The position numbers and the translations under genes are program-made. From an uncultured Aequorivita sp. (GTDB lineage Bacteria; Bacteroidota; Bacteroidia; Flavobacteriales; Flavobacteriaceae): a stretch of 64,000 bases of DNA. Shown piece after piece: positions 1 through 64,000 of this stretch. The stretch covers positions 62,001 through 126,000 of the forward strand of contig CAKZLK010000038.1 of assembly GCA_937125455.1 (NCBI GenBank), in the 5' to 3' direction. The notes beneath the pieces are model-generated. The model did no database searches. It saw nothing but the letters and a program-made list of their open reading frames with translations, and was not told the origin of the DNA. How positions within the stretch are numbered: the stretch's first letter is position 1; each line of letters begins with the position of its first letter.

Positions 1-2322
1 GGAGGTGCTGGCAGTGATTCTGTAAATGCAGAAGCACAAGATGGCTCAGGAACCTGTAATGCTAACTTTGGCACACCTCCAGATGGAGGAAATCCTACAA
101 TGCAGATGTATATCTGTGGTGATAAGGATGGTGATTTTGACAATTTAGTGATTTTGCACGAGTACGGACATGGTATTTCAAACCGTTTAACTGGTGGTCC
201 CTCAGCTTCAGGCTGTCTGCAAAATCAAGAGCAGATGGGTGAAGGATGGAGTGACTTTTTTGGAACTATTTTAACTATTGAGCCAGGTGATGCAGGTACT
301 GATTCTAGAGCAGTAGGAACGTATCTTTTTGGCCAAGGCCAAGGCGGTGGTGGTATTCGTGACTATCCGTATAGTACTGATATGGGTGTGAACCCACAGA
401 CATATGATTTCATTAAAACAGCTGCAGTTCCTCACGGAGTAGGATCGGTTTGGGCTGAGATGCTTTGGGAAGTAACTTGGGCATTGATTGATGAACATGG
501 TTTTGATCCCAATATTTATAATTTCACAGGTGATGTGAACCAAGACGCAGGAAATGTTATGGCTTTGGCCCTTGTTACCGAAGGTATGAAACTGCAACCA
601 TGTAGTCCAGGTTTTGTAGATGGCCGTGATGCAATTCTTGCAGCAGATCAAGCTATTTATGGAGGTGCGAATGAATGTCTTATTTGGGATGCATTTGCAA
701 AAAGAGGATTGGGCTACAGTGCAAGCCAAGGCTCTTCAGGTAGTAGAAGTGATGGAACTCAAGCTTTTGACACTCCTTCCCAAACAGCTACTTTATCTGT
801 ATTAGAAGAAGTATGTGCTTCTTCTGATGTTCTTACAGATTTGGGCGGAGGTGCGCCAAGTGGAGGTGTTTACAGCGGCCCTGGTGTTACCGATAATGGA
901 AATGGTTCTACATTCACTTTTGATCCTGCTGTGGCTGGAGTTGGTGTTCACACCATTACATATGATGTTCAGGCAGGCGCTTGTTCAGTCGCATCTTCAG
1001 CTACTGATGATATTGAAGTACTTGCTGTTCCTGCGGGTCCTGCAACTAGTGGTGTTCCAAGTTTCTGTGTGGGAGATGATGTCACGGTTACTGCAACACT
1101 AAACGACCCAAGTAATGTAATTAGGTGGTTTGATGCTTTAACGGGAGGTAACTTCCTTTTTGAAGGCGAATCATATACTTTTACACCTACGGGAACTACA
1201 AATGTCTATGCACAAGAAAGTGCTCCTGGACCTCTTTCACAATTGGTTATTTCAGAAATTAGCTTGCAAACACCAGATCAATTTGAAATTCAAAATGTTG
1301 GTGTGGCAAAAGATTATTCTGGTTATAAAGTTGCTATTAGTGAAACTCCTTATACCGATATAAACTCAGTAAACCCAATTGTGAAAACACTAGGAAACAT
1401 GTCAGCCAATTCAGTTATGGCTTGGAATGATGACAGTGGTGCTGGATATTGGGGTAATAATATTTTTTGGAATAATGCTGAAACAGGTTGGATAGTAATT
1501 ATTGACCCTAGTGGAAATGTAGTCGATTCAGTATTTTGGAACTTTAGTGCGTCACAAATTTCTACATTTAATGTTACTATTGGAGGTTTCAATGTAACAG
1601 CAGCTGATCTTGACTGGACTGGAGTTGGTGCAGCATTAATCTCAGATTGTGGTTCAAATTCTTTTAGAAGAGTTGGTGACACAGATTCTGCAGCTGATTG
1701 GTCTGGTACTTGTGAAACTTCAGATTTCGGTACTCCAAACAGTGATATTAATTTAGGAACTCCTGGTTGTGCAGGGGAGCGCACATTAACAGAGGTTAAT
1801 GCTGAAACTGAAGCTCCAGTAATCACTTGCCCTTCAAATGTAATGGTTCAAGTAAATGTAGGTGATCAATTTACATTGCCAGATTATACTGGAGACGCTT
1901 CTGCAACTGACAATTGTACACCAGACGCAGTGATTACACAAGATCCTGCTGCAGGAACTATGGTTGGAGCAGGCGTTACGACTATGACAATGACTGCAAC
2001 TGATGCTGCCGGAAACGCTGACACTTGTACCTTTACCGTTACGGTAGAAGAAGTTTTAGGTCTTGAGGATAGCGAATTCTATAACAACATTTCGTTATAT
2101 CCAAACCCAACCACGGGACTAATTACATTGCTGAACAAAACAACAGCGCAATTAGAGAACGCAGTTATTACTGATGTAAATGGCAGAACAATTATGAAAA
2201 TAGATTTATCTGAAGCTGGAATAGAAACCAATTTCTCATTGGAAAACCTAGCCACAGGAATGTATTTTGTGAAAATAAATGCTGAAAATACAAGTGTTGT
2301 AAAACGCATTGTAAAGCAATAA
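1..2322 (+). CDS. Secreted M36 (fungalysin-type) metalloprotease, C-terminal part, with T9SS sorting domain
   Basis: The reading frame is open from the first base, so the 5' end (signal peptide, propeptide) lies outside the window; 773 residues are visible. The frame opens with the M36 stretch AQDGSGTCNANF and TPPDGGNPTMQM, followed by the zinc motif HEYGH at visible residues 53-57 and the downstream GEGWSDF that supplies the third metal ligand in this family. After the catalytic domain come Ig-like modules (PFCVGDDVTV), a lamin-tail-like segment (LVISEISLQTPDQFEIQN), and a HYR-type module (APVITCPSNV). The last ~75 residues form a type A T9SS sorting domain (LYPNPTTG ... ATGMYFVKI ... VVKRIVKQ). 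The protein is therefore expected to be exported across both membranes and to digest extracellular protein. A strong terminator follows directly. Family and secretion route are secure; the natural substrate is unknown. Confidence 0.95.
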   Translation, partial: GGAGSDSVNAEAQDGSGTCNANFGTPPDGGNPTMQMYICGDKDGDFDNLVILHEYGHGISNRLTGGPSASGCLQNQEQMGEGWSDFFGTILTIEPGDAGTDSRAVGTYLFGQGQGGGGIRDYPYSTDMGVNPQTYDFIKTAAVPHGVGSVWAEMLWEVTWALIDEHGFDPNIYNFTGDVNQDAGNVMALALVTEGMKLQPCSPGFVDGRDAILAADQAIYGGANECLIWDAFAKRGLGYSASQGSSGSRSDGTQAFDTPSQTATLSVLEEVCASSDVLTDLGGGAPSGGVYSGPGVTDNGNGSTFTFDPAVAGVGVHTITYDVQAGACSVASSATDDIEVLAVPAGPATSGVPSFCVGDDVTVTATLNDPSNVIRWFDALTGGNFLFEGESYTFTPTGTTNVYAQESAPGPLSQLVISEISLQTPDQFEIQNVGVAKDYSGYKVAISETPYTDINSVNPIVKTLGNMSANSVMAWNDDSGAGYWGNNIFWNNAETGWIVIIDPSGNVVDSVFWNFSASQISTFNVTIGGFNVTAADLDWTGVGAALISDCGSNSFRRVGDTDSAADWSGTCETSDFGTPNSDINLGTPGCAGERTLTEVNAETEAPVITCPSNVMVQVNVGDQFTLPDYTGDASATDNCTPDAVITQDPAAGTMVGAGVTTMTMTATDAAGNADTCTFTVTVEEVLGLEDSEFYNNISLYPNPTTGLITLLNKTTAQLENAVITDVNGRTIMKIDLSEAGIETNFSLENLATGMYFVKINAENTSVVKRIVKQ

Positions 2323-2346
2323 TCATTTAAATATTTCTTTTTTAAG

Positions 2347-2380
2347 AACCCGCGTCAAATTGTTTGACGCGGGTTTTTTT
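2347..2380 (+). terminator. Rho-independent terminator after the M36 protease
   Basis: A perfect 13-bp stem (AACCCGCGTCAAA at 2347-2359 pairing with 2363-2375), a 3-nt loop, and a run of T to 2380. It lies 25 bp after the protease stop codon and separates it from the FMN reductase gene. Confidence 0.93.
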
Positions 2381-2408
2381 ACACCTCACTTTTCAATAAC
2401 TTTGGCAG

Positions 2409-2951
2409 ATGAAAAAAATTCTATTCTTTGCGGGGAGTAACAGCAGTAAATCAATCAATCACAAGCTTGTCACTTTTGCTTCATCACAAATAGCTGTTCA
2501 CGACGTTGAGTTAATTAAGCTAACAGATTATGAACTTCCCTTGTTTGGAGAAGACATTGAACGTGAAAAAGGCTATTCTGTAGATTTAAAAATGCTTTAC
2601 AATAAAATAAAAGAAGCCGAAGCACTCGTTATTTCTGTTAACGAACACAACGGAATGATCTCAGCCTATTTTAAAAATATAATAGATTGGCTTTCACGAC
2701 TGGATCGAAAGTTTCTTGAAGGAAAAAAAGTCCTGTTAATGAGCACATCTAATGGAAAACGCGGAGCTGCTTCTGCTTTGGAGTACACAAAAAATGTTTT
2801 ACCCAGATTTGGAGCAACTATAGTAGAAAGTTTCAGCATTCCTTCTTACTCCGAAAATTTTTCTGAAGAAACCAATTCAATTTCCAACGAAGTTTTACTT
2901 CTCGGATTTACTGACGTTCTCCAGAATTTTGTGCATCAAATTGAACAATAA
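2409..2951 (+). CDS. NADPH-dependent FMN reductase family flavoprotein
   Basis: 180 residues with a flavodoxin-like fold. The N-terminal ILFFAGSNSSKSIN is the phosphate-binding loop of the NADPH-dependent FMN reductase (YieF/ChrR/ArsH-like) family, and VISVNEHNGMISAYFKNIIDWLSR matches the conserved P-x-Y/H-N-G segment, although the usual Pro is Val-Asn here. LLMSTSNGKRGAASALEY matches the second flavin loop. Likely a cytoplasmic quinone or flavin reductase; the electron acceptor cannot be read from sequence. Its stop codon overlaps the pabB start by one base, so the two are co-translated. No functional link to pABA synthesis is evident. Confidence 0.85.
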   Translation: MKKILFFAGSNSSKSINHKLVTFASSQIAVHDVELIKLTDYELPLFGEDIEREKGYSVDLKMLYNKIKEAEALVISVNEHNGMISAYFKNIIDWLSRLDRKFLEGKKVLLMSTSNGKRGAASALEYTKNVLPRFGATIVESFSIPSYSENFSEETNSISNEVLLLGFTDVLQNFVHQIEQ

Positions 2952-4252
2952 TGCGCACTGTAAAGAAATATCCCTTTTCTTTAACCGAAAGCTCAAAAAC
3001 ACGCTTTCTGAATTGGGCGCAGCAATTTGAAGAAGTTATTTGGCTGGACAGCAACAACTATTCTCAAAAACACGAAACCTATCAAGCTATTTTAGCCGTT
3101 GATGCTTTCACTGCACTAAAAACAGACTATCACAAAGCTTTTGACAATTTAAAAGAATATCAAGCCATCACTGCAGATTGGATTTTTGGATACCTTACCT
3201 ATGATCTAAAAAATGATGTTGAAAGGCTACATTCCAATAATTTTGACGGATTGGGCTTTCCTGATTTGTATTTTTTTCAACCTAAAAAGCTTTTCCTTTT
3301 TTCTGAAAATAATGTTGAGGTGCATTATTTGAATATGGTTGCTGATGAAATTGAAGAAGATTGGACAGCCATTTTTGAAACGAAAGATAAATTCGATTCT
3401 CCCGAAATCTCTAAAAGCCTAGGTATACATATCCGAACCACAAAAGACGGCTACATTCAGAAAGTAGTGGAAGTACTTGAGCATATTAAACGTGGGGATA
3501 TATATGAAGTAAATATTTGTCAGGAATTTTATTGTGAGAATGCTGCAATCAATCCTCTGGAAACATTTCTTCAGCTAAATAAGATTTCAAAACCTCCCTT
3601 TTCAGTTTTTTTGAAATTGAATTCCCTATTTGCACTCTCAGCTTCACCGGAGCGCTATCTCAAAAGAACGGGGAATGCCGTCATTTCCCAACCCATTAAA
3701 GGCACTGCTAAGCGTTTTGGAGATAAAGAAGAAGATCTGAAAATGGCGCAACAATTGGCCAAAGACCCCAAAGAACGCAGCGAAAACATTATGATTACTG
3801 ATTTGGTGCGTAATGACTTGTCTCGCATTGCCGAAAAAGGCAGTGTTGTAGTGGATGAGCTTTGCAAAATTTATACTTTTGAGCAAGTGCATCAAATGAT
3901 TTCAACTATTAGTTGTTCCGTTCCACCAAATTTTTCCAGTGTTGAAATTTTGAGAAACACATACCCAATGGGTAGTATGACTGGTGCTCCAAAAATTTCA
4001 GCTATGCAAATTATAGAAGAAACTGAAGATGCCAAACGCGGATTGTACAGTGGAGCGATTGGTTATTTTTCACCTTTAGGTGATTTTGATTTTAATGTGG
4101 TTATTAGAAGTATTCTTTATAATGCTTCCAAAGAATATGTTAGCTTTTCAGTGGGAAGTGCAATCACTATAAATTCCATTCCCGAAAAAGAATATGAAGA
4201 ATGCTTACTGAAAGCAAAAGCCATGCGGGAAGTTTTGAATGCTACTTTATAA
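2951..4252 (+). CDS. pabB: Aminodeoxychorismate synthase component I (pABA synthase)
   Basis: 433 residues of the chorismate-binding anthranilate synthase/PabB superfamily. It should convert chorismate and ammonia to 4-amino-4-deoxychorismate, the entry to p-aminobenzoate and folate. Visible signatures: GDIYEVNICQEF, SASPERYLK, the PIKGT motif whose lysine is the PabB covalent-catalysis residue (TrpE and isochorismate synthases differ here), MITDLVRNDLSRIA, and the C-terminal GSMTGAPKISAMQIIE plus GAIGYFSP. Start overlaps the preceding stop by one base. The glutaminase subunit (PabA) and the lyase (PabC) are not adjacent. The PIKGT motif favours PabB over TrpE. Confidence 0.9.
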   Translation: MRTVKKYPFSLTESSKTRFLNWAQQFEEVIWLDSNNYSQKHETYQAILAVDAFTALKTDYHKAFDNLKEYQAITADWIFGYLTYDLKNDVERLHSNNFDGLGFPDLYFFQPKKLFLFSENNVEVHYLNMVADEIEEDWTAIFETKDKFDSPEISKSLGIHIRTTKDGYIQKVVEVLEHIKRGDIYEVNICQEFYCENAAINPLETFLQLNKISKPPFSVFLKLNSLFALSASPERYLKRTGNAVISQPIKGTAKRFGDKEEDLKMAQQLAKDPKERSENIMITDLVRNDLSRIAEKGSVVVDELCKIYTFEQVHQMISTISCSVPPNFSSVEILRNTYPMGSMTGAPKISAMQIIEETEDAKRGLYSGAIGYFSPLGDFDFNVVIRSILYNASKEYVSFSVGSAITINSIPEKEYEECLLKAKAMREVLNATL

Positions 4253-4272
4253 GTCATTAAACTCATATTTCT

Positions 4273-4339
4273 AATTTATTAGTGTTTAAGCTTATAAATA
4301 TCATTTATTAGCTTATTGGCTAATAAATTTATATATTTG
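4273..4339 (+). promoter_or_regulatory. Palindromic operator and -7 box upstream of the SatD-family gene
   Basis: A perfect 10-bp inverted repeat, ATTTATTAGC at 4303-4312 and GCTAATAAAT at 4319-4328, spaced by 6 bp. A third direct copy of the half site (AATTTATTAG) lies at 4273-4282. A TATATTTG -7 box follows at 4332-4339, 17 nt before the start codon, with AAGGA just upstream of ATG. The palindrome sits where a repressor would block RNA polymerase. Because the downstream protein ends in a helix-turn-helix, autoregulation is the simplest reading, but this is inferred. Confidence 0.6.
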
Positions 4340-4355
4340 AATAAAATTATAAGGA

Positions 4356-5042
4356 ATGAACTATTCAGCGATATCTGGAGACATTGTTTCATCAACAAGT
4401 TTAAATGTTGAAGACAGTAAACTTGTTGAAGAAAGCTTAAAAATCCTGCTCAAGAATTTAAAGCAAGAATTTAATGTCTATGGTCGTATCATAAAAGGAG
4501 ACTATTTGGAGTGTGTTGTGCCAAATCCCGCTGAGGGTTTACAAGTAGCGTTAGCCATTAAAAGTTTTGTGAAGTCCATTCCTATCGATATCAAAAAATA
4601 CACAAAAGACGATAACCGTGTAAAACAGTTTAAAATCCACGGAATAAGACTTGCAATCGGCTATGGCAAACTGAGCCGTTACAATCCCGAAGAGGGTGTA
4701 ATAGACGGGGAAGCCATTTATTTTTCAGGTCGCGAAATTAACGGTGAAACCACATACAACAAAGAGCGTATCGTAATAAAGAACACCTTGTTTTTTGCTT
4801 CAAAAAGCGAAGATTTAAATAAAAATTTCCAACCTTTACTGGCGCTGTTGGATGTTTTGTTAAGCAAAGCAACCTCTCGGCAATGCGAAGTTTTATATTT
4901 AAAACTAATGAACAACCAAGAAGATGAAATAGCCAAACAGCTAGGTATTGGACAATCTGCTGTAAATCAACACTCAACAAGTGTAGGCTGGAACGCCATT
5001 GAGGATGCGGTTAACTATTTTAAAATGATAATTTCAAAATAG
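4356..5042 (+). CDS. SatD-family protein with C-terminal HTH
   Basis: 228 residues. The N-terminal NYSAISGDIVSSTSL and the following GRIIKGDYLECVVPNP resemble the SatD family, proteins of unknown biochemical role that have a cyclase-like N-terminal half. The last ~60 residues (ATSRQCEVLYLKLMNNQEDEIAKQLGIGQSAVNQHS) read as a sigma-70 region 4 or LuxR-like helix-turn-helix. RBS AAGGA precedes the ATG. The DUF3307 membrane gene starts 5 bp after the stop, which is a conserved pairing in Bacteroidota. The protein may regulate the pair through the palindrome upstream. Function is unknown; family assignment is fairly secure. Confidence 0.75.
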   Translation: MNYSAISGDIVSSTSLNVEDSKLVEESLKILLKNLKQEFNVYGRIIKGDYLECVVPNPAEGLQVALAIKSFVKSIPIDIKKYTKDDNRVKQFKIHGIRLAIGYGKLSRYNPEEGVIDGEAIYFSGREINGETTYNKERIVIKNTLFFASKSEDLNKNFQPLLALLDVLLSKATSRQCEVLYLKLMNNQEDEIAKQLGIGQSAVNQHSTSVGWNAIEDAVNYFKMIISK

Positions 5043-5047
5043 AAGTT

Positions 5048-5752
5048 ATGGGTTTAAAAGAATTATTACTACTCCAATTCATTGCACATTTGTGTTTGGA
5101 TTATTTTTTTCAAACCGATAAATTGGCAAAGCAAAAAAACACAATCGGTTTTAAAAGCTCTTTTTTGTATTGGCACGCACTAACTTGTTTTGCGCTATCG
5201 TGGTTATTTTCTTTGCAAGTGAGTTTCGTTTTGGCTGCGGCAATAATTGCAATAACTCATTTTTTGATAGATGGGTTTAAACGTCATCTCAACAATAGTA
5301 AGCATTTTGGAAAATATGCTTTCTTCATAGATCAAGCAATTCACTTAATCATTCTGACAGTTGTTGTAGTTTTGTTTGATAAATGGTACGGAATAAATCC
5401 TTCAATTGAAGTTTCTCTTAATTTTAAATATCTTTTAATAATTGCTGGATATTTAGTGTGCCTAAAGCCCGCAAATATTTTTATAAAAGAAGTATTTCAA
5501 GCAACCGGGATACAAGTATCCAGCGATAACGAAATGCCTAATGCTGGTAAGGTAATCGGTGTTTTGGAACGAATTTTAACGCTCACCTTCATCATTATTT
5601 CTCAATATTCAGCTGTAGGTTTTTTAATTGCGGCCAAATCTATTCTGCGTTATAGAAATGATGAGACTCTAAAAACCGAATACGTACTCATTGGTACAAT
5701 GCTCAGCTTTGGAATTGCCGTTATTGCTGGAATAATAATTAATTTCTTTTAA
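5048..5752 (+). CDS. DUF3307 integral membrane protein
   Basis: 234 residues with about six hydrophobic helices. The N-terminus LQFIAHLCLDYFFQTDKLAKQKN and the motif THFLIDGFKRH (acidic and histidine residues in membrane segments) are typical of DUF3307 proteins. It directly follows the SatD-family gene, and the two are very likely one operon. Biochemical role unknown; the conserved His and Asp residues within helices suggest a membrane enzyme or a metal or lipid-handling function, but that is inference. Confidence 0.75.
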   Translation: MGLKELLLLQFIAHLCLDYFFQTDKLAKQKNTIGFKSSFLYWHALTCFALSWLFSLQVSFVLAAAIIAITHFLIDGFKRHLNNSKHFGKYAFFIDQAIHLIILTVVVVLFDKWYGINPSIEVSLNFKYLLIIAGYLVCLKPANIFIKEVFQATGIQVSSDNEMPNAGKVIGVLERILTLTFIIISQYSAVGFLIAAKSILRYRNDETLKTEYVLIGTMLSFGIAVIAGIIINFF

Positions 5753-5764
5753 ATTTTAATTCAT

Positions 5765-7072
5765 TTGCTAGCTCGCTTCAAAAAAAATATTGAAACTAAT
5801 TTTTCATTTTTAAAAGGAAAAAAGCTGCTGATTGCTTGTAGTGGTGGTTTAGATAGTGTGGTTCTAACACATCTGATGAATGAATCTAAATATGAAATAG
5901 CCTTGGCACATTGTAATTTTTCGCTCCGCGGAAAGGAAAGTGATGGCGATGAAATGTTTGTGGTCGGTTTGGCCAAAAACTTGGAAATTCCAGTTTTTGC
6001 AGAAACTTTTGATACGAAAAAATTTGCCAAGGAACAGAAAATTTCAACCCAAATGGCAGCTCGTGATCTTCGTTATAATTGGTTTACCGAAATTTTAAAA
6101 GATTTTAAATACGATTATTTATTGACCGCTCATCATTTGGACGACAATTTGGAAACGTTTTTCATCAATCTTTCTCGCGGCACTGGTTTAAATGGACTCA
6201 CAGGAATTCCGAAGGAAAACAACAGAGTGATAAGGCCGCTTTTGAATTTTTCACGCGATGAAATTTTTAAATATGCCGATGCAAATAATTTGAAATGGCG
6301 TGAAGACAGTAGCAACAAAAAAACAGACTACCTTCGGAATAAACTACGCTTGGAAGTGTTGCCGCAATTCAAAGAAATAAATGAGTCGGTTCTAAAAAAC
6401 TTTCAGAAAACCCAACAAAACCTACAATCTTCACAAAATCTTATTGAAGATTATATGGCGTTGGTTTACAAACTTGTTATTTCCGAAGAGATAGATTCTT
6501 ATAAAATAAACATTCAGAAAATCAAAGAATTACCGCATACCGAAGCTTTGCTCTATGAATTGTTGAATGGTTTTGGATTTACGGAATGGGAAGATGTTTC
6601 AAGTTTACTAGATGCACAAACGGGCAAGCAGCTTTTTTCAAAAACGCACCGACTTTTGAAGAATCGTGAAGAATTGTTGTTGACAGAAATTGATTCAGAA
6701 AAAGTAAATAAAGAGTTTTTGGTTTACGAAAAAGGAATTACTTCGCCAATCAATTTGAAAATTGAGCCTTCTGAATATATTGGTGAAACCGAGAAAAACT
6801 TAATTTATGTTGCCTCCGAAAAATTATCTTTCCCCTTAAAACTCAGAAAGTGGAGTAGTGGTGATACTTTTCAACCTTTCGGGATGAAGGGAAAAAAGAA
6901 ATTGAGTAAATTTTTTAAAGACGAAAAAATTCCTTTGACCGAAAAAGAAAAAATCTGGCTACTATTAAGTGATGATAAGATAGTTTGGATAGTCGACTAC
7001 CGTATGGATGAACGTTTTAAGATAACTGAAGACACAAAAAAAATCATCAAAATAACTTATTTCCCAGAATAG
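5765..7072 (+). CDS. tilS: tRNA(Ile)-lysidine synthase
   Basis: 435 residues. TilS ligates lysine to C34 of the CAU-anticodon tRNA-Ile, using ATP, so that AUA codons are read. The PP-loop motif SGGLDS is at residues 26-31, followed by HCNFSLRGKESDGDE, LLTAHHLDDNLETF and NGLTGIP, all typical. The C-terminal domain has the FQPFGMKGKKKLSKFFKDEKIP signature. The only start ahead of the PP-loop is TTG at 5765, the first start-capable codon after an in-frame stop at 5750-5752 (the DUF3307 stop); the 30-residue leader before SGGLDS fits the family. Essential housekeeping gene. Confidence 0.93.
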   Translation: MLARFKKNIETNFSFLKGKKLLIACSGGLDSVVLTHLMNESKYEIALAHCNFSLRGKESDGDEMFVVGLAKNLEIPVFAETFDTKKFAKEQKISTQMAARDLRYNWFTEILKDFKYDYLLTAHHLDDNLETFFINLSRGTGLNGLTGIPKENNRVIRPLLNFSRDEIFKYADANNLKWREDSSNKKTDYLRNKLRLEVLPQFKEINESVLKNFQKTQQNLQSSQNLIEDYMALVYKLVISEEIDSYKINIQKIKELPHTEALLYELLNGFGFTEWEDVSSLLDAQTGKQLFSKTHRLLKNREELLLTEIDSEKVNKEFLVYEKGITSPINLKIEPSEYIGETEKNLIYVASEKLSFPLKLRKWSSGDTFQPFGMKGKKKLSKFFKDEKIPLTEKEKIWLLLSDDKIVWIVDYRMDERFKITEDTKKIIKITYFPE

Positions 7073-7091
7073 AGAGAATTTAAAAAAATCT

Positions 7092-8933
7092 ATGAAAGCA
7101 TTAAAAATACTATTAGTTTTATTATTTATCAGTTTCGTTTCCTTCGCACAGGAAGAAAATTATGTAAAGGAAAATTACAACAAAAAGGAAACCACAATCA
7201 CAATGCGAGATGGTGCGAAGCTTTTCACGGTAATTTATTCTCCAAAAGACACTTCGAAAAAATATCCCATACTATTCCAAAGAACACCTTATAGTTGCCA
7301 ACCTTATGGCGAGGATCAATTTCGATCAAAAATTTCTCCCAATGAATTTTTAATGAAAGAAGGAAATATTGTTGTTTATCAAGACGTTCGCGGCCGATGG
7401 ATGAGTGAGGGTGTTTACGATAACATGCGCGCATACATTCCAAACAAAAAAGGAAAACAAATTGACGAATCTAGCGATACCTATGATAGTATTGATTGGT
7501 TGGTTAAAAATGTTCCAAACAACAATGGAAACGTTGGTGTTTGGGGAGTCAGCTATCCAGGTTTTTACGCAACTTGTTCGTTGTTGGATTCTCATCCAGC
7601 CTTAAAAGCTGTCTCGCCACAAGCCTGTATTGCCGATTTCTTTTTTGATGATTTTCACCACAACGGTGCCTACTTGTTGAGTTATTGGCGGGCAACTGCA
7701 TTATTCGGTTATGAAAAAACACAACCTACTGACAAGCCTTGGTATAGCTTTCCGGAGTTGGAATCAAAAGATCAATATCAATTTTTCTTGGATGCAGGAC
7801 CACTAAGCAATCTCGATAAATATTATAAAGAAGACAATGTTTTTTGGCAACAACTGAAAGAGCATTCCAGTTATGATGAATTCTGGAAATCACGTGGAAT
7901 TCTTCAGCATTTAAAAAATGTAAAACCAGCCGTAATGTTTGTTGGTGGGCTTTTTGATGCGGAAGATCTTTATGGGCCTTTTAATAGTTATGAAGCTGTA
8001 GAAAAGAACAGTTCCAATTACAACACCATTGTTTACGGTCCATGGAGCCATGGAGATTGGGCGCGAACCAATGAACGACAGGCTATTGGGAATATCTATA
8101 TTGGTGATAATATATCGAGAGATTATCAGAGGGATGTTGAAACAAATTTTTTCAATCATTTCTTGAAAGAGAACGATAAAGTAAATAATTTGCCCGAGGC
8201 CTATATGTTTGACACGGGTAAAAACCAGTGGCAATCATACGAACAATGGCCACCAAAAAATACTGAAAAGAAAACCTATTATTTGCAAAGCAACCAACGT
8301 TTAAATGACAAAGCCGAAAAAAGTTTCACTTTTGAAGAATTTATCAGCGACCCCAAAAAGCCTGTGTCGTATTCCGAAGATATAAAAATGGTTTTTACTC
8401 CGCGAAAATATATGACAGATGACCAGCGTTTCGCCGCACGACGTCCAGATGTCTTGGTTTTTGAAACTCCCGTGCTTACCGAAGATATAACAATGGCTGG
8501 TCCAATTTTTGCAAAACTCAACGTTGCAACCTCTGGAACAGATGCCGATTGGGTTGTTAAAGTGATTGATGTTTTTCCCGCTGATGCAGAAGATTTTCCC
8601 GAAACACTGGAATATTTAAAAATGAGCAATTACTTTATGATGGTTCGAAGCGAAGTGATGCGTGGTCGTTTCAGGAATAGTTTCAGTAATCCAGAGCCTT
8701 TCATTCCAAATGAAAAGACAGCCGTAAATATAAAGCTTCAAGATATAAATCACACCTTTAAAAAAGGTCACAAAATCCAAATACAGGTTCAGAGTACATG
8801 GTTCCCATTGATTGATTTAAATCCGCAAACTTTTGTTCCGAATATCTTTGAAGCAAAAACTGAAGACTTCAAAAAACAGACCCATAAAGTATATAATGAT
8901 TCCTCGATAGAATTTACAATATTAAGGAATTAA
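7092..8933 (+). CDS. CocE/NonD-family (S15) secreted hydrolase
   Basis: 613 residues with a Sec signal peptide (KALKILLVLLFISFVSFAQ). The fold is X-Pro dipeptidyl-peptidase/cocaine esterase/glutaryl-7-ACA acylase: ITMRDGAKLFTVIYSP at the N-terminus, FQRTPYSC, QDVRGRWMSEG and the nucleophile elbow VWGVSYPGFYA (Ser near residue 155). WSHGDWA carries the likely catalytic His, and a C-terminal jelly-roll domain starts at about residue 390. Probably a periplasmic serine hydrolase of acyl-amino bonds or esters; the substrate cannot be deduced. It starts 19 bp after tilS. No T9SS tail is present. Confidence 0.88.
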   Translation: MKALKILLVLLFISFVSFAQEENYVKENYNKKETTITMRDGAKLFTVIYSPKDTSKKYPILFQRTPYSCQPYGEDQFRSKISPNEFLMKEGNIVVYQDVRGRWMSEGVYDNMRAYIPNKKGKQIDESSDTYDSIDWLVKNVPNNNGNVGVWGVSYPGFYATCSLLDSHPALKAVSPQACIADFFFDDFHHNGAYLLSYWRATALFGYEKTQPTDKPWYSFPELESKDQYQFFLDAGPLSNLDKYYKEDNVFWQQLKEHSSYDEFWKSRGILQHLKNVKPAVMFVGGLFDAEDLYGPFNSYEAVEKNSSNYNTIVYGPWSHGDWARTNERQAIGNIYIGDNISRDYQRDVETNFFNHFLKENDKVNNLPEAYMFDTGKNQWQSYEQWPPKNTEKKTYYLQSNQRLNDKAEKSFTFEEFISDPKKPVSYSEDIKMVFTPRKYMTDDQRFAARRPDVLVFETPVLTEDITMAGPIFAKLNVATSGTDADWVVKVIDVFPADAEDFPETLEYLKMSNYFMMVRSEVMRGRFRNSFSNPEPFIPNEKTAVNIKLQDINHTFKKGHKIQIQVQSTWFPLIDLNPQTFVPNIFEAKTEDFKKQTHKVYNDSSIEFTILRN

Positions 8934-8946
8934 TAAAGAAAGGTCT

Positions 8947-9074
8947 AAAAAAAAAGTTTCCCAGCCAATGGCCGGGAAACTTTAACAAACCTAACTTAGT
9001 AAACTTTAAAGTGCACTAAGAATATTTTCTATCCCCACAAAAAATATTTCTTTGTGCATTATCCACTAATTCTA
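8947..9074 (-). ncRNA. Candidate structured small RNA antisense to the flanking genes
   Basis: Inferred transcript on the minus strand between two plus-strand genes. It begins about 6 nt after a good promoter (see 9080-9110) and ends at a strong terminator whose stem (8953-8962 with 8974-8983) is followed, in the minus direction only, by nine T. The body folds into a long hairpin (TGCACAAAGAAATATTTT near 9058-9041 pairing with AAAATATTCTTAGTGCA). Below it are an asymmetric bubble containing CTTTAAAG and a short closing stem (TTAGT with ACTAA). This rod with an internal bubble resembles 6S-type RNA; membership of the 6S-Flavo family is a hypothesis. A 17-codon reading frame starting at 9059 also exists and may be accidental. 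Confidence 0.5.
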
Positions 9075-9079
9075 TTACT

Positions 9080-9110
9080 CAAATATATGCCAGTTATTAA
9101 ATACTCACAA
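9080..9110 (-). promoter_or_regulatory. Minus-strand promoter for the candidate small RNA
   Basis: Read on the minus strand: -33 element TTG at 9110-9108, a 20-bp spacer, and a perfect -7 box TATATTTG at 9087-9080. No minus-strand protein gene lies downstream before the terminator at 8953-8983. Confidence 0.55.
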
Positions 9111-9145
9111 TACGTACTTACACGTATTTTTTTGATTAAAATCAT

Positions 9146-9175
9146 TTTGAATTGCAAACAATAATAGTAACTTTC
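9146..9175 (+). promoter_or_regulatory. pfkA promoter (predicted leaderless)
   Basis: -33 TTTG at 9146-9149, an 18-bp spacer, and -7 box TAACTTTC at 9168-9175. The box ends 5 bp before the pfkA ATG, so transcription would begin at or next to the start codon. Confidence 0.5.
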
Positions 9176-9180
9176 AGACT

Positions 9181-10164
9181 ATGAAAAAACCAATTAAAAT
9201 AGGCGTTTTAACCAGTGGAGGAGATGCCCCAGGAATGAACGCAGCTATTCGAGCAGTAGTTAGGTCCTGTGTGTACCATAACCTAGAATGCGTAGGAATT
9301 TATCGTGGTTATGAAGGTTTAATAGAAGGAGACTTTATGGAGCTAAATGCACGTTCGGTAAAAAATATAATTAACCGAGGAGGCACATTTCTTAAATCTG
9401 CCCGTTCTAAAGCATTTATGACCACAGAGGGTAGAAAAAAAGCTTTCAAAAATCTTAATGATGCAAATATTGATGCCTTGGTAGTCATTGGTGGCGACGG
9501 AACTTTTGCTGGAGCCTCTGTGTTTATAAAAGAATTTAATTTCCCAATTGTTGGTCTTCCAGGAACCATTGATAATGATATTAACGGAACAGATTACAGC
9601 ATAGGCTATGACACGGCTTTAAATACTGCTGTTGAAGCGATTGATAAAATTCGCGATACAGCAAATTCACACAATCGTCTTTTTTTAGTTGAAGTGATGG
9701 GCCGCGATGCAGGCGATATTGCATTAAACGCAGGAATTGGCGCTGGAGCAGAGGAAATTTTGATTCCCGAACAAAATATGGGGCGCGAACGTTTGTTGGA
9801 ATCGTTAAGCCGAAGTAAAAAATCAGGAAAATCCTCAAGTATTGTTGTGGTTTCCGAAGGAGATCAAATTGGAAAAAACATCTTTGGTCTTGCTCAATAT
9901 ATTGAAGAAAACTTAAAAGAATATGAAGTGCGGGTTACCGTCCTTGGGCATATTCAACGTGGTGGTTCACCCAGTTGTTATGACCGTGTTCTTGCCAGCC
10001 GCTTAGGTGTTGGAGCGATTGATGCACTGTTGCGAGGTGAAACAAACGTTATGATTGGTATAATTCATAATAGAGTAACCTCGGTTCCCTTTTCCGAAGC
10101 AATAAAAGGAAACAATGAAATTGACGAAGAATTGATACGAGTAGCAGATATAATTTCAATTTAA
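9181..10164 (+). CDS. pfkA: ATP-dependent 6-phosphofructokinase
   Basis: 327 residues, close to the usual bacterial PfkA length. It phosphorylates fructose 6-phosphate to fructose 1,6-bisphosphate. Motifs: GVLTSGGDAPGMNAAIRA (ATP loop), VVIGGDGTFAGA, the catalytic PGTIDNDI, EVMGRDAGDIA and LGHIQRGGSPS. GGDGT at the ATP site is the ATP-using rather than the PPi-using form. First gene of a glycolytic operon with gap, a sugar kinase and pgi (gaps of 24, 3 and 7 bp). Confidence 0.97.
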   Translation: MKKPIKIGVLTSGGDAPGMNAAIRAVVRSCVYHNLECVGIYRGYEGLIEGDFMELNARSVKNIINRGGTFLKSARSKAFMTTEGRKKAFKNLNDANIDALVVIGGDGTFAGASVFIKEFNFPIVGLPGTIDNDINGTDYSIGYDTALNTAVEAIDKIRDTANSHNRLFLVEVMGRDAGDIALNAGIGAGAEEILIPEQNMGRERLLESLSRSKKSGKSSSIVVVSEGDQIGKNIFGLAQYIEENLKEYEVRVTVLGHIQRGGSPSCYDRVLASRLGVGAIDALLRGETNVMIGIIHNRVTSVPFSEAIKGNNEIDEELIRVADIISI

Positions 10165-10188
10165 AATTTAAAAAAACAAAAATCAGGA

Positions 10189-11187
10189 ATGAAAACGAAA
10201 ATAGGAATTAACGGCTTTGGCCGAATTGGGCGTTTAGCCTTCAGAATAGCATCCCAAAGAAATGATATGGAAATTGTTGCGGTAAATGATTTGTTAGAAG
10301 TAGATCATCTCGCATATTTATTGGAATATGATTCCGTTCACGGAAAATATTCTGGAAAAGTAGAAGTAAAGGATGGAAATTTAATTGTTGACGGAAAGAA
10401 AATAAGGGTAACTGCCGAAAAAGATCCTGAAAATTTGAAATGGGATGATATTGGTGCAACTATAATTATAGATTGCACAGGAATTTTTAAGGAAATTGAT
10501 TCAGCTTCTGCGCACCTAAAAGCTGGCGCCAAAAAAGTTGTGCTATCTGCACCTTCAAAAACAGCTCCAATGTTCGTAATGGGTGTTAATCATAAAGATG
10601 TAAAGCCAGCCGATACAATAATTTCAAATGCCTCCTGTACTACAAACTGCCTTGCCCCATTGGCAAAAATAATCAACGACGAATACGGTATCGTTGAAGC
10701 TTTGATGACCACAGTACATTCCGTAACAGCTACTCAGTCCACGGTAGATCAACCTTCAAAGAAAAACTATCGGTTGGGAAGAAGTGCATTGAGCAATATT
10801 ATTCCAACTAGTACTGGTGCTGCTGTAGCTGTAACCAAAGTTATTCCAGAGTTAAAAGGAAAACTGACAGGAATGGCTTTTCGGGTTCCAACCACTGATG
10901 TTTCTGTTGTAGATTTAACAGTACGTACCGAAAAACCAACAACTTACGAAGAAATTAAAAAGCTTTTCAAAAAAGCTTCCGAAAACGACTATCATGGAAT
11001 CGTGAATTATACCGAAGATGAAGTAGTTTCCCAAGATTTCGTTTCAGACCCACATACTTGTACTTTTGACGCCAACGCTGGCATTGCGCTTAATAATAAT
11101 TTCTTTAAGTTAGTGGCTTGGTACGATAACGAATACGGCTATTCCGCAAAACTTGTAGATTTGGCCGCTCACGTTGCAACTTTATAA
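10189..11187 (+). CDS. gapA: Type I glyceraldehyde-3-phosphate dehydrogenase
   Basis: 332 residues. NAD-binding [13 protein letters not shown] at the N-terminus, catalytic cysteine in [12 protein letters not shown] (near residue 150), and the C-terminal [15 protein letters not shown]. Converts glyceraldehyde 3-phosphate to 1,3-bisphosphoglycerate. [16 protein letters not shown] places an acidic residue after beta-2, consistent with NAD rather than NADP use. In operon with pfkA upstream and the BadF-type kinase 3 bp downstream. Confidence 0.97.
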
Positions 11188-11190
11188 ATT

Positions 11191-12036
11191 ATGACCCTAA
11201 TAACCGATGGCGGTTCTACCAAATGTGATTGGGTACTGTTGGATAACTCTGGGAACCTTGTCTTTAAGACTACAACCTTGGGTTTAAATCCCACTGTGGT
11301 TCCTAAAGAAGAATTATTACTCTGTATTGCTTCAAACGAAGATTTAAAAAACGTCTTTAATAGTGTTGAACTACTTGATTTTTATGGAGCAGGTTGCGGT
11401 ACTGAAACGCCACGAAAAATTTTAAAACAAGTTTTGGAAGAACTGTTTTCAAAAGCGAACGTAAACGTTTTTGAAGATATGTCAGCCGCTGTTTTTGCAG
11501 CGACTACAGCACCTGGAATTGTGTGTATTTTAGGAACGGGAAGCAACAGTTGCTATTTTGACGGCACAGATATTCATACGCCAATTCCCGCATTAGGCTA
11601 TATTTTAATGGACGAGGCCAGCGGGAATTATTTCGGAAAAAGACTGATTCGCGATTATTATTACCATCGCATGCCCGTGGAAATTGCTTTGGAATTTAAA
11701 AAACGTTTTAATCTTGAGGCCGATGAAATAAAAATGAATTTGTACAAAAAGCCCAATCCGAATGCATATTTGGCCTCTTTTGCGCAATTCATTTTTACAC
11801 AGAAAGAAATAAACCCATACTTTTACGCGCTGATCAAAGAAGGTATTTCCAATTTTATTGAATGCCGCATTCTTTGTTTTGAAAAAGCACACGAAGTTCC
11901 GGTTCATTTTATTGGTTCTATCGCACATTTTTCAGAAAAAATAATCAGGGAGTGTTTTAAAGAACACAATCTTGAATTGGGAAATATCGTTCAACGTCCC
12001 ATTGACGGACTGATTGAATATTATAAAAAAAGATAA
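11191..12036 (+). CDS. BadF/BadG/BcrA-family ATPase, probable N-acetylglucosamine kinase
   Basis: 281 residues of the ASKHA kinase fold: phosphate-1 motif LITDGGSTKCDWVLLD, GAGCGTETP, the phosphate-2 region GIVCILGTGSNSC, and DEASGNYFGKRLIRDYY. Homologues of this size in Bacteroidota are usually annotated N-acetylglucosamine kinase-like. It sits between gap and pgi with 3- and 7-bp spacing, which supports a role in feeding an amino sugar or hexose into glycolysis. The exact substrate is not proven by sequence. Confidence 0.82.
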   Translation: MTLITDGGSTKCDWVLLDNSGNLVFKTTTLGLNPTVVPKEELLLCIASNEDLKNVFNSVELLDFYGAGCGTETPRKILKQVLEELFSKANVNVFEDMSAAVFAATTAPGIVCILGTGSNSCYFDGTDIHTPIPALGYILMDEASGNYFGKRLIRDYYYHRMPVEIALEFKKRFNLEADEIKMNLYKKPNPNAYLASFAQFIFTQKEINPYFYALIKEGISNFIECRILCFEKAHEVPVHFIGSIAHFSEKIIRECFKEHNLELGNIVQRPIDGLIEYYKKR

Positions 12037-12043
12037 TTTAAAA

Positions 12044-13618
12044 ATGTCATTACCCGCAATAAATCCTACAAAAACTGAAGCTTGGAAAATGCTTGAAAAA
12101 CATTTTCAAGAAATGAAAGAACAGCAAATGCAGGATGTTTTTTCAGAAGACCCCAATCGCGCTGAACGTTTCAAGATTGAATGGCAGGATTTCTATGTTG
12201 ATTATTCGAATAACCGAATTACCGAGAAAACCATTTCACTTCTATTAAAGCTTGCCGAAGAAGTAAAGCTGAAGGAAGCCATAGCCCAACAATTTTCTGG
12301 AGAAAAAATAAACGAAACAGAAAATCGGGCCGTGTTGCATACTGCACTCCGCGATTACGACAATATGAAACCAGAGGTGAAGTCCACACTTCAAAAAATG
12401 AAACTTTTTTCTGAAAAAATAATTAGCGGTAGTCATAAAGGTTTTACTGGAAAAGTGATTACAGACGTAGTGAATATAGGTATTGGCGGAAGCCATTTGG
12501 GACCAGAAATGGTAACGGAAGCGCTTCAGTTTTATAAAAATCATTTAAAAATTCAATTCATTGCCAATATTGATGGCGATGATGTGACGGAAAAACTCAA
12601 TAAACTAAATCCTGAAACAACACTTTTTGTAGTAGTATCTAAAAGTTTTACCACACAGGAAACAATTGCGAATGCTTCGTTTGTAAGATCATGGTTTTTG
12701 AAAAGAGGCACTCAAAATGACATTCAAAAACACTTTGTAGCGGTTTCAGCGAATGGGAATGGCGCCAAGGAATTTGGTATTTCAGAACATAATATTTATC
12801 CAATGCAAGATTGGGTTGGCGGTAGGTTTTCACTTTGGAGTTCCGTAGGTCTTTCTATTTGTTGTGCGGTTGGTTTCAATAATTTTGAAGCCATGCTGAA
12901 AGGCGCTTTTGAAATGGACAATCATTTCAAAAAGGAAGATTTTGAAAATAACATTCCTGTTGTACTGGCCTTACTTTCAATTTGGTACAATAATTTTTTT
13001 AAAGCTGAAAGTGAAGCAGTTGTTGCTTATTCACAATATCTAAACAAATTGGTTCCTTACCTTCAGCAAGCCGTGATGGAAAGCAACGGAAAAAGCGTGG
13101 ACAGAAATGGCGAAAAAATAGACTACCAAACAGGAACGATTGTTTGGGGGAATGTGGGCAGTAATTCACAGCACGCTTATTTTCAACTTTTGCATCAAGG
13201 AACAAAATTGATTCCGACGGATTTTATAGGTTTTAGAGAATCGCTTCACGGCAATATTGAAAACCACAATATTTTAATGGCAAATTTCTTTGCCCAAACG
13301 GAAGCACTTTGGGAAGGAACGCATAATAAAAAGGTTGAAGATCCCTTCAAAAATTTCGAAGGTAACAAACCGACCAATACTATTCTTATAAAAAAGCTTA
13401 CCCCAAAAAATCTTGGAAGCCTTATAGCACTTTATGAACACAAACTTTTTGTACAAGGTATAATTTGGAATATTTTCAGCTACGATCAGTGGGGTGTAGA
13501 ACTTGGAAAGACTATTGCAAAAAGCACTTTAGCCGCAATTGAAAAAAGAGAACCTTCAGCTATTGTATCTGCTTCAACACAAAAATTATTAGATAAGTTT
13601 TTGGGAATGAAATCATAA
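12044..13618 (+). CDS. pgi: Glucose-6-phosphate isomerase
   Basis: 524 residues from the ATG at 12044. A TTG 30 bp further upstream would overlap the preceding gene and adds nothing conserved. Interconverts glucose 6-phosphate and fructose 6-phosphate. Signatures: VNIGIGGSHLGPEMVTEAL, SKSFTTQET, VGGRFSLWSSVGL (family pattern 1) and YDQWGVELGK (pattern 2). Last gene of the pfkA-gap-kinase-pgi operon. Confidence 0.96.
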   Translation: MSLPAINPTKTEAWKMLEKHFQEMKEQQMQDVFSEDPNRAERFKIEWQDFYVDYSNNRITEKTISLLLKLAEEVKLKEAIAQQFSGEKINETENRAVLHTALRDYDNMKPEVKSTLQKMKLFSEKIISGSHKGFTGKVITDVVNIGIGGSHLGPEMVTEALQFYKNHLKIQFIANIDGDDVTEKLNKLNPETTLFVVVSKSFTTQETIANASFVRSWFLKRGTQNDIQKHFVAVSANGNGAKEFGISEHNIYPMQDWVGGRFSLWSSVGLSICCAVGFNNFEAMLKGAFEMDNHFKKEDFENNIPVVLALLSIWYNNFFKAESEAVVAYSQYLNKLVPYLQQAVMESNGKSVDRNGEKIDYQTGTIVWGNVGSNSQHAYFQLLHQGTKLIPTDFIGFRESLHGNIENHNILMANFFAQTEALWEGTHNKKVEDPFKNFEGNKPTNTILIKKLTPKNLGSLIALYEHKLFVQGIIWNIFSYDQWGVELGKTIAKSTLAAIEKREPSAIVSASTQKLLDKFLGMKS

Positions 13619-13697
13619 CTTCAGGTTTTAGACTTCCTATATACAACATTTTTTAGTATCTTTCTTGTGTAGACTCCCCAGCTATAATTAACTTGTT

Positions 13698-15239
13698 ATG
13701 CTTACAAAAGTCTATGGAAGCGCCGTCTTTGGTGTTGAAGCCACAACTATTACTGTTGAAGTAAATGTTGATAGTGGAATAGGTTATCATTTGGTTGGTT
13801 TGCCCGATAACGCTATACGCGAAAGCAATTTTCGTATTGCTGCAGCATTGCAAAACAACGGTTACAAAATTCCCGGAAAAAAATTGATTCTCAATATGTC
13901 ACCAGCCGATCTTCGGAAAGAAGGCTCTGCTTATGATCTTACTTTGGCGATGGGAATTCTAATTGCTACCGAACAAATTGAGGAAAAAAATCCACTCTCT
14001 GAATATATTATTATGGGTGAATTGTCTTTAGACGGAAACCTACAGCCCATCCGCGGCGCTTTACCAATTTCTTTAAAGGCTAAAGAAGAAGGTTTTAAAG
14101 GATTCATTCTTCCGAAACAAAATGCAAAGGAAGCAGCCATAGTTGAAGGAATCGAAGTTTTTGGAATAGAGAATATAAAGGAAGTTATTGATTTTTTCAA
14201 CGAAAACATTCCGCTCGAAAAAACTGAAGTGGATATGGAAGCAGAATTCTACAACCATTTGGAACATCCTGAGTTCGACTTCGCTGATGTGAAAGGGCAG
14301 GAGTCTATTAAACGGTGTATGGAAATTGCCGCAGCTGGCGGACACAATATTATTTTGATCGGTCCACCGGGTTCTGGAAAAACGATGCTAGCGAAACGAT
14401 TGCCAAGTATTTTACCGCCAATGACTTTACAGGAAAGTCTGGAAACCACAAAAATTCACAGCGTTGCAGGACGAACTATGGAAAAAGGAGGGGTCATGAC
14501 TTCACGACCTTTCCGAAGTCCACATCATACAATTAGTGATGTTGCATTAGTTGGCGGCGGACAATATCCACAGCCGGGGGAAATAAGTTTGGCGCACAAC
14601 GGCGTATTATTTTTGGATGAATTGCCCGAATTTAAACGCGGCGTTTTGGAAGTAATGCGCCAACCGTTGGAAGATCGCGATGTAACCATTTCGCGAGCAA
14701 AATTTACCGTAACTTATCCTTCCAGCTTTATGTTGGTTGCAAGTATGAACCCAAGTCCAGGTGGCTATTTCAACGATCCCGATGCGCCAGTTATGTCTTC
14801 ACCTGCGGAAATGCAGCGGTATTTGAGTAAAATTTCAGGACCGCTTTTGGACCGGATTGATATTCATATTGAAGTAACACCTGTTCCTTTTGAAAAGTTA
14901 AGTGATGAACGCCGTGGTGAATCTAGTATTGTTATTCGCGAACGGGTTACTAATGCCAGAAAAGTCCAGTCTGAACGTTTTTCAGAATTTGAAAACGTAC
15001 ACTATAATGCTCAAATGGGAGTGAAGCAAATTCGTAAGTTCTGTAAGCTTGATGAAGCTTCACTACAGCTTTTAAAAACCGCGATGGAAAGATTGAATCT
15101 CTCTGCGCGTGCTTATGATCGAATTTTAAAAGTCGCCAGGACCATTGCAGATTTGGAAGCTTCTGAAGAAGTTAACGGCAACCATATTTCTGAAGCTATT
15201 CAATATAGAAGTTTGGATAGGGATGGGTGGTTTGGATAA
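13698..15239 (+). CDS. YifB/ComM-family Mg-chelatase-like AAA+ ATPase
   Basis: 513 residues. An N-terminal ChlI-type/Lon-like domain (ATTITVEVNVDSGIGYHLVGLPD, residues ~15-170) precedes an AAA+ domain. Walker A is GPPGSGKTMLAKRLPSILPP (near residue 220), Walker B VLFLDELPEF, and the C-terminal helical domain contains LSARAYDRILKVARTIADL. Homologues such as ComM are hexameric helicases that promote branch migration during natural transformation. Stands alone 79 bp after pgi. Family certain; role in DNA uptake is by homology. Confidence 0.92.
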   Translation: MLTKVYGSAVFGVEATTITVEVNVDSGIGYHLVGLPDNAIRESNFRIAAALQNNGYKIPGKKLILNMSPADLRKEGSAYDLTLAMGILIATEQIEEKNPLSEYIIMGELSLDGNLQPIRGALPISLKAKEEGFKGFILPKQNAKEAAIVEGIEVFGIENIKEVIDFFNENIPLEKTEVDMEAEFYNHLEHPEFDFADVKGQESIKRCMEIAAAGGHNIILIGPPGSGKTMLAKRLPSILPPMTLQESLETTKIHSVAGRTMEKGGVMTSRPFRSPHHTISDVALVGGGQYPQPGEISLAHNGVLFLDELPEFKRGVLEVMRQPLEDRDVTISRAKFTVTYPSSFMLVASMNPSPGGYFNDPDAPVMSSPAEMQRYLSKISGPLLDRIDIHIEVTPVPFEKLSDERRGESSIVIRERVTNARKVQSERFSEFENVHYNAQMGVKQIRKFCKLDEASLQLLKTAMERLNLSARAYDRILKVARTIADLEASEEVNGNHISEAIQYRSLDRDGWFG

Positions 15240-15254
15240 TCATCTCGCTTCTTT

Positions 15255-16433
15255 TTAAAAAAGATTTTCATATTCTGAATCTCTTGAAGCCGCCTCTCGG
15301 TTTTTAACTCTTAAATAGTTTTTGTCTATCCTCCTACTGCGGTATCCCAATAAGTGTAAGAATTTTTTTGTGAAAAAACGGGCAATCTTTAAATTAACAA
15401 TCAACTCATCTTTTTTATTAGAAGCCCAAGAAACACCAGGAAGCAATGGTAAAATTCTATCGAAATGGATTGTTCGCAATACTTTTGAAATATTTAGGAA
15501 TATTTTTGGGATACGTCTTATCAGAAAAAAACCGTCATTTCCTTTTGCTTGGTATAAAGGCATAAAAACACGGCAGTTTTGATGTGCGAGTATGGGTTTT
15601 CCGTTACTATTTGCTAGATGTTTCCCGTTACTTATTATTTGAAAATTTGTAAAACCAGGATTCATTATAAAGTCTTCATCAGGTTTAATCTCATATTTTT
15701 TAAAAATCTCATAAAAGGATTGCAATCCTCTTGTATTATCGGATAAGTGGTTAAAGTACCCGTCAAAGTCTATTTCATTTTTTGAAATACTTCCACAGAA
15801 AACAAGTGATAGGTAAATAAATGCAATATGATTGTCGACGGCATTAGGATTTTCGTGTTGGCCACCTTCAAAACCAAAGGCAATATAGCCCAGTTCATTC
15901 GTATAGCTAAGTAGTGCTCCCTCCAAAAACTCCTCAATCCCGAGGATTATTGGTACTGGATATTTAGAGGTAAATTTTCTATTTAATAGGCTGTCATTAA
16001 CAGTAATGAATGGAACTGTTTGGCTGGAAGTGGTATGGAGATCAAAGAAATAAAAAGGACCCTTTTCTTCTTCAAGAATATTTTCTATAGTTCGATAAAT
16101 ATCCTTTAATTCATTGAATTCTGGGTTCGATGAGTCATTAACTCCATCTTTAATATGATTGAGATTTTCTTGGATCCATAGTCTATTTAAATCATTCTCT
16201 TGGTATCTAATTCCTTTTTGCAATGCAGGAAGATTACCTGCAATAGCATAAACATTTCCTTTGAAAATATCTTTTTTACATTTTAAATCCTTTAGCACTT
16301 TATCCAGTGCTATTATTCCTGCTGGTTCATTGCCGTGCATACCGCCAATAAAAAGAAGCGTTGGACCTTCAATCTTACCCTTTATTCTACCAATAATTCT
16401 ATTGTAGATGGCTGTATCAGAAACCTTAGTCAT
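15255..16433 (-). CDS. Succinylglutamate desuccinylase/aspartoacylase-family metallohydrolase
   Basis: 392 residues from the ATG at 16433, which overlaps the upstream ligase stop by 8 bp; a TTG two codons earlier is less likely. M14-like AstE/AspA fold: FIGGMHGNEPAGIIALDK carries the first zinc His and Glu, and YFFDLHTTSSQTVPFIT the second His. GFEGGQHENPNAVDNH carries the catalytic Glu region. It should remove an acyl group from an amino acid or amide. The tight overlap with a GCS2-type ligase suggests the pair makes and trims, or cycles, the same amide-linked compound. The specific substrate is unknown. It converges on yifB across a 15-bp gap. Confidence 0.82.
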   Translation of the reverse strand: MTKVSDTAIYNRIIGRIKGKIEGPTLLFIGGMHGNEPAGIIALDKVLKDLKCKKDIFKGNVYAIAGNLPALQKGIRYQENDLNRLWIQENLNHIKDGVNDSSNPEFNELKDIYRTIENILEEEKGPFYFFDLHTTSSQTVPFITVNDSLLNRKFTSKYPVPIILGIEEFLEGALLSYTNELGYIAFGFEGGQHENPNAVDNHIAFIYLSLVFCGSISKNEIDFDGYFNHLSDNTRGLQSFYEIFKKYEIKPDEDFIMNPGFTNFQIISNGKHLANSNGKPILAHQNCRVFMPLYQAKGNDGFFLIRRIPKIFLNISKVLRTIHFDRILPLLPGVSWASNKKDELIVNLKIARFFTKKFLHLLGYRSRRIDKNYLRVKNREAASRDSEYENLF

Positions 16434-18294
16434 TGTCAAAACTGATCACATCTTTAATGGTTATAATACCTACCAGATCTTCTTTATCCACAACGGGCAA
16501 GCAGCCTATGTCATGATTCTTCATGGTTTTAATGGCTTCCGTTATTTCAGTTCTGGGTGTTGTGACGATTACGTCTTTTTGCATAATATCAATTACTTTA
16601 AGTTTTGAGTAATCATCTTCATGATTTTGAAACTTCTGGGTATGCTTCCAAGTGAGTAGGCCCGTCAATTTCCCAGATCCATCTTCTACGGGCATATGAT
16701 GAATATTTTTCCATTGCATTAAATGGGTGGCCAAATTAGCTAAATCCTGCTCCTGCACGGTATATAATTCGGTAGTCATAATGTGGGTTACAAGATGTGC
16801 TTCCTGTTTAAGATAGCCCTCTTTTTTTATTGTTGGCCATAGATGCACTGGTATATTTTTTTTTTGATTTTTGTACATTGCCCGGGTAATTAGGCGTAAG
16901 GCATTGTCCTTTCGGATACTTTTTTTTAGAATACGATAATTTTTTATAATCCATTCCGAACCAGTTTGGCCTTTCAGTCTATCCTCAATAATGCCGAGCA
17001 GCTGTAATCTATCCGAATCATTAACTCCTGCTTTTTTTAAACCTTCATGGGCAATCGGTAGTAATTCGGTTAGTATTAGTTTTGTAGCGGAAATTGATTT
17101 TCCTTTCCATATTAGTATGGATTCACGGCCAGTTCTTGATGCCTTTATGAAGTTGGATTTTGCGTCCCGAAAATCCATGACTTTTGGCATATTGTCAAAT
17201 TCCGAAGGGCGGCCAATCATAATTCCGACCCATAGGGCAAAGTTGGCCATTTCGTCTAGGGTTGATGGTCCAGCGGGAATATATCTGTTTTCAATACGCA
17301 CATGTGCTTTTCCATTACCAACTCCATAACAAGGCCTGTTCCAGCGGTATACTGTGCCATTGTGCAAATTTAGGGCATGAAGTTTTGGTATGTTTCCATT
17401 TTTTAGCTCCGTCAGGGAATCATTTGGTATTTCTTTGGTCAATATTATTTTATGCTGTGCTATATCATTCTTAAATATTTCGGCTATAGAGCCTGTTGCC
17501 CATTTTTTTCCAAAGGAAACTCGCGGTTCCTGATCTTTTAAAACATAGGATTGTCGTCTTATGTCAATACTTTGTTGAAAGAGTGCAATACGAGTTTCAC
17601 ACCATAATTCCCGGCCTATCAACAAAGGTGAGTTCGTGGTTATGGCCATTATGGGCCCAGATATGGCTTGCGCCCAATTGTAGCTGGAAATAAAATCCTC
17701 TGGAGAAACTTGCAAATGGAGTTGAAAACTTGTGTTACAGGCTTCAAAAAGAACCGATGCGTGGGAAATGGATAACTCCTCAACACCCTTTATGAATAGC
17801 CGAAAATCAGTGCCTTTTACAGATGTAAGCATATCGTTTAGCGCCCAATACCTTGTTCGTGGGGTTATGTAATCCATTTCGAGCTCTGCCTTACTAATGG
17901 TAGGCAATATGCCTGTTAAAACAATCTTTGAGTTATATTTTTCAGCTTCTTTCTTGGCTTTTTTCAAAAGATAATTTAATTGTTCGCTAACCTTTTGAAA
18001 ACAGTCTGGTTTAAGTTCCACAGGATCTAAATTAATTTCAAGATTGTATTGTGCCAGTTCGGTAGTGAAATGACCATCATTAATTGCATCCAGTATAACT
18101 TCTGAGTTTTTTGCTGGACGCCAATGCTCATCAACTAAACAAAACTCCTGTTCCGCTCCAATACGGCGAATGCCACTTTCTATCATTTTTTTATTGAGCA
18201 TTATTTCCAATGCTTCAACATCATTAATGAGATGCTGGATAAACTTAGACCTTATATTGTCGTCATCAAGATTTTTTACATTTTGTTCTCCCAT
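16426..18294 (-). CDS. GCS2-type carboxylate-amine ligase fused to a CBS-domain pair
   Basis: 622 residues. Residues ~1-480 are a glutamate-cysteine ligase type 2-like ATP-dependent ligase: IRRIGAEQEFCLVDEHW at the N-terminus, then NLEINLDP and the VGNGKAHVRIENRYIPAGPST segment. Residues ~500-622 form two CBS motifs (HMPVEDGSGKLTGLLTW and IGCLPVVDKEDLVGIITIKD) that normally bind adenine nucleotides and would let energy charge gate the enzyme. Overlaps the acylase gene downstream by 8 bp. This is unlikely to be a standard glutathione enzyme because no GshB is present; the product is unknown. The architecture itself is clear. Confidence 0.82.
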   Translation of the reverse strand: MGEQNVKNLDDDNIRSKFIQHLINDVEALEIMLNKKMIESGIRRIGAEQEFCLVDEHWRPAKNSEVILDAINDGHFTTELAQYNLEINLDPVELKPDCFQKVSEQLNYLLKKAKKEAEKYNSKIVLTGILPTISKAELEMDYITPRTRYWALNDMLTSVKGTDFRLFIKGVEELSISHASVLFEACNTSFQLHLQVSPEDFISSYNWAQAISGPIMAITTNSPLLIGRELWCETRIALFQQSIDIRRQSYVLKDQEPRVSFGKKWATGSIAEIFKNDIAQHKIILTKEIPNDSLTELKNGNIPKLHALNLHNGTVYRWNRPCYGVGNGKAHVRIENRYIPAGPSTLDEMANFALWVGIMIGRPSEFDNMPKVMDFRDAKSNFIKASRTGRESILIWKGKSISATKLILTELLPIAHEGLKKAGVNDSDRLQLLGIIEDRLKGQTGSEWIIKNYRILKKSIRKDNALRLITRAMYKNQKKNIPVHLWPTIKKEGYLKQEAHLVTHIMTTELYTVQEQDLANLATHLMQWKNIHHMPVEDGSGKLTGLLTWKHTQKFQNHEDDYSKLKVIDIMQKDVIVTTPRTEITEAIKTMKNHDIGCLPVVDKEDLVGIITIKDVISFDND

Positions 18295-18482
18295 AATCTA
18301 AATATTTAGTGCATTGAGTGGGGCTATCTTCCAAATATAGTTAAACAGTAATATTATAAATATGATATGTATCAACTAGTTAATATTTTATCTCGATTTG
18401 ATTAAATTCGTTTTAACTTATTTTTAAGACTTAAACACACTTCTCATAGTATCTTTAAAACTTTCTTAAAAATCAATTCATT

Positions 18483-21350
18483 ATGTTTAAAAATTCTCTT
18501 AAAATGAGCTTTGTAGCTTTGGCTTCTATAGCTCTTTTGGTAATTTCATGTAAAAATGAAAAAGCCACAACAGCAGATGATAGTGCAAAACTTTCTGTTC
18601 CATTTGAAAAATATGAACTTGAAAATGGGCTCGATGTAATTCTTCATCAAGACAAAAGTGATCCCATTGTTTCACTCGCTATTCAGTATGGCGTTGGCTC
18701 CAACCGTGAAAAAACAGGCAGAACTGGTTTTGCTCACTTGTTTGAACACATGCTATTTCAGGAGTCTGAAAACGTACCGCAGGATCAATTCTTTAAAACT
18801 ATACAAGATGCCGGAGGAACCTTGAACGGCGGAACTTGGAAAGATGGAACAGTCTATTATGAGGTAGTTCCAAAAAACGCAATGGAAACCGTGATGTGGT
18901 TGGAAAGCGACAGAATGGGCTATTTGATAAACACGGTAACCGAATCTGCTTTTGAAAACCAGCAGGAAGTAGTTCAAAACGAGAAGCGCCAGCGTGTAGA
19001 TAACAACCCATACGGACACACCAGTTGGGTGATTGACAAAAATCTTTATCCTGAAGGCCACCCATATAATTGGCAAGTAATAGGCGAATTGGAAGATCTT
19101 CAAAATGCAACTGTGGAAGACGTAAAAGAATTTTACGATCGTTTTTACGGTCCAAACAACGCTACTTTGGTATTAGCTGGTGATTTTGATACTGCAGAAG
19201 CCAAAAAAATGATTGAAAAATATTTTGGCGAAATAAAGCGTCGTCAAGAGGTTGAACCGTTAAAGCCCCAACCAGTAACCCTTTCGGAAACGAAAAGACT
19301 TTATCATGAAGATAATTTTGCCACCGCACCACAACTGAATATGGTTTGGCCAACAGTGCAACAATATACCGATGATGCATATGCACTTGATTTTCTTGGA
19401 CAAATTCTTTCGGAAGGAAAAAAGGCACCACTCTATAAAGTATTGGTAAAAGAAAAAGATCTTACGGCAAGAACCACAGCGTATAACAATTCAAGTGAAT
19501 TGGCTGGCGATTTTCAAATTTCAATAACTGCAAACAATGGTGTGGATTTAGATTCTGTTGAAAGCGGAATTAATGAAGCCTTTGCCCTTTTTGAAAAAGA
19601 TGGAGTTACAGATCGTGATATTGAAAGAATTAAAGCAGGTTTGGAAACTCAATTTTACAATGGAATCAGTAGTGTCTTGGGCAAATCTTTTCAACTTGCT
19701 AGATATAATGTTTTTACAGGCGACCCAGGTTTTATAACAAAAGATATTGAAAATATAAAAAAGGTTACCAAAGAGGATGTAATGCGTGTTTACAACAAAT
19801 ACATTAAAGACAAACCATACGTAATGACCAGCTTTGTTCCAAAAGGACAGTTGAATCTGATTGCAGAAAATTCTGAAAAAGCAAAAGTTGTTGAAGAAGA
19901 AATTAAGGAAAATGTTGAAAAGAAAGTTGAAGATGAAAATACGGAAGTTGCCAAAACACCATCCAATTTTGACCGATCAAAACCACCCGTTCAAGGTCCT
20001 GCACCTGAGCTTAACGTTCCCGAAGTGTGGACAGTTAATTTGGAAAACGGCTTGAAAGTTTCAGGAATTGAACAAAATGAAATTCCAACCGTAAACTTTA
20101 GTCTTGTAATTGAAGGTGGTCATTTACTGGACGATATGAAAAAGAACGGTGTTGCTAATTTAATGAGTGACATTATGATGGAAGGTACTGCTAAAAAAAC
20201 TCCAGAGGAATTAGAGGAAGCTATTGATCTTTTGGGTGCGAGTATCAGAATGTTCACTACTGATGAATCTATTGTAATTCGTGGAAACACTTTAACACGA
20301 AACTTCGACAAAACAATGGATTTGGTTACTGAAATTCTTTTGGAGCCACGGTGGGATGAGGAAGAATTGGCACGAATCAAAACCAAAACCATTAATCAAA
20401 TTGAGCGTTCGGACGCCAACCCAAATGCTGTTGCAAATCGCGTTTACAACAAAGTTCTGTATGGTGATGATCATATTTTTAGTTATCCAACATCAGGAAC
20501 TGTAGCGTCTGTGAAAGCGATAACAATGAATGATTTGAAAGCGTATTATACCAAGAATTTTTCACCTTCAATTAGCACCTTTCAAGTAGTTGGAAAAATC
20601 GACAAAGATGCTGTATTGAAAGATTTAAAAGGGTTGGAAGCGCGTTGGCCTTCTAAAGAAGTGACCATTCCTGAATATCCAATTGCAAACAATAGAGACA
20701 AGGCTTCATTGTATTTTGTTGATATGCCTAACGCTAAACAATCTGTTATTAATATCGGATATATTGCGTTGCCAAGAACCGATAAGGATTTCTATCCAGC
20801 AGAGGTTATGAACTACAAACTAGGTGGTTCTTTCTCAGGAAATGTGAATTTGATTCTTCGCGAAGAAAAGGGCTATACCTATGGTGCACGGACTAATTTT
20901 AGCGGAAGTAAAATACCTGGGACTTTTACAGCTTCGTCAAGTGTAAGAACTAATACAACTGGAGAATCAGTAAAAATATTTAGAGATGAAATTTCAAAAT
21001 ACAAAGAAGGCATTTCTCTTGAAGACCTTGAGTTTACTAAAAATGCACTTATAAAATCAAACGCACGCCGTTTTGAAACCCAAGGTTCGCTTTTGGGAAT
21101 GTTGCAGGAAATCAACGAGTATGACCTTCCGGCAGATTATATTGAAAAAGAAGAAGCTGTTGTAAAAAACATGACTTTGGAACAACATAAAGCGTTGGCC
21201 AATAAATATCTAGATGCTTCAAAAATGGCCTATTTAGTTGTTGGTGATGCAGCTACTCAGTTTGCTCAGTTCAAAAAAATGGGCTTTGATGAAGTAAAGC
21301 TTCTGGATAAAAATGGGGAGGAAGTGAAACTGGAAGATGTGAAATTGTAA
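18483..21350 (+). CDS. M16-family zinc metallopeptidase lipoprotein (two fused halves)
   Basis: 955 residues. The N-terminus has a lipoprotein signal ending in LLVISCKN (Cys about residue 23). The first M16 half carries the inverted zinc motif HLFEHML near residues 84-90 and the distal Glu in ENQQEVVQNEKRQ. A charged Glu/Lys-rich linker (VVEEEIKENVEKKVEDENTE, near residue 475) leads to a second half (LENGLKVSGIEQNEIPTV) without HxxEH, as in fused pitrilysin-type enzymes. Likely anchored in a membrane facing the periplasm and degrading peptides in its closed chamber. Monocistronic, followed by a strong hairpin. Confidence 0.92.
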   Translation: MFKNSLKMSFVALASIALLVISCKNEKATTADDSAKLSVPFEKYELENGLDVILHQDKSDPIVSLAIQYGVGSNREKTGRTGFAHLFEHMLFQESENVPQDQFFKTIQDAGGTLNGGTWKDGTVYYEVVPKNAMETVMWLESDRMGYLINTVTESAFENQQEVVQNEKRQRVDNNPYGHTSWVIDKNLYPEGHPYNWQVIGELEDLQNATVEDVKEFYDRFYGPNNATLVLAGDFDTAEAKKMIEKYFGEIKRRQEVEPLKPQPVTLSETKRLYHEDNFATAPQLNMVWPTVQQYTDDAYALDFLGQILSEGKKAPLYKVLVKEKDLTARTTAYNNSSELAGDFQISITANNGVDLDSVESGINEAFALFEKDGVTDRDIERIKAGLETQFYNGISSVLGKSFQLARYNVFTGDPGFITKDIENIKKVTKEDVMRVYNKYIKDKPYVMTSFVPKGQLNLIAENSEKAKVVEEEIKENVEKKVEDENTEVAKTPSNFDRSKPPVQGPAPELNVPEVWTVNLENGLKVSGIEQNEIPTVNFSLVIEGGHLLDDMKKNGVANLMSDIMMEGTAKKTPEELEEAIDLLGASIRMFTTDESIVIRGNTLTRNFDKTMDLVTEILLEPRWDEEELARIKTKTINQIERSDANPNAVANRVYNKVLYGDDHIFSYPTSGTVASVKAITMNDLKAYYTKNFSPSISTFQVVGKIDKDAVLKDLKGLEARWPSKEVTIPEYPIANNRDKASLYFVDMPNAKQSVINIGYIALPRTDKDFYPAEVMNYKLGGSFSGNVNLILREEKGYTYGARTNFSGSKIPGTFTASSSVRTNTTGESVKIFRDEISKYKEGISLEDLEFTKNALIKSNARRFETQGSLLGMLQEINEYDLPADYIEKEEAVVKNMTLEQHKALANKYLDASKMAYLVVGDAATQFAQFKKMGFDEVKLLDKNGEEVKLEDVKL

Positions 21351-21374
21351 AAACCGCTATTGAAATTATAATTG

Positions 21375-21420
21375 CCACGAATGCACGAATTCTTTTTTTA
21401 TTCGTGCATTCGTGGTTTTT
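21375..21420 (+). terminator. 16-bp perfect hairpin terminator after the M16 peptidase
   Basis: CCACGAATGCACGAAT at 21375-21390 pairs perfectly with 21400-21415 around a T-rich 9-nt loop and is followed by TTTTTAT. The arms contain repeated ACGAAT/GCACGAAT words and look like a Bacteroidota dispersed intergenic palindrome that also works as a terminator. Confidence 0.8.
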
Positions 21421-21454
21421 ATATTTAACTATCTTTATTTAAATTCTTTTTTCT

Positions 21455-22579
21455 ATGAATAAATTCTACGTTCTTTATTTCTCCTTAGTCCTTCTTTTTG
21501 GTTGCAAAAACAATCAAAATGAAAGTTCAAAAATTTCTAAAAAAGAAGAAATTTCAGTCCAAAAATTTTCCGAACCTGTTTTTACACTGGCCGAAGCAAA
21601 CAAATTGATTGAACTTCCTTTGCATTGTGTTGGAACAGAATATCCGTATAAACCTGGCGAAACGTTGGAAAGCAAAGCAGATCTTGTTGAACCGGTAACT
21701 GTGCATCCTATTTTTTACGGCTGTTTTGATTGGCATAGTGCCGTTCACGGGTATTGGTCAATGGTTACCCTACTAAAACAATTTCCCCAAATGGAAGGGG
21801 CAGCTGATGTGCAAAAACTACTGAAAGAAAAAATCACAGTTGAAAACGTGGAGACTGAAGTTGCATTTTTTGAAAAACCGATCAATAAATCCTTTGAAAG
21901 AACGTACGGTTGGGCTTGGCTTTTAAAGCTTTCGGAAGAGCTGCACAATTGGGACGACCCAATGGCTCGTGAACTGGAACAAAATCTGCAGCCGCTTGCA
22001 GATATTATTGTGCTTCGCTTTAAGGAGTTTTTACCAAAATTGAATTATCCCATTCGAGTAGGGGAGCATACAAATACTGCATTCGGACTTACTTTTGCTT
22101 ATGATTATGCAGAAATGATGAAAGACTTGGAACTAAAACAATTAATTGAAAAACGCGCACGAGATTTTTATTTCAATGACGAAAACTGTCCAATAAGTTG
22201 GGAGCCGAGCGGCTATGATTTTCTTTCTCCTTGTTTGGAAGAAGTGGATATTATGCGTCGTGTGCTTTCTTCTGAAGAGTTCTTGGGTTGGATGGATACT
22301 TTTTTACCGCAACTTGCTGATAAAAATTATCATCTGAAAGTAGGGGAGGTAAGTGACCGAACTGATGGAAAACTGGTACATTTGGACGGATTAAATTTTA
22401 GTAGAGCTTGGGTTTTTTACGGTTTGGCAAAACATTATCCAAAATACAAACATCTTCAAAATCTCGCAAACGAACACGTGGCATATTCATATCCAAATTT
22501 GATAGGTGATAGCTACGAAGGTGGCCATTGGCTGGGCAGTTTTGCTATATATGCATTGAATACGCTGCATGGAAAATAA
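21455..22579 (+). CDS. DUF2891 lipoprotein
   Basis: 374 residues with a lipoprotein signal (YFSLVLLFGCKNN, Cys about residue 17). Conserved DUF2891 segments: GCFDWHSAVHGYWSMVTLL, YGWAWLLKLSEEL, EHTNTAFGLTFAYDYA, CPISWEPSGYDFLSPCLEE and YEGGHWLGSFAIYAL. The repeated His/Trp/Asp-rich motifs in an all-helical protein suggest an (alpha/alpha) toroid, as in glycoside-processing enzymes, but no activity is established. Expected at the periplasmic face or cell surface. Transcribed alone after the hairpin at 21375-21420. Confidence 0.82.
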   Translation: MNKFYVLYFSLVLLFGCKNNQNESSKISKKEEISVQKFSEPVFTLAEANKLIELPLHCVGTEYPYKPGETLESKADLVEPVTVHPIFYGCFDWHSAVHGYWSMVTLLKQFPQMEGAADVQKLLKEKITVENVETEVAFFEKPINKSFERTYGWAWLLKLSEELHNWDDPMARELEQNLQPLADIIVLRFKEFLPKLNYPIRVGEHTNTAFGLTFAYDYAEMMKDLELKQLIEKRARDFYFNDENCPISWEPSGYDFLSPCLEEVDIMRRVLSSEEFLGWMDTFLPQLADKNYHLKVGEVSDRTDGKLVHLDGLNFSRAWVFYGLAKHYPKYKHLQNLANEHVAYSYPNLIGDSYEGGHWLGSFAIYALNTLHGK

Positions 22580-22591
22580 GTTGGCCAATCT

Positions 22592-25165
22592 TTAAAAAGC
22601 AATTTCAGGGTTTACGTTTTTCTCAACTCTTTTAGTATTTATAAGAGTTTCAATTTCTGAGAATTGTTCCTTTAGTAACGGATGCTCTAAAATTGCTTGA
22701 ATGTAATTCAGACTGCTTTTGCTTAAATGCCTTGAAAGAGTTGGTTCGTAAAATTCCCACGGATCAAAGAAGGATTTGTCTGGTTTCTCGGTAATGGAAA
22801 GAATTAGATTGTTTTCTTTTTCTAAAAAGGCCTCAAGTTTTGATTGCGTCTTCGAATTTGTGATTTTTCCCTTAAAAAGCACTTCCACATCGTCCATTGA
22901 AACTTTGTGTGGCATAAAAATTTTGAAATAACGCAGTTCGCCATTTTCATTTTTTTCCCAGTTGGTAATGTAATAACTTAAATATCCTGGAATTTTATCT
23001 AGGTTTAGTCCAGTTTCAAGGTCCACCATGATATTATCTGATTCATTTTCGTTTTTATGGATATGAACGATTTTGTTTTCCTTTTTAAATTTTTCAACCA
23101 AATAATTTACATAGAGACTCTTGCTGTTTATGATTTCAATATAGGCTATCTGTTTGTTTTTCAAAACTTGCTTGCGAAGCAGATAGTTGTGTAAATCTAA
23201 GCAGCCCAAAAGTCCACTATTGTCAATTGCTCCGGCGTCAATAAAATGACCGTGGCCTTTTATTTTTGCAGCCGGACTGAAGATGGGAAATCGATTTGTT
23301 GTAGAAACAGCTTGGTAATAAGGCAACGTTTTGTTACCTGCCAAATCGGCCAAATTCTCGGCATAGGGAAAGATATCCTTAAAGTTATTTTGTTTTACGG
23401 ACCAAAGGATACCTCTATTTCCTTTCTGTCCAGCAGTGTTCATTATCAAAGATGGAAAATAGCCTTCTTTCTTAAAGGCCTCTTTCCAGTAATCGCGGAA
23501 AGAAATTTCCGATAGGTATTTGGAGGGTTTGTTTTGAATATTATTTTGATACTTTACCATAGCATAGTATGGGCGATCGCGAAGACCAATGCGTTGGCTT
23601 AATGGCCAAATTTTCCTGTAGGTGTCTAGTCCAAAAGTAAGGGTTAAATCTAATGATGTATAGTTTTGTTTTGCCAGGGAGTCTATTTTCTTTTGAATTC
23701 GTAGTGTATCCAATCCATCTTCTTTATAAAGGCCAGTATAGATTGCCAAACCAAGTGAACCGCCAGATGCGCCTGATAAGGCGATGCTTTGTTTAAGAAG
23801 TTTTCCCTTTGTTTTTGATTGTAACCTGTTAAGGACATTCAATGTCCAAACGTTTGCTTTTAAGCCCCCGCCATGAGAGGCGATGAAGAAAAGTGTATTA
23901 TCTTTTTTTGCTTTTAAACTGTCGAGAAATACAGATTCAGAAACTTCTTTTTTCGTGTTTTCAACCAAATCAAGTTCGTGGGTTTTTACTTCTACATTGG
24001 TGCAGTTGGATATGGTTAAAACTATAATCAGTACAAAGAGCGTCACTAAAAAAACTTTATAGCTCGTGGTGTTTCTTAATTTCTTTTTTCGCGTTACAAA
24101 AAAATACTTCCCCAAACTTGCAATAATGAAATAGTAGAAATAAAAGAAAGCCAATAAAATAGGAATTCCATTCAGAAGTTGCCACCCCAAGATACTCGCC
24201 AGTGTTGAAAAAAGCAATAAGATAATAGCAACCAAAAAGTTAATATAGAACATTAAAAGATAATTTTCAGACTTCTCTAAAAAGTGAATTCTTTCAAAAA
24301 AGATAGAAGCAGGAAGGTATTTTGAGCTGTTCAAAGTGCCTAAAATAACACCGAATTTTGACCGTAACAATCTAAAAAATATATAATTGAACATAAAAAC
24401 GTAACTGGTCAATAAAAGCAGGATAAATCCACCGGGACTGAAGTTCCCCCAAGAAAGGGTGTTGAGCAACAAAACGATACAGGCAATGACAATTATGAGA
24501 TACCAAAGGGCTAATTTTCTGTAGAGTTTGGTTAGCTTTTCGGGAAGCTCTTTTGAGGTTTTTTCACTTTCATATTTTGTTATTTTTTCTTTTAGATAGA
24601 TATACAAAATAAAAGGAACCAGCAAGAGCAGATAAATGATAATTTTTACACCGTCAAACGGAAAATTCTCAAAAATGAAATTTGGTTTAAAGCTACTTAT
24701 AATGAAGTGGATCCATACTATGTGTATTAAAATCCCCGTGAAATAGCGGAAATAATTGGCCCAATTGTCTGGTTTGTAATCTGTGTTTTTCTTGGTTGTA
24801 AAAGTATAAACAGTATAATGCTTAAAAATCCACCATTTTAACGGATGTTTGGCATGCCAATTAGTATAATCGCCACTATTGTTTAAATCTGCAGCATAAT
24901 AGGTATAGATTGGATAATGTGAAAGTGCCACGGCCAGACCATTGATGAAGAAAAAAGAAAGGAGCAGGGATAGCCATTTACTTTCTATCAAGTCAACCAT
25001 CATAGTGAATGCTTGATCCATTTGGGTTAGCAGCAATAGAATAATCAGTATTACGAACAAACTTAATATTGAAGACTTAAAAAAGTTTTTAAATGATCTA
25101 AAAAGATGGTGAACAATGTCCATCAACTTTGCTATCCAGGATTTTTTTTCTTCTATTTTCTCCAT
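22592..25165 (-). CDS. Large membrane protein with C-terminal patatin-like phospholipase domain
   Basis: 857 residues. The first ~390 contain about nine hydrophobic helices (for example LFVILIILLLLTQM, IIIYLLLLVPFILYIYL, IACIVLLLNTL). The rest is a patatin-like domain: glycine-rich oxyanion loop ASHGGGLKA near residue 427, nucleophile elbow SGASGGSLG near 463, and the catalytic aspartate in FIDAGAIDNSG near 642, where the usual DGG/DGA reads DAGA. Likely a membrane-bound lipid acyl hydrolase. Convergent with the DUF2891 gene. The membrane fusion is unusual for patatins; substrate unknown. Confidence 0.8.
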   Translation of the reverse strand: MEKIEEKKSWIAKLMDIVHHLFRSFKNFFKSSILSLFVILIILLLLTQMDQAFTMMVDLIESKWLSLLLSFFFINGLAVALSHYPIYTYYAADLNNSGDYTNWHAKHPLKWWIFKHYTVYTFTTKKNTDYKPDNWANYFRYFTGILIHIVWIHFIISSFKPNFIFENFPFDGVKIIIYLLLLVPFILYIYLKEKITKYESEKTSKELPEKLTKLYRKLALWYLIIVIACIVLLLNTLSWGNFSPGGFILLLLTSYVFMFNYIFFRLLRSKFGVILGTLNSSKYLPASIFFERIHFLEKSENYLLMFYINFLVAIILLLFSTLASILGWQLLNGIPILLAFFYFYYFIIASLGKYFFVTRKKKLRNTTSYKVFLVTLFVLIIVLTISNCTNVEVKTHELDLVENTKKEVSESVFLDSLKAKKDNTLFFIASHGGGLKANVWTLNVLNRLQSKTKGKLLKQSIALSGASGGSLGLAIYTGLYKEDGLDTLRIQKKIDSLAKQNYTSLDLTLTFGLDTYRKIWPLSQRIGLRDRPYYAMVKYQNNIQNKPSKYLSEISFRDYWKEAFKKEGYFPSLIMNTAGQKGNRGILWSVKQNNFKDIFPYAENLADLAGNKTLPYYQAVSTTNRFPIFSPAAKIKGHGHFIDAGAIDNSGLLGCLDLHNYLLRKQVLKNKQIAYIEIINSKSLYVNYLVEKFKKENKIVHIHKNENESDNIMVDLETGLNLDKIPGYLSYYITNWEKNENGELRYFKIFMPHKVSMDDVEVLFKGKITNSKTQSKLEAFLEKENNLILSITEKPDKSFFDPWEFYEPTLSRHLSKSSLNYIQAILEHPLLKEQFSEIETLINTKRVEKNVNPEIAF

Positions 25166-25237
25166 GAAAAATTTATAAGATTCTTATTTAAAAATACTAA
25201 TTAGATGCTCTAGCTTTTTTAATGGATTACAATGAAA

Positions 25238-26056
25238 CTAAACCAAAGGCTCAATTGAAAATACATCTAACTTTGAATTTCTGAAATTTCGGGTTCTTTT
25301 CATCACGGTAATTCCGTTTCGGGAACCCGCTTGATTGGTGTTTCCTTCTATGGTTTCAATTACATCGTTGCTTACAGAAGTTATTATTCCTGTGTGTGTC
25401 CAATCATGTCTAGATTTTTGTAGTAAGAAAAAATCACCAGGTTTCATTATTGAAGGATTGTTGCGAATAGTTTGGTAACGGGTCAATAATTTTTTTTGAA
25501 GACCTGTTGTCCCCACAGTATCACAACTGTAAGTAAGTGGCATCAAACTCCTAAAATCTTTTCCAAGGGAAGTTGCGGCTTGGTCTAAAATTGTTTGCGC
25601 AAAGCCCATACACCAGTACCATGGCGAACCATCGTGCCCGTCCATATAGGCACGAACCCAAGGACCACTGTTGGATTGCCCTTTTATCTCAAGCTCGAAA
25701 GGAGCATTTTTCAAATGGTTTTCAGCAACTTCTAAAACGGCATTCCTGAGAGAAGTTGATTGTAAAGGTGTTTCAAAGGCATCTTTCATTCCTTCACAAA
25801 GCTTATTGAAAAGCTGGGGGGTGATTATTCCTGACGGGACAATCTTTATTGCATTTTGAAAATTTTTAACCGCCTTTTCAGTTGCCGGACCAAAATCGCC
25901 ATCAATACCTGTAGCTGTGCCACTTTCAGGGTGCTGAATTGCGTAAAGTGAAAGCCACGATTGAATTTTCAATACATCTTTTTTGTTGTTATCACTACCG
26001 TTTCTTTTTTGTGTGTTTGCGATTTTTAGCTCTTTTATGTATTTGTTTTTTTTCAT
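25238..26056 (-). CDS. Peptidoglycan-binding domain plus CHAP-like amidase domain
   Basis: 272 residues, no signal peptide. Residues ~25-80 match PG_binding_1 (VLKIQSWLSLYAIQHP, TGIDGDFGPATEKAVKNFQ). Residues ~105-272 look like a CHAP/NlpC-type cysteine peptidase: the candidate nucleophile Cys is in SPWYWCMGFAQTIL and the His in RHDWTHTGIITSV, followed by VIETIEGNTNQAGSRNG. Acts on cell-wall peptides if exported; lack of a leader suggests phage-like or specialised release, or that the true N-terminus was missed. A 294-bp gap with inverted repeats separates it from the divergent gene at 26351. Confidence 0.78.
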   Translation of the reverse strand: MKKNKYIKELKIANTQKRNGSDNNKKDVLKIQSWLSLYAIQHPESGTATGIDGDFGPATEKAVKNFQNAIKIVPSGIITPQLFNKLCEGMKDAFETPLQSTSLRNAVLEVAENHLKNAPFELEIKGQSNSGPWVRAYMDGHDGSPWYWCMGFAQTILDQAATSLGKDFRSLMPLTYSCDTVGTTGLQKKLLTRYQTIRNNPSIMKPGDFFLLQKSRHDWTHTGIITSVSNDVIETIEGNTNQAGSRNGITVMKRTRNFRNSKLDVFSIEPLV

Positions 26057-26237
26057 GACTTTTTTATTTTTTTTGAAGAATATCTACCATCTGTATTATG
26101 CTAAATTTGTGGGTTAACTTTTCGAATAAACTAAAAATAAATATAACCATCAATAATAAACTGTACAACAGTGTTTTACATAAATTTTGATAGGTTTTTC
26201 ACTTATTTTTATACAAGGAAAAGCCTTACAATGACAT

Positions 26238-26295
26238 AGGAAAAACCCTTTTTATATTAAGTATTTTTCCTGTTTATTGATTTCAAAAAATACTT
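26238..26295 (+). promoter_or_regulatory. Nested inverted repeats upstream of the two-component operon
   Basis: Two inverted repeats: AGGAAAAA (26238-26245) with TTTTTCCT (26264-26271), and AAGTATTTTT (26259-26268) with AAAAATACTT (26286-26295). They lie 56-113 bp before the ATG at 26351, in the 294-bp divergent gap (26057-26350). They could be response-regulator sites or a hairpin; no clean -7 box stands out. Confidence 0.35.
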
Positions 26296-26350
26296 ATTTG
26301 ATTGTTTTTGCTACATTCGTTCCTGTAAAACCAATAAATTAATTTCAATT

Positions 26351-26701
26351 ATGTCAAAACCATCAAATTGTATTACCGTAGCTGAAGCAAGACAATTACA
26401 GGACAACTGGGTAGCAACACGTGCAGTAGATATTGAACGCTCAATGGGTTCTGTGGATACGCGGGAGTTTCTTTTTAGCGTAGATGAGCTGCAACAGTTT
26501 CTGGATTATATCAAAACATCATCCATAGGGTCACAAAAAGCGGGGGTTCGCATTTATTTTGCGGCTTATGATAACCACACCTCTGACAAGGCTACAGTGT
26601 TTTTGGCACCAACCAATGGAATAACTGCAGGATCTCCAAACAATTATAAGTTAGAGCCACTAAATAAAGCCGTTACAGGGTTTCCTCCTACAAATTATTA
26701 A
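26351..26701 (+). CDS. Small conserved hypothetical protein at the head of a two-component operon
   Basis: 116 residues, soluble, no signal peptide or helix of membrane type. Begins SKPSNCITVAEARQLQDNW; the middle reads FSVDELQQFLDYIKTSS and the C-terminal half GVRIYFAAYDNHTSDKATVFLAPT. I do not recognise a named family. The membrane protein follows 2 bp after the stop, and the histidine kinase and regulator genes overlap in series, so it is probably an accessory or the sensed effector of that system. Confidence 0.7.
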   Translation: MSKPSNCITVAEARQLQDNWVATRAVDIERSMGSVDTREFLFSVDELQQFLDYIKTSSIGSQKAGVRIYFAAYDNHTSDKATVFLAPTNGITAGSPNNYKLEPLNKAVTGFPPTNY

Positions 26702-26703
26702 TA

Positions 26704-27408
26704 GTGATAGCAGTTCTATTAATAAACTTTTTAGAATTTTTAGCATTCCTTGTGGGAATAGTCTATTATAAAAAAAATAGATCTAAGCCTACATTATACC
26801 TAGTTTGGTTCTTGGGGATTACGGTCTTTAATGAATTGTTTGGGTGGTATGCTTATTTTTTAGATGAACCATTCTTAAGTTTTTTGAAAGGCACTCCATT
26901 CGAAGACAATTATTGGTTAGGAAATATTTATTCCATAATAAGTTATTTGTTTTATATAAATTATTTTAAATGGTATATATCCTCTAAAAAATCAATAACA
27001 ATACTTAATCGTATTTCGGTTGTTTTTTTAACAGCGAGTATTATGGAGATTTTATTTTCTGATGGTTTTTTTGTGAAATTTATGCCGATTTCCAATATAA
27101 TTGGAACATTGTTTATTTTCGTTAGCATTGCTTTTTACTATATGGAATTGCTGAAAAGCGACCAAATTCTACAAGTACAAAGGACATTACAATTCTATAT
27201 TTCTGTGGGGGCATTAATTTTCCATCTTTGCAGCACGCCTTTATTTATATATAGTTCTTATTATAGTAATTCCATAGACCCAAACTTTGTTAGTTTGTAC
27301 AGACAAGTTATCTTTGGAACTAACTATTTGTTATATTCCATCTATATAGCTGGATTTTTAATATGCTTACGGAAAAAGGACCCTTACTTCCCCAAGAAAA
27401 ACTTTTAA
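26704..27408 (+). CDS. Seven-helix membrane protein upstream of a histidine kinase
   Basis: 234 residues with about seven hydrophobic segments (AVLLINFLEFLAFLVGIVYY, LVWFLGITVFNELFGWYAYF, IIGTLFIFVSIAFYYMELL, ILFHL-like and YLLYSIYIAGFLICL). Start is GTG at 26704, two bases after the preceding stop. The 3' end overlaps the kinase gene by 46 bp, indicating strong translational coupling. A 7TM receptor-like sensor for the adjacent kinase is a reasonable guess; no family was recognised. Confidence 0.68.
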   Translation: MIAVLLINFLEFLAFLVGIVYYKKNRSKPTLYLVWFLGITVFNELFGWYAYFLDEPFLSFLKGTPFEDNYWLGNIYSIISYLFYINYFKWYISSKKSITILNRISVVFLTASIMEILFSDGFFVKFMPISNIIGTLFIFVSIAFYYMELLKSDQILQVQRTLQFYISVGALIFHLCSTPLFIYSSYYSNSIDPNFVSLYRQVIFGTNYLLYSIYIAGFLICLRKKDPYFPKKNF

Positions 27409-28166
27409 TAATTTACTTTATTGCAGTACTACTGTTCTTTACAATCTTTTCGATTGTTTTTGTTATAGCCTTTCAACGTAGAAAAAATAAATTTTTAAAG
27501 GAGCGCTATGAAGCAGAGCAACGCTATCAGCGCGAACTTGCAGATTCACAGATAGAAATTCAAGAACAAACCCTTAAAAACATCGCTTGGGAGCTTCACG
27601 ACAATGTGGGGCAATTGCTTTCTGTAGCCAATATTCAGTTAAATGTATTGATGAATTCAGCTCCAGAAGCGTATCACAGTCAAATAAAAGAGACAAAAGG
27701 AGTGGTGCAGGAAACTGTACAAGAAATCCGATCACTATCCAAAGTGCTCAATAACGATGTGGTCTTAAAAAACGGACTTTTGGCATCCCTTCAGGTAGAA
27801 CTTGACAGATTTAACCGTTTAGACTATTTAAAAGCGTCCTTAAAAATAACAGGAGATATAGTTCCATTAAGTAGCGCCAGTGAAATTATAATCTTTCGCA
27901 TACTTCAGGAATTTCTTTCAAACGTTATCAAACATGCACGGGCATCAAAATTATTTGTACATTTAGATTATAAAGAAAAAACGCTGGAAATATCTGCTGT
28001 TGATGACGGTGTTGGTTTTGATAGCTCAAAAAAAACAGACAGCTCTGGGATGGAAACTATGAGTAGCCGAGCTGAACTACTGAATGCTGAGTTTTACATA
28101 TCGTCAGAAATAGGAAAGGGGACTCGGTTAATTATAAAATATCCATATAAAAGTCATAATGATTAA
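27363..28166 (+). CDS. Sensor histidine kinase (HisKA_3 class)
   Basis: 267 residues. A single N-terminal membrane helix (LLIIYFIAVLLFFTIFSIVFVIAF) is followed by a coiled segment rich in Glu/Gln (residues ~40-70). The phosphoacceptor box is AWELHDNVGQLLSVANIQLN (His about residue 79), and the HATPase has ILQEFLSNVIKHA and VDDGVGFDSS. HisKA_3 kinases pair with NarL-type regulators, and one follows directly with an 8-bp overlap. The kinase has almost no extracytoplasmic domain, so sensing probably occurs via the preceding membrane protein or in the cytoplasm. Confidence 0.9.
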   Translation: MLTEKGPLLPQEKLLIIYFIAVLLFFTIFSIVFVIAFQRRKNKFLKERYEAEQRYQRELADSQIEIQEQTLKNIAWELHDNVGQLLSVANIQLNVLMNSAPEAYHSQIKETKGVVQETVQEIRSLSKVLNNDVVLKNGLLASLQVELDRFNRLDYLKASLKITGDIVPLSSASEIIIFRILQEFLSNVIKHARASKLFVHLDYKEKTLEISAVDDGVGFDSSKKTDSSGMETMSSRAELLNAEFYISSEIGKGTRLIIKYPYKSHND

Positions 28167-28809
28167 AGGAAAAAGGCATACGGTAGCCATAGTAGATGAC
28201 CATTCTCTCTTTGCTGGTTCTTTGGAAAAGCTCATTAATTCCTTTTCTAATTTCAGAGTGTTATTTCATGCAAAGAACGGTAAGGAATTACTGGAATCTA
28301 TTGAAAATGGTAACCTGCCAGAAATAGTCTTACTCGATATTAACATGCCAATAATGGACGGTTTTGAAACGGCAGAATGGTTAAATATAAACTATCCCAA
28401 CATAAAAACACTCGCACTTTCTATGGAAGATGACGAACAGTCTATCTTGAGAATGCTTCGCAAAGGAGTTAAGGGATATTTGCTAAAGGATATTCATCCA
28501 GAAATTTTGAATACAGCCTTGTGTGAACTTGTTGAAAAAGGATATTACCATTCCGAAAAAGTTTCCGAAACACTTTTACATTCCTTAAGCTCCGATGACG
28601 AGAGAACACTTCTGGATTTTAAGGAGAATGAACTTACCTTCATCCAATTGGCCTGCTCCGAAATGACCTACAAAGAAATTGCAGATATTATGGGCTTGAG
28701 CCCCAAAACTATTGACGGTTACCGCCATGATCTTTTTAATCGACTTAATATTAAAAATAGGGTTGGTCTGGTAATTTTTGCTTTGAAGAAAAATTTGATA
28801 AAACTTTAA
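28159..28809 (+). CDS. NarL/LuxR-family response regulator
   Basis: 216 residues. Receiver domain with the acidic pair in VAIVDDHSLFAG, phosphoacceptor Asp in VLLDINMPIMDGFE (about residue 58) and Lys in GYLLKDIHPE. The C-terminal LuxR-type HTH reads LTFIQLACSEMTYKEIADIMGLSPKTIDGYR. Cognate of the overlapping histidine kinase. The 3' end overlaps the convergent pseudouridine synthase gene by 4 bp. Confidence 0.92.
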   Translation: MIKGKRHTVAIVDDHSLFAGSLEKLINSFSNFRVLFHAKNGKELLESIENGNLPEIVLLDINMPIMDGFETAEWLNINYPNIKTLALSMEDDEQSILRMLRKGVKGYLLKDIHPEILNTALCELVEKGYYHSEKVSETLLHSLSSDDERTLLDFKENELTFIQLACSEMTYKEIADIMGLSPKTIDGYRHDLFNRLNIKNRVGLVIFALKKNLIKL

Positions 28810-29462
28810 TGGCAGGCATTCCAAATGGTGTCGTTTGGTGTAGGCGCTTCAATGATTATTTTTTCTTTTTTCACAGGATGTACTAATGTCAACTTTTTTG
28901 CGTGAAGGTGAATGCTTCCATCTGCGTTGCTCCTGTCAAAACCATATTTTAAATCGCCTTTAATAGAACAGCCAATGGCCGAAAGCTGAGAACGGATTTG
29001 ATGATGTCTTCCAGTTTCTAGAACAATTTCCAGTAAATAATAATTGTCCAGTTTTTTCAGTAGCTTATAGTGCAGCACTGCTTTTTTGCTGTCCGTCACT
29101 TCTTTTATGTGTGCGTAGGATTTGTTTTGCTTCGGGTTTCTTTTTAAAAAATGTGTCAGCGTATCTTCCGTTTTGGGAGGAATATTTTTAATGATTGCCC
29201 AATATATCTTTTCGGTTTCTCTTTCGGAAAACATTTTATTTAAACGCGCCAATGCCTTTGAAGTCCTTGCAAAAACCACAACTCCACTCGTGGGACGATC
29301 TAATCTATGAACTACACCAAGAAATACAGCACCGGGTTTGTCATATTTTTCAGCAATATATTCTTTTACAACTTCGGAAAGAGGAGCATCGCCAGTTTTG
29401 TCACCCTGCACAATATCGCCTGGGCGTTTGTTTACCACAATTAAATGGTTGTCTTCAAACAA
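28806..29462 (-). CDS. RluA-family RNA pseudouridine synthase
   Basis: 218 residues. Motif I: FEDNHLIVVNKRPGDIVQGD; motif II with the catalytic Asp: GVVHRLDRPTSGVVVFARTSKAL (Asp about residue 54); motif III: YYLLEIVLETGRHHQIRSQLS. Isomerises uridine in rRNA or tRNA; the target cannot be assigned. Start is uncertain: no ATG lies in frame before FEDNHL, so TTG at 29462 (or the ATT just before it) is the likeliest. The upstream spacer is repetitive. Confidence 0.85.
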   Translation of the reverse strand: MFEDNHLIVVNKRPGDIVQGDKTGDAPLSEVVKEYIAEKYDKPGAVFLGVVHRLDRPTSGVVVFARTSKALARLNKMFSERETEKIYWAIIKNIPPKTEDTLTHFLKRNPKQNKSYAHIKEVTDSKKAVLHYKLLKKLDNYYLLEIVLETGRHHQIRSQLSAIGCSIKGDLKYGFDRSNADGSIHLHAKKLTLVHPVKKEKIIIEAPTPNDTIWNACH

Positions 29463-29496
29463 AATTTGAAGGTTGTCTTTAGTGCTATGTAGACTG

Positions 29497-29583
29497 GATT
29501 TTTGGATAGCTGGATTTTTAGATGGTTGGATTGTTGGAGTTTTAGATCGATGAATTTTATTTTTTAATTATCTAAAAATCCAG
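29497..29583. repeat. Repetitive spacer with a 14-bp perfect inverted repeat
   Basis: CTGGATTTTTAGAT at 29510-29523 is the exact reverse complement of 29570-29583. Between and before them lie degenerate direct repeats of the same words (GGATTTTTGGATAG, TGGATTGTTGG, GTTTTAGAT). It fills the panB/pseudouridine synthase spacer and looks like a decayed dispersed repeat. Confidence 0.6.
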
Positions 29584-29603
29584 TAATCCAAAAGTCTTCG
29601 CAA

Positions 29604-30422
29604 CTAATACTGTTCGCTCTCATTTGGAAAATCACCGCTTTTCACATCGGCACTGTACTGAGTGAAAGCATTTTTCATCTCCGTATATAAATCTAGGTAC
29701 CTTCTTAAAAAGCGAGGATTGAATTCATGGGTCATCCCGAGCATATCGTGTGTAACCAAAACTTGTCCGTCCACACCATTTCCTGCTCCAATACCTATTA
29801 CGGGAATGCTTATTCTGTTTGCAACTTCTGAAGCTAATTTAGCGGGGACTTTTTCCAAAACAACTGCGAAGCAGCCTGCTTTTTCAAGTAAAATTGCATC
29901 TTCAAGCAATTTTTCAGCTTCTTCTTCTTCTTTAGCACGTACGGTGTAGGTTCCAAATTTATAAATAGATTGTGGTGTAAGCCCCAGGTGGCCCATCACG
30001 GGAATACCAGCGTTCAAAATTCGCTTTATAGATTCTTTTATTTCTTTTCCGCCTTCAAGCTTTACGGCGTGACCGCCACTTTCTTTCATAATCCTAATGG
30101 CTGACCGAAGTGCTTCTTTTGGATCACTTTGGTAACTTCCAAAGGGCAAATCAACCACTACCAAACTTCGTTCAATAGCACGAACTACAGAAGCTGCGTG
30201 ATAAATCATTTGATCCAAAGTTATTGGTAAGGTGGTTTCGTGTCCAGCCATAACATTTGAAGCAGAATCCCCCACCAAGATCACATCTATACCGGCACTG
30301 TCCACGATTTTGGCCATTGTAAAATCATAGGCTGTGAGCATCGAGATCTTTTCACCTCTCTTTTTCATATCCACCAAAGTTTTGGTGGTTATGCGTTTGT
30401 ATTCTTTTTTGGCTGTTGACAT
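29604..30422 (-). CDS. panB: 3-methyl-2-oxobutanoate hydroxymethyltransferase
   Basis: 272 residues, normal for PanB. Transfers a hydroxymethyl group from methylene-THF to 2-oxoisovalerate, first step of pantothenate and CoA synthesis. Signatures: [39 protein letters not shown] (metal-binding Asp), [29 protein letters not shown] and [20 protein letters not shown]. Other pantothenate genes are not nearby. Confidence 0.96.
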
Positions 30423-30492
30423 ATTTCTGAAAAATGAATATATTAAAGTGTAAAAATACTATTTTTGAGTAGTAACCACTTAAAATTTTATT

Positions 30493-30957
30493 ATGAAATT
30501 CATACTGTTACTTTTTTCAGTATTTATAAGTACTATCTGTTTTTCTCAAGAATCACTTTCAACGGCAAATGGAAAAATAATTATTAATATTTTTATGGAT
30601 GGATATAAAGCTGGAGATACTTTAAAAATGAAATCTGTAATGCATCCCAATATGACAATGCAGAGAGCTTATCTCAGTAAAGAGCAGGAAAATGTGTTGA
30701 TGTACATAAATCCATCTGATTTATTGAAATATGCGGCTACAACTGCACAAAATCAAGAGTGGGAGGAAAAATTGACAGATTATATTGTTAATAGTGATGG
30801 AAATATAGCCCACGTTTGGACTCCCTATGAATTTTATACAGATGGAAAATTCAGTCATTGCGGCGCAAATTCTTTTACGTTAGTTTATACTGATGATAGT
30901 TGGAAAATTTTAAACATCATAGATTCCGTTCGTATTGGAAGTTGTCATAAAGAATAA
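30493..30957 (+). CDS. Secreted NTF2-like (SnoaL/lumazine-binding type) protein
   Basis: 154 residues with a signal peptide (KFILLLFSVFISTICFSQ). The rest fits the small cone-shaped NTF2-like fold: NIFMDGYKAGDTLKMKSVMH at the start, then DSDGNIAHVWTPYEF-type strands and the ending FTLVYTDDSWKILNIIDSVR. Such proteins bind small ligands or act as simple enzymes. Function unknown; periplasmic location likely. Confidence 0.75.
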   Translation: MKFILLLFSVFISTICFSQESLSTANGKIIINIFMDGYKAGDTLKMKSVMHPNMTMQRAYLSKEQENVLMYINPSDLLKYAATTAQNQEWEEKLTDYIVNSDGNIAHVWTPYEFYTDGKFSHCGANSFTLVYTDDSWKILNIIDSVRIGSCHKE

Positions 30958-30972
30958 TCGTTTCCTTGGTTA

Positions 30973-32397
30973 TTAGCAATCACTAATATTCACTTGCACA
31001 GCCAAGCCCCCTTCACTGGTTTCTTTATATTTTGAAGTCATATCTTTTGCCGTTTCCCACATCGTGGTAACCACTTTGTCCAAAGGAACCTTAGCTTTTG
31101 AGGGGTCGCTGTCCAGTGCCATTTCGCAAGCATTTATAGCTTTTATGGCGCCCATGGCATTGCGCTCAATGCACGGAATTTGAACCAAACCTGCAATGGG
31201 GTCACATGTCAATCCAAGGTGATGTTCCATAGCAATTTCGCTGGCCATGAGGCATTGCTCAGGCGTTCCGCCCATTAATTCACAAAGTGCTCCGGCCGCC
31301 ATAGAGGATGAAACACCAATTTCAGCTTGGCAACCGCCCATAGCGGCGGAAATGGTGGAACCCTTTTTGAAAATACTTCCGATCTCGCCTGCGGTAAGCA
31401 AAAATTTTCGAACATCTTCAAAATTGGCATCGTGGTTCTCAATTACTAAATAGTACATCATTACTGCGGGAATTACACCTGCACTTCCATTTGTGGGAGC
31501 GGTTACCACGCGTCCTAAGGAAGCATTTACTTCATTTACGGCGAGTGCAAAACACGAAACCCATTTTAAAATTTGCCTAAATTTTACTTCCGTATTTCTT
31601 ATTGCTGCAATCCATTCCTCCGCATTGGTGTATTTATTATCTCCAATTAGGTTCTTGTTCATTTCAAACGCGCGTCTCGTAACGTTCAGTCCACCGGGCA
31701 AGGTGCCTTCGGTATGGGCGCCCACATACATGGAGTCTAACATCACGTCCCAAATTTTCTTGAGTCCGTCGTTTATTTCGACTTCACTTCTGAGTGATTT
31801 TTCGTTTTCGAAAACTAATTCTGAAATTGACTTTCCTTCTGTTTTGCAATAGGCTAGAAGCTCAACTCCTTTTACAACGGGAAAGGGGAATTGGGCAAAT
31901 TTTGCCATTTTAATTTTTTTGCGCTTTCTTTCTTTTTTTACTGTAAACCCGCCGCCAATGGAGTAGAACGATGAAGATTTTTTGGATCCATCTTTTAACG
32001 TGGCCCTAAACGTCATTCCATTAGGATGAAATTCTAAAAATTTTCGCTTGAAGATGATATTTTGCTTCGGAAAGAAGGGAATTTCCAATTCGCCGTTTAG
32101 CTTCAATTTATTTTCAGAATTGATAAAATCAATCTCCTGTTCAATGTTCTCAATAGGGTAAGTAACTGGATCAAAACCAGAGAGCCCCAATATCACCGCA
32201 ATATCTGTAGCGTGGCCTTTTCCGGTGAGCGATAACGAACCGTAAAGTTCCACCGAAATTTCTGATACTTCCTCAAACTGGTTTTTCTCTTTCAGTTCAC
32301 CAATCCAGCGCAGCGCAGCGCGCCATGGCCCCAATGTATGGGAGCTAGATGGTCCAACTCCTATTTTTAACATGTCGAAAACACTGATACTCTCCAT
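30973..32397 (-). CDS. sdaA: L-serine ammonia-lyase, iron-sulfur type
   Basis: 474 residues, single-chain form with beta domain ([20 protein letters not shown]) followed by alpha domain ([72 protein letters not shown]). The conserved cysteines (GGCQAE, LTCDP, QIPCIE) are those that bind the oxygen-sensitive 4Fe-4S cluster. Converts L-serine to pyruvate and ammonia. Divergent from umuDC across a 122-bp spacer. Confidence 0.95.
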
Positions 32398-32476
32398 AAA
32401 TTTAATCTTGATTCAAACCTAAGAAATTTTAAGAGAACTACTAAATGGAAAGTTATTAATTGTTCATAATAATTAT

Positions 32477-32515
32477 TGGAAATATTCCATAAAATAGGAA
32501 ATATTCCTATTTTTG
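32477..32515 (+). promoter_or_regulatory. Twin palindromic operators overlapping the umuDC promoter
   Basis: TGGAA-ATA-TTCCA at 32477-32489 and AGGAA-ATA-TTCCT at 32496-32508 are both perfect palindromes around the same ATA centre, 19 bp apart. The second overlaps the first base of the -7 box TATTTTTG at 32508-32515, which ends 4 bp before the umuD ATG. A repressor bound here would shut off umuDC, as LexA does in other phyla. The regulator is not in the window. Confidence 0.7.
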
Positions 32516-32519
32516 AACT

Positions 32520-32888
32520 ATGGAAATCTTCACTTCAGGAAAACTCACAAAAGTAAAAAACAGGCACGAGCCCGGTGTTTCAAAACAGACCGGTTTTGCA
32601 AGTCCCGCTACCCATTATTTAGAGCCCACTATAGATTTGAACCAAGAATTAGTGATCAATCGCGACGCTACTTTTTTTGTGCGAGCGGATGGAGATGCTT
32701 TTAAGGAACACAATATTCTGAATAATGATGTTTTGATTATTGATCGTTCCTTATCCAGAAATTTTGACGATTTAGCACTGGTAATTCAAGATGGTGAATT
32801 TAAAATAAAGCGTATCCCTTTTGGCTTTTCCGAAGAGGAATTCACCGTTTGGGGAATTATTACCTATATAATCCATTACGCCCGATGA
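32520..32888 (+). CDS. umuD: UmuD-like protein lacking the catalytic serine
   Basis: 122 residues, aligns well with UmuD (S24/LexA fold): TGFASPATHYLEPTIDLNQ, ATFFVRADGDAF and ILNNDVLIIDRSL. In UmuD the nucleophile is Ser60 in GDSM; here residue 60 is Ala (codon GCT at 32697-32699), while the general-base Lys97 is kept (AAG at 32808-32810). The cleavage-site Cys24 is Thr. Self-processing to UmuD' therefore appears impossible by the known mechanism. The gene overlaps umuC by 4 bp (ATGA) and lies behind a damage-type operator, so it is probably expressed. It may work uncleaved as a polymerase V accessory. Confidence 0.85.
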   Translation: MEIFTSGKLTKVKNRHEPGVSKQTGFASPATHYLEPTIDLNQELVINRDATFFVRADGDAFKEHNILNNDVLIIDRSLSRNFDDLALVIQDGEFKIKRIPFGFSEEEFTVWGIITYIIHYAR

Positions 32889-34159
32889 TAGCCTTGGTAG
32901 ATTGTAACAGTTTTTACGCCTGCTGTGAACAGGTTTTTAGACCCGATCTTTTGGGAAAACCTGTAGTGGTGCTAAGTAATAATGACGGCTGCGTGATTGC
33001 AGCTAACAAAGAAGCCAAGGCTATTACGGACATTCCAATGTTTGAACCGGTTTTCAAGATTAAAGACCAATTAATAGCGCGAAGGGTGAACTTTTTTTCT
33101 TCAAATTATACACTCTACGGCGAAATGTCGCAACGGGTGATGAATATTCTCGGAACCTTTTCCCCAAATGTGGAAGTGTATAGTATTGACGAAGCTTTTG
33201 CAGATTTGTCAGGGATGAAAAATGTTTCTTTGAAAGAATACGGGCATTTAATCAAAGACACCATTTTCAAAAACACAGGATTACCAGTGGGCGTAGGGAT
33301 TGCACCGACAAAAGGATTGGCAAAGCTGGCCAACAAAATGTCAAAAAAAATTGCAGATAACAACCACGTTTGTGTGATTGATTCCGAAGAAAAAAGGATT
33401 GAGGCATTGAAATGGTGCAAGATAGGTGATGTGTGGGGTATTGGCAGAAAACACGCTGAGCGGTTGAAAAACATAGAAGTTTACAATGCTTTTCAATTTA
33501 CCCAAACCTCGCTGAAATGGGTTCGAAAAGAAATGACCGTGGTAGGCGAACGTACCTGGCGCGAGCTGAGAGGCGAACCGTGCAATGAATTTGTAACGCA
33601 ACCACCACCAAAAAAAGGGATTGGTACCGCAAAATCCTTCGGTATTAAACTGCCCGATTTGGAACGCATTGAGGAAGCTTGCGCGTATTACATTAGCGAA
33701 GTGAGCGAGGTGCTTCGCGCACAAAAATCATGTGCCACCTATGTGCAGGTTTTTATTGTTACCAATTACCACAGCAATGTAGATAAGCAATATTCCAACA
33801 GTCGGACGGTGACGTTGGATATTCCCACAAATGATACTTTCAAACTTATTTCCGCAGCGCGAAAAGCATTAGTAGAAATTTATAAGCCAGGCTATCGCTA
33901 CAAAAAAGTAGGAGTGAACCTTACGGGCATCATTCCACAGGATTATGTGCAGGGCAATCTGTTTCATCAGCCATCAAAGCTGAACAATGAAAAACTCATC
34001 AAAACGTTTGACGCCATCAATCGAAAATTTGGGAAAGCTACTATTTCCTCAGGTTTGGTGGGAACGCGGGTTAAGGAATGGGAGCTTATTAAAAAAGAGC
34101 GAAGCCCTAGGTATACCACACAATGGAAAGAGCTGCTAACAGTAAATGCTAAACGCTAA
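32885..34159 (+). CDS. umuC: DNA polymerase V catalytic subunit, Y family
   Basis: 424 residues from the ATG at 32885, overlapping the umuD stop. Y-family motifs: ALVDCNSFYACCEQVFRP (first metal Asp), VVLSNNDGCVIAANKEAK, and VEVYSIDEAFADLSG (second acidic pair). VGIGIAPTKGLAKLANK-type palm, a helix-hairpin-helix (GDVWGIGRKHAERL), and the UmuC C-terminal DUF4113-like tail (RYTTQWKELL) follow. Error-prone lesion bypass together with UmuD. Confidence 0.95.
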   Translation: MIALVDCNSFYACCEQVFRPDLLGKPVVVLSNNDGCVIAANKEAKAITDIPMFEPVFKIKDQLIARRVNFFSSNYTLYGEMSQRVMNILGTFSPNVEVYSIDEAFADLSGMKNVSLKEYGHLIKDTIFKNTGLPVGVGIAPTKGLAKLANKMSKKIADNNHVCVIDSEEKRIEALKWCKIGDVWGIGRKHAERLKNIEVYNAFQFTQTSLKWVRKEMTVVGERTWRELRGEPCNEFVTQPPPKKGIGTAKSFGIKLPDLERIEEACAYYISEVSEVLRAQKSCATYVQVFIVTNYHSNVDKQYSNSRTVTLDIPTNDTFKLISAARKALVEIYKPGYRYKKVGVNLTGIIPQDYVQGNLFHQPSKLNNEKLIKTFDAINRKFGKATISSGLVGTRVKEWELIKKERSPRYTTQWKELLTVNAKR

Positions 34160-34245
34160 ATTTTTCACAAGAAGACACAATTCGGTATTCAAATCAATTT
34201 TTCTCGTTACTTTTCTTTTGAAATAAATTTTTAAAAAGAATTGAC

Positions 34246-35112
34246 ATGAAAATTGCATTTATAGGTTTGGGAATTATGGGAAGCAGAATGGCTTCACATT
34301 TATTGGAAAATGACGTTCATCTCACAGTCTACAACCGAAGTGAGGAAGCAATGAAACCTTTAAAACAAAAAGGTGCGAAAACAGCAAATTCAGTAAACGA
34401 AGCAGTGAAAGATGCAGACGTTGTTTTTAGTATGCTTTCCACTCCAATAGCGGTAGAAGAAGTGTTTTTCGGAAAGCTTGGCGCATTAACTTCGATGAAA
34501 AAAGATGCTATTTGGGCTGATTGTTCTACTGTAAATCCATCATTCAGTTTGAAGGCTTTTGAAGAAGCAAAAAAACAAAACATTAAATTTTTGGATACGC
34601 CCGTTTCGGGATCTAAACCACAGGCGGAGGCAGCAGAACTGATTTTCTTGGTAGGCGGCGAAAAAAAGGAAGTTGAAATATTGGAACCCTATTTAAATAT
34701 GATGAGCAAAAAAGTATTGCACATAGGCGGTACCGGAAAAGGAGCTTCCTTTAAAATGATTGTGAATATGATGTTGGCGCAATCGATGCTTATATTTTCG
34801 GAAGCTACTTTGTTAGGGCAAAAAATGGGAATTGAAAAGGAATTCCTATTGGAGACACTTCCCAATCTTATCGTTTCAGCACCATTCACAAAGTTTAAAG
34901 CGGATAATATAAAGAAAGATAATTATGATGTTCAATTCCCTTTGGAATGGATGCTAAAAGATTTGCACTTAGCTTCAATTACTGCTTATGAAAATGGGCA
35001 ACCCTTATATCTTTCCAACCTAGCAAAAGAAATATTTACAGAAGCAAACCGAAACGGAATGAGCAGAATGGATTTTTCCGCCATTCATAAATATCTGGAA
35101 GAAAAAATGTAA
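34246..35112 (+). CDS. NAD(P)-dependent beta-hydroxyacid dehydrogenase
   Basis: 288 residues of the 3-hydroxyisobutyrate dehydrogenase/glyoxylate reductase family. Rossmann loop AFIGLGIMGSRMASHLLEN, NR after beta-2 (LTVYNRSEEA, favouring NADP), substrate loop DTPVSGSKPQAEAAEL, and the catalytic Lys in GKGASFKMIVNMM (about residue 171). Possible substrates are glyoxylate, succinic semialdehyde or 3-hydroxyisobutyrate; not resolvable here. Convergent with the SDR gene (3-bp gap). Confidence 0.88.
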   Translation: MKIAFIGLGIMGSRMASHLLENDVHLTVYNRSEEAMKPLKQKGAKTANSVNEAVKDADVVFSMLSTPIAVEEVFFGKLGALTSMKKDAIWADCSTVNPSFSLKAFEEAKKQNIKFLDTPVSGSKPQAEAAELIFLVGGEKKEVEILEPYLNMMSKKVLHIGGTGKGASFKMIVNMMLAQSMLIFSEATLLGQKMGIEKEFLLETLPNLIVSAPFTKFKADNIKKDNYDVQFPLEWMLKDLHLASITAYENGQPLYLSNLAKEIFTEANRNGMSRMDFSAIHKYLEEKM

Positions 35113-35115
35113 AAG

Positions 35116-35874
35116 TTATAATGCCGTACTTGTAATTCCACCGTCAACCACTAAATTCTGTCCAGTTACATAGGAAGATTTATCCATTGCTAAAAAGGCA
35201 ATAACACTTGCCATTTCGCTTGCTTGTGCAATGCGACCCATTGGTGTGTGTTTTAAAACAGGTTCTATTCTCTCTTTTAATTTTAAAAGGTCGCTGGTCA
35301 AGGGCGTTTCTGTGAACCACGGCGACATTGCATTTACGCGTATGCCGTCTTTTGCCCATTCCGTTGCGAGATTTTTGGTCTGCATAACCAACCCAGCTTT
35401 AGACATTCCATAAGGTGATCCTGTTTTTGTATCCATGACACCAGATACCGAAGCCACGTTCACAATGGCGGCATTTCCGGATTTTTTCAGAAAAGGATAT
35501 AATTTTCGGCTCAAAAGGAAAGGAGCCGTTAAGTTAATACCGATTATTTTTTGGTATTCTTCTTCGGAATATTCTACTGATGATTTCCGGATATTGATAC
35601 CTGCATTGTTTACCAAAATATCCAAAGTTCCCCAGCGTTTTTCAACTTCGGAAAAGATAGCGTCTATACTTTCTTTTTCCGAAACATCGCCCACAATTCC
35701 GAAAGCTTTATGACCGTCTTTTTGAAGTTGTTTTTCAAAAGCGTTTACTTCTTCTTTAGTACGAGCAGTGAAAATTACTTCCGCACCAAGCGAAAGAAAT
35801 TCTAAAACTGTTGCCTTTCCAATTCCTTTGGTACCACCTGTGATGACGGCTTTTTTATTTTTTAAATTCCACAT
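35116..35874 (-). CDS. Short-chain dehydrogenase/reductase
   Basis: 252 residues, classical SDR: TGGTKGIGKAT cofactor motif, VNNAG (ILVNNAGINIRK), catalytic Ser in IVNVASVSGVMD and the YGMSK motif (YxxxK, near residue 155), and C-terminal SSYVTGQNLVVDGG. Resembles tropinone reductase/3-oxoacyl-ACP reductase-like enzymes. FTARTK after beta-2 suggests NADPH. Substrate unknown. Same strand as the zinc alcohol dehydrogenase 83 bp upstream, possibly co-transcribed. Confidence 0.9.
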   Translation of the reverse strand: MWNLKNKKAVITGGTKGIGKATVLEFLSLGAEVIFTARTKEEVNAFEKQLQKDGHKAFGIVGDVSEKESIDAIFSEVEKRWGTLDILVNNAGINIRKSSVEYSEEEYQKIIGINLTAPFLLSRKLYPFLKKSGNAAIVNVASVSGVMDTKTGSPYGMSKAGLVMQTKNLATEWAKDGIRVNAMSPWFTETPLTSDLLKLKERIEPVLKHTPMGRIAQASEMASVIAFLAMDKSSYVTGQNLVVDGGITSTAL

Positions 35875-35957
35875 TAGCGATTCTTATTTTTGATTATAAT
35901 TAAACCTACAAAGTTTTAGAAACCTTATAGGTTAAATAAATTTCGAAACTTTTACAT

Positions 35958-36962
35958 TTATGGGGTTAATACAACTCTGAATCTTGCTTTGTTGTCCATC
36001 ATTCTTTTAAACGCTTTTTCCACTTCGTCCAATTTATAGGTTTCAATCATTGGTTTTGCGTTAGTCATTGCACTGAATTTTAACGTGTCTTCACTGTCAA
36101 TGGCAGTTCCGCTTGGCCATCCGGAAACGGATTTCCGTTGTTGCAGCAATTGCATAGGGGAAACTTCAATAGCATCTCCTGTAGCTCCAATGCAAATTAA
36201 CTGTCCATCAATTCCCAAACCATCAATTACGGAACTTATGGCATCGGCATGCGGCGCGGTTGCAACGATAAGTTTTGCACCGCCCAGATTTTGTAATTCT
36301 TTTACGGGGTCTTCTTTTTTAGTGTTTATATAATGATGTGCGCCGAGATCTTGGGCAAGTTTCTTTTTATCATCAGAGTGGGAGAGGGCTACGGTTCGCA
36401 TACCCATTTTGTTTGCGTATTGAACAGCGAGATGTCCCAAACCTCCAATTCCCTGTATGGCAACCAAATCTCCTGGGCGGATATTACTGTTTCGCATCGC
36501 GTTGTAAACGGTTATTCCAGCACATAAAAGTGGTGCGGCTTCTTCACTTGATAATTCTTTTGGAATGCTTGCCACAGCTTCCTGTGGTGCACACATATAT
36601 TCAGCATAACCACCGTCATAAGAAATTCCGCATACCTTGGCATTTTCACAGTTGATAAAGTTTCCACGTCGGCAAGGTTCGCAGGTGAAGCAGTGTCCAC
36701 CGTGCCAGCCAACGCCAACTCGTTGACCTTTTTTCCAGTTTTTCACATCTTTCCCTACATTTTCTACAATACCCACAACTTCATGTCCAGGAACTCGTGG
36801 ATATTCTAAACCGGGAAAACCACCTTGTTTTACAAAATTGTCACTATGGCAAATGCCACAGGCTTCAACTTTTATTAGTACTTCGTTTTCTTTAGGAGTG
36901 GGTTTATCTATTTCAACAATTTTGAAATCGGCTCCAGCTTTTGGTACTTGTACTGCTTTCAT
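35958..36962 (-). CDS. Zinc-dependent alcohol dehydrogenase (AdhP/CAD-like)
   Basis: 334 residues from the ATG at 36962, which has a purine-rich region before it; a 12-codon N-terminal extension is not conserved-looking. Catalytic zinc ligands in CGICHSD and GHEVVGIVENVG, structural zinc cysteines in CFTCEPCRRGNFINC, and the Rossmann loop GIGGLGHLAVQYA. SHSDDKK after beta-2 suggests NADP preference. Oxidises or reduces primary alcohols and aldehydes. Confidence 0.9.
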   Translation of the reverse strand: MKAVQVPKAGADFKIVEIDKPTPKENEVLIKVEACGICHSDNFVKQGGFPGLEYPRVPGHEVVGIVENVGKDVKNWKKGQRVGVGWHGGHCFTCEPCRRGNFINCENAKVCGISYDGGYAEYMCAPQEAVASIPKELSSEEAAPLLCAGITVYNAMRNSNIRPGDLVAIQGIGGLGHLAVQYANKMGMRTVALSHSDDKKKLAQDLGAHHYINTKKEDPVKELQNLGGAKLIVATAPHADAISSVIDGLGIDGQLICIGATGDAIEVSPMQLLQQRKSVSGWPSGTAIDSEDTLKFSAMTNAKPMIETYKLDEVEKAFKRMMDNKARFRVVLTP

Positions 36963-37080
36963 TTCTTTCGTTTTTTTTTGATATTTAAAGGTACACATTG
37001 TGTTTAGGCTTTTGTTTTAATGGAAAGTTAATTCCTCAACTAAAAAAAGTATTTCTGACACCTTGTCATAATGCTTCCGC

Positions 37081-37095
37081 TGGCACAATCATTGA
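37081..37095 (+). promoter_or_regulatory. Possible sigma-54-like -24/-12 element upstream of dnaK
   Basis: TGGCAC at 37081-37086 and TTGA at 37092-37095 have exactly the GG-to-GC spacing of a sigma-54 promoter, but the -12 dinucleotide is GA instead of GC. It lies 57 bp upstream of the dnaK ATG. No close TAnnTTTG alternative was seen in the same interval. Confidence 0.3.
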
Positions 37096-37151
37096 CTTAT
37101 ACAATGCGTAAATAAAAAATAGAATTAACTTAATTATATAATACAATAGAT

Positions 37152-39068
37152 ATGAGTAAAATAATTGGAATCGACTTAGGTACAACCAACTCCTGCGTTG
37201 CCGTAATGGAAGGTAGCGAGCCAACGGTTATTCCTAACGCCGAAGGAAAAAGAACAACTCCTTCCGTAATTGCATTTGTGGAAGGTGGTGAAATTAAAGT
37301 AGGCGACCCTGCAAAACGTCAGGCGGTTACAAACCCTACAAAGACCATCAGCTCCATTAAAAGATTTATGGGGAACAAATATTCCGAATCAAAAAGCGAA
37401 GCGGAACACGCAGCATATAAAGTAGTGAAAGGTGACAACGACACCGCCCGTGTTGATATTGACGGACGTATGTACACCCCACAGGAATTGAGCGCGATGA
37501 TTCTTCAGAAAATGAAGAAAACCGCTGAGGACTATTTGGGACAGGACGTAACCCGTGCGGTAATTACCGTTCCTGCATATTTTAACGACAGTCAGCGTCA
37601 CGCAACCAAAGAAGCGGGCGAGATTGCTGGTCTTAAAGTTGAAAGAATTATAAATGAACCAACTGCAGCAGCACTTGCATATGGTCTAGACAAAAAAGGT
37701 ACAGACCAAAAAATTGTAGTATTTGACTTTGGTGGTGGTACGCACGACGTTAGTATCCTTGAATTGGGTGATGGTGTTTTTGAAGTACTTTCAACCGATG
37801 GAGATACGCACTTAGGTGGTGATGATGTGGATCAAAAAATAATCAACTGGTTGGCAGACGAGTTCAAGAAAGAAGAGGATTTTGACTTGAAGAAAGACCC
37901 AATGGCGCTTCAACGTTTGAAAGAAGCTGCTGAGAAAGCAAAAATTGAATTGTCTTCCTCAACGCAAACCGAAATCAACTTGCCTTACATTACGGCTACT
38001 GCCAGCGGACCAAAACACTTGGTTAAAACATTGACACGCGCCAAATTTGAGCAATTGATTGAAGATCTTGTTAAAAGAACCATCGCACCTTGCGAAAAAG
38101 CACTAAAAGCTGCTGGATTGAGCAAAAGCGATATAGATGAAGTAATATTAGTAGGTGGTTCTACCCGTATTCCTGCAGTTCAGGAAGCTGTGGAGAAATT
38201 CTTCGGAAAAAAACCTAGCAAAGGTGTAAACCCTGACGAAGTTGTGGCTGTAGGTGCTGCAATTCAAGGTGGTGTTTTAACTGGAGATGTGAAAGACGTA
38301 CTTCTTTTAGATGTAACGCCACTTTCTTTAGGTATTGAAACAATGGGCGGTGTAATGACTAAATTAATTGAGGCCAACACAACCATTCCTACCAAGAAAA
38401 GCCAAGTATTCTCTACTGCGGCAGACAATCAGCCTAGTGTTGAGATTCACGTATTACAAGGGGAGCGCCCAATGGCAAACGATAACAAAACAATTGGTCG
38501 TTTCCACTTGGATGGTATTCCACCAGCACAGCGCGGTACGCCACAAATTGAAGTAACGTTTGATATTGATGCCAACGGTATCATTAAAGTAAGCGCTACC
38601 GATAAGGCTACCAATAAAACGCAAGATATCCGTATTGAAGCTTCTTCCGGATTGACCGAAGATGAAATCAAAAAGATGAAAGCAGATGCAGAAGCAAATG
38701 CGGAAAGTGATAAAGCAGCGAAAGAAAAAGTTGAAAAACTAAACGAAGCAGACGCAATGATCTTCCAAACAGAAAAGCAACTGAAAGAATTTGGCGATAA
38801 ATTATCTGACGATAAGAAAAAGCCGGTTGAAGAAGCTTTGGAAGAATTGAAAAAAGCGTACGAATCTAAAGATGTTGCAACCATTCAACCAGCTTTGGAT
38901 AAAATAAACGAAGCTTGGAAAGTTGCTTCAGAAGAAATGTACAAAGCCCAAGCAGACCAGCAAGGCGCCCCAACCGGTGATGCCGGAGCAGGAGCTGAGC
39001 AAGGAAGCACAGGCGGCGGCGCAGAAAACAGCGATGTTGAGGATGTAGATTTTGAAGAGGTAAAATAA
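37152..39068 (+). CDS. dnaK: Hsp70 chaperone DnaK
   Basis: 638 residues. ATPase signatures [36 protein letters not shown] and [21 protein letters not shown]; substrate-binding domain ([21 protein letters not shown]); helical lid; and the C-terminal acidic tail [10 protein letters not shown]. Folds and disaggregates cytoplasmic proteins with DnaJ/GrpE, which are not adjacent. Monocistronic, with a strong terminator 22 bp after the stop. Codon use is noticeably more optimised than neighbours. Confidence 0.98.
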
Positions 39069-39090
39069 GCTTCTAGAAATAGTTAAATGC

Positions 39091-39125
39091 AAAACCGCAA
39101 CCTGAAAGGGTTGCGGTTTTTTTTT
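39091..39125 (+). terminator. Rho-independent terminator after dnaK
   Basis: 12-bp perfect stem AAAACCGCAACC (39091-39102) with 39109-39120, a 6-nt loop, and T through 39125. Confidence 0.93.
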
Positions 39126-39630
39126 ATAAACTATCATTTTTATTTTTATCAATATTTAATTGTGATACTCTATCTGTAATAACTCTTCTTAAATTATCAA
39201 TAAAAATAAATGAATTCTCCTTATTCTCAAGTTCAAAAATATATCTAAAGTCAACAAATAATGTCGATATATCACTTATAATTTTATCAAAGTCATCTGA
39301 TATTTTTACTCCACCTAGAGAATTCAAATCCTTTATGTTTGAAGGGGGATTTAATTTTATATCATTTTTGAAATTTTCTCTAATAATTATTTGAGATTCA
39401 TTGGATAAATTTTTAAAAATATCTTTGATGCTATGAGTTCTAATAATCTCTCCTTTTTCAAATTGTAAAATTGATTTTAAATGAAGTTCCAAGGAAAATG
39501 TAGCTAAAACCCAAGCAGGAATAAAATATGATTGTGGATTATTAATTCCAATTTTGAAAAGTAGTTCGGCCGAATCCTCAAATCGCTTAGCTTGTATATT
39601 TATCTTGTAGCTTATATCATTTGTATTCAT
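39124..39630 (-). CDS. Hypothetical protein, possibly HEPN-like
   Basis: 168 residues, all-helical by eye. NIQAKRFEDSAELLFK and the stretch WVLATFSLELHLKSILQFEKG resemble the helical core of HEPN-type proteins (LELHLKSIL is common in that group), but the RNase motif RxxxxH is not clear (the nearest candidate is RTHSIKDIF). Very AT-rich and lysine/isoleucine-rich compared with dnaK, which hints at later acquisition. Its end reaches the T-run of the dnaK terminator. The upstream 345 bp hold the 21-bp array. Function unknown. Confidence 0.6.
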   Translation of the reverse strand: MNTNDISYKINIQAKRFEDSAELLFKIGINNPQSYFIPAWVLATFSLELHLKSILQFEKGEIIRTHSIKDIFKNLSNESQIIIRENFKNDIKLNPPSNIKDLNSLGGVKISDDFDKIISDISTLFVDFRYIFELENKENSFIFIDNLRRVITDRVSQLNIDKNKNDSL

Positions 39631-39749
39631 TTTATTGATTTTTAATAGGGATTATCAACCTTCAAGGTGCCAGAACGGGGAGAAAGTATAAATATAGCCA
39701 AAAAATGATTTGGAAAGTAAACAACTATTATTTGATAGGTTATAGGCAG

Positions 39750-39970
39750 TTAGACTAATAAAACCACCTTTTTAGTCAATATTATTGACCGTTTAACTAA
39801 TAACATTGGTGTTTAGACTAATAAAATTGACGTTTTGACTAATAGCATCGACATTTAGACTAATTATATTGATTATTTGACTAATAATACTGTCTGTTTG
39901 ACTAATAACATAAACAATTAGACTAATAAAACTGTTTATTAGACTAATTTATAATCTATTCAAACTAAAA
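39750..39970. repeat. 21-bp tandem array, 11 units in exact register
   Basis: The word ACTAAT (or a variant) recurs at 39754, 39775 (degenerate), 39796, 39817, 39838, 39859, 39880, 39901, 39922, 39943 and 39964 (ACTAAA), always 21 bp apart with no indel. Consensus unit: TTTAGACTAATAAAATTGAC. On the minus strand the units read as seven-residue repeats (FISLNTN, AISQNVN, IISLNVD, VISQTDS) with a hydrophobic residue kept at the third and fourth positions, interrupted by a few stop codons and without a normal start. The array fills most of the 345-bp gap 39631-39975. Confidence 0.92.
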
Positions 39971-39975
39971 GAACA

Positions 39976-40938
39976 TCACAACCCAAAAACATCCCCAACC
40001 TGCCCAACCCGAAATCCTTGTTGCAATACGTTCTTGGCTTCTTCGCTATTAATATCAATCAAAGGATTGGTATGGTTAAAATGGATAAAGATTATTTTGC
40101 TTTTTTCTTGTTCGCTTAAATCTTTAAAGCGTTCCAAACTTTCAATAACAAAAGGGTGGGGGATTCCAGAAATGTCTCGAGCGCTTATTTCCTCCCCGCT
40201 GTAAAAGGTGGCGTCCAAAAAGGCATAATCTGCTTTTTTTATTTCTTCGACTATGTTTTTATTCCACTTATCCCATTTGTCAATATCGGGAATAAACAGG
40301 GCACTTTTGTTTGGTCCTTTAATAAGGTAGCCCACCGTTTCAGAATATTCATCTCTGTGTGGAACAAGAATTGGCGTAACCTCAATTTCGGCGGAAAGTT
40401 TTACGGGTGTTTGGTTTTCTAAAAGTTTTATTTCAATATTATTTAGCGTTACAAGCTGGCTCCAAGGCCCATTATTTTCGAGAAAGTCCTTCATTCGCGG
40501 CATTGCATACACAGGAATATCTTTTGAATTGGTTGCTTCTTTGCCCAAATACATTAAGCCCGTATAATGACCTATATGGGCGTGGGTCAAAAAAATGCCA
40601 TCCGCAAGCTCCTTTTCACTTTGCAAACCATAGTTTTTTAAAGCTTTCATTTGGGTCGTAATGTCTGGCGTGGCATCGAATAGGTATTTCTTTTTGGTTG
40701 TGCTGTCATACAATCCCAAGGAAATCACTTTTCTTTTAGGATCTGGGTGTTCAAAGAGATTCTTGCAGCAATCTTTTTTGCAGCCTATGTGTGGTGAACC
40801 GCCATCCTGTATATTTCCAAGTAGAACAATTGAAGTCGCTCTGTTTTTTGGCTTTTCCGTTACCGTTTCATCGGAAGCAGACTTATCTTGACAGGAGATG
40901 ATTAAAACCAATAAAATGGTAAAGCAATAAAGTTTAAT
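39976..40938 (-). CDS. PqqB-like MBL-fold metallohydrolase lipoprotein
   Basis: Metallo-beta-lactamase fold of the PqqB-like group: LLGNIQDGGSPHIGCKKDCC, the zinc motif FLTHAHIGHYTGLMYLG (HxHxGH rather than HxHxDH, as in PqqB-like proteins), ILVPHRDEYSETVGYLI and FIHFNHTNPL. Starting at TTG 40911 gives a truncated leader. Starting at ATT 40938 gives KLYCFTILLVLIISC, a complete lipoprotein signal with lipobox, and no ATG or GTG exists in frame; I therefore give the longer form. PQQ biosynthesis is unlikely without the other pqq genes. Probably a surface or periplasmic hydrolase. Confidence 0.8.
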   Translation of the reverse strand: MKLYCFTILLVLIISCQDKSASDETVTEKPKNRATSIVLLGNIQDGGSPHIGCKKDCCKNLFEHPDPKRKVISLGLYDSTTKKKYLFDATPDITTQMKALKNYGLQSEKELADGIFLTHAHIGHYTGLMYLGKEATNSKDIPVYAMPRMKDFLENNGPWSQLVTLNNIEIKLLENQTPVKLSAEIEVTPILVPHRDEYSETVGYLIKGPNKSALFIPDIDKWDKWNKNIVEEIKKADYAFLDATFYSGEEISARDISGIPHPFVIESLERFKDLSEQEKSKIIFIHFNHTNPLIDINSEEAKNVLQQGFRVGQVGDVFGL

Positions 40939-41031
40939 GAAGAGTGATTTTTGGAAATGTTATCATAACTGTAAATATAACTAAATCAGTTTCATTCGGA
41001 ATTTTGAAACCATAACATATCATATTCAAAT

Positions 41032-41140
41032 AAAAAAGAGCGACTCAATAAGAGCCGCTCCATTCAAAAGCTTGTTTTTTTAACCAAATATTAAGCTTTA
41101 AGGTCTTTGAAGTGGGTGGGGGCCACTTAGTTCAAAGACT
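41032..41140 (-). ncRNA. Candidate small RNA with strong 5' hairpin and terminator
   Basis: Inferred minus-strand transcript in a 324-351 bp gap with no gene. It starts near 41139, after a weak promoter (-33 TTG at 41174-41172, 19-bp spacer, TAGCTTGC at 41152-41145). It folds at once into a hairpin (GTCTTTGAACTAAGTGG at 41139-41123 with 41115-41103). It ends at a 9-bp stem (41052-41060 with 41038-41046) followed by six T. Downstream of the hairpin it carries CCTTAAAGCTTA, close to CTTTAAAGTTTA at the same place in the candidate RNA at 8947-9074. Confidence 0.45.
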
Positions 41141-41209
41141 CATTGCAAGCTACTAATAATTTTTAAGCCGACAATGCATTTTAACGATAAAATATGTATT
41201 TAATCGCAT

Positions 41210-41237
41210 AAAAAAAGCGACCCATTACAGGTCGCTT
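41210..41237 (-). terminator. Terminator of the LRR-protein gene
   Basis: 8-bp stem GGTCGCTT/AAGCGACC (41230-41237 with 41215-41222), a 7-nt loop, and seven T on the minus strand. It lies 26 bp after the stop codon of the LRR gene and insulates the small-RNA candidate downstream. Confidence 0.88.
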
Positions 41238-41262
41238 GGAAATGAGGAAATATAGAATAGTG

Positions 41263-41976
41263 TTAATCTTCAGATTCGTCCCGTTCCACAGCTATTATGG
41301 AATGAGTGGATTCGGTATATGGTGATTTTTCAAGTAAGTCTATTTTTGCTCCAGAATTTGATAGTAAAATCATTGAAAAATCATTTGGGTTATTAAAATT
41401 ATTTTCTGCTACCATTAATTCTTTTAGGTTGCGGCAGTTGGCCAATTCTCCTGGTAGTGCACCGTATAAATCGTTGTCAAATACATTAAAAACCTCAATT
41501 GATTTAAGATTTCCTAGATTTTCAGGAATAGTACCACTTAATTGGTTGCTGCTTAAATGCAGTTGTTTTAAGTTTGAGAGATTCCCTAATGATTCAGGAA
41601 TAGTCCCGTGTAAAGCCGTTGCATTAATGGCTAGTACTTCCAATTTTTCAAGGTTGCCTAGTTCTGCTGGAATTGTACCTGAAATTAAATTAAAGGAAAG
41701 TTCCAGTTTTTTTAAATTTTTCAACTTGCCTAGTGAAGTCGGCAAGGTTCCATTCAAATTGTTGAACAATAGATTGATTCCAGTTACTTCATTGCTTTCA
41801 ACAGTGATTCCATACCAGGTTTCCACAGGTTTTTCAAGGTTCCACTGGTTTTTCCATTCAGAACCATTGGTGGCATTATAAAGATCTATAAGAACTTGTT
41901 TTTCTTCTTTGCTTACTTGCGCCATAACTATAGACGCTATAAACATACATACGCAGGTTAGTATTGCCTTTTTCAT
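41263..41976 (-). CDS. Secreted leucine-rich-repeat protein
   Basis: 237 residues with a signal peptide (KKAILTCVCMFIASIVMAQ). An N-terminal cap (EEKQVLIDLYNATNGSEWKNQWN) is followed by about five LRRs of ~24 residues with the plant-like consensus LxGTIPxxLGNLxxLxxL (LSGTIPENLGNL, LHGTIPESLGNL). This cap and repeat type is common in bacterial surface LRR proteins and is thought to mediate protein binding. No T9SS tail; likely periplasmic. Confidence 0.88.
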   Translation of the reverse strand: MKKAILTCVCMFIASIVMAQVSKEEKQVLIDLYNATNGSEWKNQWNLEKPVETWYGITVESNEVTGINLLFNNLNGTLPTSLGKLKNLKKLELSFNLISGTIPAELGNLEKLEVLAINATALHGTIPESLGNLSNLKQLHLSSNQLSGTIPENLGNLKSIEVFNVFDNDLYGALPGELANCRNLKELMVAENNFNNPNDFSMILLSNSGAKIDLLEKSPYTESTHSIIAVERDESED

Positions 41977-42070
41977 AGTTTGGGGCTATTAGTTTTTAAA
42001 GCGAGGTAAAAGAAAGGCAAAAGAAGTTAAAACACAAAATTATTCGATGAAATGCACAAAAAAAATTAAA

Positions 42071-42712
42071 TTATTTTGAAATCTTTAATAAAAATTCTCT
42101 GTTTACTTCGTGTATACCGCTGAAAACCTCAATGTTTAGGCGGTCTTTGAAGAGTTTACTGCCTTTTAAGTGTTCTTCTGTTTTTCTAGCCTCGGTAATG
42201 TATTGATCCTTATCTCCATAGATATAAATAACCTTAGCGGATGGTTTTAGGAATTCAAAATCTGCAGGTTGCAGTTCGTTGGGAATTCCTCCAGAATGAA
42301 GAATCAGCTTGTCACATTGAATTTTTCTGCTGGCAACCCATCTCGTGGCAATGGAGACGCCTTGCGAATATCCTAAAACAATTAATTTATGCGTGCTTTT
42401 GGAAATTTCATTTTTGAAAACAGCATCTATATAGTTCAAAATATTTTGAGTTTCAGTTAGGGTGTTTTCGCGCGTAAGCCAAGATGCTCCAACGTGTTTA
42501 AATGCTTTGTCTAGATAATACTTTGAAGGAGCTTGTGGTGCTATTATAAAGTTTTCTTCAGCATTTAATTCTGAAAAATAGTTAATGAAATACTTACTTA
42601 AATAGCCCATACCGTGGAAAACAACCCATACGTTTTGGGTTTTTTCGGTAAGTTTGTTAAGCGTATGATAGGTATTTTTTGTTGTGTAGGTAACCTCTTT
42701 TTGGGTGCTCAT
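42071..42712 (-). CDS. Alpha/beta hydrolase (carboxylesterase/phospholipase type)
   Basis: 213 residues. VWVVFHGMGYLSKYF carries the oxyanion-side HG motif, FIIAPQAPSKYYL follows, the nucleophile elbow is VLGYSQGVSIATRW (Ser about residue 118), then an Asp in IYGDKDQYI and the terminal His in FSGIHEVN. Resembles the small carboxylesterase/YpfH-like family. It is divergent from the thioesterase/men genes, so a part in naphthoate metabolism is possible but unproven. Confidence 0.85.
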   Translation of the reverse strand: MSTQKEVTYTTKNTYHTLNKLTEKTQNVWVVFHGMGYLSKYFINYFSELNAEENFIIAPQAPSKYYLDKAFKHVGASWLTRENTLTETQNILNYIDAVFKNEISKSTHKLIVLGYSQGVSIATRWVASRKIQCDKLILHSGGIPNELQPADFEFLKPSAKVIYIYGDKDQYITEARKTEEHLKGSKLFKDRLNIEVFSGIHEVNREFLLKISK

Positions 42713-42754
42713 TTTGTTAGCTTCAATTTTGTATTTTTACAAATGTAAACCAAT

Positions 42755-43183
42755 ATGATGAAGTATACCAATGAAGAAATTTTGGCAGCGTGCAACAAAA
42801 TGTGCCAAAATACCCTAATGGAAACCTTGGGTATCGAATTTACCCAAGTGGGCGATGATTTTATAGTTGCCCGAATGCCTGTGACCCCAAGAGTCCATCA
42901 ACCGGACGGTGTTCTTCACGGAGGAGCCTCTGTTGCTTTAGCGGAGAGTGTTGGAAGTGCAGGAGCGTATTTCTTTTTAAATTCAAAAGACGTTGTTATC
43001 CGCGGTATTGAAATAGCGGCCAATCATGTGAAAAGTGTACGTGATGGCTATGTTTATGCTCACGCTAGTATTGTACATAAAGGAAGGACCACTCAACTCT
43101 GGCAAATAAAAATCACCAATGAGGCAGGAGCGCTCGTTTCGCTTGTAAAACTCACTACTCTTACCCTACCTAAAAGCAATTGA
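42755..43183 (+). CDS. Hotdog-fold thioesterase, candidate DHNA-CoA hydrolase
   Basis: 142 residues of the PaaI/YdiI type: MPVTPRVHQPDGVLHGGASVALAESVGSAGAYF contains the HGGxxxxLAE active-site motif. In operon with menF (overlap of 1 bp) and menD, so hydrolysis of 1,4-dihydroxy-2-naphthoyl-CoA (the MenI step) is the likely role. ATG at 42755 or 42758 are equally possible starts. A TATTTTTA -7 box lies at 42732-42739. Confidence 0.85.
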   Translation: MMKYTNEEILAACNKMCQNTLMETLGIEFTQVGDDFIVARMPVTPRVHQPDGVLHGGASVALAESVGSAGAYFFLNSKDVVIRGIEIAANHVKSVRDGYVYAHASIVHKGRTTQLWQIKITNEAGALVSLVKLTTLTLPKSN

Positions 43184-44250
43184 TGGAGCATAACTTACTA
43201 ATATCAAAAATTACGCAACAGTATAATGAAAAATTACCATTTGTAATCTTTTCATTCCCTGAAAGCGATAGTTTAAAAGTGTTTTTGCAAAAAAGTGGCA
43301 AACTGCACACCGTTGAGAAATTAAGTGAAAATGGATTTGTTTTTGCCCCCTTTGATTATAAAGACAGCGCATATTATATTCCTGAAAATGATTCCGAAAT
43401 ATACCAGACCGAGCTCTTGAAAAATGATTTTGACCTTATTTCATTTCCAGTACCAAAAGATATTAAGGAAAAAAATAAATACATAAAATTGATTGACAAA
43501 ACGGTTGAAACTATAAAAAAGCGAAAAGCAAACAAGATAGTTATTTCCCGTTATAAAGATTTTGAACTTCAGAGATTTTCTATTGAAAAGCTCATAGAGC
43601 GTTTGTTTTTGTCATACCCCAACGCTTTTAGATATATATGGTATCATCCCATTATAGGCTTATGGTGTGGAGCAACACCAGAAACATTGGTGCAAATAGA
43701 AAATAATTCCTTTAAAACAATGGCATTGGCTGGGACACAACCATTTTCAAACAGAGAACATGTTCATTGGGGTCCAAAAGAATTGGATGAACAACAGCTG
43801 GTAACCGATGCAATAACGAATAGTCTTCAAAAGGTCACCTCCGTTTTGAAGGTTTCAAATCCACATACATATCAAGCAGGCTCTTTATTACATCTTCGTA
43901 CAGATATTGAGGGTGTTCTAAAAAATGGCAAGGCAACCTTGAGCACGATAGCTGCCGCTCTTCACCCAACACCCGCAGTTTGTGGAAGTCCACAGAAATT
44001 TGCTAAGGAATTTATACTTGAAAATGAAGCTTACAACCGTGAGTTTTATACAGGATTTTTGGGTCCAATCCTTGAAAATGGTAACTCCGCTTCATTAATG
44101 GTAAATCTTCGTTGTATGAAAATTGATGGAAACAATGCACGAGTTTTTGTGGGGGGGGGTATTACTTTGGGGTCGCAATCACACGAAGAGTGGAATGAAA
44201 CCCAAAATAAAATGCAAACCATGCTACAAGTATTACAACCAATGCTGTAA
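43183..44250 (+). CDS. menF: Isochorismate synthase
   Basis: 355 residues from the ATG at 43183. Chorismate-binding fold: KIVISRYKDFEL, WYHPIIGLWCGATPETLV, MALAGTQPF, HLRTDIEGVL, LHPTPAVCGSPQKFAKEFI and FYTGFLGPILENGNSASLMVNLRC. Converts chorismate to isochorismate for menaquinone; context with menD excludes a siderophore role. The segment VFVGGGITLGSQSHEEW is encoded across a run of nine G (44151-44159), unusual in this AT-rich genome. Confidence 0.93.
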   Translation: MEHNLLISKITQQYNEKLPFVIFSFPESDSLKVFLQKSGKLHTVEKLSENGFVFAPFDYKDSAYYIPENDSEIYQTELLKNDFDLISFPVPKDIKEKNKYIKLIDKTVETIKKRKANKIVISRYKDFELQRFSIEKLIERLFLSYPNAFRYIWYHPIIGLWCGATPETLVQIENNSFKTMALAGTQPFSNREHVHWGPKELDEQQLVTDAITNSLQKVTSVLKVSNPHTYQAGSLLHLRTDIEGVLKNGKATLSTIAAALHPTPAVCGSPQKFAKEFILENEAYNREFYTGFLGPILENGNSASLMVNLRCMKIDGNNARVFVGGGITLGSQSHEEWNETQNKMQTMLQVLQPML

Positions 44251-44267
44251 TATTTTCAGCGTCTTTG

Positions 44268-44275
44268 TACCTTTG
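44268..44275 (+). promoter_or_regulatory. Internal -7 box for menD
   Basis: TACCTTTG at 44268-44275 ends 6 bp before the menD ATG at 44282, in the 31-bp menF/menD gap. Suggests an extra, nearly leaderless menD transcript; no good -33 TTG at the usual distance. Confidence 0.4.
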
Positions 44276-44281
44276 CATGGC

Positions 44282-45946
44282 ATGAAATTCTCAAATAAAA
44301 TTCTCTCACAAACACTTGTGCAATTATGTCTGGACAAGGGTATTAATCATATAATAATATCTCCCGGATCACGCAATGCACCGCTTACTATTAGTTTTGG
44401 TGAACATCCAGATTTTAAGTGCTTCAGCGTTGTTGATGAACGTTGCGCTGCTTTTTTCGCACTTGGAATGGCACAACAGCTAAACAAGCCTGTTGCGGTT
44501 GTCTGTACTTCTGGTTCGGCACTATTAAACTATTACCCAGCCGTTGCCGAAGCATTTTACAGCGATATCCCTTTAGTGGTTATTTCTGCGGATAGACCAA
44601 CAAATTATATTGATGTAGGTGACGGGCAGACGATTCGTCAGGAGAATGTTTTTGAAAATCATATTCTTTACAGTGCAAATTGTATTGAAGGTGATAAATT
44701 TCAGATAAAGAATGAAACCGAACTGAATGTTGCTCTCAATACCGCATTGGAATTGAACGGTCCAGTCCACATTAATGTTCCCTTTTCAGAACCGTTATAT
44801 CACACTACGGCGAACCAATTGGTTTGGCCACAGAATGTAGTGCCACATTTGGATATGGTAGCTTTAAAAGAAGATTTATCTCCTTTTATAGAACAATGGA
44901 ACGAGAGCAAACGTAAAATGATTTTAGTGGGCGTTCTGCCTCCAAACAGTTTGGAAAAACAGTTTATAGAGCTACTTGCAAAAGACGAAAGTGTTGTGGT
45001 TATGACGGAATCTACTTCCAATCTTCACAATAACAATTTTATTGTCGCTATTGACCAGTTAATTGCACCTTTGACTGAGGAAGAATTTAAGAAACTACAA
45101 CCAGATATCTTGTTGACTTTTGGAGGTATGGTTGTTTCAAAAAAAATAAAAGCCTTTCTGCGCACTTTTCCACCAAAAACGCATTGGCACGTAGATCCAA
45201 AAAAAGCGTATGACACATATTTTGTTCTAAAGCACCATTTCAGAACAAGTGTAAACAATTTCTTTGCTGAATTTCTTACTAAGACAATTGCATTGAAAAG
45301 CGATTATCAAAAGTACTGGTTGGCAATAAAACAACACCGGCTAAACAGGCACAAAACCTATGAAAAAGAGATTCCATATTCAGACTTCATGGTTTTTTCT
45401 GAAATATTTCAAAAGCTTCCAAACGATGTTCAATTACAATTGAGCAACAGTGCCACCATTCGGTATGCGCAGCTTTTTGACATTCCTCCCTCTGCGGAAG
45501 TATTTTGTAACCGTGGAACTAGTGGAATTGACGGAAGTACAAGCACGGCAGTGGGAGCCGCTTATGCTTCAAATATGCCCACGGTTTTTATTACGGGCGA
45601 CCTCAGCTTTTTTTATGACAGCAATGCCCTATGGAACAATTACATTCCGAAGAACTTTAAAATAATAGTTATAAACAATAGTGGTGGTGGGATTTTCAGA
45701 ATACTTCCGGGTGAAAAAGATACAAGGGTCTTTGACACCTATTTTGAAACAAAGCATACTTTGAGCGCGAAACAACTTTCAGAAATGTATGGATTCAAGT
45801 ATCAAACTATTAGTGATAAAGAAGATTTGTCAGGAAATTTAAAGGACTTTTTCAGTAAAAAGGAAGGCCCTGCTTTATTAGAGATTTTCACACCTTCAAC
45901 AGTTAATGATAAAGTACTCTTGGATTATTTCAAATTCATTTCATAA
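44282..45946 (+). CDS. menD: 2-succinyl-5-enolpyruvyl-6-hydroxy-3-cyclohexene-1-carboxylate synthase
   Basis: 554 residues from ATG 44282. ThDP-dependent: HIIISPGSRNAPLTISF at the N-terminus, FSVVDERCAAFFALGMA, SADRPTNYIDVGDGQTI, and C-terminal cofactor region FCNRGTSGIDGSTSTAVGAAY plus VFITGDLSFFYDSNALW and INNSGGGIF. Condenses isochorismate with 2-oxoglutarate. The reading frame is open further upstream through menF (from 44123), but those codons are not MenD-like. Confidence 0.95.
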   Translation: MKFSNKILSQTLVQLCLDKGINHIIISPGSRNAPLTISFGEHPDFKCFSVVDERCAAFFALGMAQQLNKPVAVVCTSGSALLNYYPAVAEAFYSDIPLVVISADRPTNYIDVGDGQTIRQENVFENHILYSANCIEGDKFQIKNETELNVALNTALELNGPVHINVPFSEPLYHTTANQLVWPQNVVPHLDMVALKEDLSPFIEQWNESKRKMILVGVLPPNSLEKQFIELLAKDESVVVMTESTSNLHNNNFIVAIDQLIAPLTEEEFKKLQPDILLTFGGMVVSKKIKAFLRTFPPKTHWHVDPKKAYDTYFVLKHHFRTSVNNFFAEFLTKTIALKSDYQKYWLAIKQHRLNRHKTYEKEIPYSDFMVFSEIFQKLPNDVQLQLSNSATIRYAQLFDIPPSAEVFCNRGTSGIDGSTSTAVGAAYASNMPTVFITGDLSFFYDSNALWNNYIPKNFKIIVINNSGGGIFRILPGEKDTRVFDTYFETKHTLSAKQLSEMYGFKYQTISDKEDLSGNLKDFFSKKEGPALLEIFTPSTVNDKVLLDYFKFIS

Positions 45947-46345
45947 ATAATTTTTAGCCCAAATAAAAGCTTCGGTTAGATTATCAAACGTATGGAACGG
46001 CTTTTTACAGAACTTAGCTTCCAGTTCGGCATTGGTGTGTCCCACTTCAGAGTAATTTACAATTCCAATAGCACGTAACGTAGGAATATTATTGAGATAT
46101 TTGTAGTCCATAGGTTTTATGGAATATGAGTTCACCCGATTTGAAATGTAGACTACTCGTTTTGTACCTAGATAATTAAGAATGTTCAATAAGATGGAAA
46201 AACCAGTTTTATAGGACATTACAACACTTTCTTGTGCTTCAAATACAACTATATTTTCGTAGAAATAAAATACGCCAACATCTGTATCCAATCTTTTTTT
46301 TAATTGGAAACCTGAAGGAAGATTATGTGGAGCCTTTTTTTGCAT
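45941..46345 (-). CDS. Conserved hypothetical protein, SpoIIAA/STAS-like, paralogue of 51089-51466
   Basis: 134 residues. Motifs shared with the protein at 51089-51466: RVVYISNRVNSYSIKPMDY, IGIVNYSE, NAELEAKFCKKPFHTFDNL and EAIWA-like ending. The strand-helix order and size fit a SpoIIAA/STAS-like fold, but I do not recognise a named family. The 3' end overlaps menD by 6 bp tail to tail. Function unknown. Confidence 0.68.
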   Translation of the reverse strand: MQKKAPHNLPSGFQLKKRLDTDVGVFYFYENIVVFEAQESVVMSYKTGFSILLNILNYLGTKRVVYISNRVNSYSIKPMDYKYLNNIPTLRAIGIVNYSEVGHTNAELEAKFCKKPFHTFDNLTEAFIWAKNYL

Positions 46346-46416
46346 TTCAAAGTGAAATTACATTTTAAGTTTTATTTGCATATACGTGTTTGGTATATTT
46401 TTTAAGAAGAATACAG

Positions 46417-46424
46417 TACCTTTG
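46417..46424 (+). promoter_or_regulatory. -7 box of the CvfB-like gene (leaderless)
   Basis: TACCTTTG at 46417-46424 ends 5 bp before the ATG at 46430, so the transcript would begin at about the start codon. Confidence 0.5.
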
Positions 46425-46429
46425 CAGCT

Positions 46430-47260
46430 ATGATAAAATTGGGGGAATACAATACTTTGGAAATACTTCGGGAAACCGAACCGGGTCTATATTTGGGCGA
46501 TGATGAAGAAAATGTGGTGCTTTTGCCGCATAAGTATAAACCAGAAGCTTATGAAATTGGCCAAGAAATTACTGTTTTCATATATCTGGACAATGAAGAA
46601 AGGCCTATTGCTACAACACTAGATCCTTTTCTGCAATTGAACACTTTTGGTTACCTACATTGTAGCGATGTAACGGAATATGGTGCTTTTATGGATTGGG
46701 GGCTGGAAAAACAGCTTTTTGTTCCCTTTAAGGAGCAAGCTCGCCCAATGAAAAAAGGTAATTGGTACATTGTTTATCTATATATTGACGAAAAAACCAA
46801 CCGTTTGGTAGGAAGCAGTAAAACCAATCACTTTCTTCAAAATGAAACCTTGACCGTTGAGCCTTTTCAGGAAGTTGATATTTTGGTGACACACCTTACC
46901 GAAAAAGGAGCTAACGCAATTGTAAACGGCGTTCACAAAGGACTTATCTATATTGAAGATATTTTTGAGGATATCCGAACGGGTGATAAAATGAAGGCGT
47001 TCATAAAAAAAATACGCCCCGACAATAAAATTGATCTTGTGCTGCAAACGCCCGGATATAAAAGCATTGAGCCCAATGCAAACTTTATTCGTGAAGAATT
47101 GGAAGCAGCTGGTGGATTTTTACCGCTTCACGATAAATCAGATCCCGATACTATCAAAAATATGTTGGGGATGAGCAAGAAAAGCTTTAAAAAAGCAATT
47201 GGAACGCTTTATAAAGACAAGCAGATTGTAATTAAGGAAGACGGTATTGAATTACTGTGA
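46430..47260 (+). CDS. CvfB-like S1-domain RNA-binding protein
   Basis: 276 residues. Successive S1-type OB folds (LEILRETEPGLYLGD, GYLHCSDVTEYGAFMDWG, VEPFQEVDILVTHLTEKGANAIVNGVHKGLI) end in a winged helix (LGMSKKSFKKAIGTLYKDKQIVIKEDGIEL), as in the YitL/CvfB family. These bind RNA and influence virulence or stress genes in Firmicutes; the role in Bacteroidota is unknown. The 3' end overlaps the convergent gene by 9 bp. Confidence 0.9.
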   Translation: MIKLGEYNTLEILRETEPGLYLGDDEENVVLLPHKYKPEAYEIGQEITVFIYLDNEERPIATTLDPFLQLNTFGYLHCSDVTEYGAFMDWGLEKQLFVPFKEQARPMKKGNWYIVYLYIDEKTNRLVGSSKTNHFLQNETLTVEPFQEVDILVTHLTEKGANAIVNGVHKGLIYIEDIFEDIRTGDKMKAFIKKIRPDNKIDLVLQTPGYKSIEPNANFIREELEAAGGFLPLHDKSDPDTIKNMLGMSKKSFKKAIGTLYKDKQIVIKEDGIELL

Positions 47261-47734
47261 AGGAGTTGAATAGATTCCATAATCTACATAAAAACCACTA
47301 CGTCGAGTTGGGCGTGTGTAATAACCATAGGAATACGGCATAAGGTCGGTTCTTAAAAAGCCTCTGGATTCTTTATAAGCAATATTTTTAACAGACGTTG
47401 AACCATCTGCCGCATAGCTGCTGTTGCCTCCATAAATTCCATATTCACGGGGATCCATATTTATTTGGATGCTAGAGGGAGTGGCTTGTTGAGCATTGCT
47501 AATCGCTTCAAACATGCTCACGGGTTCGCGGTAGTTTTCCTTGCTAAGCTTAAAGGAAGGAAGTTTTTTGGAATATTTATTCGAAAAATTTGAATTGGAA
47601 GGAAGGGAAGTAGTCATCAAACTTTCAATTTCGGGAAGCTTTACTACGTCCAGTTTAAATTTATTACTCTCAAAATCCAACTGCGCAGAAGCAATCAACG
47701 GAAAGATAAGAATAAGAAACAATAACTTTTTCAT
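47252..47734 (-). CDS. Secreted hypothetical protein
   Basis: 160 residues with a clear signal peptide (KKLLFLILIFPLIASAQ). The mature part is Ser/Asn/Tyr-rich, with RSGFYVDYGIYSTP at the end; no domain recognised. Probably periplasmic or envelope-associated. Lies 48 bp downstream of the C1 peptidase gene on the same strand. Confidence 0.65.
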   Translation of the reverse strand: MKKLLFLILIFPLIASAQLDFESNKFKLDVVKLPEIESLMTTSLPSNSNFSNKYSKKLPSFKLSKENYREPVSMFEAISNAQQATPSSIQINMDPREYGIYGGNSSYAADGSTSVKNIAYKESRGFLRTDLMPYSYGYYTRPTRRSGFYVDYGIYSTPSQ

Positions 47735-47782
47735 AACGACAAAGGTATCAAAATTTGCGCCAACTATAAACCATCTTTTATT

Positions 47783-48901
47783 CTATAAATTTAATTTTGT
47801 GGCCGTGTTTTTTGGCAATGCGTCTTTATGCACTGTAACACTTATTGCTTTTAAACGCATGTAGGCTTCACTAAAGTATACATAACCACCATTTGTTGTT
47901 CTGTTCTCGTCTGTACCCCAACTGTTTTTTACTTTATAGTACGTTCTTCCGTTTTGGTCGCGAAGCAAACCTGTAATATGCATCAAATGATCGTCTGTAG
48001 TGTCATAGTTTTCAAACTCATCCTGACGGTATTGTTGTGTAATTTTCTTTTCGGGATAAATGCCTTGCAGGGCTTTAATATTATTATCGGCATTTTCAGG
48101 AATAACGGCTACACCTTCTTTTGAAGAAAAAGTTCGTTCGCTAACATCACAATCCAATTCAATAGTAAATCCTTTTTCCAAAGCATTATCAATTGTTGCC
48201 ATCATTTCATCTAAAGGAACATTGTAAAAACTACCATTGCTCCAATTGTCGGGAATGTTCAAAATAAATTTAGAATAAAAAGGGGCTTGTGTAAAACTTG
48301 TAATGTTCACATAGTCTTCTGGCTGTATCTTAGTCATAGCCAGAAAAGTTTGCGGCGTGTATTGTTTTCCTTCAAAAGTGAAATTAGTTACGTTTTTTCC
48401 GATATATGCATCAAGTACACCTTCAATAGCAGTACGCCATTTCTTGCTCAATTTTCTTCCTGGATTTTCTACATAGGTTTTCAACATGGCCTCTAATACG
48501 GCAACCATCTCGCTGTGATTGTATGTCGTTTCTCCAGCAAATAATCCGCTAAAGGCTTCTTCTGGAACCAAGCCATTTCTTTCAACGGAATTCATCACAT
48601 CATGTGCTAACCCGCCTTCACCAAACTGTGTTCGACCTTGACGCATTATATAATTTTCAGCTTTTAAAGGATAGGTATTCCGCACTTGGTACATTTCACT
48701 TAAATCAATTTTTTTTCCAGTTAGGCGAATAATTTCACTTTCCAAAAATGAAGTACTGCTAAAACTCCAGCAAGTGCCCGTTATACCTTGGCTAACAACT
48801 GGTGTTGCCTCCAGATCTATAACTTTTTTAAACTTATACGGTTCTTGTGCGGTAAGGGTTAATGTGAAAAGGATTCCGAAGAAAAGAAGAAAATGTTTCA
48901 T
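47783..48901 (-). CDS. C1-family cysteine aminopeptidase (bleomycin hydrolase-like)
   Basis: 372 residues with a signal peptide (HFLLFFGILFTLTLTAQ). Papain-type triad: Cys in GITGTCWSFSSTSFLESE (near residue 47), His in DDHLMHITGL, and Asn in YKVKNSWGTDENR. PepC/bleomycin hydrolase order. Likely a periplasmic aminopeptidase, since the leader is clear. Confidence 0.9.
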   Translation of the reverse strand: MKHFLLFFGILFTLTLTAQEPYKFKKVIDLEATPVVSQGITGTCWSFSSTSFLESEIIRLTGKKIDLSEMYQVRNTYPLKAENYIMRQGRTQFGEGGLAHDVMNSVERNGLVPEEAFSGLFAGETTYNHSEMVAVLEAMLKTYVENPGRKLSKKWRTAIEGVLDAYIGKNVTNFTFEGKQYTPQTFLAMTKIQPEDYVNITSFTQAPFYSKFILNIPDNWSNGSFYNVPLDEMMATIDNALEKGFTIELDCDVSERTFSSKEGVAVIPENADNNIKALQGIYPEKKITQQYRQDEFENYDTTDDHLMHITGLLRDQNGRTYYKVKNSWGTDENRTTNGGYVYFSEAYMRLKAISVTVHKDALPKNTATKLNL

Positions 48902-49003
48902 TTGTGTTTTAGGTTTATTGCTTCTGATTTTTGGTATTCAAGGGTTAAACAACAAACCATAAACCACAAACAATTTATATCTTTGAAAACAAAAATAACA
49001 ATT

Positions 49004-49843
49004 ATGTCTTCACCCAATTGGAAAACTGCCAAAGAATATACAGATATTACTTATAAAAAAGCAAACGGCGTAGCGCGAATTGCTTTCAATAGGCCCGATG
49101 TGCGCAATGCGTTTCGTCCAAAAACTACTGCGGAACTGCTGGATGCTTTTCACGATGCGCAGGAAGATACTTCCATTGGTGTGGTTTTGCTTTCTGCGGA
49201 AGGACCTTCCTCTAAAGATGGGGTTTATAGTTTTTGTAGCGGGGGCGATCAAAAAGCGCGTGGCCATCAAGGATATGTGGGTGACGACGGATATCATCGT
49301 TTAAATATTCTTGACGTACAGCGACTGATTCGTTTTATGCCGAAAGCCGTTATCTGTGTGGTTCCCGGTTGGGCAGTAGGAGGTGGGCATAGTTTGCACG
49401 TGGTTTGTGATTTAACCTTGGCAAGTAAGGAACACGCCATCTTTAAACAGACCGATGCTGATGTTACAAGTTTTGACGGTGGTTACGGAAGTGCTTATCT
49501 GGCCAAAATGGTAGGACAGAAACGGGCACGCGAAATATTTTTCCTCGGAAGAAATTATTCTGCACAGGAAGCGTTTGAAATGGGAATGGTAAATGCCGTG
49601 ATTCCACACGACGAACTGGAAGACACTGCTTACCAATGGGCGCAGGAGATTCTTGCCAAAAGCCCGACATCTATAAAAATGTTGAAGTTTGCGATGAACC
49701 TAACAGATGATGGTATGGTTGGACAACAAGTGTTTGCAGGTGAAGCAACACGCTTAGCTTATATGACCGACGAGGCGAAAGAAGGGCGTGATGCCTTTCT
49801 TGAAAAACGAAAGCCCAATTTTGATAAGAAGTGGTTGCCATAA
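49004..49843 (+). CDS. menB: 1,4-dihydroxy-2-naphthoyl-CoA synthase
   Basis: 279 residues from ATG 49004; a longer frame upstream has no family similarity. Crotonase fold: ARIAFNRPDVRNAFRPKT, SFCSGGDQKARG, WAVGGGHSLHVVCDLTLAS, TDADVTSFDGGYGSAYLAKMVG and FLGRNYSAQEA. Ring-closes o-succinylbenzoyl-CoA. -7 box TATCTTTG at 48978-48985. menC, menE and menA are not in the window. Confidence 0.96.
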   Translation: MSSPNWKTAKEYTDITYKKANGVARIAFNRPDVRNAFRPKTTAELLDAFHDAQEDTSIGVVLLSAEGPSSKDGVYSFCSGGDQKARGHQGYVGDDGYHRLNILDVQRLIRFMPKAVICVVPGWAVGGGHSLHVVCDLTLASKEHAIFKQTDADVTSFDGGYGSAYLAKMVGQKRAREIFFLGRNYSAQEAFEMGMVNAVIPHDELEDTAYQWAQEILAKSPTSIKMLKFAMNLTDDGMVGQQVFAGEATRLAYMTDEAKEGRDAFLEKRKPNFDKKWLP

Positions 49844-49862
49844 GAGATCTTAAATATTTCCT

Positions 49863-51047
49863 ATGAAGACTAAACTAATTTTATTTCTATTTTGTATTAA
49901 CCTTTTTAGCAATTGTTCACCAAAGCCTTCAATTTCAGGTATTTTGGAAACTTCTAAAAATACCGATTTTCAACCTAAAGTATATCTTGTCCAACCGCAA
50001 AACCTAGATGAGATAGCGGCTTCTTTTTTAGGAAAGGTGATTGATTCAGCGATGGTGGCAGAAGATGGCACTTTTTCTTTTCAGCACCTTCCCAGGGTTT
50101 CTCAATCCACACTTTTTGAGCTGACAGTGCAAAAAAAGGGAGACCCTCCCAATAAGTTAAACAATGAGGATACAACCTTGCCAAACTACATGCCTGTAGT
50201 TTGGCAAACCGGGGAAACCCTTCAAATTTCTGCAGATCTTGATCATTTTCAAAACAGTTTTCAAATTAATAACCCTTCGCCTGAAAATACTGCCTTGCTA
50301 AAACTTCGAAATTTAAAAGGCAAAGCTTTTCAGCAATACCTTCAAAACAAAAGTTGGGATGTGCATAAAGGTTCTCAATTGTTGGAAAAAGAAGAAGCGC
50401 TCTTGAACTATCAAAAACAACTGATAGATTTTGCGGAAAATACGGATCAACTCCTAGCTGCCTTGGTTGCGGTACGATGGGTAAGTCCACAAAATGATTA
50501 TGAACGGGTACCCGAATTTCTTTTTCAGCAATGCGAAAAATGGAATGCAAAAGCCTCTGATGAATCATGGGTGCAACAACTTTGTAATAAAGCTAAAAAA
50601 GAAAAATTGCCCTTACTGAAAGGTGCTGTTTTTCCAAATGTTTCTTTGCCAATGGTGAATGGCGACACGCTTTCTGTATATTCCCAATTAGGAAAAAAAC
50701 TAACGGTCATAGATTTATGGGCTTCGTGGTGCGTGCCTTGCCGAAAAGAAAATCGTGAGACGCTAGTTCCGCTCTGGGATCAATATCACAATCAAGGTCT
50801 ACGGGTTATAGCCTATGGTCTTGAAACGAACGAAGAGGCTTGGAAAAAAGCTATTGAGATTGATGGCGCTTACAGGTGGTTGCACGCTTCGCACCTTCAG
50901 GGCGATGATGCCCCATTTATGAAAAGCCTACGCATACAGACCATTCCTGCCAATTTTATTCTAGATGCTCAAGGAAAAGTAATTGCCAAAAATGTTCATG
51001 GAAAAGCACTTCAGCAATTTGTTTCAGCTTATTTGGATAAGCAATAA
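49863..51047 (+). CDS. TlpA-like thioredoxin-family lipoprotein
   Basis: 394 residues with a lipoprotein signal (LILFLFCINLFSNCSP). An N-terminal domain of the DUF4369-like type (residues ~25-140) precedes a C-terminal thioredoxin fold with VIDLWASWCVPCRKENRETL (CVPC active site, near residue 290) and IPANFILDAQGK (cis-Pro). A periplasmic thiol-disulfide reductase, 19 bp after menB, so possibly in the same transcript. Confidence 0.88.
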   Translation: MKTKLILFLFCINLFSNCSPKPSISGILETSKNTDFQPKVYLVQPQNLDEIAASFLGKVIDSAMVAEDGTFSFQHLPRVSQSTLFELTVQKKGDPPNKLNNEDTTLPNYMPVVWQTGETLQISADLDHFQNSFQINNPSPENTALLKLRNLKGKAFQQYLQNKSWDVHKGSQLLEKEEALLNYQKQLIDFAENTDQLLAALVAVRWVSPQNDYERVPEFLFQQCEKWNAKASDESWVQQLCNKAKKEKLPLLKGAVFPNVSLPMVNGDTLSVYSQLGKKLTVIDLWASWCVPCRKENRETLVPLWDQYHNQGLRVIAYGLETNEEAWKKAIEIDGAYRWLHASHLQGDDAPFMKSLRIQTIPANFILDAQGKVIAKNVHGKALQQFVSAYLDKQ

Positions 51048-51088
51048 GTATTCGGTCTTGAAAATGGGTTTTAAAGCCTTAAACCTTT

Positions 51089-51466
51089 TTAACTTAATTC
51101 CAACTGTTTTTGTGACCAAGCTATCGCTTCACTTAGTGTTCCAAATATTTCAAAATTCTTTTTATAAAACATGCTTTCTAACTTGGCGTTTGATTTTGCA
51201 ATAGCTGAATCGGCGACGATGGCCATTGCAACCAAATTGTGAATTTTTGAGGTTTCTAGGTAAGTGAGTGGATCAACAGAATAACTAAAATACCTGTTGG
51301 AAATATAGACCACATTTTTATTGGCAAAATGGGTATCCAGTACTTCTCGCAGCTTTTCGTTGTGGGCAGGAGTTACCGTTACGCCTTCTTTTATTTGATT
51401 TACCAAAAAATTATCGAATATGAATACTTCTGAATCATTAAAATCATAGTAATAGAACATACCCAT
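51089..51466 (-). CDS. Conserved hypothetical protein, paralogue of 45941-46345
   Basis: 125 residues. Shares VVYISNRYFSYSVDPLTYLE, AMAIVADSAIAKSNAKLESMFYKKNF and LSEAIAW with the protein at 45941-46345; the N-terminus MGMFYYYDFNDSEVFIFDNF has the same hydrophobic strand pattern. SpoIIAA/STAS-like fold is an inference. Both copies lie tail to tail with menaquinone-region genes. Confidence 0.65.
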   Translation of the reverse strand: MGMFYYYDFNDSEVFIFDNFLVNQIKEGVTVTPAHNEKLREVLDTHFANKNVVYISNRYFSYSVDPLTYLETSKIHNLVAMAIVADSAIAKSNAKLESMFYKKNFEIFGTLSEAIAWSQKQLELS

Positions 51467-51650
51467 AGCTTAATTATTTGGTTATTTATTTAAAGATAAA
51501 GAAGATTTCTTACAATTAGCTTGGTTCTACTAACCTTTAAAATTAATTTTTTAGGAAAACTCAGCTGTTAGATTACAAAACAGTTTCTGAGATAACTAAT
51601 TATAGTTGTTATGATATGGGCTCTTTCTTTATCAAAATACAGAATTTTTT

Positions 51651-52415
51651 TTAAAAGAAAAGCTTTCTAATCCCTATAAAAACAAAAACCATGACTGTAT
51701 AAAATAAAAAGAAAGGCAAAATAATAGCTTTTAGACCTAATACAAGCATAACTGCAATAATGAGCAATTGAAAGCCCAAACCAAAGATAGAAACACTTGT
51801 CATAAACCAATTTGGAAATACTTCACCTTTATCCGCATTGCGATCTAAGGCATAAATGGTTTTATCAAATACTCCATAAAATAATTTATACAACCCAAAT
51901 AGAATATTTACATCCTTCTGTAATTCGCCTTTTAATGCTATTGGCGTTTTGTTTTCAAAAACACGACTGGTAGTGTCACCTTCAAATTTATTTCTTAAAA
52001 TAACGTAATAATAATTGTAAAGCGTTCCTTGTAATTGCATCCCCAAGAATGCTAAAAGGCATATCCAAATAGTACTGTTGGAAACATACCATATTGAGAT
52101 AAAAAATAAAGCATTTAATATAATGTCTGCTACAGAGTCTAAATACCGACCGGTATAAGACGGTTTTTCTTTTACACGAGCTAATTCACCATCTGCAGCA
52201 TCTAAAATTGATTTAAAAATTAAAAAGAATGCGGCTAACCAATAATAGCTTTGAATGATACAATAAATGGCAAAAAGACCAGATATTATAAAGCCAATAG
52301 TAATGTGAATAGGGGTGAAAGAAGTATTCTTGAGTGAGTTTGCTATAACTTTGGCTATTGGTCTTCCATAGTCTGAAAAATCAATAAATTTATGCTCTTT
52401 TGGTAATTTGGACAT
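51651..52415 (-). CDS. CDP-alcohol phosphatidyltransferase-family enzyme
   Basis: 254 residues, about six membrane helices. The full family motif DG-x2-AR-x8-G-x3-D-x3-D is present (DGELARVKEKPSYTGRYLDS followed by VAD, near residues 95-117). Joins a CDP-activated lipid to an alcohol such as inositol, glycerol phosphate or serine; the substrate cannot be assigned. Perfect -7 box TATATTTG on the minus strand at 52472-52465. Confidence 0.9.
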   Translation of the reverse strand: MSKLPKEHKFIDFSDYGRPIAKVIANSLKNTSFTPIHITIGFIISGLFAIYCIIQSYYWLAAFFLIFKSILDAADGELARVKEKPSYTGRYLDSVADIILNALFFISIWYVSNSTIWICLLAFLGMQLQGTLYNYYYVILRNKFEGDTTSRVFENKTPIALKGELQKDVNILFGLYKLFYGVFDKTIYALDRNADKGEVFPNWFMTSVSIFGLGFQLLIIAVMLVLGLKAIILPFFLFYTVMVFVFIGIRKLFF

Positions 52416-52464
52416 TAATTATCATTGCAAACCGTATTGTGGAATATACCAAATTAATTTAATG

Positions 52465-52472
52465 CAAATATA
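52465..52472 (-). promoter_or_regulatory. -7 box of the phosphatidyltransferase gene
   Basis: TATATTTG on the minus strand, 49 bp before the start codon. The divergent 352-bp gap 52416-52767 also holds the SQR-operon promoter; the middle (52480-52700) shows nothing else I can support. Confidence 0.5.
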
Positions 52473-52705
52473 CTGCTAAAAATAGCTAATGAGTTGGTTT
52501 TAGTAGGTAATTTTTTTTAATGAAAGAGTGTTCTGTTTTGAGGTTTTTCTGATGATGCTATATTTTGTCAAATTCAATTAAAAGTATTTTATTTTTTAGC
52601 TGAGATCTTTATTAAACTTAGTTATTCTTTAATATTAAAGTTTCAAAAATTGATTCCTTTTTTGAATGTCACTTTTTCAATTGTCCTATAACCAATTGCC
52701 AACAA

Positions 52706-52749
52706 CTGATTTTTATCATATTAAGAGTGGGTTTATAGAATTATATTTG
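52706..52749 (+). promoter_or_regulatory. Crp/Fnr-type site and -7 box of the SQR operon
   Basis: CTGA-TTTTTA-TCAT at 52706-52719 (centre 52712.5), then -7 box TATATTTG at 52742-52749. Centre-to-box distance 29.5 bp, placing the site near -42 relative to the predicted start. Same arrangement as six other promoters in this region. Confidence 0.7.
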
Positions 52750-52767
52750 TTTTAAATTAAAAAGAGT

Positions 52768-54009
52768 ATGAAAAATTTAGTCATATTAGGAGCAGGTACC
52801 TCAGGAACCATAATGGCCAATCATCTAGTTTCTAAACTCGATAAAAAAGATTGGAGTATCACCATTGTAGATCAGTATGAAACACATTACTACCAACCTG
52901 GTTTTTTATTTATGCCTTTTGACATATATAAGCCCAGTCAAGTTGTAAAAAAAGGACAAAAATTTATTCCAAAAGGTGTAAATTATATTGTAAAAGAAGT
53001 GGAATTAATAGTTCCTGAAAAAAATAAAATAGCCCTAGCAGATGGTGAGGAATTACCTTATGATATTTTGATTGTTGCCACGGGATCTAAAACAGCACCG
53101 CAGGAAACTGAAGGTTTAATAGGTCCAAATTGGTATAAAAACATATTTGACTTTTACACCTATGAAGGCTCTAAAGCTTTGAGAGAAAAGTTGCGCAATT
53201 GGGAAGGTGGGAAGTTAGTTGTTCATATTACCGAAATGCCTATTAAATGTCCTGTTGCACCGTTGGAGTTTGCTTTTTTAGCAGATGCTTTTTTTAAGGA
53301 TAAGAACATGCGGGATAAAGTTGATATTACATATGTAACTCCTTTGAGTGGAGCTTTTACAACAGCCGAAGCAACAAAAGTATTGCAGTATCTATTGGAG
53401 GAAAAAAATATCAAAGTAGTTAGTGATTTTAATATTGAAAGAGTTGATCAGGAAAATAATAAAATTATTGATTATGCTGAGACTGAAGTACCTTATGATT
53501 TATTGGTGACCGTACCTACAAATATGGGTGATGAACTTATAGAACGTTCAGGTATGGGTGACGATTTGAACTTCATACCAACTAATAAAGAAACGTTGCA
53601 GGCCGAAGCACATGAAAATGTATTTGTAATAGGTGATGCAACTAACGTTCCTACTTCTAAGGCGGGTTCTGTAGCTCACTTTGAGGCAGAAATTTTAATG
53701 GAAAACGTATTGGCTTATGCACATAATAAACCTTTTAAAGAAAAGTTCGACGGTCATTCAAATTGTTTTATAGAAACAGGTGGTGGCAAGGCTCTTTTAA
53801 TAGACTTTAATTATGAGCATGAACCTGTTGAGGGCACTTTCCCTATTCCTGGGATAGGACCTTTACAGCTCTTGAAAGAAAGCAGAATGAACCATATGGG
53901 TAAACTTGCATTTAGATGGGTATATTGGAATATGCTGTTAAAAGGAGTGCCTATTCCAATGGTTCCTTCTAAAATGACCACAAAAGGGAAAAAATATAAA
54001 ACGCAATAA
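52768..54009 (+). CDS. Sulfide:quinone oxidoreductase-like FAD enzyme
   Basis: 413 residues. FAD loop VILGAGTSGTIMAN (GxGxxG at residues 8-13), VATGSKTAPQ and the second FAD motif VFVIGDATNVPTSKAGSVAHFEAE. A cysteine in PIKCPVAPLEFAFLAD (about residue 161) and another in HSNCFIETGGG (about 333) correspond to positions used in SQR disulfide chemistry. Likely passes electrons from sulfide or a persulfide to menaquinone at the membrane face. First gene of an operon with DsrC/TusE and DsrE2, which supports sulfur handling. Confidence 0.85.
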   Translation: MKNLVILGAGTSGTIMANHLVSKLDKKDWSITIVDQYETHYYQPGFLFMPFDIYKPSQVVKKGQKFIPKGVNYIVKEVELIVPEKNKIALADGEELPYDILIVATGSKTAPQETEGLIGPNWYKNIFDFYTYEGSKALREKLRNWEGGKLVVHITEMPIKCPVAPLEFAFLADAFFKDKNMRDKVDITYVTPLSGAFTTAEATKVLQYLLEEKNIKVVSDFNIERVDQENNKIIDYAETEVPYDLLVTVPTNMGDELIERSGMGDDLNFIPTNKETLQAEAHENVFVIGDATNVPTSKAGSVAHFEAEILMENVLAYAHNKPFKEKFDGHSNCFIETGGGKALLIDFNYEHEPVEGTFPIPGIGPLQLLKESRMNHMGKLAFRWVYWNMLLKGVPIPMVPSKMTTKGKKYKTQ

Positions 54010-54029
54010 TAATTTTAAAAAAAGATATA

Positions 54030-54338
54030 ATGGAAAAAACTATCGCAGGTAAAACCGTAAATGTCAATGAAGAAGGATATTTAACAGATTTTTCTCAATG
54101 GACAAAAGAAGTTGGAGAAGAACTAGCAAAAGAACAAGGCATCCAATTAACACCAAGACATTGGGAAGTTATTGACTATGTTCAAGATAAGCATAAAAAA
54201 GATGAGGCGTTATCAGTAAGAGGCATTAAGAAGAGTGGTGTGTTCGATGTGAAAGAATTTTACGATCTGTTTCCTGGAGGCCCACTAAAAAAAGCAACCC
54301 TTATTGCTGGAATTCCGAAGCCAAAAAGTTGTATATAA
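54030..54338 (+). CDS. DsrC/TusE-family sulfur carrier
   Basis: 102 residues: EEGYLTDFSQWTKEVGEELAKEQGIQLTPRHWEVIDYVQD and the C-terminal FPGGPLKKATLIAGIPKPKSCI fragments are diagnostic. The penultimate Cys101 is present, while the second cysteine of dissimilatory DsrC (11 residues earlier) is Thr, as in TusE-like carriers. Carries a persulfide between proteins. 20 bp after the SQR gene and 18 bp before DsrE2. Confidence 0.88.
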   Translation: MEKTIAGKTVNVNEEGYLTDFSQWTKEVGEELAKEQGIQLTPRHWEVIDYVQDKHKKDEALSVRGIKKSGVFDVKEFYDLFPGGPLKKATLIAGIPKPKSCI

Positions 54339-54356
54339 ATCTATAAACTAAAGAAA

Positions 54357-54830
54357 ATGAGCACAAAAGTTAGAAAAATGCTTTTCATATTATCGAAAGG
54401 AACTATAGAGAATGCATATGCTGCCTTTATAATGGCCAATGGTGCACGTATGGAAGGTATAGAGTCTGAAATATTTTTTACGTTTTTTGGTTTAGAGGCC
54501 ATACAAAAGAAAAAACTAGAGCATCTTCATGTAGCTACCGTTGGTAATCCTGCAATGCATATGCCTACCATGTTGGGAGGTTTGCCAGGAATGGAAGCTT
54601 TGGCAACCAGCATGATGAAAAAAGAAATGGAGAAATTGGATATGCCCCCCATTGGAGAATTTTTAGAAATTCTTTCCGATTCTGGGTGTAAGTTATGGGG
54701 ATGTAAACTAGCTGTGGATATGTTCCATCTAAAAAGAGAAGATCTAATTGATGACTTAGATGGTATATTAACTATTGGAGATTTCTACAATAGAGCAGAT
54801 GAAGAAGGCTGCCAGCTTCTGTTTATTTAA
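54357..54830 (+). CDS. DsrE2-like peroxiredoxin-family sulfurtransferase
   Basis: 157 residues: ILSKGTIENAYAAFIMANGARMEGIESEIFFTFFGLEAI and the cysteine-containing SGCKLWGCKLAVDMF (Cys near residues 111 and 116) match DsrE/DsrF/DrsH-like family proteins of the DsrE2 group. No transmembrane helix is obvious. Last gene of the SQR-DsrC-DsrE2 operon; presumed to relay sulfane sulfur with the DsrC-like carrier. Confidence 0.85.
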   Translation: MSTKVRKMLFILSKGTIENAYAAFIMANGARMEGIESEIFFTFFGLEAIQKKKLEHLHVATVGNPAMHMPTMLGGLPGMEALATSMMKKEMEKLDMPPIGEFLEILSDSGCKLWGCKLAVDMFHLKREDLIDDLDGILTIGDFYNRADEEGCQLLFI

Positions 54831-55167
54831 ACTTACATATTGTCCTCGGCTATGAATGCTGGGTGGGTTGGTGCTTAATTTGCAAGCAAAAAACAAACCT
54901 ATTCAGCATTTTCAATATAAGAGCGATGCGAATTGGCACAAAAAAATTTTTAAGCTGGTTTGCAAGTATTTTGAATTGTTAAGTATTAATTAGTACTCAT
55001 TAATGAAAATTTGAAGGATGAAATTTAATAAGTGTTAATTTTCTCAGTTCTATATGATTGGAAATATTAATATTTGCAAAGGAATGATGGCTATCTGGAA
55101 CAATAGTAGAACGATTAATATATAGTCACTCGTCAAAGCAATTAATTATACTCAGTATTGGCAAAAT
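54831..55167. other. Non-coding gap with inverted repeats after the sulfur operon
   Basis: No gene seen in these 337 bp. A 7-bp inverted repeat (AATGCTG at 54855-54861 with CAGCATT at 54904-54910) and two TTTGCAAG words are present; the first 90 bp are richer in G/C than the rest. It may be the relic of a mobile element or a transcript end, but nothing decides this. Confidence 0.3.
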
Positions 55168-55923
55168 TTATTTCTTGTAACAATTGTCATTATAATACAA
55201 ATTGACCTTTAATAAAATTCCATTTATAAATTCCATAACCCTATCTTCATATTCTTTCCCGTCGTCGTTATTATAAATATACATTTTTAAAGTAGTTTCT
55301 ATAAGAGGTATTACTTTCGTCATTGGTTCGGTTAAGCAAGAATCAAAAACCTGTTTATAATTTGTTTTGTCAAAATTTTTATCCGCCATACAATTGCAGA
55401 AATCATCCTTAATTAAGTTTGAAAAATATTCCGAATATTCCTCCAATTTAAATATTGGCCACTTCACTATAAATGCATCTCGATTTATTTGCACAATCAA
55501 TATTTTTTTATTGTCTGGAAGCTTATCTATGGAAAATCGATTTACAACAAATTGACTTCCTCTGTGCTTATAAGGGTAAGTATCAAGAAAAACATTTAGT
55601 GTGTCATTCAAAAAGCCTTTAAATCCAGAACTGATATTTACTCCAATATCCTGTAAAGTATTTTTGCTTTTCAGAAATAGGGTGTCCGAATTTAATTTCA
55701 GTTTAATAAAGCTTAATTCAGATTGTTTAAGATGGTTGAGTTTTACCTTCTTTATGTTAGAATTCTTAATTTTCTCGGTTTGCTTATAACCATCTATATA
55801 TTCAATTATCAACTTTTTTTCTGCAATACTGTCAGCTCCTTTTACATTCATAAAGATGTTTTGAGCAGTCAAAAAATTTGATAAAAACAAAAAGACAAAA
55901 AGTAAGTTCGATAGTTTATTCAT
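55168..55923 (-). CDS. Secreted hypothetical protein
   Basis: 251 residues with a signal peptide (SNLLFVFLFLSNFLTAQN). The mature part is Lys/Ile/Asn-rich with a CNCMADKNFDKTNYKQVFDSC segment, where FCNCMA and a later Cys could form a disulfide or bind metal. No family recognised. Flanked by long non-coding gaps; no Crp/Fnr-type palindrome upstream. Confidence 0.62.
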   Translation of the reverse strand: MNKLSNLLFVFLFLSNFLTAQNIFMNVKGADSIAEKKLIIEYIDGYKQTEKIKNSNIKKVKLNHLKQSELSFIKLKLNSDTLFLKSKNTLQDIGVNISSGFKGFLNDTLNVFLDTYPYKHRGSQFVVNRFSIDKLPDNKKILIVQINRDAFIVKWPIFKLEEYSEYFSNLIKDDFCNCMADKNFDKTNYKQVFDSCLTEPMTKVIPLIETTLKMYIYNNDDGKEYEDRVMEFINGILLKVNLYYNDNCYKK

Positions 55924-56179
55924 AATTATTCAAACAAAGGATATAAAATTAGAAATAATATGGGATTAATTTTTTTCGATTTCTTCGTGTTTTAAAAAAT
56001 AAAAGCTGTTTCAATTAATTTATGTGTTTTACCTAATCATTACTTACTTTAATTTATCCATAAATGATCTCTTATCCATCTCTAAATTGTTATGTTTTAC
56101 AACTAATGCACAAAAAATATATTTTAAAGGATTTTGCTCGGAGTTAAACGAAGATCAATTATTTCTATATTAATGACAA
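55924..56179. other. AT-rich non-coding gap
   Basis: Spacer between the secreted hypothetical gene and the FadL terminator. Apart from a TATCCTTTG-like box on the minus strand at 55943-55935 I see no supported feature. Confidence 0.3.
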
Positions 56180-56209
56180 TAAAAAGCCACTTCGGTTAGG
56201 AAGTGGCTT
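56180..56209 (-). terminator. Terminator of the FadL-family gene
   Basis: 10-bp perfect stem AAGCCACTTC (56184-56193) with 56200-56209 and a 6-nt loop, followed on the minus strand by TTTTTA. It lies about 67 bp after the stop codon. Confidence 0.85.
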
Positions 56210-56276
56210 AAGTATTTAATATTAAATTGATTAAATAAATAATTGATGCATACAGACGTCTTTTGTCTTAATATTT

Positions 56277-57611
56277 TTATTGGTTGCTAGTATCAATTTG
56301 CGTTTTCTTAAAAGTATAATTAAACCCAACCATTAATAAATCTGTTGTCATATCATAAGATACTTCACTTCCGGGAATAGCTCCATAGGGAGGGTAGTTT
56401 TGGATAAAATTTGGATTTAATAATGGACCAGATGTTTTTCCACCGCTATCACCGTGATGGTATACAGCATTTAAGTTAAGTTTATCACTAACTTCATAAG
56501 TAAGACCTAATTGGAAAGCATTTTTTATAATAGCTGTTGCTGGAATATTAAAAAATACAACGTCGTTATTTATTGGGTTTGAACTGTATGTGTACCCAAC
56601 ACGTACTGGTAGTTTATTTATTCCTTTATATTGAATACCAGCAGAGATTATTGAAATATTTTGCCATCCAAAACCACTTACTGATGCCGTTGGAGTCCAA
56701 CCCGTTGTAGAAAAACCATCAGTATTTTCATAATCTACTAATCTATAATCCAAAGCAATATCAAAATCAGATTTTGAATATCCTAAACCAATAGAATAAA
56801 TTGCAGGATAGTCCATCTTAAATTCATTCGTGCCCGTTGAACTATCCAAATAGGTATTTTCGAATTTAAACTTGCTAAAAGATTGCGGAGTTTTATATGA
56901 TATACCAGCTTTAAATCCAGCTTTTGAATCATAAAATAAACCTATTTGCCCACCAAAACCTGTTGCTGAAGCTTTATCTGTTGATGGATATCCTGCTTCC
57001 GATGGATTTGCTGTTGGATTTGGCATAAGTTGGAGCGTAGCGTAATTAAAAGTGGGTTCAACACCAACGGATAGATTGTTGCTTAGCTCATAAGCCCAAG
57101 TTAAACCTACTTGTAGTAAAATGTAATCAGATTCAATACCACCAAATCCTCCCATACTCTGAGGCATATTAATAGGATTGGTCATACTTTCAGGAAAAGT
57201 GACTCCAAATCCGCTGATGCCAAAAGCAGAGGCACCGAAGGTGTGTTTGCTACCTTCTTTACCCCAAATTACTGCCAAAGCAGGCATGGGAGAAAGCCCT
57301 CTATCATCTTTAGTTTCCCCAGAAAAGAAATTTCCAGTGGGTTCACCCATATTGTTAAATTCAGGAACTGTTGAATATAAGGTAGGTGATGAGGAGAATA
57401 GTCCAATGTCAAAACTTATTATCGTTCCATCAAAAGTGGATATCGATGCAGGATTCCATTGCAAAGCACCTGATATATCTAAAGGTTGTCCTGTTGCAGC
57501 ACCACCCATTGACATGTTAACTGACCCTACACCTTGCATAATATGACCTGTTTGAGCCATAGCCGAAACAGAAAAAAGCAAATACAAAATTCTTGATAAA
57601 ATTGGTCTCAT
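56277..57611 (-). CDS. FadL/OmpP1/TodX-family outer-membrane transporter
   Basis: 444 residues with a signal peptide ending AMAQ. The N-terminal plug-like GHIMQGVGSVNMSMGGAATGQ with ALQWNPASIS is the OmpP1/FadL signature; alternating aromatic strands fill the rest (YELSNNLSVGVEPTFNYAT, GISYKTPQSFSKF). The final GFNYTFKKTQ is a beta-barrel end. Imports long-chain fatty acids or hydrophobic compounds. Its promoter has the Crp/Fnr-type box described at 57686-57729. Fatty-acid uptake fits with acs and the patatin downstream of it in the region. Confidence 0.92.
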   Translation of the reverse strand: MRPILSRILYLLFSVSAMAQTGHIMQGVGSVNMSMGGAATGQPLDISGALQWNPASISTFDGTIISFDIGLFSSSPTLYSTVPEFNNMGEPTGNFFSGETKDDRGLSPMPALAVIWGKEGSKHTFGASAFGISGFGVTFPESMTNPINMPQSMGGFGGIESDYILLQVGLTWAYELSNNLSVGVEPTFNYATLQLMPNPTANPSEAGYPSTDKASATGFGGQIGLFYDSKAGFKAGISYKTPQSFSKFKFENTYLDSSTGTNEFKMDYPAIYSIGLGYSKSDFDIALDYRLVDYENTDGFSTTGWTPTASVSGFGWQNISIISAGIQYKGINKLPVRVGYTYSSNPINNDVVFFNIPATAIIKNAFQLGLTYEVSDKLNLNAVYHHGDSGGKTSGPLLNPNFIQNYPPYGAIPGSEVSYDMTTDLLMVGFNYTFKKTQIDTSNQ

Positions 57612-57685
57612 AACAATCTATTTTATTGTAATTATTGAATATATTTTTTCAAAAACCACATGGTTATTATCTTATTTAAGTTCTA

Positions 57686-57729
57686 TAAAGGTATTCGTAT
57701 AAAACTTCAATAAATATGATAATTGTCAA
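57686..57729 (-). promoter_or_regulatory. Crp/Fnr-type site and -7 box of the FadL gene
   Basis: ATGA-TAATTG-TCAA at 57716-57729 (centre 57722.5) and, on the minus strand, -7 box TACCTTTA at 57693-57686. Spacing 29.5 bp. The rest of the 317-bp gap 57612-57928 shows nothing else. Confidence 0.68.
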
Positions 57730-57928
57730 TAGCTTGTTTAATAAATTTTATAATTAAAAGTAACCAAAATGTTACTTCTTCAAGTAAAACTTAAATAATA
57801 GAAAGAGTAACTTTTTCAACGGATTCGTCTTCTTTCTGATTAATACTTGTAGTTAAATGATTTAAGAAAAATTAAACATAAGAAGTGTATAGCACTACTT
57901 TTTATGCATTCGCTTTCAAAGAAATCTT

Positions 57929-59836
57929 TTAAACTGTGCCATCCATAATCTCCTGAACCACTTCTGGGTTTAGCAGTGTAGAGATATCACCCAGATTTTT
58001 AGTATCCTTTTCGGCAATCTTTCTTAAAATGCGGCGCATAATTTTGCCACTACGGGTTTTGGGAAGGCCAGTAGTAAATTGGATCTTGTCTAGTTTGGCT
58101 ATGGGGCCAATGTGTTCGGTGATTATTTGGTTTATCTCTTTACGCAGATTTTCATGTAGACGGGTTTCACCAATTTCCTTTAATATCACAAAACCATATA
58201 GGGCATTTCCCTTTACATCATGGGGGAAGCCCACAATGGCACTTTCGGCTACTGCAGGGTGTTCGTTAATGGCATCCTCAATAGGCGCAGTGCCTAGGTT
58301 GTGGCCAGAAACAATAATTACATCATCAACTCGGCCCGTAATACGGTAATAGCCCGTGCTGTCGCGCAAAGCACCATCACCCGTAAAGTATTTGTTTTCA
58401 TAAGCCGAAAAATAGGTTTCGTGGTAACGTTCATGATTGCCCCAAATAGTACGAGCCATAGCTGGCCAGGGAAATTTAATACACAACCGGCCACTCACGA
58501 GGTTACCTTTAAGCTCTTCTCCATTTTCATCCATCAGTGCGGGTTGAATTCCAGGCAAAGGTAAAGTAGCATAAGTGGGTATAGTTGGTGTGGAGTAGGG
58601 AATAGGTGAAATCATAATACCACCAGTTTCGGTCTGCCACCACGTATCAACAATAGGGCAGTTGCGCTTCCCGATATTGTCATTGTACCAGTGCCAAGCC
58701 TCTTCATTTATAGGTTCGCCTACACTTCCTAAAATTTTGAGGGAAGAAAGATCATAGTTCTCTGAAAAATCTAAACGTTCCTTCGCCAAAGCACGAATGG
58801 CAGTCGGTGCTGTGTAAAACTGATTTACTTTGTGCTTTTCAACTACTTGCCAAAAACGTCCAAAATCTGGATAGGAGGGAACCCCCTCAAACATAACAGT
58901 TGTAGCGCCATTTGCCAGCGGGCCGTACACTATATAGCTATGACCAGTAATCCAGCCAATATCAGCTGTACACCAAAACACATCGTTTTCGCGGTATTGG
59001 AAAACGTTTTTAAAAGTATAGGCCGTATAAACCATATAGCCTGCAGTTGTGTGAACCATTCCTTTAGGTTTTCCTGTGGAACCAGAAGTGTATAGAATAA
59101 ACAAAGGATCTTCAGCATCCATAATTACGGGATCGCAGTCATGGTAAGCTTCGTCTAATAATGGTTGTAACCATTTGTCGCGGTTTGGCTCCATCGGTAT
59201 TTCAGAGTGTATGCGTTTGGCCACCAAAACAGTTTTTACACTAGGACACGATTCCAATGCTTCGTCAACAATACCTTTTAAATCTATAGTTTTGCTGCCA
59301 CGATACGAACCATCGCTGGTAATGATCATTTTGCAATCTGAATCATTTATGCGTGTTGAAAGTGCTGTGGAAGAGAATCCGGCAAAAACTACGGAATGTA
59401 TCGCGCCAATGCGTGCACAAGCCAATAATGAAACCGCCAGTTCAGGGATCATTGGTAAATAGATACATACGCGATCACCTTTTTTTATGCCATGATTCTT
59501 CAATACATTGGCAAATCTGCATACGCGTTCGTGAAGCTGTTTGTAACTTATATGTTCTGCCTCTTCAGAGGGGTTATTAGGTTCAAAAATGATAGCAGTT
59601 TTATCACCACGGGTATAAAGATGTCTGTCTATGCAGTTTTCGGTAATGTTTAGCTTTGCGCCTTTATACCATGATACCTCGGGTTTTGAAAGGTCATACT
59701 CTAGCACTTTTTCCCAGCGTTTGCGCCACATAAAGTTTTCTTCAGCAATTTCTTCCCAAAAACTTTCTGGATCGCGTACTGATTTTCTATAAACCTGAAA
59801 ATATTCTTCTAAATTTTTAATGTGGTAATTGCTCAT
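57929..59836 (-). CDS. acs: Acetyl-CoA synthetase
   Basis: 635 residues, normal for Acs. Adenylate-forming enzyme: FILYTSGSTGKPKGMVHTT (P-loop), YFTGDGALRDSTGYYRITGR, VDDVIIVSGHNLGT and the regulated Lys in TRSGKIMRRIL (near residue 605). Activates acetate to acetyl-CoA via acetyl-AMP. Lysine acetylation may control it, as in the family. No TGA-N6-TCA site was found upstream, unlike its neighbours. Confidence 0.97.
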   Translation of the reverse strand: MSNYHIKNLEEYFQVYRKSVRDPESFWEEIAEENFMWRKRWEKVLEYDLSKPEVSWYKGAKLNITENCIDRHLYTRGDKTAIIFEPNNPSEEAEHISYKQLHERVCRFANVLKNHGIKKGDRVCIYLPMIPELAVSLLACARIGAIHSVVFAGFSSTALSTRINDSDCKMIITSDGSYRGSKTIDLKGIVDEALESCPSVKTVLVAKRIHSEIPMEPNRDKWLQPLLDEAYHDCDPVIMDAEDPLFILYTSGSTGKPKGMVHTTAGYMVYTAYTFKNVFQYRENDVFWCTADIGWITGHSYIVYGPLANGATTVMFEGVPSYPDFGRFWQVVEKHKVNQFYTAPTAIRALAKERLDFSENYDLSSLKILGSVGEPINEEAWHWYNDNIGKRNCPIVDTWWQTETGGIMISPIPYSTPTIPTYATLPLPGIQPALMDENGEELKGNLVSGRLCIKFPWPAMARTIWGNHERYHETYFSAYENKYFTGDGALRDSTGYYRITGRVDDVIIVSGHNLGTAPIEDAINEHPAVAESAIVGFPHDVKGNALYGFVILKEIGETRLHENLRKEINQIITEHIGPIAKLDKIQFTTGLPKTRSGKIMRRILRKIAEKDTKNLGDISTLLNPEVVQEIMDGTV

Positions 59837-59975
59837 TTTTTAAAGGATTTTGGGAGTATTTCCGAAACGATATCATTTCAGTTAGAAATATATTTAATTA
59901 TCACGACTCTTTAAACTAAAACTGGAATTTTATGAGGTGTTTTTAAATCAAGTAGAATTTTAAACATGGTTCTGA

Positions 59976-60743
59976 TTATTTAAAATCTACTAGATTATGA
60001 TTTTCCAATAGTTTTTTAGTAGTTGAATATCCTAACTGATAAATAGCATCTATATTTTTCATATCAAAGATTCCATATTTAGTAAGTTCTTCTGGGTAAA
60101 TAACTAGATCGCAGCTAGAAAACTTGTTTAATGATTCTCCAGCTACTTTAATTTTATATGCTCTTTCCACAACGGCGAAAGAGTGTTTTAAATCCTGTAT
60201 GCTCATTTTTTCTAATGGATTTACATAAACACCGATTATTTTATCACATTTAGCTACTAATGGTTCAACGGGAAAATTGTTAAGTGTTCCTCCATCAACG
60301 TAATAGGAACCATTAATTTGCGTAGGAGTAAAAACGCCAGGAAATGAAGCAGATGCGATTATGGGTTTGATTAATTGGCCCTGATTAAAAATTTTTAAAG
60401 TTCCTTTTATTATATCTGTAGCTGTAATATAAAGGGTTTTATTTAAAGCAGTGAAATCATCTTCTGGAAAATATTTTTTAAGGTCTCCATAAAAATTTTC
60501 ACTATCGATGAATCCAGGTTTTTTGAATGCATATCTGTTGGGTCGAAATATGGGAATAGTTTTAAAAAAATTTAATATATCCATCCATGGCACACCATTA
60601 GCGTATAATGCTCCAACAATAGCTCCTGAACTTGTGCCAGAAATATGTGTGGCAATGATACCTTCTTCTTCTAACGCTCTAATAGCACCAATATGGGCAG
60701 CTCCTCTAGCGCCACCACCTGATAGTACCAATCCTATTTTCAT
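59976..60743 (-). CDS. RssA-type patatin-like phospholipase
   Basis: 255 residues: IGLVLSGGGARGAAHIGAIRAL (oxyanion glycines), ISGTSSGAIVGAL (GxSxG nucleophile, Ser about residue 40), and the catalytic Asp in YYVDGGTLNNFPVEPL. Cytoplasmic lipid acyl hydrolase of the RssA/NTE group. Promoter with Crp/Fnr-type box at 60764-60807. Second patatin of the window, very different in architecture from the one at 22592-25165. Confidence 0.9.
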   Translation of the reverse strand: MKIGLVLSGGGARGAAHIGAIRALEEEGIIATHISGTSSGAIVGALYANGVPWMDILNFFKTIPIFRPNRYAFKKPGFIDSENFYGDLKKYFPEDDFTALNKTLYITATDIIKGTLKIFNQGQLIKPIIASASFPGVFTPTQINGSYYVDGGTLNNFPVEPLVAKCDKIIGVYVNPLEKMSIQDLKHSFAVVERAYKIKVAGESLNKFSSCDLVIYPEELTKYGIFDMKNIDAIYQLGYSTTKKLLENHNLVDFK

Positions 60744-60763
60744 TATAAATTTTATTTTGACAG

Positions 60764-60807
60764 TAAATATATCAAAGGGAAGGGTTTAAAGCTATGACAT
60801 AGATCAT
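60764..60807 (-). promoter_or_regulatory. Crp/Fnr-type site and -7 box of the patatin gene
   Basis: ATGA-CATAGA-TCAT at 60794-60807 (centre 60800.5) with -7 box TATATTTA on the minus strand at 60771-60764. Spacing 29.5 bp. Confidence 0.7.
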
Positions 60808-60857
60808 TTTAAAATGACAGGGCAGATAGAAAAAGCAGGGGTAGAATAATAATAGAT

Positions 60858-60901
60858 ATGACTTTTATCATTTTATAAATGTACTATTTATGATACATTT
60901 A
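60858..60901 (+). promoter_or_regulatory. Crp/Fnr-type site and -7 box of the small helical protein
   Basis: ATGA-CTTTTA-TCAT at 60858-60871 (centre 60864.5) with -7 box TACATTTA at 60894-60901. Spacing 29.5 bp. With the preceding site it makes a divergent pair of independently activated promoters. Confidence 0.7.
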
Positions 60902-60928
60902 AATTCTCATATTTAATAATTTCAGATC

Positions 60929-61315
60929 ATGGAAAAGCAACTTATTTTCAACTCAGACTTACATTTTGAACACAATCAATGGAGAAGTGAACTTGACTTT
61001 TGGGAAGACGAATTAAAGTCCTTTAAAAATCGCTTAGAAGAATTAGTTAATCGCTGGACCGATAAGGAAGTGCTAGCGCAACTAGAACATTTTCAAAATT
61101 CATTTATTCGCCATGGAGAGATCATAGACATATTGCAACACGATATTAATGCCCATGAAACCAATATGAGTTCTCTTGATGCGAAAGGTGAAAATGCACT
61201 AAATAAGGATCTTGTTAAAACTCATCTTGAGTTTAGAAATAGAATGGAAACTCACAGGCATATTTATGCAAACCTTAAGAAAGATTTTTTTAAATTTCTT
61301 TCTAAATATATGTAA
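60929..61315 (+). CDS. Small helical protein of a redox/stress regulon
   Basis: 128 residues, all-helical and coiled-coil prone: WRSELDFWEDELKSFKNRLEELVNRW, then LEHFQNSFIRHGEIIDILQHDINAHE and LVKTHLEFRNRMETHRHIYANLKKDFF. It is rich in His and Glu spaced as in four-helix bundles (for example hemerythrin-like), which would suit a redox function, but no named family is recognised. Good control context: a Crp/Fnr-type site just upstream. Followed by 286 bp without a gene. Confidence 0.65.
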   Translation: MEKQLIFNSDLHFEHNQWRSELDFWEDELKSFKNRLEELVNRWTDKEVLAQLEHFQNSFIRHGEIIDILQHDINAHETNMSSLDAKGENALNKDLVKTHLEFRNRMETHRHIYANLKKDFFKFLSKYM

Positions 61316-61553
61316 TTTTTCCAGCTAATTAACCCTGATTTTTCTGTAAAATGAAGACTATTTGAATGTTTTTGTACTCAACCCTAGGACTAAAAAAAGT
61401 GTTTAATTTTATTTATAAGAGCTATAATTTACTACCCATTGAATTTAATTAGAAATTTTGATGAAATGGATAGCTCTTTTATTGATGTGCAAAATTTCAG
61501 ATACATTTGAGTGAATATGAAACTACTATTCAGTAAAAAGTTAAACTTAAAAC

Positions 61554-61590
61554 AAAAAAAGGAAGGAAATCAAATCTCCTTCCTTTTTTT
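61554..61590. terminator. Bidirectional terminator by the Hsp20 gene
   Basis: GGAAGGA (61561-61567) pairs with TCCTTCC (61577-61583), flanked by seven A and seven T, so it works in both directions; it lies 12 bp after the Hsp20 stop. The gap 61316-61553 upstream shows nothing I can support. Confidence 0.85.
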
Positions 61591-61601
61591 GTTTCTTCTC
61601 A

Positions 61602-62036
61602 TTAAGAAATCGCTACTTTTTTTGGTTTCTTTAGTTTATTTTCTTCTTTTTTGATGAGGTTGAAACTTAAAATACCATCTTTATAATGAGCTTTTACAGT
61701 ATCTTCCTTTACTGAATCTGGAAGCTGTAATCTTTTCTTAAAAGAGCTGTAGCTAAACTCCTTACGAGTATAGTCATCTTCTTTCTCTTCTTTAGATTTT
61801 GAGTTTTCTGCAGAAATGTTTAAGCATCCATTATCAATGGTTACATCAAAATCTTTCTTGGCAAACCCAGGCGCAGCCAATTCAACTTCAAAAGCATCAT
61901 CGGTTTCCTTAATGTTTAATGCTGGTTCATCCAGTTTTTTGCTCCATAAACGGTTGTTGAAGAAATCATCGTCATCAAAAAAATCTGATGTAATTAAACT
62001 TCCCCAAGGCTTTCTGTTAAATTTAACTAGTGACAT
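61602..62036 (-). CDS. Hsp20/alpha-crystallin small heat-shock protein
   Basis: 144 residues, usual for Hsp20. Alpha-crystallin domain: LNIKETDDAFEVELAAPGF, KKDFDVTIDNGCLNISAE, YTRKEFSYSSFKKRLQLPDSV and AHYKDGILSFNL. Binds unfolding proteins without ATP. Start ATG at 62036; -7 box and Crp/Fnr-type palindrome upstream link it to the regulon. Confidence 0.95.
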   Translation of the reverse strand: MSLVKFNRKPWGSLITSDFFDDDDFFNNRLWSKKLDEPALNIKETDDAFEVELAAPGFAKKDFDVTIDNGCLNISAENSKSKEEKEDDYTRKEFSYSSFKKRLQLPDSVKEDTVKAHYKDGILSFNLIKKEENKLKKPKKVAIS

Positions 62037-62073
62037 AATTTTATAATTTTAAGTTAAACATTATTTTATAACT

Positions 62074-62117
62074 GTAAATTACAGAAGGTTAGTTAATTAT
62101 AAAATGACATAAATCAT
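62074..62117 (-). promoter_or_regulatory. Crp/Fnr-type site and -7 box of the Hsp20 gene
   Basis: ATGA-CATAAA-TCAT at 62104-62117 (centre 62110.5) with -7 box TAATTTAC on the minus strand at 62081-62074. Spacing 29.5 bp. Confidence 0.7.
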
Positions 62118-62132
62118 ATAATTATATATTTT

Positions 62133-62744
62133 TCACTTTGATTTGTGTAATTTATAAACTGTGTAGGTATTGTCTTTTTTACGTAAAGCAATAAGACTAT
62201 CATTAATAAATTTGGAGAGGATGGTAGGTGGATTTTGTTTTAATTTTAGACTGTCTAACAATAAATTATTAGGCCCTCTAAGGTGTTGTATTATTTCATT
62301 TTTAGTGTCAATCACCAATTCATTATAGCTATAGTTTACAATATTCTTTCCAAGTGCATTGATGGCGCCTGTATCTTCTTTATAGTATTTAATAACTCGG
62401 GCAAAGCCATTTTCAAATGGTGTAGCAACCAGATAGTCTGCAGGAATCACTTTATCACCTTTGGTGTTAATATAGCCATAGAATGTAATACCATCTCTCA
62501 CTTCTTGAACTAAACAGAGTCCGTCGTTAAAAAGAGGAGCTCCATTAGGAGGAACAACTAAATCTTTTCTGTAATCTAAAATAAGTGTTCCGTTATTGTT
62601 AATAAACCCCCAAGAATTACCTTTTTTCACTGCTGCAAGTCCTTCTTGAAAGGGAGCTATTTCATCAACCTCTGTAAGTATTTGGGCGTTTGAAAGAAAA
62701 GATAAACTTATTAGCAACAGAGTGATTAATATTGAACGTTTCAT
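62133..62744 (-). CDS. Secreted WG-repeat protein
   Basis: 203 residues with a signal peptide (KRSILITLLLISLSFLSNAQ). Two to three WG-type repeats: FQEGLAAVKKGNSWGFINNNGTLIL, FNDGLCLVQEVRDGITFYGYINTKGDKVI and FENGFARVIKYYKEDTG. Such repeats build beta-structures that bind proteins or the cell wall. Function unknown. Promoter with Crp/Fnr-type box. Nothing but this site, its twin and leader sequence lies in the gap 62745-63095. Confidence 0.85.
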   Translation of the reverse strand: MKRSILITLLLISLSFLSNAQILTEVDEIAPFQEGLAAVKKGNSWGFINNNGTLILDYRKDLVVPPNGAPLFNDGLCLVQEVRDGITFYGYINTKGDKVIPADYLVATPFENGFARVIKYYKEDTGAINALGKNIVNYSYNELVIDTKNEIIQHLRGPNNLLLDSLKLKQNPPTILSKFINDSLIALRKKDNTYTVYKLHKSK

Positions 62745-62791
62745 ATATACCTATTTTAATTATTTAACTTCCTTATTACTAATAACATTGA

Positions 62792-62835
62792 TAAAAATAA
62801 GTGTTGTTTTAGCCTTTTAAAATGATATTCGTCAG
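62792..62835 (-). promoter_or_regulatory. Crp/Fnr-type site and -7 box of the WG-protein gene
   Basis: ATGA-TATTCG-TCAG at 62822-62835 (centre 62828.5) with -7 box TATTTTTA on the minus strand at 62799-62792. Spacing 29.5 bp. Confidence 0.65.
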
Positions 62836-62854
62836 TTCAACTAAAATTATATAA

Positions 62855-62898
62855 ATGACCAATGTCATTGTATTGATAAGTTTTGAAGTATACTTTAG
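62855..62898 (+). promoter_or_regulatory. Crp/Fnr-type site and -7 box facing the universal stress gene
   Basis: ATGA-CCAATG-TCAT at 62855-62868 (centre 62861.5) with a weak -7 box TACTTTAG at 62891-62898. Spacing 29.5 bp. The predicted start near 62904 leaves a leader of about 190 nt before the ATG at 63096; a 19-codon open frame (62934-62993) lies within it. Confidence 0.6.
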
Positions 62899-63095
62899 TT
62901 TTTTAAAATGATAGTAATTGTATTGGCTGACTTATGAAAAAAAGCGAAATGAACAATTTACAGATTCTACAATCTATGGGAACCCAACATTGAAAACATT
63001 ATGCATAACGTTACTATAGAAAAATAGAACCAAAGATTTTGCCCTTTTTAGATTTTTTAAAAGTTTCAATGGTAATTAATTAAGATCCTTCAAAA

Positions 63096-63950
63096 ATGAA
63101 AAATATTTTACTTCCTACAGATTTTTCCATGAATGCTTTCAATGCAATCGAATATGCCATACAACTTTTTAAAGAAGAAAATTGTACATTTTATCTACTC
63201 AATACATTTACCCCCATGGCTTACAATGTAGCCACTCTTTCAGATAGCTATTCTACGATGATGATAGAGGAAATTAACAGACAAAATTCGAAAAACGGAC
63301 TTTTGGAAATTGAAAAACAACTAAAAAAGAAATTTAATAACCCCAAACACACTTTTCAAACATTAGCCTCTTTTAATTTATTGGTCAGTGAAATTAAAGC
63401 TGTGGTCAAAGAACGCAATATTGATTTAATAGTAATGGGCACTAAAGGAGCAACAGGAGCACAAGAAGTGTTTTTGGGCACAAATACTATGTATACAATT
63501 AAAAAGGTGAAATGTGCTGTAATCGCAGTACCTGCGAATATGAAATATGAAAAACCCAAGGAGGTTTTATTCCCAACAGACTTTAAGTTTTCTATGGAAA
63601 ATAAATATCTGAAACTTCTAAAGTCTATTTGTACAAAACATATATCTCGACTAAATATCTTAAATATTTACTTCGGGGTGCCTCTAGACTCCTCCCAAGA
63701 GAAAGTAAAAGATCAATTAGAAGACTTTTTTAAAGATAACGCCCACCTATTTCATACACCTGAATATGTAGATTTAACTGAGGCCGTGACGCAATTTCAG
63801 ATAAAATATAAAGCTAATTTCTTAGTGATGATTAATAATAAACATTCCTTTTTTGAAAACCTATTTTTTAAACAGGTCATCAAAGAAATGGTATATCATA
63901 CAAATGTGCCTTTTATGGTAATCCCTTCCACAGAATTGATGAAATCTTAG
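63096..63950 (+). CDS. Universal stress protein, two tandem Usp domains
   Basis: 284 residues. First domain: NILLPTDFSMNAFNAIEYAI, LIVMGTKGATGAQEVFLGTNT (the GxnG-type ATP loop) and CAVIAVP. A second, degenerate domain begins KPKEVLFPTDFKFS and ends NVPFMVIPST, with the ATP loop eroded to MINNKHSFFENLFFKQ. Two-domain Usps are common stress and hypoxia proteins in Bacteroidota. Likely induced with Hsp20, WG protein and the SQR operon through the shared promoter type. Confidence 0.93.
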   Translation: MKNILLPTDFSMNAFNAIEYAIQLFKEENCTFYLLNTFTPMAYNVATLSDSYSTMMIEEINRQNSKNGLLEIEKQLKKKFNNPKHTFQTLASFNLLVSEIKAVVKERNIDLIVMGTKGATGAQEVFLGTNTMYTIKKVKCAVIAVPANMKYEKPKEVLFPTDFKFSMENKYLKLLKSICTKHISRLNILNIYFGVPLDSSQEKVKDQLEDFFKDNAHLFHTPEYVDLTEAVTQFQIKYKANFLVMINNKHSFFENLFFKQVIKEMVYHTNVPFMVIPSTELMKS

Positions 63951-63963
63951 TCCTTTATATAAC

Positions 63964-63977
63964 CTGATATAAATCAT
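63964..63977 (+). promoter_or_regulatory. Eighth Crp/Fnr-type site at the window edge
   Basis: CTGA-TATAAA-TCAT, centre 63970.5. At the 29.5-bp spacing seen elsewhere, the -7 box would start at 64000, the last base of the window, which is T as required. Confidence 0.5.
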
Positions 63978-64000
63978 TTTATGCTTGAAGTTTAGGTACT

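Follow-up and report, generated by a model that had tools for sequence, protein, structure and literature searches.

The promoters lying between positions 52706 and 62898 of the 64,000-nucleotide stretch of uncultured Aequorivita DNA analysed here (the window) raise the question of which protein, answering to which signal, might act at a palindrome that recurs there at one distance from the promoter box. The first-pass annotation had described TGA-N6-TCA at seven promoters on both strands, centred 29.5 bp from a TAnnTTTG-like -7 box, and had read these as a Crp/Fnr-type regulon. In the present analysis, the palindrome and, at precisely 29.5 bp from its centre, a TAnnTT box were found at all seven promoters (three on the plus strand, four on the minus strand), each palindrome starting one base beyond the position originally given. 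The longer box form TAnnTTT was present at five of the seven; those of the Hsp20 gene (TAATTTAC) and the universal stress protein (USP) gene (TACTTTAG) are TAnnTT only. An inner Y/R pair that the annotation had not mentioned is common to all seven sites, giving TGAY-N4-RTCA. Moreover, three sites had been missed, at 9133 (+), 18363 (-) and 63965 (+, running over the window edge). The ten sites are as follows.

9133..9144, plus strand: additional site TGATTAAAATCA, box TAACTTTC at 9168-9175, before 6-phosphofructokinase (9181-10164); a near-identical counterpart is present in genome G027
18363..18374, minus strand: additional site TGATACATATCA, box TATATTTG at 18332-18339, before a 622-aa protein with CBS domains (16426-18294)
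52707..52718, plus strand: predicted activator site TGATTTTTATCA, box TATATTTG at 52742-52749, before the SQR-like/DsrC/DsrE operon (52768-54830; Pfam for three genes)
57717..57728, minus strand: predicted activator site TGACAATTATCA, box TACCTTTA at 57686-57693, before a FadL-type outer membrane protein (56277-57611; Pfam)
60795..60806, minus strand: predicted activator site TGATCTATGTCA, box TATATTTA at 60764-60771, before a patatin phospholipase (59976-60743; Pfam)
60859..60870, plus strand: predicted activator site TGACTTTTATCA, box TACATTTA at 60894-60901, before a 128-aa helical-looking protein (60929-61315; no Pfam match)
62105..62116, minus strand: predicted activator site TGATTTATGTCA, box TAATTTAC at 62074-62081, before Hsp20 (61602-62036)
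62823..62834, minus strand: predicted activator site TGACGAATATCA, box TATTTTTA at 62792-62799, before a WG-repeat protein (62133-62744; Pfam)
62856..62867, plus strand: predicted activator site TGACCAATGTCA, box TACTTTAG at 62891-62898, before a universal stress protein (63096-63950; Pfam)
63965..63976, plus strand: additional site TGATATAAATCA, box just past the window end (whole composite at G000:C38:125965-126006), before a 128-aa protein (L021:232-618; no Pfam match)

The bare palindrome is not rare in the window, where it occurs 26 times (52 over both strands, compared with a first-order Markov mean of 43.5 over both strands); it is the composite of palindrome and box that is rare. TGAN6TCA-N23-TANNTT was found 9 times in the window, where 200 simulations gave 0.48 on average and never more than 4; in 52001-64000 it was found 7 times against a mean of 0.09, in agreement with the earlier statement that seven sites in phase are not chance. 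Genome-wide, the strict composite (TANNTTT), a count that leaves out the Hsp20 and USP sites, occurred 28 times and the reversed pattern twice, once per strand; in 149 genomes of the family the corresponding counts were 2352 and 177. The single fixed distance held too: across 69 loci the box stood at 29.5 bp in 293 instances, whereas each of 71 other distances had 5.5 on average and never more than 14. The observation was thus confirmed and is larger than first reported.

Could such a pattern arise from composition or promoter architecture, for example as a variant of the -33 element, without any Crp-type activator? The base that follows the site, on the promoter side (+12), is T in 97% of instances in the 69 loci, and it overlaps what we take to be the place of the -33 element, as this explanation would have it. 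However, TGAY/RTCA is two-fold symmetric, four control palindromes had only 0-1 boxes at 29.5 bp in the same loci, and the reversed-pattern counts given above were low in both the genome and the family. We regard a coincidence of this kind as exceedingly improbable.

The half-sites, TGA and TCA, are palindromic and six bases apart, as in class II Crp/Fnr promoters. In mapped F. psychrophilum promoters, as given in passages of PMC9723704, the box lies at -12 to -5; together with the 29.5-bp spacing, this places the site centre at -41.5, a position that rests on F. psychrophilum starts rather than on starts of this organism and that bears out the class II assignment near -42 made at first. Its co-occurrence with such regulators, described below, suggests that activation may depend on a Crp/Fnr protein. 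The FNR consensus is TTGAT-N4-ATCAA (half-site TTGA) and that of CRP is TGTGA-N6-TCACA (half-site GTGA). Both canonical sites were ruled out by the outer bases, namely the T at +12 and, on the upstream side (-1), C in 54% or A in 30%.

The first-pass annotation had placed the regulator outside the window, and a likely candidate was indeed located on contig C15, in the form of a 350-aa protein (G000:C15:29463-30512) in which Pfam recognises Response_reg, cNMP_binding and HTH_Crp_2. The gene for this receiver-Crp fusion adjoins that of a PAS histidine kinase and is surrounded by cbb3 oxidase, nosZ, hemN, HPF and universal-stress genes; C15 also holds 11 of the 28 strict composites. Among 80 loci, the kinase is encoded directly upstream of the fusion in 74 by a strict rule, with 3 more in which the called starts overlap. 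Receiver Asp52 is present in 80 of 81 fusion rows (one has a gap) and Lys104 in all 81, so that the protein combines an intact receiver, having phospho-acceptor Asp and Lys, with an adjacent partner kinase, as a response regulator does. E316, I319 and R320 of the recognition helix are likewise kept in 81/81 rows, and the only cysteines are Cys51 and Cys154. The kinase-fusion operon might regulate itself: a divergent site is present there, although its box at 29.5 bp faces a neighbouring 134-aa gene. On its kinase side, CTTACTTT stands at 29.5 bp and the box TACTTTTG two bases further, at 31.5 bp; of the 11 loci of the Aequorivita group (L058-L068), nine retain TAnnTTT at 31.5 bp, and those nine have TCAG, not TCAT.

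Stand-alone FNR-like proteins of the family carry an N-terminal CxxC and a recognition helix nearly identical to that of the fusion, with TES-x-IR in common. Some of the rows examined lack the third N-terminal cysteine; against the Fnr model, one of these proteins scored 86 bits, short of the 228-bit cut-off. At E<=1e-40, no such cysteine-bearing protein was found in this genome (G000) or in G027. When the genomes at least 90% complete among the 149 were grouped by regulator, in a raw comparison that ignores phylogeny, site density was 7.63 sites/Mb with both fusion and FNR-like protein (n = 34), 5.52 with the fusion only (n = 29), 3.15 with the FNR-like protein only (n = 46) and 0.82 with neither (n = 17), whereas control-pattern density was 0.29-0.45 sites/Mb across the groups. 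The near-background value in genomes lacking both regulators again argues against a coincidence of composition. Some genomes run against this relation: two less complete ones in which neither regulator was found, G048 (82%) and G147 (73%), have 31 and 18 sites, respectively, and of the 55 that have the FNR-like protein but no fusion, 17 have at most 6, including G002, G012, G026 and G100 at 99-100% completeness.

Another Crp/Fnr paralogue of this genome might instead be the real activator, the candidates being P0003 (C19), P0004 (C59) and others on C38, C43, C20 and C16; the density comparison covered P0003 and P0004. P0004 carries a Crp-type helix, VETVIR, and P0003 is itself encoded behind a site on C19, which makes a cascade possible. 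However, P0004 was rejected as the regulator because it is rare (32/149 genomes) and density is not raised where it is present (3.95 sites/Mb, compared with 5.06 where it is absent). P0003 was also rejected, as it occurs in 126/149 genomes, motif-free ones included, and makes no difference to density in the 28 genomes that have neither fusion nor FNR-like protein (1.54 where it is present vs 1.63). Site density thus appears to follow the fusion and the FNR-like protein, not P0003 or P0004, and we hold a paralogue to be a distinctly improbable activator. The activator of the window sites is probably the receiver-fused Crp and not an ordinary Crp/Fnr protein.

The gene set had been thought to suggest a response to sulfide, low oxygen or redox stress. 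The same composite was found before many genes beyond the original seven, in keeping with a regulon: downstream of 358 sites there were 148 USP genes, 29 HPF genes, 14 small ORFs before cbb3 and 8 hemN genes. Low oxygen accounts for these targets better than sulfide does: cbb3 oxidase, hemN, HPF and a large number of universal-stress genes all follow the composite, compared with one operon of sulfide type, and sulfide was rejected as the main signal on this ground. In F. psychrophilum, cbb3 and haem genes are raised on oxygen limitation, according to passages of PMC9723704. The PAS domain of the kinase is nearest, among PDB sequences, to DosP and FixL, and a residue aligned with what is presumably their haem-ligating histidine is kept in 75 of 78 kinases. 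The same histidine is found also in non-haem PAS domains. The signal is likely to be oxygen limitation. It is conceivable, though unlikely, that the fusion reads the sites while its kinase responds to general redox state, nitric oxide, starvation or respiration rate: USP, HPF, Hsp20 and patatin targets would also fit dormancy or starvation, nosZ lies nearby, and Arg87 of the kinase is kept in only 56/78. Against this, cbb3 and hemN stand behind the same code, and the PAS domain resembles those of DosP and FixL.

Taken together, these data make it quite likely that the sites are class II sites of an oxygen-limitation regulon, activated by the receiver-Crp fusion under its PAS kinase. From the site, its spacing, co-occurrence, gene neighbourhood and conserved residues, all read from sequence, we infer the binding, dimerisation, phosphorylation, oxygen signal and activation as follows. 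The kinase encoded directly upstream of the fusion would sense low oxygen, perhaps via haem, and phosphorylate Asp52; the phosphorylated fusion would bind TGAY-N4-RTCA as a dimer, centred at about -41.5 on sigma-A-type Bacteroidota promoters, and contact RNA polymerase over the -33 region. The stand-alone CxxC FNR-like protein of many relatives may read the same code, instead of or besides the fusion. That a sensor swap has taken place across Flavobacteriaceae, with one low-oxygen element at a base-pair-exact distance from the -7 box read by either protein, we consider slightly favoured. In such a swap, the FNR-like protein may sense directly, and the fusion would be kinase-controlled.

Of known systems, FixL-FixJ-FixK of rhizobia is similar in its PAS kinase (FixL being, with DosP, the closest solved relative here), in having cbb3 and hemN among its targets and in placing a Crp-type protein at the promoter. 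In the rhizobial system the output of FixJ is LuxR-type, and FixK exists as a protein of its own; here, by contrast, receiver and Crp-type DNA-binding part are one protein, and Pfam gives no LuxR/FixJ-type output among the three domains of the fusion. In the sensor-swap reading, Aequorivita and lineages like it appear to have kept only the fusion, which would merge the roles of FixJ and FixK. Enterobacterial FNR and FnrL share the Crp fold, the class II position, low-oxygen genes and, through the stand-alone relatives, the N-terminal CxxC, but the outer bases differ (T 97% on the promoter side, C or A 84% upstream) and this genome has no such protein at the threshold given above. In mycobacteria, the haem kinase of DosRST governs a hypoxia regulon that includes USP, Hsp20 and a hibernation factor, but the regulator there is NarL-type and the site a different one. 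NmpRSTU of Myxococcus xanthus, in the passages available from PMC11841059, is likewise a two-component system, its targets including cbb3, hemN and a hemerythrin gene, and is proposed to respond to oxygen depletion, but its response regulators are NtrC-like and its kinase carries a protoglobin domain; universal stress proteins occur 12 times in that paper, at least in part within its reference list. Flavobacteriales Crp/Fnr homologues are treated as MalR-like in passages of PMC8510549.

Conservation was examined for five promoters in the two genomes of the genus with a close Hsp20 orthologue, G149 and G167. The expectation that the pattern be kept in orthologous promoters held in part: in G149 four of the five sites were kept (patatin, helical protein, WG and USP) and none was found for hsp20, whereas in G167 the WG, USP and hsp20 sites were kept and the patatin site was not; the helical protein was not found in G167. 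Among the loci of distant Hsp20 homologues in the genus, 20 of 21 had no composite site anywhere in the locus, and the remaining one (L158) had its site before hsp20. Reach beyond the family was examined in 238 genomes. Other orders of the class (30 genomes) had 175 composites compared with 20 controls; three same-order genomes of family f2 had 13, 12 and 7 compared with 1, 2 and 3; and in 179 further genomes of the phylum the highest count noticed for any one genome was 9.

To our knowledge, activator-level regulation in Bacteroidota is poorly mapped. Among the matches listed from the open-licence literature, titles and the beginnings of abstracts gave no description of this site or of a receiver-Crp regulator in the phylum. 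A base-pair-exact activator code, together with a candidate regulator, would make low-oxygen regulons predictable from sequence across the family, and the predictable set covers cbb3 oxidase, hemN, hibernation and universal-stress genes as well as several genes of unknown function. If it is true that two sensing modes share one code, this would be a natural case in which the input has been rewired and the promoters have stayed fixed.

In the first-pass annotation, seven promoters of the window had been described as carrying a TGA-N6-TCA palindrome centred exactly 29.5 bp from a TAnnTTTG-like box. All seven palindromes were found, each starting 1 base downstream of the coordinate given there, and the exact spacing, measured from palindrome centre to the first T of the TAnnTT box, held in 7/7; the seven also fitted TGAY-N4-RTCA. 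The bare palindrome was near expectation (26 in the window, or 52 on both strands; the mean of 200 first-order Markov simulations, with both strands counted, was 43.5). When palindrome and box were combined into one composite pattern, the window held 9, whereas the simulations averaged 0.48 and never exceeded 4, and 7 were observed in the last 12 kb versus 0.09 expected, so that in-phase clustering beyond chance was borne out. Additional composite sites were located at:

9133, before phosphofructokinase, absent from the first-pass list
18363, before a CBS-domain protein, likewise absent from that list
63965, straddling the window edge

The composite before 6-phosphofructokinase (window 9133-10164), which has a near-identical counterpart in another genome of the genus (G027), would tie glycolysis to the same code. 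The 128-aa helical-looking protein (window 60929-61315) lacked a Pfam match. A 138-aa protein encoded downstream of 10 sites, spread over 9 further loci, resembles it by eye; the two were not linked by blastp at 1e-6.

In the genome-wide search that had been proposed, the strict composite TGAY-N4-RTCA-N23-TANNTTT was found 28 times in 3.73 Mb; the reversed pattern occurred twice, once on each strand. Contig C15 held 11, the window contig 8, C19 and C58 3 each, C47 2, and C17 1. C47 carries a tandem pair of related small protein genes (L024:9277 and 9832), each with a composite site of its own. Across 149 family genomes, 2352 strict composites were counted versus 177 for the control. Distance was examined in 69 loci of named genomes outside the Aequorivita group, each fetched for a regulator gene it contains, with the Aequorivita-group loci (L058-L068, 11 of 80) set aside. 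Among 903 site orientations, the box stood at 29.5 bp 293 times, versus a mean of 5.5 and a maximum of 14 at 71 other distances; with all 80 loci the count rose to 338, and other distances averaged 5.9 and peaked at 15. Four control palindromes had 0-1 boxes at 29.5 bp. At positions not fixed by the search pattern, which alone count as evidence, T came immediately after the site in 97%, C (54%) or A (30%) immediately in front of it, and A or G just past the box in 95%.

Of 372 composite sites collected from the window, nine stretches of the same genome and the 80 named loci, 358 had an ORF starting within 300 bp on the same strand; the expected transcription start lay a median of 19.5 nt from the ORF start, with quartiles of 15 and 23. 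At class II promoters, Crp/Fnr proteins are centred at -41.5, and a site centred there touches the -33 region. Given the box at -12 to -5, as placed in a Flavobacterium psychrophilum transcriptome study (PMC9723704), the 29.5-bp spacing would put the site centre at -41.5, in agreement with the class II geometry suggested earlier.

Persistence of the pattern in orthologous promoters was partial. G149 keeps four of the sites, those of patatin, the helical protein, WG and USP, with the exact distance retained and letters elsewhere altered; none was found for hsp20. In G167, the WG, USP and hsp20 sites were kept; patatin was present without its site, one extra composite site was directed away from patatin, and the helical-protein gene was not found. 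Of the 27 other genomes in the genus, two have close Hsp20 orthologues (G149, 81%; G167, 79%), and 20 of 21 loci surrounding more distant homologues had no composite site. The gene cluster is accessory within the genus; where present, it largely keeps the code. On the window contig, just beyond the downstream end of the window, an efflux and metal-transport cluster (L021:3760-20000; ORF list, by eye) follows the regulon genes.

Seven matches each to the cNMP domain and to HTH_Crp_2 were found in the genome; of the HTH_Crp_2 matches, three exceed the curated cut-off. The regulator had been placed outside the window, and our candidate is encoded on C15: a 350-aa fusion of Response_reg, cNMP_binding and HTH_Crp_2 (Pfam), with a 411-aa PAS histidine kinase encoded directly upstream. 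This pair is surrounded by nosZ, cbb3 oxidase, hemN, HPF and universal-stress genes, several preceded by sites. Full-length fusion relatives were found in 66/149 genomes (a threshold of E<=1e-30 gave 67, one of which matched by its receiver only), and the 21 fusion rows of a 47-row tree clustered as one group (support 93/92). In 74/80 named loci the kinase gene immediately precedes the fusion gene, and in three more the two overlap in called starts; a kinase match was absent in L086, L111 and L124, the last incomplete at its end. Receiver Asp52 was kept in 80/81 rows (one gap) and the kinase phospho-acceptor His in 78/78.

In relatives, the sites may be read by a stand-alone FNR-like protein, in place of the fusion or alongside it. 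When 30 fusion-less genomes were searched, the fusion's cNMP-HTH part was matched in 16/18 site-rich and 5/12 site-poor genomes, and nearly all best matches were to stand-alone proteins some 225-230 aa long that bear an N-terminal CxxC and have the helix TES-x-IR in common with the fusion. This FNR-like protein was present in 90/149 genomes at E<=1e-40; our genome and G027 have the fusion and gave no FNR-like match. In genomes at least 90% complete, sites per Mb were 7.63 with both regulators (n=34), 5.52 with the fusion only (n=29), 3.15 with the FNR-like protein only (n=46) and 0.82 with neither (n=17), versus 0.29-0.45 for the control pattern. Over all 149 genomes, fusion only and FNR-like only each differed from neither (p=1.3e-8 and p=1.3e-7; Mann-Whitney, no phylogenetic correction). 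Against both as readers, neither protein was found in the incomplete genomes G048 and G147 (31 and 18 composite sites), and 17/55 genomes with the FNR-like protein only had <=6 sites. Site density did not track either of the two further Crp paralogues of this genome that were compared, P0003 and P0004, which were rejected as readers.

One gene family adjoins the kinase-fusion pair:

L015:17711-18115, minus strand, 134-aa family gene on C15, divergent

This family, with 43 composite sites in 42 loci and no Pfam or NCBIfam match, is probably a conserved regulon member. Towards the kinase, the box TACTTTTG stands 31.5 bp, not 29.5, from the divergent site (L015:18177-18221), just before the kinase start, and is kept in 9/11 Aequorivita-group loci (L058-L068, near 8715). 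A composite site also precedes an operon on C19 (L020:13861-17128), resembling by eye an Mla-type transporter, that ends in the Crp-type regulator P0003, suggesting a possible regulatory cascade.

In its apparent mode of action, the system resembles both FixL-FixJ-FixK and a class II Crp/Fnr regulon. However, its response regulator has a Crp output in place of the LuxR type of FixLJ, and neither the canonical FNR site nor that of CRP was seen; since the genome also lacks an FNR-like protein, we assign the system to neither FixLJ nor FNR. No description of it was found in the open-licence literature, to which our search was confined.

The nearest solved structures to the PAS domain were DosP and FixL. 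The residue aligned with what we take to be the DosP haem ligand is His in 75/78 kinases, and a distal-side Arg is present in 56/78, which is suggestive, not proof, of haem sensing. Sites stood before universal-stress proteins (148, in 74 loci), HPF (29), hemN (8) and a small, presumably CcoS-like ORF just preceding cbb3 oxidase (14), counts biased by the choice of loci around the fusion gene. Sulfide, low oxygen or redox stress had been offered as the signal. In F. psychrophilum, oxygen limitation raised cbb3 and haem genes (PMC9723704). Taken together with the conserved kinase, its PAS likeness and the cbb3 and hemN targets, this response makes low oxygen the best inference for the signal.
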